The notes under the pieces are model-generated. The model did not search any database. It saw only the letters and a list, made by a program, of their open reading frames with translations, and was not told the DNA's origin. From positions 1-24,364 of the IMG/VR virus record IMGVR_UViG_3300017593_000873: a DNA stretch of 24,364 bases, one strand, 5' to 3'. A program made the position numbers and the translations under genes. Numbering within the stretch: the first letter of the stretch is position 1; every line of letters begins with the position of its first letter. Positions 1 through 24,364 of this stretch are shown in pieces. This DNA is from a virus.

Positions 1-2574
1 GGAATATACACTACAGATAAAAAGAAAGCATTACGAGATTTGGTTAATATTTTGAAAGAGAATAAAACAGATGTAGATATTTTAGCAGAACTTCATAATG
101 CTGGCTTTTTATTACCTACTGATTTGAATAAAGAATTTATGAAAATTACTGGATATGATGGAATAATTAGAAAAATGCCGAATGGAAAAAAGATTGTTGT
201 GGCACTTCATCCAGACCAAATTGTTATACTTGATGATTTCTACAACCAAGCAATCAAAGGAGTAAAAGCAACCAAACCCGCCCTCAAAGAAACCTGGCAA
301 AAAATCTCCACCTATCCTAAAAAAGGCGACTATGTAAGAGTAAACTGGAAAGGCAAAACCTATGAAGGAACAATTACTGGAGAAAAACCAGTCAGATTTA
401 GAACTGGATATGTGGCAAGAGAGATTACTACCAAAGAAGGAGTTAAGAAATGGATGCCGTGGACGAGTAAAGCGAAATATGAGGTGAAAATAGAAAAACC
501 GACGCCGACACCCGAAATCAAACCCAAAGCAAAGCCCGAGGCTAAACCAAAAATTAAACCAAAAATTAAACCAGAGATTAAACCAAAAGAGCCAGAGATT
601 CCTAAAGAAATTCACAAGAGCGACAAAGAATTAATAGAAAAATTGATAAAAAGATTAAAAGCAGCCCCTCTTTTTAGAGGCAAACAGGAGAAACTCTATA
701 CTGAAGCGAGAGCCAAAAAACTTGCTAAACTGTTGAAAATTAGAGGAAAAGAAAAAGGAGAGGAAAGATTTTACAAAGAGTTGGCAGCTCTAAAAGGAGA
801 ACTGCCTAAATTGCAATTTCAGCCAATTAGGGAAGGATTTGACCAAAAGAGCGTGGACAGATTGTTTGATATGATAGCAGAAAAGAGAATTTTGGATGAT
901 TGGGAGAAGGTTAATGCTCAAAAAGGATTACTGAAAGTATTAGAAGGTAGAGTCCCAACCAAGGCAGAAATCTCTTTATTGAATGATGTTTTTGGCGAAA
1001 GGTTTACAAAAGCCCTTTTAGAAAAAAGACCGCTCTTTGAAAAGATGACAGAGATGGGAATGCAACTATATAATCTATCTCGGAGCCTTATGGCTGGCTT
1101 TTTTGACTTCTCCGCTACCTGTATGCAGAATCTCTTATTTGCTTATAGACATCCTCTCAAGACAAGCGAGAATTTTGTTAAAAGTTTAAGAATGTTTGCC
1201 AGTGAAACCTACTTTAAGAAAAGTATGGAGGAAATTGTAATGAGACCAACTTATAGAGCAATGAAAAAAGCAAAACTTCCGTTAACAGAAATGGGAGGAA
1301 TTATTAGCGAGAGAGAGGAAATGTTTATGGCGCCTATTGCTGAAAAAATTCCTGTTATTGGAAAAGTTATTAGGGCTACTGGACGGGCTTATACAGGATT
1401 TCTTAACAGGATGAGGGCAGATGTATTTGATGCCTATTACAAAAGTGCTAAACTACTCGGCATAGATGTAGCAGATGAGAGATTCTTGTCTACACTGGGC
1501 AGATTTATAGGAAATGCTACAGGGAGAGGAAGATTGCCAGGGCAACTTGAAAGAGCAATGCCTGTTCTCTCACAGGGTTTATTTTCAGCCAGAAAATTAG
1601 CGGCTACTTTTGATATGATAAATCCTGAATTCTATATCACTCTTCATCCTTATGTGAGAAGGAAAGTTTTAGAAACCTGGTTAGCATTTTTGGGAGGTGG
1701 ATTAACTCTTTTAGGAATAGGTAAATTAGCAGGAGCAGAGGTTGAAACAGACCCAACTAATGCAGATTTTGGCAAAATTAAAATTGGTAATACAAGAATA
1801 AATGTTTTTGGTTCTTATCAATCAATAGCGGTATTATTAGCCAGATTATGGAAAGGATATATTACCTCTTCTACTACTAAAAAAAGAATGGTTTTGGGAA
1901 GAGGATATAAGCCTGTAACCCGTTTAGATATTATTTCTCGTTTCTTTTCAATGAAGCAGCATCCAACCTTAACTTTTATCTTTTCCTTGTTAAGAGGAAC
2001 AGACCAAATAGGGAGGAGATTTGATTGGAAAGAAGATGCTTTGAAAATGTATACGCCGATGGTCTTTCAAGATGGTAGGGACCTTTTTAAGGAACACGGC
2101 GCAACAAGATTATCTTTCTTTGGTGTAGTATTAGCAATGTTAGGAGTATCAGTGCAAACCTATGCTCCGACTATACGATTTAACGAGAAGATTACCAAAG
2201 AAGTAAGAAGATTACAGGACAAAGGATACAGTGAAATTGTCGGCATAGGAGCATATATGCCAGGATATCCTTCTTTATCTCTTAAAGAGAACGATTTAAT
2301 GCAGAGATTTGCCGAAAAATTGGCTAATTATAGAATCAGTAATCTATTGGCAAGTGAGGAATATAAAAAACTTTCAGACGAGGAAAGAGCAAGAAAGATA
2401 AACAATGAAGTCAAAAAAGCAATTCGCCGAGCAAAGGTAAGGATGATTTTGAAAAAGATAGAAGGGTTAGAAGGTGAGGAATTGAGGAGGAAACTTAAAA
2501 AATTTAAAGATGATGGCTTATTAACCAAAACAATTTTCAAGGAGATTAGAAAAGAAAGAGAGATTAGATTTTAA
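1..2574 (+). CDS. Large polyvalent-type phage protein, 5' end cut by window
   Basis: The frame is open from base 1, so this is the C-terminal 857 codons of a longer gene; a TTG at 40 is not needed as a start. After about 150 residues comes a Pro/Lys linker of repeated KPKIKP-type units (about 495-600), then helical charged sequence. The region around 1060-1470 has the pattern LSRSLMAGFFDFSA ... hP ... GRAYTGFLNRMRADVFDA. It resembles the LPD38-type domain of large polyvalent phage proteins (from memory of the family, not searched). Such proteins are thought to be packaged and injected with the DNA. A hydrophobic segment (LAFLGGGLTLLGIG) lies near 1680-1730, and the C-terminus is a Lys/Glu-rich helix. 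An internal virion protein is the alternative reading and is compatible. Confidence 0.75.
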   Translation, partial: GIYTTDKKKALRDLVNILKENKTDVDILAELHNAGFLLPTDLNKEFMKITGYDGIIRKMPNGKKIVVALHPDQIVILDDFYNQAIKGVKATKPALKETWQKISTYPKKGDYVRVNWKGKTYEGTITGEKPVRFRTGYVAREITTKEGVKKWMPWTSKAKYEVKIEKPTPTPEIKPKAKPEAKPKIKPKIKPEIKPKEPEIPKEIHKSDKELIEKLIKRLKAAPLFRGKQEKLYTEARAKKLAKLLKIRGKEKGEERFYKELAALKGELPKLQFQPIREGFDQKSVDRLFDMIAEKRILDDWEKVNAQKGLLKVLEGRVPTKAEISLLNDVFGERFTKALLEKRPLFEKMTEMGMQLYNLSRSLMAGFFDFSATCMQNLLFAYRHPLKTSENFVKSLRMFASETYFKKSMEEIVMRPTYRAMKKAKLPLTEMGGIISEREEMFMAPIAEKIPVIGKVIRATGRAYTGFLNRMRADVFDAYYKSAKLLGIDVADERFLSTLGRFIGNATGRGRLPGQLERAMPVLSQGLFSARKLAATFDMINPEFYITLHPYVRRKVLETWLAFLGGGLTLLGIGKLAGAEVETDPTNADFGKIKIGNTRINVFGSYQSIAVLLARLWKGYITSSTTKKRMVLGRGYKPVTRLDIISRFFSMKQHPTLTFIFSLLRGTDQIGRRFDWKEDALKMYTPMVFQDGRDLFKEHGATRLSFFGVVLAMLGVSVQTYAPTIRFNEKITKEVRRLQDKGYSEIVGIGAYMPGYPSLSLKENDLMQRFAEKLANYRISNLLASEEYKKLSDEERARKINNEVKKAIRRAKVRMILKKIEGLEGEELRRKLKKFKDDGLLTKTIFKEIRKEREIRF

Positions 2575-2717
2575 TAAAGTTCTCCTGCTGTTCCGCTTTC
2601 TAATCGTAGGTCAACTCCTAAAATATAATAGCCAATTAAAAAGAGCAGAATAGACCAGAGAATTCCCACGAGCATAGCAATAATGAAAAATTTAATATCT
2701 TTCCAAGTAAAACACAT
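2571..2717 (-). CDS. Small single-pass membrane protein, 48 aa
   Basis: This is the second gene of a minus-strand pair. It starts at ATG 2717, two bases after the stop of the 34-residue ORF, and stops at TAA 2573-2571, overlapping the end of the converging polyvalent gene by four bases. It begins MCFTWKDIKFFIIAM, followed by one long hydrophobic helix (about residues 9-34), then a short polar tail ending in GELY. The W..KD-then-helix layout resembles the upstream peptide. Its function is unknown; holin, antiholin, exclusion or toxin-like peptides are all possible from topology alone. No Shine-Dalgarno is visible, so translation is probably coupled to the first ORF. Confidence 0.6.
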   Translation of the reverse strand: MCFTWKDIKFFIIAMLVGILWSILLFLIGYYILGVDLRLESGTAGELY

Positions 2718-2719
2718 AA

Positions 2720-2824
2720 TTAAGGAAAAATTGAAAGAAAGCAATAACTAAAATAGAGCAAAAAGAAATAAAAGACAAACAAAAAGATAATAACAACAGC
2801 ATCTTTAGCAATTTCCCAATTCAT
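2720..2824 (-). CDS. Very hydrophobic 34-aa membrane peptide, probably leaderless
   Basis: ATG at 2824 lies seven bases after the -10 box of a near-perfect minus-strand promoter, so the mRNA should start at or just before the start codon. The peptide has a short polar N-terminus (MNWEIAKD), then one uninterrupted hydrophobic stretch to the end (FLFVFYFFLLYFSYCF). It is one of only two minus-strand genes in the window and is translationally close to the 48-residue gene. A small phage membrane effector is the best guess; no family is recognised. Confidence 0.6.
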   Translation of the reverse strand: MNWEIAKDAVVIIFLFVFYFFLLYFSYCFLSIFP

Positions 2825-2853
2825 TGCCAAAATAATAGCACTTTTGATAAAAT
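2824..2853 (+). promoter_or_regulatory. Possible divergent promoter for the holin-like gene
   Basis: TTGCCA (2824-2829), an 18-base spacer and TAAAAT (2848-2853), with TGA just before the -10 as an extended -10. It overlaps the minus-strand promoter completely, so the two would compete. It is weaker than the minus-strand one. Confidence 0.35.
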
Positions 2854-2860
2854 ATGTCAA
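2832..2860 (-). promoter_or_regulatory. Strong minus-strand sigma70-type promoter
   Basis: Read on the minus strand: TTGACA (2860-2855), a 17-base spacer, then TATTAT (2837-2832) preceded by TGC, an extended -10. Only seven bases separate the -10 from the ATG at 2824. The -35 is perfect and the spacing optimal. Confidence 0.75.
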
Positions 2861-2863
2861 GTC

Positions 2864-2871
2864 AAAGGTCG
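2864..2871 (+). repeat. AAAGGTCG octamer, representative of a recurring motif
   Basis: AAAGGTCG also occurs at 5513, 6477, 6723, 7562, 8718, 19222, 19434, 20133 and 21940, always on the plus strand and about 20-80 bases upstream of the next start codon. The copies at 2864 and 6723 extend to AAAGGTCGTTAA. Those at 20133 and 21940 share AGGGCTTA just upstream. The role is unknown. Confidence 0.5.
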
Positions 2872-2892
2872 TTAATTAAAACATAAAAATCT

Positions 2893-3147
2893 ATGGCAGA
2901 AGAAATTTTTGTCGGAGCAGTAGTTTCCCTGTTGGTTCAGGTAATCAAGAAACTCTACCGAGAATACATCAGTGAGGAATGGCAGGATGTGGCTGTTTTG
3001 GGAACTCTTGTCTTGTTCTCAATCGGGGGAGCAGCAATTTATCAGGTATTGGTTCACCAGGGCTTGTGGGAGTGCTTTTACAAGGTTATTGTCAACGCTT
3101 CGGCTATCTGGGCTTTGCTGATTAAAAGGGTGGAAGACAAGGCGTAA
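2893..3147 (+). CDS. Holin-like small membrane protein
   Basis: An 84-residue protein with two predicted membrane helices: residues about 4-18 (IFVGAVVSLLVQVIK), weak, and about 34-52 (AVLGTLVLFSIGGAAIY), strong. A further hydrophobic stretch lies near 64-78, and the C-terminus is charged (KRVEDKA). Size and topology suit a phage holin, which makes the membrane lesion for lysis. No lysis enzyme is directly adjacent; the nearest is the transglycosylase at 8346. It is followed by tandem terminators, so it ends its transcription unit. The family assignment rests on topology only. Confidence 0.5.
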   Translation: MAEEIFVGAVVSLLVQVIKKLYREYISEEWQDVAVLGTLVLFSIGGAAIYQVLVHQGLWECFYKVIVNASAIWALLIKRVEDKA

Positions 3148-3182
3148 TAATAACTCTTATACTCCGTCATCATTATAGGAAG

Positions 3183-3210
3183 AAGATTTTGCAAGGTCTT
3201 GCAAAATCTT
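3183..3210. repeat. 13-bp perfect palindrome with 2-base centre
   Basis: AAGATTTTGCAAG (3183-3195) and its exact complement at 3198-3210. A two-base centre is too short for a clean RNA loop, so a protein-binding DNA site is possible. It is followed by a CAGG/CCTG hairpin (3215-3228) and two terminators. Confidence 0.6.
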
Positions 3211-3230
3211 TAAGCAGGTGGATGCCTGTT

Positions 3231-3258
3231 AAAAACCTACTGCCCCCAGTCGGTTTTT
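3231..3258 (+). terminator. Terminator-like hairpin upstream of a stronger one
   Basis: AAAAACC-t-ACTG (3231-3242), loop CCCC, CAGT-c-GGTTTTT (3247-3258), with one mismatch. It ends in five T and could act in either direction. Confidence 0.6.
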
Positions 3259-3259
3259 G

Positions 3260-3282
3260 CCGCCCGTAAGGGCGGTTTTTTT
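3260..3282 (+). terminator. Intrinsic terminator
   Basis: CCGCCC (3260-3265), loop GTAA, GGGCGG (3270-3275), then seven T. It ends the holin-like transcription unit. Confidence 0.9.
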
Positions 3283-3289
3283 ATAAAAA

Positions 3290-3306
3290 GTGTCACGATG
3301 TGACAC
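3290..3306. promoter_or_regulatory. Operator-like palindrome upstream of the 3347 gene
   Basis: GTGTCAC, GAT, GTGACAC: perfect 7-bp half sites with a three-base centre. It lies just upstream of the -35 region of the next promoter, a typical position for a repressor or activator dimer. The cognate protein is not identified; the 53-residue HTH protein (6279) is one candidate. Confidence 0.55.
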
Positions 3307-3308
3307 AA

Positions 3309-3338
3309 TTAAAGTTAATTTGACAGGGGTGGTATAAT
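3309..3338 (+). promoter_or_regulatory. Extended -10 promoter for the 3347 gene
   Basis: TATAAT at 3333-3338 preceded by TGG. The -35 region at 3309-3315 is poor (TTAAAG); a TTGACA at 3320-3325 is too close (7 bp) to serve. The -10 ends eight bases before ATG 3347, implying a leaderless or nearly leaderless mRNA. Confidence 0.6.
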
Positions 3339-3346
3339 AAAGGAAT

Positions 3347-3577
3347 ATGGCAAGAAGGTCAAAAAGCATCAGGGTGGAAACAATCAAAGAAGCGGTAAGA
3401 GACTTCTATGGGCAATATAACCCAGATTTTAGAATTGTCTCTAATTTTATTAGAAAAAAGAAAACTCCAACGCTCACGGAAGAACAGAAAACCGCTATCT
3501 GGTATATTAAGCAGAATTTAGCGGATAAAACCTACCGAAACAGCGTAATCAAGGATTTGGGACTTTCTGGGCAATAA
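3347..3577 (+). CDS. Small basic protein of unknown function
   Basis: A 76-residue protein, not recognised. It starts MARRSKSIRVETIKEAV and looks helical with a positive N-terminus. The segment IRKKKTPTLTEEQ suggests a linker between two helical halves, so nucleic-acid binding is plausible but unproven. ATG 3347 is set by the promoter -10 eight bases upstream, with AGGA only two bases before the ATG, consistent with initiation on a very short leader. It forms its own transcription unit between an upstream operator and a terminator at 3591. Confidence 0.65.
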   Translation: MARRSKSIRVETIKEAVRDFYGQYNPDFRIVSNFIRKKKTPTLTEEQKTAIWYIKQNLADKTYRNSVIKDLGLSGQ

Positions 3578-3590
3578 ATACATCTTAAAC

Positions 3591-3611
3591 ACCCCAAAGT
3601 TGGGGGGTTTT
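3591..3611 (+). terminator. Intrinsic terminator after the 3347 gene
   Basis: CCCC (3592-3595), loop AAAGTT, GGGGGG (3602-3607), then TTTT. The G run could instead pair with CCCC at 3622-3625, giving an alternative hairpin. Confidence 0.65.
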
Positions 3612-3708
3612 CGGCTGATTTCCCCTTAAAAAAGACCTATACTCCCTGAGACGAGTAATTTCTCAAAAAAAGGGTTGTTTTATTTGTTTACTTAAAAGAA
3701 TTGAAAAA

Positions 3709-3996
3709 ATGCCAAAAACCAAGACCTTCACCAAAGGCAAAGACACCTACATTGTCTGTCCCAAATGTGGAGCAATCTACAACGCCAACGAAACAGAACA
3801 CTGCCCAGGTTGTTTATATGGTTTGAAACTTAATTATTCTCCTAAAAAGAAGAAAAAGAAAAAACTAACTCCCGAGCAATTAGAAAGACAAAGAAAATAC
3901 CAGCGTGAATATGCCAGAAAAAGACGCAAAGCAATAAAACTACTCTGGACAATGCCAAGTAATGGGGGACTTGACAACGATGAGCAGATGTGGTAG
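3709..3996 (+). CDS. Zinc-ribbon protein with a basic tail
   Basis: A 95-residue protein. Cysteines C17-x2-C20 and C32-x2-C35 form a clear zinc ribbon (CPKCG ... CPGC). A run of seven lysines (about 46-52) and an Arg/Lys-rich helix (QRKYQREYARKRRK) follow, then an acidic end. A nucleic-acid-binding accessory role is likely from composition; the exact function is unknown. It has no Shine-Dalgarno. Its stop codon (TAG) lies inside the -10 box of the next promoter, and the -35 lies in its last codons, so it and the HNH unit are separately controlled. Confidence 0.75.
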   Translation: MPKTKTFTKGKDTYIVCPKCGAIYNANETEHCPGCLYGLKLNYSPKKKKKKKLTPEQLERQRKYQREYARKRRKAIKLLWTMPSNGGLDNDEQMW

Positions 3997-3999
3997 GAT
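3971..3999 (+). promoter_or_regulatory. Promoter for the structured leader and HNH gene
   Basis: TTGACA (3971-3976), a 17-base spacer ending in TGTGG, then TAGGAT (3994-3999) with an extended -10. The expected transcript start is near 4006, giving a leader of about 127 bases before ATG 4133. Confidence 0.7.
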
Positions 4000-4018
4000 A
4001 GGGGGTGGAATATGGCGA

Positions 4019-4116
4019 AAATCGCAAGGAACAATTTAATACTTAATTGGCAACAATCCGCAGTTGTTTATGGGTTTTCTTGCGATTTCCCAGCCAGACG
4101 ACTGCGGATTTTTGCT
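4019..4116 (+). promoter_or_regulatory. Structured leader with two interleaved long inverted repeats
   Basis: Arm A 4019-4031 pairs with A' 4076-4088 (13 bp, one G-U; core AAATCGCAAG). Arm B 4049-4069 pairs with B' 4096-4116 (20 of 21 pairs; core AATCCGCAGT). The order is A-B-A'-B', so the stems are pseudoknotted or, more likely given their lengths and the short linkers, alternative. B is followed by ATTTTTGCTTGTT, which could make it a weak terminator. The leader ends 16 bases before the HNH start. A 36-codon ORF (4012-4122) runs through it; its codons are probably incidental, but a leader peptide is not excluded. Confidence 0.65.
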
Positions 4117-4132
4117 TGTTAGGAGTAAATTT

Positions 4133-4768
4133 ATGGCAAGCAGAGTAATATACAAAAAAGATGAATATGAACTCAAGGGGAAGAAGTATATTCAGATAGG
4201 AATAAATTCAATTGAAAGAGATATATTTAACGAATTGATTACTATCTTTAAGGAAAATTTTGCATTTTATCTACCAGAGCAAAAGGCTTGGTTTATAAGG
4301 TCTTATGGTTGGGATAAGTTGGAAGAAAAAGTTGAAAAAAAGATAGATAATCTTGTAGATGATATAGAAAATATAAGAGAAGAATTAGCAAAAAGAGTAT
4401 TAGAAAAAAAAGTATCTGAAATGATAAAAACAAAGGACGATGAAGAAATAGATGAAGATTTAGATGAAGATTTTTATGGAGAAGAATTTACAAGGATAAA
4501 AGCAAAGTTAAAAGTAAAACAAGAAGGAAGGTGTTATCTGTGTGGAAGGAAAAGAGCAGGTGTTTGCCATCACATTATTCCAGTTTCATTGGGTGGAAAA
4601 ACTGAAGAAAATAACTTAATTTTGTTGTGTTCAGAGTGTCATTCTAAACTACACACATATTATCGCAGGAAAGCGCAAGTTGAAATGTTTAAACAAGATG
4701 ACAATTTTTTCAGAAAGTGTATTGATGAATTTAAAAATCAGTTTGATGAAGAAAAGCAAAAACTATGA
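4133..4768 (+). CDS. HNH endonuclease
   Basis: A 211-residue protein. The start at ATG 4133 is supported by AGGAG seven bases upstream; an in-frame ATG at 4064 lies inside the structured leader and is rejected. The N-terminal 60 residues are a small mixed domain, followed by a charged coiled coil (62-100) and an acidic run (DDEEIDEDLDEDF). The C-terminal HNH domain has C134-x2-C137, H146-H147, N161 and C166-x2-C169-H170, i.e. the zinc-finger HNH type. Such genes in phages are homing endonucleases, packaging-associated nickases or nucleases of unknown role; it is not next to terminase, so a homing or host-DNA nuclease is more likely. Its stop overlaps the next ATG (ATGA). Confidence 0.85.
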   Translation: MASRVIYKKDEYELKGKKYIQIGINSIERDIFNELITIFKENFAFYLPEQKAWFIRSYGWDKLEEKVEKKIDNLVDDIENIREELAKRVLEKKVSEMIKTKDDEEIDEDLDEDFYGEEFTRIKAKLKVKQEGRCYLCGRKRAGVCHHIIPVSLGGKTEENNLILLCSECHSKLHTYYRRKAQVEMFKQDDNFFRKCIDEFKNQFDEEKQKL

Positions 4769-5559
4769 AACAAGAAAATGAATTTGCATTAGAGGAGCAG
4801 TTAGTAATTATCAGCATTCCTACAATAAAAAAATTATTATCTTACAAGAAAGTTGGCTCGGATGCTTTATTGCTGTATAACTTTTATTATTACACGGCTA
4901 AATGGCAAAAGACCAACCAGCCAAAAGCAACTCCTTATTTTTGTATGAAGGGATTGTGCTGGGGAAGAGATAGATTTAGAAAGGCTGACAAGTTATTAAG
5001 AGAATTAAATCTTATTCAAAAAATACCAAGTAAGGACAAGGAAGGAAAGATAACTGGCTGGTATGTTAGAATAAATTATATTTGGACAACTGAAAAAGAA
5101 AGGAAAATAAGCCCAGAAGGGACTATTTCCAGAAGGGTGGAAAACCCACCTTGTGGGAAGCAGACTATAAATGCTTCAAGTGTTGGTAATCTAAATGCTT
5201 CAAGTGTTAATAATAATATGCAAAGCAAGGCTTTGCAGGTTTCTGACGATGAAATTCAAAGAATTGCACACAAAAAACAAATTGATTACCTTATAGGGCT
5301 ATTTAAGGAAGTCAACCCCACTTATGAGCGATTATTTGGAAATAAAACCCAGCGGGCGGCGATGGAGCGCTTGGTCAAAAAGTTTGGCAAGGAGAAGGTA
5401 GAAAGGATGATAAAGGGGCTTAAAGGTATATTTGGCAAGCCATACGCACCAACTATAACAACTCCTTATTTGCTTGAAAAAAAATTGGCTGATTATATCA
5501 GTTATCTTAAAAAAAGGTCGGAAGAAAAAATTAACCTTATAGATGTGTCAAAACTATGA
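4765..5559 (+). CDS. Replication-initiator-like winged-helix protein
   Basis: A 264-residue protein starting by ATGA overlap. The N-terminal half (about 15-110) looks like a winged helix (YFCMKGLCWGRDRFRKADK, then LLRELNLIQKI and a beta wing). A Ser/Asn linker (about 125-155) is encoded by direct repeats. The C-terminal half (about 170-255) is helical, with LIGLFKEVNP and GKPYAPTITTPYLLEKKLAD, a pattern I associate with phage replication-organiser proteins. The layout (DNA-binding domain, repeat-containing linker, C-terminal domain) is like lambda O, where the origin lies within the gene. Helicase-loader binding by the C-terminus is inference. Confidence 0.55.
   Translation: MKQENEFALEEQLVIISIPTIKKLLSYKKVGSDALLLYNFYYYTAKWQKTNQPKATPYFCMKGLCWGRDRFRKADKLLRELNLIQKIPSKDKEGKITGWYVRINYIWTTEKERKISPEGTISRRVENPPCGKQTINASSVGNLNASSVNNNMQSKALQVSDDEIQRIAHKKQIDYLIGLFKEVNPTYERLFGNKTQRAAMERLVKKFGKEKVERMIKGLKGIFGKPYAPTITTPYLLEKKLADYISYLKKRSEEKINLIDVSKL
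5113..5208. repeat. Repeat cluster inside the initiator-like gene, possible origin
   Basis: CCAGAAGGG at 5113 and 5129; inverted repeat GGTGG/CCACC (5136-5150); TAAATGCTTCAAGTGTT at 5168 and again at 5192 (24-base period, encoding NASSV twice). They lie in the linker of a replication-initiator-like gene, as in lambdoid origins. Origin function is inference. Confidence 0.45.
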
Positions 5560-5942
5560 AGTGGCAAATTACTCTTAAGAGAACTAACGAAGAAATAGAG
5601 ATAACAGAAAAGGATTACGAAACTATCTCCCAGTATCTCAACAAGGCAAAGTTATTCAAATTAGAGAATGGGATGATAATTGATAGTTCCCAGATTAGAA
5701 CGATTAAGCCGATAAATGAGCCAGAGATTATCTCTAAAGAATTCCGATTATCCGAACCTAAAAGGAAGGAAAAATTGATAAAAGTCCCTGGCGGATTTCA
5801 AACTTTATCAGAAAGAAAGAGGATAAAAGAATTATTTGCCCGTCTCAAAAAAGTAGGTTGCTTCAAAGAATTTGCTACCTACGAGGACTGGGAGGAGAAA
5901 AAATATGGTGAGAGGTTTGAGGATATCCAAAAAAATAGTTGA
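5556..5942 (+). CDS. Unknown phage protein, 128 aa
   Basis: Starts by ATGA overlap with the initiator-like gene, so it is probably co-translated. The N-terminal 60 residues suggest a small beta-rich fold (MKWQITLKR, then ENGMIIDSSQIRTIKP), similar in feel to short modules that carry an xxS-x-IRTI strand. The C-terminal half is a charged helix with LSERKRIKELFARLKK. No family is recognised. The Shine-Dalgarno of the next gene lies inside its 3' end. Confidence 0.65.
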   Translation: MKWQITLKRTNEEIEITEKDYETISQYLNKAKLFKLENGMIIDSSQIRTIKPINEPEIISKEFRLSEPKRKEKLIKVPGGFQTLSERKRIKELFARLKKVGCFKEFATYEDWEEKKYGERFEDIQKNS

Positions 5943-6234
5943 AGAAATCTTACGAGATTACCCCGAAACTCGCAGTTCTGATAAAAAGTTATTCTTAAAA
6001 GTGCTGGAAAGATTTGGTCTAACCTTAACAGACGAACAAAAAAGAAAATTCCTTCAAATTCCTATCTCTTACGAGTCGGTCAGGCGAAGCCGTCAGAAAA
6101 TCCAAAATGACGAGGGCAAATACCGCCCAAGCGAGCAGGTTATCAAGGCAAGGGAGCAGGAAAGAAAAGCGGTAAGCGAAGCGGTGTTATCGGAAGAAGA
6201 AAAGTTAAAGAGGTTTAGCGAGATGTGTTTATAG
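5905..6234 (+). CDS. Conserved-type phage protein of unknown function
   Basis: A 109-residue protein. ATG 5905 is chosen because GGAGGAG lies at 5891-5897 with a good spacer; an upstream frame opening at 5872 has no such signal. The motifs DYPETRSSDKKLF, IPISYESVRRSRQKIQ and YRPSEQVIKAREQE match, from memory, a small protein common in tailed-phage early or replication regions with no assigned function. It overlaps the preceding gene by 38 bases and is followed at once by a new promoter, so it ends the 4133-6234 operon. Confidence 0.7.
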   Translation: MVRGLRISKKIVEEILRDYPETRSSDKKLFLKVLERFGLTLTDEQKRKFLQIPISYESVRRSRQKIQNDEGKYRPSEQVIKAREQERKAVSEAVLSEEEKLKRFSEMCL

Positions 6235-6240
6235 GGGGGC

Positions 6241-6269
6241 TTGACAAAAATTTGATAGTGTGGTAGAAT
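6241..6269 (+). promoter_or_regulatory. Promoter of the 53-aa HTH gene (copy 1 of a duplicated promoter)
   Basis: TTGACA (6241-6246), a 17-base spacer, TGG then TAGAAT (6264-6269). ATG follows nine bases later. Bases 6240-6265 are identical to 6425-6450. Confidence 0.75.
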
Positions 6270-6278
6270 TAGGGCAGT

Positions 6279-6440
6279 ATGAGGGAAAAAAGAGAAAGAA
6301 ACAAAATAATAATTGAAAGAATAAAGCGGGGGGATTTCTTAACGGACATTGCTCGTGAGTTCAATATTAGTCTGTCCCGAGTGTCAAAAATCAAGAAGCA
6401 TTATTTGATAGAAAAAAAGAAGGACTTGACAAAAATTTGA
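6279..6440 (+). CDS. Small helix-turn-helix DNA-binding protein, 53 aa
   Basis: Starts at ATG 6279, nine bases behind its own promoter -10, so the leader is absent or only a few bases long. A basic N-terminal helix (MREKRERNKIIIERIKRG) is followed by a clear helix-turn-helix: FLTDIAREFNISLSRVSKIK (residues 20-39), with the usual A in helix 1, a turn at FNIS and the recognition helix LSRVSKIKK. The size is like a bare DNA-binding domain of a phage regulator. The gene is bracketed by two copies of a 26-bp promoter segment, the second lying over its own 3' end, which suggests it controls both itself and what follows. Its targets are not shown. Confidence 0.75.
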   Translation: MREKRERNKIIIERIKRGDFLTDIAREFNISLSRVSKIKKHYLIEKKKDLTKI

Positions 6441-6454
6441 TAGTGTGGTATAGG
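6426..6454 (+). promoter_or_regulatory. Second copy of the duplicated promoter
   Basis: TTGACA (6426-6431), the same 17-base spacer, TGG then TATAGG (6449-6454), a weaker -10 than copy 1. It overlaps the stop codon of the HTH gene and drives 6465 onwards. Confidence 0.6.
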
Positions 6455-6464
6455 AAAGGCAGAA

Positions 6465-6530
6465 GTGGAAAACTTAAAAGGTCGGCTCAAGGAAAAAGAG
6501 CATAAAACCAAAAAGGTCAATAAAGAATAA
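6465..6530 (+). CDS. Possible 21-aa leader peptide
   Basis: GTG 6465 lies ten bases after the promoter -10, mirroring the layout of the 53-residue gene (both have GGCA just before the start). It encodes a basic peptide (MENLKGRLKEKEHKTKKVNK) and stops five bases before the next ATG. It could equally be untranslated leader containing one AAAGGTCG copy. Confidence 0.3.
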   Translation: MENLKGRLKEKEHKTKKVNKE

Positions 6531-6535
6531 AAACT

Positions 6536-6724
6536 ATGAACAAAGAATTTCAGCCTGCTCTTCATAGAAAGTTAATTAAAGAAGGCAAGATGACAGAGCA
6601 GGAAAGCGAAAATTTAGTAAGAGAGTGGGAAGAGATGATGGCGGAGCAATTGGAGCAAGAATTTTCCGAAGAATATCCTCTCGGTGGAAGTTTAGAACCC
6701 TACGACATCGTAGAGGAACACTAA
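6536..6724 (+). CDS. Small acidic protein, unknown
   Basis: A 62-residue protein in an A-rich, SD-less start context (AAAACTATG). It is strongly acidic in the second half (REWEEMMAEQLEQEFSEEY). No motif is recognised. It is downstream of the second HTH-flanking promoter. An AAAGGTCG copy overlaps its stop codon. Confidence 0.55.
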   Translation: MNKEFQPALHRKLIKEGKMTEQESENLVREWEEMMAEQLEQEFSEEYPLGGSLEPYDIVEEH

Positions 6725-6732
6725 AGGTCGTT

Positions 6733-6795
6733 AAATGGTTGCAGTGACTTGGAGGCAAGGTTTTGGGCGACCATTTCCCTTGTCTCCAAATCACT
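6733..6795 (+). promoter_or_regulatory. Second interleaved inverted-repeat leader, before the RecB-like gene
   Basis: A 6733-6742 pairs with A' 6767-6776 (10 bp, one G-U). B 6743-6760 pairs with B' 6778-6795 (17 of 18, one G-U, one mismatch). The order is again A-B-A'-B'. Single bases or none separate A from B and A' from B', so both stems cannot form together; it should be a two-state switch. It ends 11 bases before ATG 6807. The core GGTTTT...GCGA...ATTTCCC resembles the element at 4072-4091. Confidence 0.65.
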
Positions 6796-6806
6796 TGCCT
6801 ACCAAA

Positions 6807-7625
6807 ATGGAAACATACAAACTCTACAACGGCAAAATAACCTTACAATTTGACCCCGAAAAGCACATCTACAAGGTGGGAGACAAAATCGTCTACGGGG
6901 TTACAAACATCGTCAGCATCCTTAACAAGCCCCTCCTGGTCAATTGGGCTACAAAATTAGCAATAGACAAAGTAAGAGAGAAAAAAGACCTGCTCGCTAC
7001 TGACTTGGAAGCAGTCCTTAACGAAGCAAAAAGGGAGCACTATGAGGTCAGCAAAAGAGCGGCAGAACTGGGAACTCGTGTTCACGCAGTAGCAGACAGA
7101 TGGTTTTCAGAGGACAAGGTAGGGTTATTTCGTGAGATGTTAGCGGTAAAGAACGATGAAGAGAGAAACGCCTTATCAGCGTTCTTAAAGTTTATTCAGC
7201 AAAACAAAATAAAGCGGGAACTGGGAGAAAGGAAAATTTACTCTAAAAAGTATCAATACGCAGGCACAGTTGATTTTATTGGACAGATTAACGGCAAAAA
7301 AGTAGTAGCGGATTACAAGACCAGTTCAGCAATTTACCCAGAATACTTTGCCCAGGCTGCTGCCTACGCTCAAGCATTGACAGAAGAAGGATTTTCTATT
7401 CAAGAGACCGTAATTGTCAGAATAGGCAAGGATGGCACACTTGAAGTAAAAAGAGACAGCGAGTGGAAGAAAAAAATCCCCGTGTTTCTTGCTATGAAAA
7501 AAATCTACGAGTGGCAGATGAAACTGTTAGAAGAAGAATTTACTCAAGATGTCAAACCCTCAAAGGTCGTAAAAGTTGAAGAAAAAGTTGAAGAAAAAGT
7601 TGAAGAAAAAGTTCTAACTCACTAA
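6807..7625 (+). CDS. RecB/Cas4-like PD-(D/E)XK nuclease
   Basis: A 272-residue protein starting at METYKLYNGK. An ATG at 6735 would add 24 residues, but these are encoded by the inverted-repeat leader and are rejected. The motifs are those of the RecB nuclease family: GTRVH (H93), ERKIYS, GTVD (D156), ADYKTS (D169, K171) and Q183-AAAY. This fold acts on DNA ends; with the SSB-like protein next door it likely serves phage recombination or replication, like the lambda Exo role. The C-terminal tail is VEEK repeated three times, encoded by a 12-bp tandem repeat. There is no Shine-Dalgarno, and regulation by the leader is likely. Confidence 0.8.
   Translation: METYKLYNGKITLQFDPEKHIYKVGDKIVYGVTNIVSILNKPLLVNWATKLAIDKVREKKDLLATDLEAVLNEAKREHYEVSKRAAELGTRVHAVADRWFSEDKVGLFREMLAVKNDEERNALSAFLKFIQQNKIKRELGERKIYSKKYQYAGTVDFIGQINGKKVVADYKTSSAIYPEYFAQAAAYAQALTEEGFSIQETVIVRIGKDGTLEVKRDSEWKKKIPVFLAMKKIYEWQMKLLEEEFTQDVKPSKVVKVEEKVEEKVEEKVLTH
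7575..7610 (+). repeat. 12-bp tandem repeat, three copies
   Basis: GTTGAAGAAAAA three times, in frame, adding VEEK units to the nuclease C-terminus. Probably slippage-generated. Confidence 0.85.
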
Positions 7626-7626
7626 T

Positions 7627-7983
7627 ATGGAAGAAATTTGGGAAGAAATAAACCCTTCAAATACGCCCGTGTGGCAATATCGCAATCCTGGTGATGAAAT
7701 CATTGGCTATTTGGAAAAGGTTGAAGAGAATGTCGGACCAAACAACTCACGGATGTATACTCTTCGCAAGGAAGACGGAAGTTTCATCAAAGTCTGGGGC
7801 TCAACCTTACTTGATAAAAGATTTGATTTCATCGCTTTAGGAGAAAAGGTCAAAATCGTCTATCAAGGTAAAAAGAAAGCCCAAAGAGGCGGAAGAGCAT
7901 ATCACGACTTTAAGGTCTATCACGCAAAAGCAAAAAACCCTGAAAACAACCTTGATGACGATATTCCAATAGTTGAGGATTAA
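7627..7983 (+). CDS. OB-fold single-stranded-DNA-binding-like protein
   Basis: A 118-residue protein starting one base after the nuclease stop. The central part is beta-rich, with IIGYLEKVEENVG, FIKVWGSTLLDKRF, LGEKVKIVYQGKKK and YHDFKVYHA, a pattern seen in phage proteins of SSB-like role. The acidic end NNLDDDIPIVED closely resembles the bacterial SSB tail (DDDIPF), which recruits partner enzymes. Position between a nuclease and small replication-region genes supports ssDNA binding during recombination. The family is judged by eye; another OB-fold accessory protein is possible. Confidence 0.65.
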   Translation: MEEIWEEINPSNTPVWQYRNPGDEIIGYLEKVEENVGPNNSRMYTLRKEDGSFIKVWGSTLLDKRFDFIALGEKVKIVYQGKKKAQRGGRAYHDFKVYHAKAKNPENNLDDDIPIVED

Positions 7984-7984
7984 T

Positions 7985-8179
7985 ATGGAAATACAAAGAG
8001 AAACAAACGAAATTTTTGTCAAAATCAGCGGTAGAATTCCAATTCCAACAGATTTGGATTTAGGTTTAGCAGCAGAGATAAAGGTCAAAGGCGAAATCGT
8101 TAAAAAAGAAATTCTGGACAACCAGGATGGAACTATTGATATAGTTTACATCCTCAAACCAGTAGAAGCGGAAATATGA
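7985..8179 (+). CDS. Unknown small protein, 64 aa
   Basis: ATG 7985 has GAGG at 7975-7978 with a six-base spacer. It is predicted to be beta-rich: an N-terminal strand pair, then GRIPIPTDLDLGLAAEIKVKGEIVKKEI and VYILKPVEAEI. It looks like a compact OB-like or beta-barrel domain, possibly an accessory of the SSB-like protein. Its stop overlaps the next start (ATGA). Not recognised. Confidence 0.65.
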   Translation: MEIQRETNEIFVKISGRIPIPTDLDLGLAAEIKVKGEIVKKEILDNQDGTIDIVYILKPVEAEI

Positions 8180-8349
8180 AAATGGGAACATACTACATCT
8201 GCAAAAAGTGTCTCGCCCCGATAATAAGAAACGGAGTAGAGATGACAATTAGGAGAGGAAACAAGGTAGAGTTCGTGGGCTACTTCCATAGGCACTGTGC
8301 TGAAGAAGTAGCCCAACGCAAGAACTCAAAATACTTCAAACGAGTATGA
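8176..8349 (+). CDS. Small treble-clef or zinc-finger-like protein, 57 aa
   Basis: Begins by ATGA overlap with the preceding gene and ends by ATGA overlap with the transglycosylase gene, strong support for a real gene. It has C9-x2-C12 (YICKKCLAPI) and H38-x2-C41 (FHRHCAEEV), giving a CCHC zinc site around a short beta hairpin (MTIRRGNKVEFVGY). This is like proteins that flag a HxxC treble clef in phage accessory genes. Role unknown. Confidence 0.75.
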   Translation: MKMGTYYICKKCLAPIIRNGVEMTIRRGNKVEFVGYFHRHCAEEVAQRKNSKYFKRV

Positions 8350-8798
8350 GAAATGAAATTAAATTCTTATTATTGTTAGGTATTCTCTGTGGATTATTGG
8401 GCTATGCTCTTTATATTACTTGCGATGCCTTTCTAACATTAGCAGATGACCCCTTACCAGTTATCAAGGTAGATATGAAAAAAGAGACAACGGAAGAGAC
8501 AATAAAAAGAGTGGCAAAGGAGCAAGGACTGAACCCTACTCTTACCCTGATGATTGCCGATATGGAAAGCGGATTAGACCCCTATTTTATCAGACAAAAC
8601 AAAAAGAGTATTGACAGAGGAGTATTCGCCTTTAATTCACGAGCATATAAGAGCGTCAGCAACGAGTGTGCCTTTAATCCCGAGTGTGCCACCAAAAAAT
8701 TCGCCGAGGAAGTCAAAAAAGGTCGGTTAAAGAATTGGTTAGCATTGAAGGGGTTTAGATTAGAGATTTTGGAGAAATACCTGATTGAGCAGAAATGA
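8346..8798 (+). CDS. Membrane-anchored lytic transglycosylase (endolysin candidate)
   Basis: A 150-residue protein. An N-terminal signal or anchor helix covers about residues 6-24 (KFLLLLGILCGLLGYAL). The lysozyme-like domain carries the SLT signature: IADMESGLDP with catalytic Glu74, then SIDRGVFAFNS in place of the usual S-x-D-x-G-L-x-Q-I/F-N. The domain is short (about 95 residues), as in phage lysins. The enzyme cleaves peptidoglycan glycan strands outside the inner membrane; the anchor suggests export by the host Sec system (signal-anchor-release type). It is followed by a small membrane protein with a four-base overlap, so the two probably form a lysis cassette. Confidence 0.8.
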   Translation: MRNEIKFLLLLGILCGLLGYALYITCDAFLTLADDPLPVIKVDMKKETTEETIKRVAKEQGLNPTLTLMIADMESGLDPYFIRQNKKSIDRGVFAFNSRAYKSVSNECAFNPECATKKFAEEVKKGRLKNWLALKGFRLEILEKYLIEQK

Positions 8799-8980
8799 AA
8801 AGGTTAGTTCTTTATCTCTTGCGATGGCAATTATCAACCCCAACATTGTGGCTTGTAATTCACTTATTAGGAGCGGGACTATGGCAAACAATTGTGGCAA
8901 ATTTGATAGGAGGACTAATCTTCTACTGGGTAGATAGGTGGATTTTCACAGGGTTAAAGATTTATGACAAAAGAAATTGA
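8795..8980 (+). CDS. Small two-helix membrane protein, lysis cassette candidate
   Basis: A 61-residue protein starting by ATGA overlap. Two hydrophobic segments (LWLVIHLLGAGLWQ and IVANLIGGLIFYWVD) are joined by a short turn, with positive ends. The motif LRWQLSTP ... ANLIGGLIFYWVDRWIF recurs in small phage membrane proteins, as I remember them. Position right after the transglycosylase argues for a holin or lysis-timing role; other membrane functions are open. Confidence 0.65.
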   Translation: MKRLVLYLLRWQLSTPTLWLVIHLLGAGLWQTIVANLIGGLIFYWVDRWIFTGLKIYDKRN

Positions 8981-9326
8981 ATTACCACAAAGGGAGATTA
9001 AGTTTAGATTCTGGAAATCAGATGATAAAGAAATGGTATATTTGAACCTTGATGATGAAGGATTTGGCTTTTTATTGAGAAATTATCCTCCTGTTATGCA
9101 ATATACTGGCTTAAAGAATAAAAATGGAAAAGAGGTGTATGAGGGAGATATAGTAAAAGTTAACTATGAAAAGGGAGAAAAGATAGGAATAGTAAAATAT
9201 AACAATAGATTTGGAATGTTTGTAATTGATTTTGGGAAGGAACAAGATGTTGTTGGAGATTATGGAGAAAAAAGAAGCGAAGTTATCGGCAACATTTTTG
9301 AGAATAGCGATTTGTTAGTAAAATAG
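8964..9326 (+). CDS. YopX family protein
   Basis: A 120-residue protein with the diagnostic YopX pattern: REIKFRFWKSDDKEMVYL near the start, PVMQYTGLKNKNGKEVYEGD in the middle, then a beta-rich half with GIVKYNN and a C-terminal EVIGNIFENSDLL. YopX proteins are common in phages and prophages of Gram-positive and other bacteria; their function is unknown. It overlaps the previous gene by 17 bases and is followed by the GC-rich structured island. Confidence 0.9.
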   Translation: MTKEIELPQREIKFRFWKSDDKEMVYLNLDDEGFGFLLRNYPPVMQYTGLKNKNGKEVYEGDIVKVNYEKGEKIGIVKYNNRFGMFVIDFGKEQDVVGDYGEKRSEVIGNIFENSDLLVK

Positions 9327-9330
9327 CAAT

Positions 9331-9432
9331 CCCGCTCGGCAGACCTGCAGGCTGTCGGGAGAAAAGAGCTGGGCGAACCCAGACCGCCCGTCAGAACAAA
9401 ACCTGAAAAGGGACAACGGCTGGCGGGGAATA
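9331..9432 (+). ncRNA. GC-rich structured intergenic element, possible ncRNA
   Basis: A 122-base gap that is clearly more GC-rich than its surroundings. Hairpins visible: CCCG ... CGGG around CCTGCAGG (about 9333-9360); CTGGG-CGAA-CCCAG (a CGAA tetraloop); CCCGTCAG pairing with CTGGCGGG across the 3' half, enclosing CCT-GAAA-AGG. It is not a tRNA: no T-arm signature or CCA-type acceptor is seen. It could be a structured RNA or a regulatory leader for the 9449 genes. Confidence 0.5.
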
Positions 9433-9448
9433 TAAATACAAACCTACT

Positions 9449-9721
9449 ATGAGAAAAAGAATTTTAAAATGGTTAATTAAAATATTGTTAAAACTGAGAC
9501 TTGTGAGAGTAAAATTAGTATACGAACCTTTTTCTGACCCAAGGGTTGAAATAGACTATGATGATATTTGGCTATGGACAGGTTATTTAAGAGGTAAATA
9601 TGCAGGAAGAACAGGGGGAGATTTTATAGCAGAGTCATTTTTAGAAGTCAAAAGATATGAGAATCTCCCTAATTGTTGGGTAATTTATCACAAAGAAAAA
9701 AGTTGGGAAGAAATACTATGA
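9449..9721 (+). CDS. Unknown protein, 90 aa
   Basis: The start context CTACTATG follows the structured island. The basic amphipathic N-terminus (MRKRILKWLIKILLKLRLVR) could bind membrane or nucleic acid. The rest is mixed with aromatic residues (DYDDIWLWTGYLRGKY). No family recognised. Its stop overlaps the next start. Confidence 0.65.
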   Translation: MRKRILKWLIKILLKLRLVRVKLVYEPFSDPRVEIDYDDIWLWTGYLRGKYAGRTGGDFIAESFLEVKRYENLPNCWVIYHKEKSWEEIL

Positions 9722-9948
9722 AGAAACCGAAATTTAAGATTATTTACAATTTAACAAATGAAAACAAGGGAAAAAATTGGAAGATTCCTTATGAAAAAGC
9801 AGAAAGGGAATGGATTAATTTAGTTGGAGAAAAAATGTGGAATAGATTATCAGAAAAAGAAAAAGAATGGCTTGTAATGACGGCGGGGTCTTTATATTTG
9901 GGGAAAAATGTAAATCTTGAAAGAATTTTCAAAGAAATGGAGGGCTAA
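9718..9948 (+). CDS. Unknown protein, 76 aa
   Basis: Starts at ATG 9718 (ATGA overlap); an upstream in-frame ATG at 9673 lies deep in the previous gene and is rejected. A short soluble helical protein with W-rich segments (KAEREWINLV, KMWNRLSEKEKEWLV). No family recognised. Confidence 0.6.
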   Translation: MKKPKFKIIYNLTNENKGKNWKIPYEKAEREWINLVGEKMWNRLSEKEKEWLVMTAGSLYLGKNVNLERIFKEMEG

Positions 9949-9987
9949 ATAATCATTTGTATATCAACAAGATAAAAAAGAAAGGAT

Positions 9988-10392
9988 ATGGAACCACAAC
10001 AAATTAAAACTTCAATTCAAGCAATAATAGAAGGTTTTGCTCCTTTAGCTGAAAAATTACAAGCACCAGCCGAAAAGATTTGGGAGTGGGCGATTAGAAA
10101 CAATTATATTCAGGTTTTCAACGATTTTTGGGGTATTTTGATAGTTCTCGGTTTCGGAATTGCTTTTTATAAGTTAGTAAAGTATGGATTTTCAAAAGAT
10201 GATGATAGTAATTATAATCATTTTGAGGAAAGCGATATCCTGGTGCCAGTAACGGCTTTTTTAGGAGCATGTCTTGTTTTAGCACTTTTAATTGCTTGTT
10301 TTGACCTTGTTCCAGATATTATTTCTCGGCTTATCAACCCAGAGTTTAATGCTTTGAAGGATATAATCCAAATGCTTCAAAGTTCCCAATAA
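9988..10392 (+). CDS. Membrane protein with two helices
   Basis: A 134-residue protein. AAAGGAT lies just before ATG 9988. Two strong membrane segments, about 48-63 (WGILIVLGFGIAFYKLV) and 85-107 (ILVPVTAFLGACLVLALLIAC), are separated by an acidic loop (KDDDSNYNHFEE). Both termini have the same side by prediction. It is a holin-like or accessory membrane protein; not recognised. Confidence 0.65.
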   Translation: MEPQQIKTSIQAIIEGFAPLAEKLQAPAEKIWEWAIRNNYIQVFNDFWGILIVLGFGIAFYKLVKYGFSKDDDSNYNHFEESDILVPVTAFLGACLVLALLIACFDLVPDIISRLINPEFNALKDIIQMLQSSQ

Positions 10393-10406
10393 AACTAAAG
10401 AAACCT

Positions 10407-10676
10407 ATGCCAAAAGAAAAGAAAATAATTAAAGCGTGGGCAATAATAAGTCAACCAAGAGAGAATTCTTGTATCATAGAAAATACTTGGGATTTATTGG
10501 GCGAAGATAATAATTTTTACACTCCTTTAGCAGTTTTTAGTAGCAGAAAAGAAGCAAAAGAGTATCTTGATTATGAGATAGAGAAAAATGGAAAGGAATG
10601 TATTTATCCTTGTTCACAAAGGTTAAAAATAATTAAAGTGGAGATAATCTATGCTTACCCAACCAGAAAAAACTAA
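10407..10676 (+). CDS. Unknown protein, 89 aa (MPKEKK start)
   Basis: Begins with the segment AAACCTATGCCAAAAGAAAA, shared with the starts at 10685, 11082 and 11378. The body looks like a small alpha/beta domain (KAWAIISQPRE, TPLAVFSSRKEAKEYLD), which resembles small phage proteins that fold around such a strand and helix. Function unknown. Confidence 0.6.
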   Translation: MPKEKKIIKAWAIISQPRENSCIIENTWDLLGEDNNFYTPLAVFSSRKEAKEYLDYEIEKNGKECIYPCSQRLKIIKVEIIYAYPTRKN

Positions 10677-10684
10677 ACAAATCT

Positions 10685-11038
10685 ATGCCAAAAGTAAAGA
10701 AAAAAACTAAATCTGGATGGGGATTATTTAAGGGTTTGAAGATATCAGAAGAAGAAATTGAAAGGGCTAAAAATTTTGGAGACCCTGTAAAACAAGGATA
10801 TATGGAAAGTGAGTTAGAACGAAATTTAAGAGAAATGGCAAAAAAAGCTCCTGGAATACACAAAATACGAGAAATCACAAAAGATTTACCTTCTTTAACT
10901 GGAATTCTTTTGAAAGAAAGAGGGGTTTTAGAGAGAGATGAACACGAGTGGGTTTGGTATCCTGATGAGACCTCTACTTGGGAACAGGCAGGATATTGGA
11001 GATGTAAAAAATGTGGGTTGTTTAGATTTCGGGAATAG
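10685..11038 (+). CDS. Unknown protein, 117 aa, with C-terminal CxxC
   Basis: Starts MPKVKKKTKSGWG in the shared initiation context. The body is charged and helical (ISEEEIERAKNFG, SELERNLREMAKK). The end has YWRCKKCGLFRF, a CxxC that could bind zinc with partners not visible in the protein. Not recognised. Confidence 0.6.
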   Translation: MPKVKKKTKSGWGLFKGLKISEEEIERAKNFGDPVKQGYMESELERNLREMAKKAPGIHKIREITKDLPSLTGILLKERGVLERDEHEWVWYPDETSTWEQAGYWRCKKCGLFRFRE

Positions 11039-11081
11039 TTTTATTTTAATGGAAAGAAAATCTATAATTCAAAATAAACCT

Positions 11082-11369
11082 ATGCCAAAAGAAAAGAAAA
11101 AAAAAGAAAAGAAAATAACAGGATATAGTTTGATGGAACAGTTAGATGAACCAGAATTGGCTCAATTTGTTCCGCCCGATAAAAATATGACTGAAAGAAG
11201 ATGTGAAAAATGCCAGTATTATTTAAGAATAGACGACGGATATGGATATTGCCGAAGGTTTCCGCCTCGAAACGAAATAGTTGGTATTATTAGAAAGAAA
11301 AGAAAAATAGAATATCTAATAGTAGAGTGGAACAGAAAAGCGTGTGGAGAATTTATTAAAGAAAACTAA
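11082..11369 (+). CDS. Cysteine-cluster protein with CGEF ending
   Basis: A 95-residue protein starting at ATG 11082 in the repeated MPKEKK initiation segment; the longer frame from 10938 overlaps the previous gene fully and is rejected. After a basic start, CEKCQYYL, then GYCRRFPPR and a final ACGEF give four cysteines in the order C-x2-C ... C ... C. This pattern recurs in small phage and bacterial proteins, probably zinc or iron-sulphur binding. The function is unknown. Confidence 0.65.
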   Translation: MPKEKKKKEKKITGYSLMEQLDEPELAQFVPPDKNMTERRCEKCQYYLRIDDGYGYCRRFPPRNEIVGIIRKKRKIEYLIVEWNRKACGEFIKEN

Positions 11370-11377
11370 ATAAAACT

Positions 11378-11548
11378 ATGCCAAAAGAAATAAAAATTTT
11401 AAGAGATGATTCTGGTGTCTATAAACCAGAACCACCAGAATGGAGAGATGGCACGGATGTAGATGTCCAAAATCAACCAAAAACAAGCAAAATGGCTAAA
11501 AGACAACCTCTAACTGAAAACCTACAAAAAGAACTAAATAATCCATGA
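11378..11548 (+). CDS. Unknown small protein, 56 aa
   Basis: AAAACTATGCCAAAAGAAAT is the fourth copy of the MPKE start. It is hydrophilic and proline-rich (VYKPEPPEWRDG). The stop overlaps the ATG of the next gene (ATGA), which supports expression. Not recognised. Confidence 0.55.
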   Translation: MPKEIKILRDDSGVYKPEPPEWRDGTDVDVQNQPKTSKMAKRQPLTENLQKELNNP

Positions 11549-11718
11549 AGAAAAAGTTAAATGAAATTTTAATAGAGTTTGATAAAGCAGAAGCCAAACT
11601 TTCAACGCATCCATTAAAGGGTGGTTGCTCAATAAAATATGCCGAATTATTACGAAAAGTATATTCCAACGAGTTATTGAAGAAAATAAGATTATACTTA
11701 CCAAGCAGAATTAAATAA
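11545..11718 (+). CDS. Unknown small protein, 57 aa
   Basis: Starts by ATGA overlap and ends two bases before the next ATG. Helical and basic (MKKKLNEILIEFDKAEAKL; LLRKVYSNELLKKIRLYL). Not recognised. Confidence 0.55.
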   Translation: MKKKLNEILIEFDKAEAKLSTHPLKGGCSIKYAELLRKVYSNELLKKIRLYLPSRIK

Positions 11719-11720
11719 TT

Positions 11721-12005
11721 ATGTCAAAACAAAAGAAATATTATTATCCAAAACGGAAAGCAGAACTGTCTTTGCAATTTTGGTGGGATGAAAAAACGAG
11801 CCGTTGGAATTTATTAGTAACAAAAAATAAGAAAAAACACTCTTTTCCTTGGCTCGGAGACCCAATAATATTTGGTGAGAGTTTGGCAAAAGATAAACAC
11901 CTTGATGAAAATGATAAAGAGTTTTTGCAAAGGGTTTTTGAACATTATTTGTTATGTTTAAAAGAGTTAACTAATGACCAAAAACCAACCAAAAAAACTA
12001 AATAA
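11721..12005 (+). CDS. Unknown protein, 94 aa
   Basis: Begins MSKQKKYYYPKRKAEL. A beta-like first half with aromatic residues (LSLQFWWDEKTSRWNLLV) is followed by a helical end (LDENDKEFLQRVFEHYLLCL). Not recognised. Confidence 0.6.
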   Translation: MSKQKKYYYPKRKAELSLQFWWDEKTSRWNLLVTKNKKKHSFPWLGDPIIFGESLAKDKHLDENDKEFLQRVFEHYLLCLKELTNDQKPTKKTK

Positions 12006-12009
12006 AACT

Positions 12010-12402
12010 ATGAAGAAAGAAGAAATCCCCCTCACAACTAAAAAGAAAATAACGGTTAAAGACTTGGAGCGGTTGGGAAAAGCAATGGAGGAGGGGAATA
12101 AATCAATCAAAAAGGAAATAGAAGAAAAATTTAGAAAAAGATTTGGAAGGTTTTATTGTGATGCTGTAAAACAAGAGGTTGATATGGAAGGTAATTTAAT
12201 AGTTGGAAGTGATGAGATTGAGGAGTGGATTATAAATTTATTAAAGGAGACCATTGAGCGCTTTATAGAGGAGACACTTGAACAGGCACATACAAAAATC
12301 TGGGAAATAGAAAAAGAATCGGGTGGAATTTCTTTAGCCGAGTCAGCAAAGTTTGATATTTATTATCAAACTCAAATAGAATGGTTAAAGAGGCGATTTT
12401 AA
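12010..12402 (+). CDS. Unknown helical protein, 130 aa, paralogue A
   Basis: ATG 12010 sits in the AAAACTATG context. Almost entirely charged helix. The segments ETIERFIEET and TQIEWLKRRF at the end match the following gene (FLQRFIEET, KQAQWLKENF). The underlying DNA shares 17 identical bases (CGCTTTATAGAGGAGAC). The two probably arose by duplication and divergence. Function unknown. Confidence 0.6.
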   Translation: MKKEEIPLTTKKKITVKDLERLGKAMEEGNKSIKKEIEEKFRKRFGRFYCDAVKQEVDMEGNLIVGSDEIEEWIINLLKETIERFIEETLEQAHTKIWEIEKESGGISLAESAKFDIYYQTQIEWLKRRF

Positions 12403-12408
12403 CTAACT

Positions 12409-12756
12409 ATGGCAAAACAAAAGAAAACAATCGAAGAAGAGATAAATCAGATAATAGAGGATTATTTTGAGATAACAGAAAAATTGAGTGATAATGAACT
12501 CTGGAAATTTTGTAGAGGAAAACAAATACGGAACTTTTTATATGGTTCTCTAATTGAAATTACCTATACCTTCCTTCAACGCTTTATAGAGGAGACGAAA
12601 GTAAAAGAAAAAATTTATGAAGAGGAGATAAAAAAATTTAGAAAGGATGACTCAATTTTCGAGGGAGAATTTTATGAACAATTTTTAGATGGTTATAATT
12701 ATGCTTTAAAAAAGGTTAATCAAAAACAAGCACAATGGCTAAAAGAGAACTTTTAG
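12409..12756 (+). CDS. Unknown helical protein, 115 aa, paralogue B
   Basis: Six bases after paralogue A, starting MAKQKKTIEEE. It shares the RFIEET and WLK-x-x-F segments with A, including a 17-base identity near 12580. It overlaps the next gene by 22 bases. Function unknown. Confidence 0.6.
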   Translation: MAKQKKTIEEEINQIIEDYFEITEKLSDNELWKFCRGKQIRNFLYGSLIEITYTFLQRFIEETKVKEKIYEEEIKKFRKDDSIFEGEFYEQFLDGYNYALKKVNQKQAQWLKENF

Positions 12757-12965
12757 AACAAAAAATAATCACCCAAATAAAAAAGAAAATCAAAAACAAA
12801 CTAAAAGAATTAGCGTTTGAAGACGGCAATGTTGATGAAAACTGGCGGGTGTTGTGTAAAGAATTAACAGACGACTTTTACACTCCCGGCGACGAAATCA
12901 AAATAGACAGTGTGGATTATGGGTATAAAATCACAAAGCAGAATAAACAAAGGAAAAAGATTTGA
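12735..12965 (+). CDS. Unknown small protein, 76 aa
   Basis: Starts inside the end of paralogue B and runs 47 bases into the resolvase-like gene. A basic helical N-terminus (KIITQIKKKIKNKLKELAF) is followed by an acidic middle. Not recognised. Confidence 0.5.
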   Translation: MAKRELLEQKIITQIKKKIKNKLKELAFEDGNVDENWRVLCKELTDDFYTPGDEIKIDSVDYGYKITKQNKQRKKI

Positions 12966-13377
12966 AAAGTTAATAGCCCAAGAGATTGAAGCGGAAGGAT
13001 TAGGAATAGCAAGAAGAGAAATAGGAAGCGGTTCTGGAAGAAGAAAAGGCGATATTGCATCAAGTATTCCCTTTCTGTTAGAATGTAAGAACCAGCCATC
13101 AGCAAAAATTCAGACAATTCTTAATTGGATAGACCAAGCCAAAAGCCAAGCAGAGAAAGGAAACTGGTCTCCAGAAAAATGGGCTCTGATATTCAGGGAC
13201 TCAAGAACCCCCGAAAGCAGACCTGACATCTACGCAGTAATTGATTTTTGGGAATTTCTAAAATTGATGAAAAAAGACCAAGCCCCCCGCATTAAGCAAC
13301 CCGACCGTGAGATGAGATGGAAAATCCAGAGATTGATTGATTCAGCAAAGGCTGTATTAAAAGAATTAAAAGAATAA
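12919..13377 (+). CDS. Resolvase-like PD-(D/E)XK nuclease
   Basis: A 152-residue protein from ATG 12919; a GTG three codons earlier is possible. The N-terminal half has the archaeal-Hjc-like layout: KGKRFEKLIAQE (E17), REIGSGSGRRKGD (D45), FLLECKNQ (E55, K57), then helix QTILNWIDQAKSQA. A C-terminal basic helix follows. Enzymes of this fold cut branched DNA (Holliday junctions) or act as other structure-specific nucleases; just upstream of packaging genes, junction resolution before packaging is the likely role. Related VRR-NUC or restriction-type nucleases are alternatives. It ends in TAATG overlap with the next gene. Confidence 0.7.
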   Translation: MGIKSQSRINKGKRFEKLIAQEIEAEGLGIARREIGSGSGRRKGDIASSIPFLLECKNQPSAKIQTILNWIDQAKSQAEKGNWSPEKWALIFRDSRTPESRPDIYAVIDFWEFLKLMKKDQAPRIKQPDREMRWKIQRLIDSAKAVLKELKE

Positions 13378-13760
13378 TGACCAACAAAGAAAAAAGAATT
13401 AAACAAGTCAAAGATTACATTGACAAAGTGCTTTCAGAAATAACTGCTTTTGTCCCGATTATCCGCCGATACGAAATCAGATATATGGACGAGGAAACAA
13501 ACCCGAGCAACGGCGATTTCTCAGTAAGTTATGACCCTGTTTCTTTTGATGCCGAGTTTCGTGTATATAAAGACCTTTTTAACAAGATGCCAGATGAAGG
13601 AATAACAGAAGGATTTAAGAATTACATCAAATCAGGATTGGGGCACGAAGTAGGACACTGCTACATCTGGGAACTGGAGGGAACGCATAGAGATACAGAA
13701 AAAGTCGCCTCCTTGATTGGATTTTTAGTCGCCGAAATTTTGGATAATAATAAAGTATGA
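13377..13760 (+). CDS. HExxH metalloprotease-like protein
   Basis: A 127-residue protein. HEVGH (H90, E91, H94) is a zincin signature, and E108 in the following helix (TEKVASLIG) could be the third ligand. The N-terminal part has beta strands with NGDFSVSYDPVSF. It could be a minimal SprT/IrrE-like zinc protease or a structural relative. Starts MTNKEKRIKQ, nearly the same as the next gene's MTNKEQQIKD. It lies just before terS, so it may process a phage or host protein at the onset of packaging; that is inference. Confidence 0.6.
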   Translation: MTNKEKRIKQVKDYIDKVLSEITAFVPIIRRYEIRYMDEETNPSNGDFSVSYDPVSFDAEFRVYKDLFNKMPDEGITEGFKNYIKSGLGHEVGHCYIWELEGTHRDTEKVASLIGFLVAEILDNNKV

Positions 13761-14314
13761 CCAACAAAGAACAACAAATTAAAGACCTCCAAGTCAAAAT
13801 AAAAAAGTTAAGCGTTTTGCTTAATAGTTTACTGCTCGTTAGGGGCATAAAAGGGATGCAGGAGTGCTATTCTAATTTAATCAGAGATTTTTATTCAGCG
13901 AGCGCTATTCAAACTGCTATTAAGCAGAGAATAAGACGAATTCCTGTAATTGAGAAAGACCTTATTTACTTTACAACAACCGAGCAGAATTGGAGAATAC
14001 TTTTATCTCTGATTTACAACAATATAATTAAAGCGTTTAAGTGGCGTCGGGAGTATGCCGATTGTGATGACCGAGCAAAGTTTGTTTGTGCTTTGATTTC
14101 TTTTCTCTTTACATTAAACGCCTCCGCTCAAGTTTACTGCGAAGTGAGCGGTTTCGGCGGATGGCGAGGAAGGCACTACTGCAATTTAGTAGTAACCTCT
14201 GAAAAAAAAGTATTACTATTTGATGTAGATAATGGAGGAAGGATTAAGGAGGTGGTTGGTGATAATATGACGATGGGGGGAGTGAGGTATAAGTTTTTTA
14301 AGGTGATTTTTTGA
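13757..14314 (+). CDS. Papain/transglutaminase-like cysteine protein
   Basis: A 185-residue protein. YADCDDRAKF (C103), GRHYCNLVV (H140) and LLFDVDNG (D156/D158) occur in the order Cys-His-Asp, as in transglutaminase or papain-fold enzymes of phages. The first 90 residues are a helical region beginning MTNKEQQIKD. Enzyme class and substrate are unknown; a protease, amidase or crosslinking enzyme is possible. ATGA overlap with the metalloprotease-like gene suggests joint action. The gene ends in the first copy of a 15-bp tandem repeat. Confidence 0.55.
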   Translation: MTNKEQQIKDLQVKIKKLSVLLNSLLLVRGIKGMQECYSNLIRDFYSASAIQTAIKQRIRRIPVIEKDLIYFTTTEQNWRILLSLIYNNIIKAFKWRREYADCDDRAKFVCALISFLFTLNASAQVYCEVSGFGGWRGRHYCNLVVTSEKKVLLFDVDNGGRIKEVVGDNMTMGGVRYKFFKVIF

Positions 14315-14346
14315 AAGATTATTTTTTGAAAGATTTTTGAGAGATT
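14306..14346. repeat. 15-bp tandem repeat at a gene end
   Basis: ATTTTTTGAAAGATT at 14306-14320 and 14321-14335, then a decayed third copy to about 14346. The first copy contains the TGA stop of the preceding gene. Confidence 0.8.
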
Positions 14347-14347
14347 T

Positions 14348-14701
14348 ATGGCAAATTTAGCAACATTAAAACCATTCAAAAAAAACGACCCTCGCAGACA
14401 TATCAAGCAGAAGGGCGAGATAAGCGCAAAAACAAAGTTCCGCAACTTTATTGAGGACTATTTTAACTACAAAAAAAGCCAAGGCATTTCAAAAGAAAAA
14501 GCAATCAAAGAATTGATGGAAAGGTTTGATAAATTCTCCAAGAAAGAAGCGAGGATTTTGACCTATTTAGGAGACAGAATTTACGGCAAGCAAGTAGAAA
14601 AAGTTGACCTAACTTCAGGTGGTAAACCACTTCCTTTACTTCACAATGTTCGTAATAACAACGGCAATCAAAAAACTGGTAAAACTGAAAAAGAGGATTA
14701 G
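14348..14701 (+). CDS. terS: Terminase small subunit-like protein
   Basis: A 117-residue protein. It begins MANLATLKPFKKNDPRRHIK, close to the start of many small-terminase proteins, then a helical middle (KAIKELMERFDKFSKKEARI) and DRIYGKQVEKVDLTSGGKPL, which also recurs in these proteins. The role is recognition of the phage DNA for packaging; it lies directly upstream of and overlapping terL, the standard gene order. No clear N-terminal helix-turn-helix can be seen. Called mainly from context and these two motifs. Confidence 0.65.
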   Translation: MANLATLKPFKKNDPRRHIKQKGEISAKTKFRNFIEDYFNYKKSQGISKEKAIKELMERFDKFSKKEARILTYLGDRIYGKQVEKVDLTSGGKPLPLLHNVRNNNGNQKTGKTEKED

Positions 14702-15863
14702 GGTAGCAGTTGGGGGGACCTCCGGCGGAAAAACTATAGGCATAGTTGCTATCCTGATAGATTTAGCCCAGCGAGATAAAAAACCCACCCTAACCAGCAT
14801 AGTTTCAGAATCCTTCCCGCACCTTAAAAGAGGAGCAATGAGGGACTTTTTGAACATAATGAAAACCCAGGGCTATTACAAAGACAGCAGATGGAACAAA
14901 ACAGATTATATCTACGAATTTGAAACAGGGAGCAAGATTGAATTCTTTTCAGCAGACCAACCAGACAAAGTAAGAGGACCAAGACGGGACAGGTTATTCA
15001 TCAACGAGGCAAACAACATCCCGGGCGGATTTGAAACCTTTGAGCAATTGGAAGTGAGAACGAAAGAGTTTGTTTTTATGGACTGGAATCCAGTTAGCGA
15101 ATTCTGGTATTACACAGACCTAAAGCCAGCGAGAGCAAACGAGATTGACGAGATAACCTTAACTTATAAAGACAACGAAGCACTGCCAGAAAGCGTAGTA
15201 AAAAGTATAGAAGCCAGAAAAGACAGAAGGAACTGGTGGCGAGTATTCGGATTAGGGCTTTTAGGAGAAGCAGAGGACAGAATTTACAGAGATTGGCAAA
15301 TAATAGATGAAATACCCCACGAGGCGAGATTAGAGTGTTATGGACTGGATTTTGGCTATTCATTAGACCCGACGGCGATAATAGCAATTTATTATTACAA
15401 CGGTGGATATATTTTAGACGAAATAACTTATCAGAAAGGATTAAGCAACAAAGAAATAGCAGACATCCTTAAAAACCAAGAAGCAAAAGTAGTGATAGCA
15501 GATAGCGCAGAACCTAAAAGCATAGACGAGTTAAAAAGTTATGGCATAAATGTCTTACCAAGCGAAAAAGGAGCAGATTCAGTAAGATACGGCATAGCAA
15601 TTGTCCAGGACCAGAGAATAAGCGTGACCAAAAGAAGCGTCAATATAATCAAAGAATACAGAAACTATCTCTGGGAAAGAGATAGAGCGGGCAGATTAAC
15701 AAGAAATCCAATAGGAGTAAACAACCACACTATGGACGCTATAAGATACGCTTTAGTTTATCTTAATCCTCGTGCTCCTGAAGATGAAATTAAACAAGAG
15801 ATAGAAATTGAGCAAAAAAGGACACTATTACAAGAGATGAGAAAAAAAGATTATGGCTTATAA
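14646..15863 (+). CDS. terL: Terminase large subunit
   Basis: A 405-residue protein from ATG 14646, overlapping terS by 56 bases; an upstream TTG at 14619 is less likely. The N-terminal ATPase has Walker A GGTSGGKT (23-30) and Walker B RLFINE (116-121). The C-terminal RNase H-like nuclease has acidic residues in GLDFG (D235), IADSAEP (D286) and HTMDAIRY (D364). The protein pumps DNA into the prohead and cuts it. It matches the shorter PBSX/Terminase_3 type. It is followed by an overlapping 139-residue gene. Confidence 0.93.
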   Translation: MFVITTAIKKLVKLKKRIRVAVGGTSGGKTIGIVAILIDLAQRDKKPTLTSIVSESFPHLKRGAMRDFLNIMKTQGYYKDSRWNKTDYIYEFETGSKIEFFSADQPDKVRGPRRDRLFINEANNIPGGFETFEQLEVRTKEFVFMDWNPVSEFWYYTDLKPARANEIDEITLTYKDNEALPESVVKSIEARKDRRNWWRVFGLGLLGEAEDRIYRDWQIIDEIPHEARLECYGLDFGYSLDPTAIIAIYYYNGGYILDEITYQKGLSNKEIADILKNQEAKVVIADSAEPKSIDELKSYGINVLPSEKGADSVRYGIAIVQDQRISVTKRSVNIIKEYRNYLWERDRAGRLTRNPIGVNNHTMDAIRYALVYLNPRAPEDEIKQEIEIEQKRTLLQEMRKKDYGL

Positions 15864-16272
15864 ATTTAAACTTACTAAAAAACAAGAAATAAGATGGGGA
15901 AAACCTATTAGGAATGATTACTATCACTTATGTTTTCAATTGTTTTCACGGGGAGCGGTTTCTATGGGGGTTGAGATGAGGAAAATAGAAGTTGAAGAAG
16001 AAAATCCTTTCAAATATCTTGTTTTCCTTTGGTGGCTTAGTTGTAATGTTAAGAAAGGAAGAGTGATAGTGAGTGAAAGCAATATGCTTCCTTTTCGTTG
16101 TAAAAATAAGAAAAGTGCTAAAAGAATATTCAAAAGATTTAGTGAAGTTATACCAGAAGCCAGAAAAGATTGGTTAAAACTTCAGCAAAAGTTTCTTATA
16201 CCTAAAGGTTTGGCTTATGACCCAAATTATGACCCAAAAGCCCAACAAAATCAACATAGACGACATAATTGA
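15853..16272 (+). CDS. Unknown protein, 139 aa
   Basis: Overlaps the end of terL by 11 bases. It begins MAYKFKLTKKQEI. The middle has FKYLVFLWWLSCNV, which is hydrophobic but flanked by polar sequence and not a clear membrane segment, and a basic helix (RIFKRFSEVIP). Its tail overlaps the next small gene. Not recognised; it lies inside the packaging operon. Confidence 0.6.
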   Translation: MAYKFKLTKKQEIRWGKPIRNDYYHLCFQLFSRGAVSMGVEMRKIEVEEENPFKYLVFLWWLSCNVKKGRVIVSESNMLPFRCKNKKSAKRIFKRFSEVIPEARKDWLKLQQKFLIPKGLAYDPNYDPKAQQNQHRRHN

Positions 16273-16366
16273 ACAATACAACGACCCTGTTAAAAGAAAA
16301 AAAGAACAAATAAAAAAAAGGCGTGAGGAACGCCAAAAAGAAAAGGTCAAAGATTGGGGATTATGA
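16217..16366 (+). CDS. Unknown small protein, 49 aa
   Basis: ATG 16217 (or ATG 16229) opens a frame that ends exactly on the ATG of the next gene (ATGA), good support for expression. A highly charged helix (NDPVKRKKEQIKKRREERQ) ends KVKDWGL, similar to the end of TerL (KKDYGL). Function unknown. Confidence 0.6.
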   Translation: MTQIMTQKPNKINIDDIIEQYNDPVKRKKEQIKKRREERQKEKVKDWGL

Positions 16367-16554
16367 ACAACAAAATCAAACTTGAATTAGACCCAAAAGA
16401 AGCAGATTTAATTCAAAAAATAAGGGAAATAAAATTCGGCAGGGTAATAGTGATTATCCGCAGGGGTTTGCCAATCAGAATTAGAAAAGCCTTCAGAGAT
16501 GTTATACTTGGCAGAGGATTTAACAGGTTAGAGGATAAACTGAACGGGGATTGA
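16363..16554 (+). CDS. Small protein resembling DUF2292-type proteins, 63 aa
   Basis: Starts at ATGA overlap. A helix then strands: LIQKIREIKFGRVIVIIRRGLPIRIRKAF is reminiscent of short DUF2292/YezD-like proteins (I-R-x-I-x-F-G-x-V-x-I pattern), from memory. The function is unknown. It is the last gene before the portal leader RNA, and its stop codon falls at the first TTGACA repeat. Confidence 0.55.
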   Translation: MNNKIKLELDPKEADLIQKIREIKFGRVIVIIRRGLPIRIRKAFRDVILGRGFNRLEDKLNGD

Positions 16555-16580
16555 CAGGGCTTGACAGGACTTGACAAATA
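16551..16580. repeat. Three TTGACA-containing 10-bp direct repeats
   Basis: TTGACAGGGC, TTGACAGGAC and TTGACAAATA in tandem, one helical turn apart. The third is the -35 of the portal-leader promoter; the first overlaps the upstream stop codon. Confidence 0.85.
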
Positions 16581-16598
16581 GTTTTCTTTTGCTATAAT
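16571..16598 (+). promoter_or_regulatory. Promoter of the portal leader RNA
   Basis: TTGACA (16571-16576), a 16-base spacer, TGC then TATAAT (16593-16598), an extended -10. The start point should be near 16605. It is the strongest plus-strand promoter seen. Confidence 0.85.
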
Positions 16599-16604
16599 AA
16601 AAGC

Positions 16605-16722
16605 GACAATTGAATACTGCGGGGCATAAACCCCGAAATTAGCCTCCTACGGGAAGAACCCGACAGGCTGTCAAATACTCATTAAGTTGAGGTGGGTATC
16701 TGATAGTTTGTCGGGTTTTTTT
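16605..16722 (+). ncRNA. Structured leader or small RNA before the portal gene
   Basis: About 118 bases from a strong promoter to a strong terminator, with no ORF. Hairpin 1: CGGGG-CATAAA-CCCCG (16620-16635). Hairpin 2: AGCCT (16641-16645) with AGGCT (16665-16669), enclosing CGGG-AAGAA-CCCG (16650-16662). Hairpin 3 is the 17-bp terminator. Hairpins 2 and 3 compete for bases 16659-16669, so hairpin 2 acts as an antiterminator by design. It is either an attenuator of the head operon or an independent small RNA; a packaging RNA is a bolder idea because it sits between terminase and portal. Confidence 0.7.
16657..16722 (+). terminator. Long-stem intrinsic terminator directly before the portal start
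   Basis: Bases 16657-16673 pair with 16701-16717 without mismatch (17 bp including three G-U). An inner stem ATACTCA/TGGGTAT (16675-16699) caps it, and seven T follow (16716-16722). The portal ATG is three bases after the T run. Confidence 0.85.
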
Positions 16723-16724
16723 AT

Positions 16725-18422
16725 ATGAGAGTCATAGATTTAATCAAAAAAGAAATTGACAATTACAGGCGAGGATATGTTGAACTATCCGAAGGGGTTA
16801 AGTTTTCACAATCCAAATTAGTAAAAAGAATTTCGCTCTTTCAAAACAGAACCTACTCAAGCGGTAAATTAGATTCTCAAGGAGATTACAAGTATTGGTT
16901 TGACATTATTTCTCCCCGGGTTGATTCAGAAATCAAAAACATAGATTTTGATAGAAAAGATATTCTTTTAGAGAGCACAGGAAAAAGAGACGATTTTCGG
17001 CTTTTAATCTCCAACGCTTACTTGCAGGACTGGCTAAAAGAAACAGGACAAGGAGAGAAACTAAATGAAGTAATTGAAGCAAATTCAGAGTGGGGAAACG
17101 CTCTTTTGAAAAAGACAGAGGACGGCTACGAGTTATTGGACTTTAACAATGTTTATATAATCAACCAAACCGCAAAGACAATAAATGAGACGCCAATCAT
17201 AGAAAGACACTGCCTAACTCAATCTTATTTAAGAAGCAAAAAAAGAGTGTGGGATAATGTTGACGAGGTTATCAAAGAAGTAAAACCGATGACGATTAAA
17301 GCGACAGAGGGAGCAAAAGAAGCCGAAATGGAGACTCCTTATTATGAGGTTTACGAGCGAAACGGTGAGGTTTCAGAAAAAGATTTACTTGAAGCACAAG
17401 GGAAAACGGGTGGGAGTGAGGATAAATATGTTTTAGCAAAAATCATAGTTTGCAATCTTAATGAGCAAGGAAATGAAAAGATTTTATACGCTGACAAACT
17501 TCCTGGCAAGCTATCTGACTACTACAAAGAAATCCACAGAGGAAGGTATCACGGCAGATGGTTTAGAGAGGGATTATACGAGATTTTGTTTGATGTCCAG
17601 GTAAGGGCGAACGAAATAGCAAACCAAATAGCCAAAGGATTAGAATGGGCTTCAAAAGTGATATTTAGAACCGCAGACAAGCAAACGATTGTTTCAAATA
17701 TCAAGACCGATTTAATCAACGGAGACATCATCCACACAGGAGATTTAAGCCAGATTGATATGAGACTGCACGGAATAGACCAGTTAATAGCCGAGTGGAA
17801 CAGATTGATGGAGATTGCCGATAGATTATCTAACTCTTATGAGGTAGTAAGAGGAGAGACAATGCCATCGGGAACGCCATTTAGATTAGGAGCAATACTT
17901 GATGTGAACGCCAATAAGTTATTTGACTTCATCAGAGAAAAAATAACATTAGTTTTTGAGGATTTAATCCAGGAATGGATTTTGCCAAAATTCCTGACTA
18001 ACCTAAAAGCCCAAAAAGTAATAGAACTAACTGGCGGAAACCTAAAAAGATACTACGAAATGCTGGTCGATACTTGGTATTTAGACAATCTGCTTATTAT
18101 CGGTCCCCACAGCCAAGAGGAAGCAAAAATAATCAAAGAAACCAAATTAGCCGAATTATTAAAAAACGAAAGAGAAATAATCAAACTTGAAAAAGAAATG
18201 TGGGCAGGATTTAAGCCGAGGGTAAAGGTTGTGATTTCAGGGGAGAATACAAGATTACTCAGCGACCTAGAAACGCTGTATTCGTTTATCCAACTTGAGA
18301 CCGATAGTGTGAGAAGGCGGGCCCTGATAGAAATGGCAATGCGAAGAAAAGGAATTGATGTAGAGGGGCTACCAAAATCAGAAGAACTCCCCGCCCAATT
18401 AACACAATTAGCAACACAATGA
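16725..18422 (+). CDS. Portal protein
   Basis: A 565-residue protein. Size, position after terminase and the pattern of the sequence fit a phage portal (head-to-tail connector, twelve-fold ring): an N-terminal helical region, DNFNN-type beta core (YELLDFNNVYIINQ), the central LSNSYEVVRGE segment and a long C-terminal helical part with repeated charged heptads. The ATG follows the terminator by three bases and has no Shine-Dalgarno, so translation or read-through must be controlled by the leader RNA; a later start is unlikely because the next Met is far inside. Ends in ATGA overlap. Confidence 0.8.
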   Translation: MRVIDLIKKEIDNYRRGYVELSEGVKFSQSKLVKRISLFQNRTYSSGKLDSQGDYKYWFDIISPRVDSEIKNIDFDRKDILLESTGKRDDFRLLISNAYLQDWLKETGQGEKLNEVIEANSEWGNALLKKTEDGYELLDFNNVYIINQTAKTINETPIIERHCLTQSYLRSKKRVWDNVDEVIKEVKPMTIKATEGAKEAEMETPYYEVYERNGEVSEKDLLEAQGKTGGSEDKYVLAKIIVCNLNEQGNEKILYADKLPGKLSDYYKEIHRGRYHGRWFREGLYEILFDVQVRANEIANQIAKGLEWASKVIFRTADKQTIVSNIKTDLINGDIIHTGDLSQIDMRLHGIDQLIAEWNRLMEIADRLSNSYEVVRGETMPSGTPFRLGAILDVNANKLFDFIREKITLVFEDLIQEWILPKFLTNLKAQKVIELTGGNLKRYYEMLVDTWYLDNLLIIGPHSQEEAKIIKETKLAELLKNEREIIKLEKEMWAGFKPRVKVVISGENTRLLSDLETLYSFIQLETDSVRRRALIEMAMRRKGIDVEGLPKSEELPAQLTQLATQ

Positions 18423-18667
18423 AAGGAATACTAACCATATTCAAAGAAATAACAAAGAAAAACCAAGAGCAGAAATTCAGAAAGATAAAGAAACTTCAGA
18501 AAGAAATGGAGGAACTATATTTACAAGCCTATCCCACTAAAGCCTTACAAGAAGCAATCCAGAAAACGAGACAGGAATTTGCCCAAAAAGAAAGAGAACT
18601 GGTTGAGGAGTATATGCAAAAAGAGGTTGATTTATTAAAGGATAAAAAACTTCAATTACAAGAATAA
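18419..18667 (+). CDS. Small coiled-coil protein, 82 aa
   Basis: Starts by ATGA overlap with the portal. Almost wholly a charged helix (KKLQKEMEELYLQA, AQKERELVEEYMQK), probably a coiled coil. It may be a head-assembly accessory from position. Not recognised. Confidence 0.65.
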   Translation: MKGILTIFKEITKKNQEQKFRKIKKLQKEMEELYLQAYPTKALQEAIQKTRQEFAQKERELVEEYMQKEVDLLKDKKLQLQE

Positions 18668-18669
18668 TT

Positions 18670-18861
18670 ATGCCCAAAGGTGTAGTAAAGACAAGAACGC
18701 AGGAAAGATATTGGGAAAGAGCCAAAAGACAGGTAGAAAAGCAATATCCTAACATTGAAGTTGGAAGCGACAGATATTACCGATTAGTGATGTCAATTTA
18801 CAAAATATGGCTCAATTACAAGCCAAAAGGTCAAAAGAAGAAAAAAAGAAAAAAACTATGA
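18670..18861 (+). CDS. Small phage protein, 63 aa
   Basis: Two bases after the previous stop. MPKGVVKTRTQERYWERAKR and YYRLVMSIYKIW resemble a short conserved protein of phage head regions, with W-ER-AK in the first helix and an IYK segment, which I recall but cannot name. The end is a Lys/Arg run. Its TGA overlaps the next ATG. Confidence 0.65.
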   Translation: MPKGVVKTRTQERYWERAKRQVEKQYPNIEVGSDRYYRLVMSIYKIWLNYKPKGQKKKKRKKL

Positions 18862-19007
18862 AATATGGAGCAAAAAGAGGAGCAGGTAAAGGCAGAGGAA
18901 TGAAAGGAGGGGGCAGAAGGAATAGGAACAAAGGCGGATGCGCCAGAGGAGGAGCAGGATACGGTAGAGGAAGAGGCAGAGGTAGAGGTAGGTATAGATT
19001 AGGTTAA
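18858..19007 (+). CDS. Gly/Arg-rich basic protein, 49 aa
   Basis: ATG 18858 overlaps the previous stop. The sequence is dominated by G and R (MKYGAKRGAGKGRG; YGRGRGRGRGR), with one Cys and no acidic residue. It is likely disordered and able to bind or condense nucleic acid, like RGG-type or protamine-like proteins. In a head gene cluster it may be a DNA-packing virion protein. Not a known family. Confidence 0.65.
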   Translation: MKYGAKRGAGKGRGMKGGGRRNRNKGGCARGGAGYGRGRGRGRGRYRLG

Positions 19008-19008
19008 T

Positions 19009-19266
19009 ATGAACATAGAACACATAAAAGAGATACTAAATAGCCCAGCGGGAAAAGAACTGAAAGAGTTTTTGATAGAAATGATTTCAAGGATTGAAAA
19101 CATAAACAACCTAAAAGATTTAGACAATCCAGAAGAATTAGCAATTGAACTAAAAGCAAACAAAAAAGCCTCTGTTATCTTACGAGATATTTTTTCACAA
19201 ATTCTAACAATTGAACAATCGAAAGGTCGGACAGAGGAAGATAAACAAAAAGACAGATATTATTAG
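19009..19266 (+). CDS. Unknown protein, 85 aa
   Basis: ATG 19009 follows the previous stop by one base. A soluble helical protein (MNIEHIKEILNSPAGKELK, EFLIEMISRIENINNL). The end (SKGRTEEDKQKDRYY) overlaps one AAAGGTCG copy. Not recognised. Confidence 0.6.
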   Translation: MNIEHIKEILNSPAGKELKEFLIEMISRIENINNLKDLDNPEELAIELKANKKASVILRDIFSQILTIEQSKGRTEEDKQKDRYY

Positions 19267-19270
19267 GCAT

Positions 19271-19435
19271 ATGGCTTATGGCAAAAAAAAAGAAAAAGAA
19301 AAAGTAAAGGAGGTGAAGGTTGTTGACTTCAAAGGCGAAGTCGTAGCAACCTACAACTCCAAAGATAACGGCAAAGACTATAAAGAAATAGCCTTTGCCC
19401 ACGCCAGAAGAATTGGCGGGTCGTTAATTGAATAA
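19271..19435 (+). CDS. Unknown small protein, 54 aa
   Basis: ATG 19271 is chosen because the longer frame from 19211 overlaps the previous gene. A Lys/Glu-rich start (MAYGKKKEKEKVKEVKVVDF) is followed by a small alpha/beta end (GEVVATYNSKDNGKDYKEIA). Not recognised. Confidence 0.55.
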   Translation: MAYGKKKEKEKVKEVKVVDFKGEVVATYNSKDNGKDYKEIAFAHARRIGGSLIE

Positions 19436-19443
19436 AGGTCGGG

Positions 19444-19463
19444 TATTTATTTGTATTTATTTG
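19444..19463. repeat. 10-bp tandem repeat before the scaffold gene
   Basis: TATTTATTTG twice without a gap, directly after an AAAGGTCG copy (19434-19441), in the leader of the scaffold gene. Confidence 0.8.
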
Positions 19464-19500
19464 AGGGCTTTGGCAAACCTCACTAAAAACCAAAAAGATT

Positions 19501-20127
19501 ATGGCAGATGACCGAGAAAAGGAACAGGGAACTCCTAATGAAAACCCTGAGCCAGAAGTTGAGGAGGAAGAAATTGAAGAAAAAGACCTCAACGAATTCG
19601 GCGAAGAAGAAGATTTAGAACTTCTTGACGCCGAAGAACTGGCTAAACAGGCTAAAGAATTAAAAAAGAAGTTAGCAACCGCCATTAAGCAGAAAAGGAA
19701 ATGGCGGGAAAGAGCACTTCAAGCCTCTAAACAAGAGGCAAAGGAAGGGGAGAAACCCCAAAAGGAGGTCAAGGAAAAACCTGAAGAGGTTGACCTTGAC
19801 CAAATGATTGAGGCGAAACTCAGAGAAAAGGAGATAGAATCGCTGGATGTCTCAGATACCATCAAGGAAGAGATAAGGAAGCACATTAAGGTCGGCACCT
19901 TCAAAAGTGTCAAAGAAGCCTTAAACAGCCCTTACATCTCTTTCTTGAGAAAACAGGAGGAGGAAAAGAAAAGAGCAGAGCAAGCCTCAATAAGTCCTAC
20001 TCAGAGAGGAGGGGGCGGAGCCAAAAGAGATTTCAGTGAGATGAGTCCGAAGGATTTTGATGTATCCACCCCTGAAGGAAGGAAAGAGTTTCGTGAATAC
20101 CTTGAATGGCTCAAAAAGCAGGGGTAG
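19501..20127 (+). CDS. Capsid scaffold protein
   Basis: A 208-residue protein directly upstream of the capsid gene. A very acidic N-terminus (PEVEEEEIEEKDLNEF), a coiled coil (about 44-75, AEELAKQAKELKKKLATAIK), a charged linker and a Gly-rich loop (RGGGGAKRD) with a short C-terminal helix (YLEWLKKQG), a usual capsid-binding end. This layout is that of phage scaffolds, which guide capsid assembly and leave before DNA entry. No protease gene or protease fusion is seen nearby. Confidence 0.7.
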   Translation: MADDREKEQGTPNENPEPEVEEEEIEEKDLNEFGEEEDLELLDAEELAKQAKELKKKLATAIKQKRKWRERALQASKQEAKEGEKPQKEVKEKPEEVDLDQMIEAKLREKEIESLDVSDTIKEEIRKHIKVGTFKSVKEALNSPYISFLRKQEEEKKRAEQASISPTQRGGGGAKRDFSEMSPKDFDVSTPEGRKEFREYLEWLKKQG

Positions 20128-20144
20128 GGCTTAAAGGTCGCCTG

Positions 20145-20183
20145 AAATCTATTTGGCTCTTCTTACAAGAGTTGAATAGATTT
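20145..20183 (+). promoter_or_regulatory. Hairpin touching the capsid start codon
   Basis: AAATCTATT (20145-20153) pairs with AATAGATTT (20175-20183); the inner CTCTT-CTTAC-AAGAG extends it. It ends one base before ATG 20185 and follows an AAAGGTCG (20133). It leaves no accessible Shine-Dalgarno, so it may set capsid translation or protect the mRNA 5' end after processing. Confidence 0.7.
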
Positions 20184-20184
20184 T

Positions 20185-21384
20185 ATGGCAAACACACTTA
20201 CAGCCTTCAATGCGGAATTATGGTCGGCGGTTGCTCAAGACATAATCTACAAGGAGAATGTTATCCTGCCGATTGCCAATACTGAATTCAAAGAAGGACT
20301 AAAGAGAGGAATGGATGTCTTGCACAGACCTTATGCCTCCAAGACATTAACAGCAGTAGATTATACCAAAGGGAGTGATGTAACCTTGCAGGACATTGGA
20401 GCGACTGATGATTATGTCACCATTGACCAGCAAAAGATAGTTCCCTTTGAGATTGATGACATTGACCGTATCCAGAACAAATACGATGCGCTTGCAATGT
20501 ATGCTGGAATGGCTGGTCGTGCTTTGAGAAACAAGTTGGAGCAGAAAGCAGTTGATACAATTAAGAATGCAGCCAAATCGTATGTGGACGCTGGAGATGT
20601 TGGCGGAGATGCGGGGAACTACATCTCGGTTTCTACCAGTAATGTTGACAAAATCTTCACTCAAGGCGGGGTTAAGTTAAGCAACTACCTCCGTGCTCAA
20701 CAGGGGAGATTTGCCATTATTGGTCCGAGAACCTACGCTACTTTACTGGAATATCTTGGTGGCAAGGATACTGATTTTGCTGATACTGTAGGAGAAAATG
20801 GTAAGGTAGGAAGAAGGTTTGGGATGGACATTATTGTCTCACCTAACCTTCCTTTCTCTGCCAAGTGGACACCTGCGGACAATCCTTCTAACGGTCAGAC
20901 CTTGACTATTGCGGGGGTAACCTTTACCTTCGTAAGCACTCTCGGTAGCACTGCTGGAAATGTCAAAATTGGCACTGATACTGCTACTACTCTTGACAAT
21001 CTGGTGGCTGCTATCAACGGCAGTTCTGGTGCTGGCACTACTTATGTAGAGTTAGGAGCAGAAGACAGAAGGATTTTGGTCCAAAATGGTATTACTGCCA
21101 CTGATGGCACTTCCTACATTACCATCACTGGTTATGGAGACATCTCTACCGCTACTTCAGTTTCCGCTGATGCTTGGAGTTTGCAGAGGTCTCACGCCAT
21201 TATCGGCGTTAAGAAAGCAGTTGATGTGGTTATTCAGAAAGATGTCACCTTTGAGTTCAGGAAGCCTGAAAAGAGATTGGGCAGGATTGTTCTCGCTTGG
21301 ATGCTTTACGGAGTGAAGGTATTTGAATTGAACAAGAGCGCCTTTGTAGATGTGAGAATTGACGCTTCTGGTTGGACTAACTAA
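20185..21384 (+). CDS. Major capsid protein with an inserted beta domain
   Basis: A 399-residue protein. The N-terminal part (ANTLTAFNAELWSAVAQDI; MDVLHRPY) and the end (FEFRKPEKRLGRIVLAWMLYGVKVF) fit an HK97-fold capsid protein (P-domain, A-domain, C-terminal strand). Residues about 227-334 (KWTPADN to WSLQRSH) form a separate beta-rich unit with GQTLTIAGVTFTFV, repeated G/T/S turns and NLVAAING; the sequence on both sides (MDIIVSPNLP and AIIGVKKAVD) joins naturally without it, so it looks like an inserted surface (I-type) domain. It may decorate the capsid exterior. Confidence 0.88.
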   Translation: MANTLTAFNAELWSAVAQDIIYKENVILPIANTEFKEGLKRGMDVLHRPYASKTLTAVDYTKGSDVTLQDIGATDDYVTIDQQKIVPFEIDDIDRIQNKYDALAMYAGMAGRALRNKLEQKAVDTIKNAAKSYVDAGDVGGDAGNYISVSTSNVDKIFTQGGVKLSNYLRAQQGRFAIIGPRTYATLLEYLGGKDTDFADTVGENGKVGRRFGMDIIVSPNLPFSAKWTPADNPSNGQTLTIAGVTFTFVSTLGSTAGNVKIGTDTATTLDNLVAAINGSSGAGTTYVELGAEDRRILVQNGITATDGTSYITITGYGDISTATSVSADAWSLQRSHAIIGVKKAVDVVIQKDVTFEFRKPEKRLGRIVLAWMLYGVKVFELNKSAFVDVRIDASGWTN

Positions 21385-21401
21385 CCTTTAATCTAAAACC
21401 T

Positions 21402-21866
21402 ATGGAAGAGAAATTTTTGACAGTTATAGCAATTCTGGTTTTCTTGGTGGGCTTTATGATTGGTTATGTTGTCCATCCAAGCGTTCCTGCTGGCGGAACG
21501 GTGTATAATCGGGAGATTACCTTTACTGAAGGGATAAATGTGGATGACGGAGAATTGAAACTGGGCGGAACTGCCATAACAGCCACTGCTGCGGAAATAA
21601 ATACTCTTGACGGAGTATTAACAGGTTCAACGACCTATGACCCAGCAAGTTTGGCTGACGGCGCTGGTGAGACAAAATCATTAACTGTCACTGGCGCTGC
21701 TTTAGGCGATTTCTGCTTGGTTTCTGCTCCGTATGACTTACAGGATGTGATTGCTACTTGTTATGTGCAAGCGGCAAACACGGTAGAGATAAGATTACAG
21801 AATGAGAGCGGTTCTACCGTTGACCTTGCTTCTGGAACTTGGAGAGTGCTGATTATTCCTAAATAG
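21402..21866 (+). CDS. Membrane-anchored head-fibre-like protein
   Basis: A 154-residue protein. An N-terminal hydrophobic helix (about 5-24, FLTVIAILVFLVGFMIGYVV) is followed by HPSVPAGGTVYN, then a fibre-stalk-like unit (GGTAITATAAEINTLDGV, common in phage tail-fibre stalks) and a beta-rich C-terminal domain (GALGDFCLVSAPYDLQDV, ANTVEIRLQN, SGTWRVLI). The C-terminal part resembles the Phage_fiber_2 head-fibre domain, from memory. Its anchor is similar to that of the 22323 gene. The anchor may serve export or a membrane step; a virion decoration role is possible. Confidence 0.65.
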   Translation: MEEKFLTVIAILVFLVGFMIGYVVHPSVPAGGTVYNREITFTEGINVDDGELKLGGTAITATAAEINTLDGVLTGSTTYDPASLADGAGETKSLTVTGAALGDFCLVSAPYDLQDVIATCYVQAANTVEIRLQNESGSTVDLASGTWRVLIIPK

Positions 21867-21879
21867 CCTTTTCCTTGTG

Positions 21880-21937
21880 GGGCTTGCTCAGTTCCTTTCC
21901 TTTTTGGAAGGGAACTGGCACAAGCCCAGCAGGGCTT
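21880..21937 (+). promoter_or_regulatory. Stacked hairpins between the fibre-like and basic genes
   Basis: GTTCCTTTCC-TTTTT-GGAAGGGAAC (21891-21915) sits inside GGGCTTG/CAAGCCC (21880-21927). AAGCCC can instead pair with GGGCTT at 21932-21937, so two forms compete. There is no T run, so processing or regulation is more likely than termination. AAAGGTCG follows at 21940. Confidence 0.6.
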
Positions 21938-21970
21938 ACAAAGGTCGGCTATAAAAAATAATCAGGAAAT

Positions 21971-22321
21971 ATGGCTAAAAAAAGGAAGAAAAAGAGAAAG
22001 AAAAGAAAAAAGAAAACAAGGAAAGCCCCAAAGAAGTTTATGAGAAAGAAAGGAAAGACGAAGGGGAAGACAATTTCCACAGCGGCAAGGAAGAAATACG
22101 CTACGATTATTGAGAAAAAGAAAGGAAAAAGAAAGAAAGTAGTTAAAAGATATAGATTTCCAATACCGCCTGGAGACAAAGCCCACGCCAGAAACGCTTT
22201 AGCAAGATTGCCACAAGCAAAAGGATTATCACCAGCAGAGAAAGCGAAAATCAGAAGAAGGGCTTATCGGGTTTTATACGGAGTGCCATATAAACCCAAG
22301 AGAAAGAGAAAGAAGAAATAA
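21971..22321 (+). CDS. Extremely basic protein, possible DNA-condensing virion protein
   Basis: A 116-residue protein with AGGAAAT before the ATG. The first 36 residues are almost all Lys/Arg (KKRKKKRKKRKKKTRK). The second half has RFPIPPGDKAHARNALARLP and LSPAEKAKIRRRAYRVL, a short helical pattern I recall from phage head-region proteins. The very high charge suggests it binds DNA inside the virion, like a histone-like or protamine-like protein. It lies among the head genes, between the two anchored beta proteins. Confidence 0.65.
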   Translation: MAKKRKKKRKKRKKKTRKAPKKFMRKKGKTKGKTISTAARKKYATIIEKKKGKRKKVVKRYRFPIPPGDKAHARNALARLPQAKGLSPAEKAKIRRRAYRVLYGVPYKPKRKRKKK

Positions 22322-22322
22322 T

Positions 22323-22703
22323 ATGAACAAAGCAATTTACATCTTAACAGCCTTAATAGTTGGACTGGTTATAGGTTATGTTATCCATTCTCCTTCGCCA
22401 GCGGGTTTTGCTTTTTACAATACCTTTGGCTCAGCAACGAATGCTACCACTTCAGTGGCTACTTCTACGGCAACAGAGGTTTTATCTGCTAATTCTGGGA
22501 GATTGTATGCCTTAATAAGCAATCAAGACAGCACCAATCCTGTTTATTGTGTGTTTGGAGCAACTTCCACAGCGGCGGTAAATAAAGGAATTAAGATAGA
22601 AGCAGGTGAGTATTACGAGATAACTCCTCAAAATCTATACACAGGAAAGGTCTCTTGTATTGCCAGTGGCGGGGCAGTAGTAGTAGGAACAATTGAGAAA
22701 TAA
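22323..22703 (+). CDS. Membrane-anchored beta-domain protein (decoration-like)
   Basis: A 126-residue protein starting right after the basic gene. The N-terminal helix (IYILTALIVGLVIGYVIH) and SPSPAGFAFYN match the anchor of the 21402 protein (GYVVHPSVPAGGTVYN). The rest is Ser/Thr-rich and then a beta domain (SANSGRLYALISNQDS, YCVFGATSTAAVNKGIKIEA, GKVSCIASGGAVVVGTIE), similar to small capsid- or fibre-decorating domains. It shares the anchor but not the head domain with 21402, hence a module. Confidence 0.65.
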   Translation: MNKAIYILTALIVGLVIGYVIHSPSPAGFAFYNTFGSATNATTSVATSTATEVLSANSGRLYALISNQDSTNPVYCVFGATSTAAVNKGIKIEAGEYYEITPQNLYTGKVSCIASGGAVVVGTIEK

Positions 22704-22710
22704 TTGAAAA

Positions 22711-24321
22711 ATGAGGGTATATAGACCCCTCTTAACAAATTGTATAGTCCAGAAATTCGGCTTAAAGGGAACAATACCGAAAATGTTGCCCGTTTACAGG
22801 AGATTTGGGCTGAAGGCTCATAACGGATTTGACCTTGTTTGCTGGTATAGAGAGCCAATTTACCATAGCGGAGATTTTGAAGGAGTGGCTAAAACCTATG
22901 TTGATATGGGAGGAGGAATAGGAGTAGATATTATCGGCAAAGAATTCAAACTCCGCTATTGGCACTTAAAGGAATTTGTGGTCAAAGACGGGCAAAAGGT
23001 AAAAATGGGTGATTTGATAGGATACGGAGATAGTTGCTTTGATAAAGAAACAGAAGTTTTGACAGATAAAGGGTGGAAATTATTTAAGGATTTGAAAGGA
23101 GAAGAGAAAGTAGCAACTTTAAATATGGAAACAGATGAGATTGAGTTTCAAAAACCTTTTCATTATGTTAGAAGGTTTGAACGAAATATGTATCACTTTG
23201 AAAACGGAAAAATAGATTTCTGTGTGTCTCCTGACCATAATATACTTCTTTATAGGGGGGAGTTTAGAAATAAATTGAGATTGGAGCCTATTCAGAAAAT
23301 TAAAGGAAAAGTTAAGTTGAAAGTAACAGGAAAATGGAGAGGAAAAGAGAAACAATTCTTTGTTTTACCAGAGTTTAAATATAAGGGAGACAGATGGGGA
23401 ACGATTAGAAAGAAAAGTAGAAAGAAGATTAAAATGGACGATTGGTTATTTTTTCTGGGAATTTGGTTAGCAGATGGAAATTTAGGAGAAGAGAGGAAGA
23501 ACACGATAGATTTATATCAAAGTTATTCCTATCCTCAAAACATCAAAGTTATTGATAATTTGTTAGAAAAATTGCCTTTTCATATCGTAAAAGATACAAG
23601 AAAAACAGGAAAGTCTACTTTAGGAACGAGAATTATAAAATATAATGAGTTGGCACATTGGAGAATTTCAGATAATCAACTTTATGATTATCTTAAGCAA
23701 TGTGGGAAGGGAAAAGATAAAAAGGCTCCTGATTTTATAAAAGATTTATCGGCAAGACAGATTGAAATTTTCTTGAATGGTTTCTTTCTTGGAGATGGGT
23801 GTAAAAGAATAAGAAATAATACTTACGAAAAGATTTATTATCCTGGAATATCTAAAATTATGGCTGACCAACTTCAAGAGTTTATCTTAAAAACAGGAAG
23901 AAGAGCAAGGATTGCTGTAAGGAAATTTAAAGATAGAAAAGATTTTTACGAAGTAAAGGAGTATCATTCAGTTTCTTCTTATTATAGTCCGTTGAAAGTA
24001 AAGATTATAAGATATAATGATTACGCTTATTGTGTATCTGTTCCAAACAGAACATTGTATGTTAGGAGAAATGGGAAAGCATTATTTTTAGGAAACACAG
24101 GTTTCAGCACTGGCAATCACCTTCATTTAGGATTAAAGCGGGTTGACGAGAACGGAAAGACAATAAACAAAGATAACGGCTACTTTGGAGCAATTGACCC
24201 AGAACCTTACTTTGTTAATGAGTTTGTCTTAAAAGAAAAAGCAGAAATTTTGAAAAGGTTAATTCAACAAATTAAATCAAAGTTAGTTGAAATAAGGTAT
24301 TATGGCAACAGAATGGGATAA
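22711..24321 (+). CDS. M23 peptidase with intein (virion or lysis peptidoglycan endopeptidase)
   Basis: A 536-residue precursor. The M23 (LytM) domain is in two parts: residues 1-108 (HNGFD with H37 and D41, YWHL and GQKVKMGDLIGYGDS) and 463-536 (TGFSTGNHLHLGL with H470, H472). The zinc site H..D..HxH is intact once the inserted intein is removed; the insertion is directly before the conserved STGNHLH motif. The mature enzyme, about 182 residues, would cut peptide cross-links in peptidoglycan, for entry from the tail or for lysis. A C-terminal helical tail (EKAEILKRLIQQ) follows. It overlaps the next gene by 20 bases. Confidence 0.88.
   Translation: MRVYRPLLTNCIVQKFGLKGTIPKMLPVYRRFGLKAHNGFDLVCWYREPIYHSGDFEGVAKTYVDMGGGIGVDIIGKEFKLRYWHLKEFVVKDGQKVKMGDLIGYGDSCFDKETEVLTDKGWKLFKDLKGEEKVATLNMETDEIEFQKPFHYVRRFERNMYHFENGKIDFCVSPDHNILLYRGEFRNKLRLEPIQKIKGKVKLKVTGKWRGKEKQFFVLPEFKYKGDRWGTIRKKSRKKIKMDDWLFFLGIWLADGNLGEERKNTIDLYQSYSYPQNIKVIDNLLEKLPFHIVKDTRKTGKSTLGTRIIKYNELAHWRISDNQLYDYLKQCGKGKDKKAPDFIKDLSARQIEIFLNGFFLGDGCKRIRNNTYEKIYYPGISKIMADQLQEFILKTGRRARIAVRKFKDRKDFYEVKEYHSVSSYYSPLKVKIIRYNDYAYCVSVPNRTLYVRRNGKALFLGNTGFSTGNHLHLGLKRVDENGKTINKDNGYFGAIDPEPYFVNEFVLKEKAEILKRLIQQIKSKLVEIRYYGNRMG
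23035..24096 (+). mobile_element. Intein with LAGLIDADG homing endonuclease
   Basis: Residues 109-462 of the M23 gene, 354 aa. It begins CFDKETEVLTDKGW (Cys1), has the block-B-like CVSPDHNILLYR (with S where T is usual, His conserved), and ends YCVSVPNRTLYVRRNG then LFLGN with Asn462. The penultimate residue is Gly where His is usual. The downstream +1 residue is Thr463. Two endonuclease motifs are seen: FLGIWLADGNLG and FLNGFFLGDGCKR. Splicing with Asn cyclisation and the Thr nucleophile is plausible; the missing penultimate His could lower it. Confidence 0.85.
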
Positions 24322-24364
24322 TGAAACACCACACAGCACTACTTGGGAAAATGAGGAGTTTAGC
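24302..24364 (+). CDS. Start of the next phage gene, cut by window
   Basis: ATG 24302 opens a frame that stays open to the window end. It begins MATEWDNETPHSTTWENEEF, rich in Trp, Glu and Thr. It overlaps the M23 gene by 20 bases, as is common here. Only 21 residues are visible; probably another virion gene. Confidence 0.55.
   Translation, partial: MATEWDNETPHSTTWENEEFS

Follow-up and report, generated by a model that had tools for sequence, protein, structure and literature searches.

Two long inverted repeats that interleave just ahead of an operon raise a simple question: which structures does the transcribed leader form, and which genes does it control? The leader considered here lies in a phage record of 24,364 nucleotides (IMG/VR record IMGVR_UViG_3300017593_000873), referred to below in its whole length as the window, immediately upstream of a gene for an HNH endonuclease. 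Direct inspection of the sequence located four arms where an earlier note on this DNA had placed them and in the same order, A-B-A'-B': arm A (4019-4031), arm B (4049-4069, the 5' arm of a terminator-like hairpin), arm A' (4076-4088) and arm B' (4096-4116, the 3' arm of that hairpin, including a T-run at 4109-4113), all on the + strand, as are all window features with coordinates in the leader and its operon. The linkers of 17, 6 and 7 bases and the 16 bases between the end of the element and the HNH start codon (ATG, 4133) also agree with that description. A and A' are 92% complementary over 13 positions with one G-U, and B and B' form 20 of 21 pairs when G-U is counted as a pair. This four-arm arrangement is far beyond chance. 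An interleaved helix pair of equal strength was found in 0 of 1000 dinucleotide-preserving shuffles of the leader, whether or not a T-run was required, and in a scan of both strands of about 270 kb from the window and related phages the leader is the strongest interleaved site of the window's genome. Relative to shuffles, the fold of the 130-nt leader (-45 kcal/mol) has z = -4.9 and the B hairpin by itself z = -6.7. The leader does lie behind a predicted promoter, TTGACA-17-TAGGAT with an extended -10 TG (3971-3999); it had been called strong, and its match to the consensus is good (10/12), but equal matches occur at chance frequency in the region.

The element had been regarded as the leader of a nuclease gene. 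In the window, however, the HNH gene (4133-4768; Pfam PF01844, 44 bits) is merely the first gene of a same-strand run that extends from 4.1 to about 14 kb with the leader at its head. The HNH stop codon overlaps the start of the second gene, which encodes a DnaD-like helicase loader or replication protein (4765-5559; phrog_186, E = 3.9e-5), and the run also includes an exonuclease and a RusA-like resolvase; the terminase and capsid genes come after it. The ends of the window (1-4347 and 12534-24364) overlap a contig of 29,094 bases (IMGVR_UViG_3300016457_000389) at 99.95-100% identity, and joined to each other the two sequences would close a circle of about 37.3 kb, which fits a phage genome that is circular or circularly permuted. 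Elsewhere in the window, two back-to-back terminator-like hairpins, one per strand, lie at 3259-3306 between the genes at 2893-3147 and 3347-3577, and an M23 peptidase gene (22711-24321) is split in frame by a LAGLIDADG-containing insert, intein-like in appearance.

In the viral collection scanned, a pattern derived from arm B found one independent phage with the same leader (L005); the number of homologues is a lower bound. The L005 leader is 87% identical to that of the window over 127 bases, ending in the first codons of the next gene, while the flanks, promoter excepted, are unlike. The gene directly behind it is not an HNH gene but a replication-O-like gene (Pfam Phage_rep_O, 31 bits; phrog_678, E = 1.4e-15). 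The leader thus goes with the replication operon rather than with the nuclease, and HNH-specific regulation was rejected on this ground. Outside the leader, 266 bases of the window (11709-11974) are 97% identical to the phage of L005 (G001, 33213-33478), most of the two genomes being unalignable; this near-identity reflects a recent exchange and hence probably shared hosts. A relaxed B-stem pattern returned the two known leaders and no others, and the pattern ACTTAAT...TTAGGAGT...TTATG in viral contigs returned the known leaders and unrelated matches, nothing else. Scans of genome contigs for the leader peptide and the stem pattern gave no matches, comparison of the leader with phage and plasmid records gave no convincing match, and a BLAST match to GACTGCGGATTTTTGCTT in Microviridae was judged a chance, terminator-like match. 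Homologue searches through the window HNH gene yielded the same phage and one distant HNH, and through the DnaD-like gene none.

Relatives of the L005 replication gene, likewise O-like, stand directly behind a leader in two further phages, L023 and L024. These leaders are not alignable with that of the window; they have the same design, with arms A, B, A' and B' and a T-run. The resemblance was first spotted by eye and tested afterwards: each of the two was equalled by 0 of 1000 shuffles, and in both the leader is the top interleaved site of the fetched locus, whereas in the genome of L005 it is tied with one other site. A similar promoter, TTGACA-17-TAATAT or TATAAT (the latter in L023 and L024), is found upstream of the L005, L023 and L024 leaders, so that in all four phages the leader sits between a promoter and replication genes, promoters and transcript starts being predictions throughout. 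The same scan gave no interleaved site before the replication gene of a more distant relative, L025, and two distant annotated phages have other reading frames upstream of the O gene, separated from it by no more than about 90 bases. One more phage of the group, which has another early gene in common, carries behind a TTGACA-16-TATAAT promoter a leader of different design (L021, 7320-7445), in which AGAGGGGGTTC can pair with GAGCCCTCTCT, which can alternatively pair with AGAGAGGG just before an ATG; from its sequence, it is possibly a translational switch of another kind. Side features of these loci include a long intein-like insert in the terminase-like gene of L023 (5610-7949) and, in L024, a Ro60-like gene (6175-7569; Pfam TROVE, 96 bits, and vWA_Ro60) directly behind a YrlA Y-RNA-like match (6052-6153; RF02553, 41.4 bits, E = 8e-8, below the gathering score of 69).

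A structured RNA beside an HNH gene is reminiscent of HEARO, the omega RNA of IscB. However, searches of the window, L005, L023 and L024 leaders against Rfam 15, including HEARO and the known riboswitches, gave no match at the gathering score, and the best weak matches were chance, in line with the earlier note, which knew of no named family. An IscB protein was not found downstream, the HNH domain alone matching with 34.7 bits against a cut-off of 175, and the window-type leader occurs without an HNH gene in L005.

The homologous pair makes it possible to ask whether the pairing itself is preserved. The window and L005 leaders differ at 16 bases; A and A' contain four of these each, and every change in A' stands opposite a change in A (1 in 715 by position). 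Three pairs (4022-4085, 4025-4082 and 4028-4079) have passed from one Watson-Crick pair to another, and the fourth, near the helix end, has gone from G-U to A-C. Changes are about four times as frequent in the two arms as elsewhere (8/26 versus 8/100, P = 0.005), while the core of B:B' is identical and the changes in its lower part (4049-4116 and 4053-4112) keep pairing. Covariation, the absence of which would have spoken against the element, is therefore seen in three A:A' pairs changed on both sides and still paired in L005; we regard this as good but thin evidence for A:A', as it comes from two sequences, and transitions, which when opposed to each other tend to restore pairing by themselves, account for 15 of the 16 changes. 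Inverted repeats co-vary at the DNA level too, and the position at the head of a replication operon would suit a DNA element, either origin iterons or an operator, that is transcribed by coincidence. Yet the element lies between the promoter and the start codon, A and A' are 44 bases apart, and several imperfections are G-U on the + strand and are kept in both homologues. Because of these G-U pairs, folding is less favourable for the reverse strand by 11-14 kcal/mol in the window and L005, an asymmetry absent in L023 and L024; it suggests that the selected molecule is more likely the + strand RNA than the DNA, and we consider a DNA element extremely unlikely.

The same base changes bear on a coding role. 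A 36-codon frame runs through the leader (4012-4122), is open in the window and L005, and ends in a TAG that overlaps the Shine-Dalgarno region; coupling of rep to a leader peptide occurs in plasmids, and ribosomes translating such a frame could open B and restart at the HNH gene. Against this, the encoded amino acids vary freely in A and A' though the arms still pair, second codon positions account for 9 of the 16 changes, no like frame was seen in L023 or L024, and with the transcript start as predicted the window frame would have almost no untranslated lead. Control by this frame, the role of which is doubtful, is hence in our view very unlikely. A uORF acting through its peptide was rejected, the peptide not being conserved in the arms and no like frame being seen in L023 or L024. 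Frameshifting of ribosomes out of the uORF and into the HNH frame was likewise set aside, as inspection by eye showed no slippery site.

What, then, does the RNA form? In the window and L005, the latter with matching bases, the first predicted state is one long hairpin. In the prefix folds it is closed by an outer helix between UGGC (4013-4016) and GCCA (4093-4096), a pairing kept in L005, where it is one pair longer, and continues through A:A', ACUUA (4041-4045) with UGGGU (4071-4075), and GGCAAC with GUUGUU, which pair within arm B (4049-4054 with 4063-4068) and leave the loop AAUCCGCA at 4055-4062. This hairpin ties up both the 5' arm of B and the strand able to pair with the Shine-Dalgarno region. 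The second state is the B hairpin. Its apical loop contains A' in the window, L005 and L023, whereas in L024 A' is itself paired within the hairpin. At its base in the window, ACUUAAU pairs with the Shine-Dalgarno region (4042-4047 with 4118-4123), so that the AGGAG at 4121-4125 is partly paired. When the transcript is folded as it grows, A:A' belongs to the minimum-energy structure up to 100, 101, 68 and 107 nt in the window, L005, L023 and L024, and B:B' takes over from 101, 102, 69 and 108 nt, respectively; in all four leaders this equilibrium crossover, for which the polymerase is not accounted, falls at, or one base ahead of, the last base of the B' core. A third pairing, between GCGAAAATC (4015-4023) and GATTTTTGC (4107-4115), was rejected, a U-A pair being lost in L005.

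The two nested folds share strands and are mutually exclusive, which fits a two-state RNA, as first proposed, and not a static pseudoknot. An H-type pseudoknot holding A:A' and B:B' together and binding a protein or ligand is conceivable on paper, where the arms do not overlap and both sets of pairs are compatible, and it would equally profit from the covariation of A:A'; but the joint between A' and B', 7 bases long (0 in L023), would have to span a helix of 12-13 bp, and together with the shared strands this makes such a structure highly improbable. The two-state idea is largely supported, with two elements that the earlier note lacked: the base of B pairs with the Shine-Dalgarno, and A:A' acts by closing a hairpin in which the 5' arm of B is sequestered.

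Whether the second state ends transcription, translation or both depends on the hairpin B:B'. It is terminator-like, although the T-rich stretch that had been placed after B exists in a different position: the T-run sits within arm B' as drawn and comes after the GC-rich core CCGCAG/CTGCGG, not after the whole arm. Such a T-run directly behind a GC-rich core is common to all four leaders. The terminator score is strong in L024 (43.5) and marginal in the window (d = 8.0), L005 (2.6) and L023 (0.7), and a mainly translational switch is therefore possible for the window. In its pure form, B:B' would never terminate and would extend to hide the Shine-Dalgarno, which A:A' would open; in the window and L005 the base of B pairs with the Shine-Dalgarno region and the terminator score is low, and both observations point that way. 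The T-run in every leader speaks against it, as do L023 and L024, which have the T-run and a hairpin that does not reach a strong Shine-Dalgarno, and we judge translational control alone to be rather unlikely.

Altogether, the leader is probably a terminator/antiterminator attenuator with an added Shine-Dalgarno lock, heading the early replication operon. Sequence and computation provide the basis of this reading: two folds that share strands, the point at which one gives way to the other, compensated changes in A:A' and a design that recurs before replication genes. Once the polymerase has left the promoter, A would pair with A' as soon as A' is made, closing the long hairpin, folding the 5' arm of B on itself and sequestering the anti-Shine-Dalgarno strand; in this ON state transcription would continue and translation could start. 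The exposed loop AAUCCGCA is complementary to the 3' part of B' and may thus offer it a natural invasion site: the completed B' would enter there, unzip the first fold and form B:B', which with the following U-run would end transcription (OFF). On transcripts that read through, the base of B:B' would pair with the Shine-Dalgarno and keep translation OFF as well. Whatever delays or blocks A:A' pairing, be it an RNA, a protein or the speed of the polymerase alone, would then set the output.

The three leader groups have no sequence in common, which speaks against a conserved pocket for a ligand; the candidate inputs are then a pairing RNA, a protein of the phage or kinetics alone. Because the arm sequences are entirely different from one phage group to the next, we consider a pairing RNA or intrinsic kinetics the likeliest. 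The terminated short leader RNA, which would expose A' in the loop and leave A as an unpaired tail, might be the regulator itself, pairing in trans with nascent leaders of the same type and blocking A:A', hence causing more termination. We hold this to be improbable; if true, it would limit replication-gene expression with phage dosage and give type-specific exclusion of related phages, and the faster, compensated divergence of A and A' beside an unchanging B would represent a drift in specificity comparable to plasmid incompatibility. The attenuator reading as such would mean that compact attenuators of one architecture stand at the head of phage replication operons in three sequence groups that cannot be aligned, and it suggests that this RNA gate has been built or re-specified repeatedly by phages. 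Should its input be an RNA, phage replication would be under a sequence-specific control that is invisible to RNA-family searches, because the architecture alone is conserved. The leaders are natural switches of about 110 nt and directly testable in vitro.

Attenuators that gate a replication initiator are textbook knowledge in plasmid copy-number control, and we found no direct precedent in the open-access literature for such attenuators of phage replication genes. In phage P4 (CI RNA immunity) and Gifsy-1 (IsrK), RNA pairing brings about the premature termination that silences phage replication genes (PMC4825925). The leaders described here resemble P4 in the proposed premature termination before replication genes and in RNA pairing; in P4, however, a processed RNA pairs with seqA and seqC, whereas here intramolecular pairing alone is evident. 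RNA immunity of the P4 CI or P1 c4 type would call for an RNA that is released, pairs with the leader in trans and so terminates transcription; A', as described above, is in the loop of B in three of the leaders and paired in that of L024. The repR attenuator of the Inc18 plasmid pIP501 terminates the rep mRNA prematurely within its leader (PMC4981023), which measures 329 bp; there the switch is driven by a 136-nt antisense RNA (RNAIII), with the protein CopR as a further component. The proposed attenuation in a replication-gene leader is alike, and equivalents of RNAIII and CopR were not found here. The repC attenuator of the Staphylococcus plasmid pT181 precedes a replication-initiator gene and has an antiterminator upstream that sequesters the terminator's 5' arm (PMC5703833); an 87-nt antisense RNA drives the switch. 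In our computed folds, too, an upstream sequence holds that arm by strand sharing, to the exclusion of the terminator, and the AGGAG of the window forms part of the base of the B hairpin. The window leader differs in being compact (about 130 nt), in belonging to a phage and in the antisense strand, on which a search for sigma-70 promoters gave scattered 9-10/12 matches, none in L023, and no consistent promoter. Since no such promoter was found, we do not claim membership in the pT181/pIP501 type. A further defining feature of these plasmid systems recurs: a replication protein is encoded downstream (O-like and directly behind the leader in L005, L023 and L024; DnaD-like and second after HNH in the window). 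A hairpin with a T-run lies between promoter and start codon in all four leaders, with a terminator score that is strong in L024 and marginal in the other three. By analogy, the window leader would work like the rep attenuators of pT181 and pIP501.
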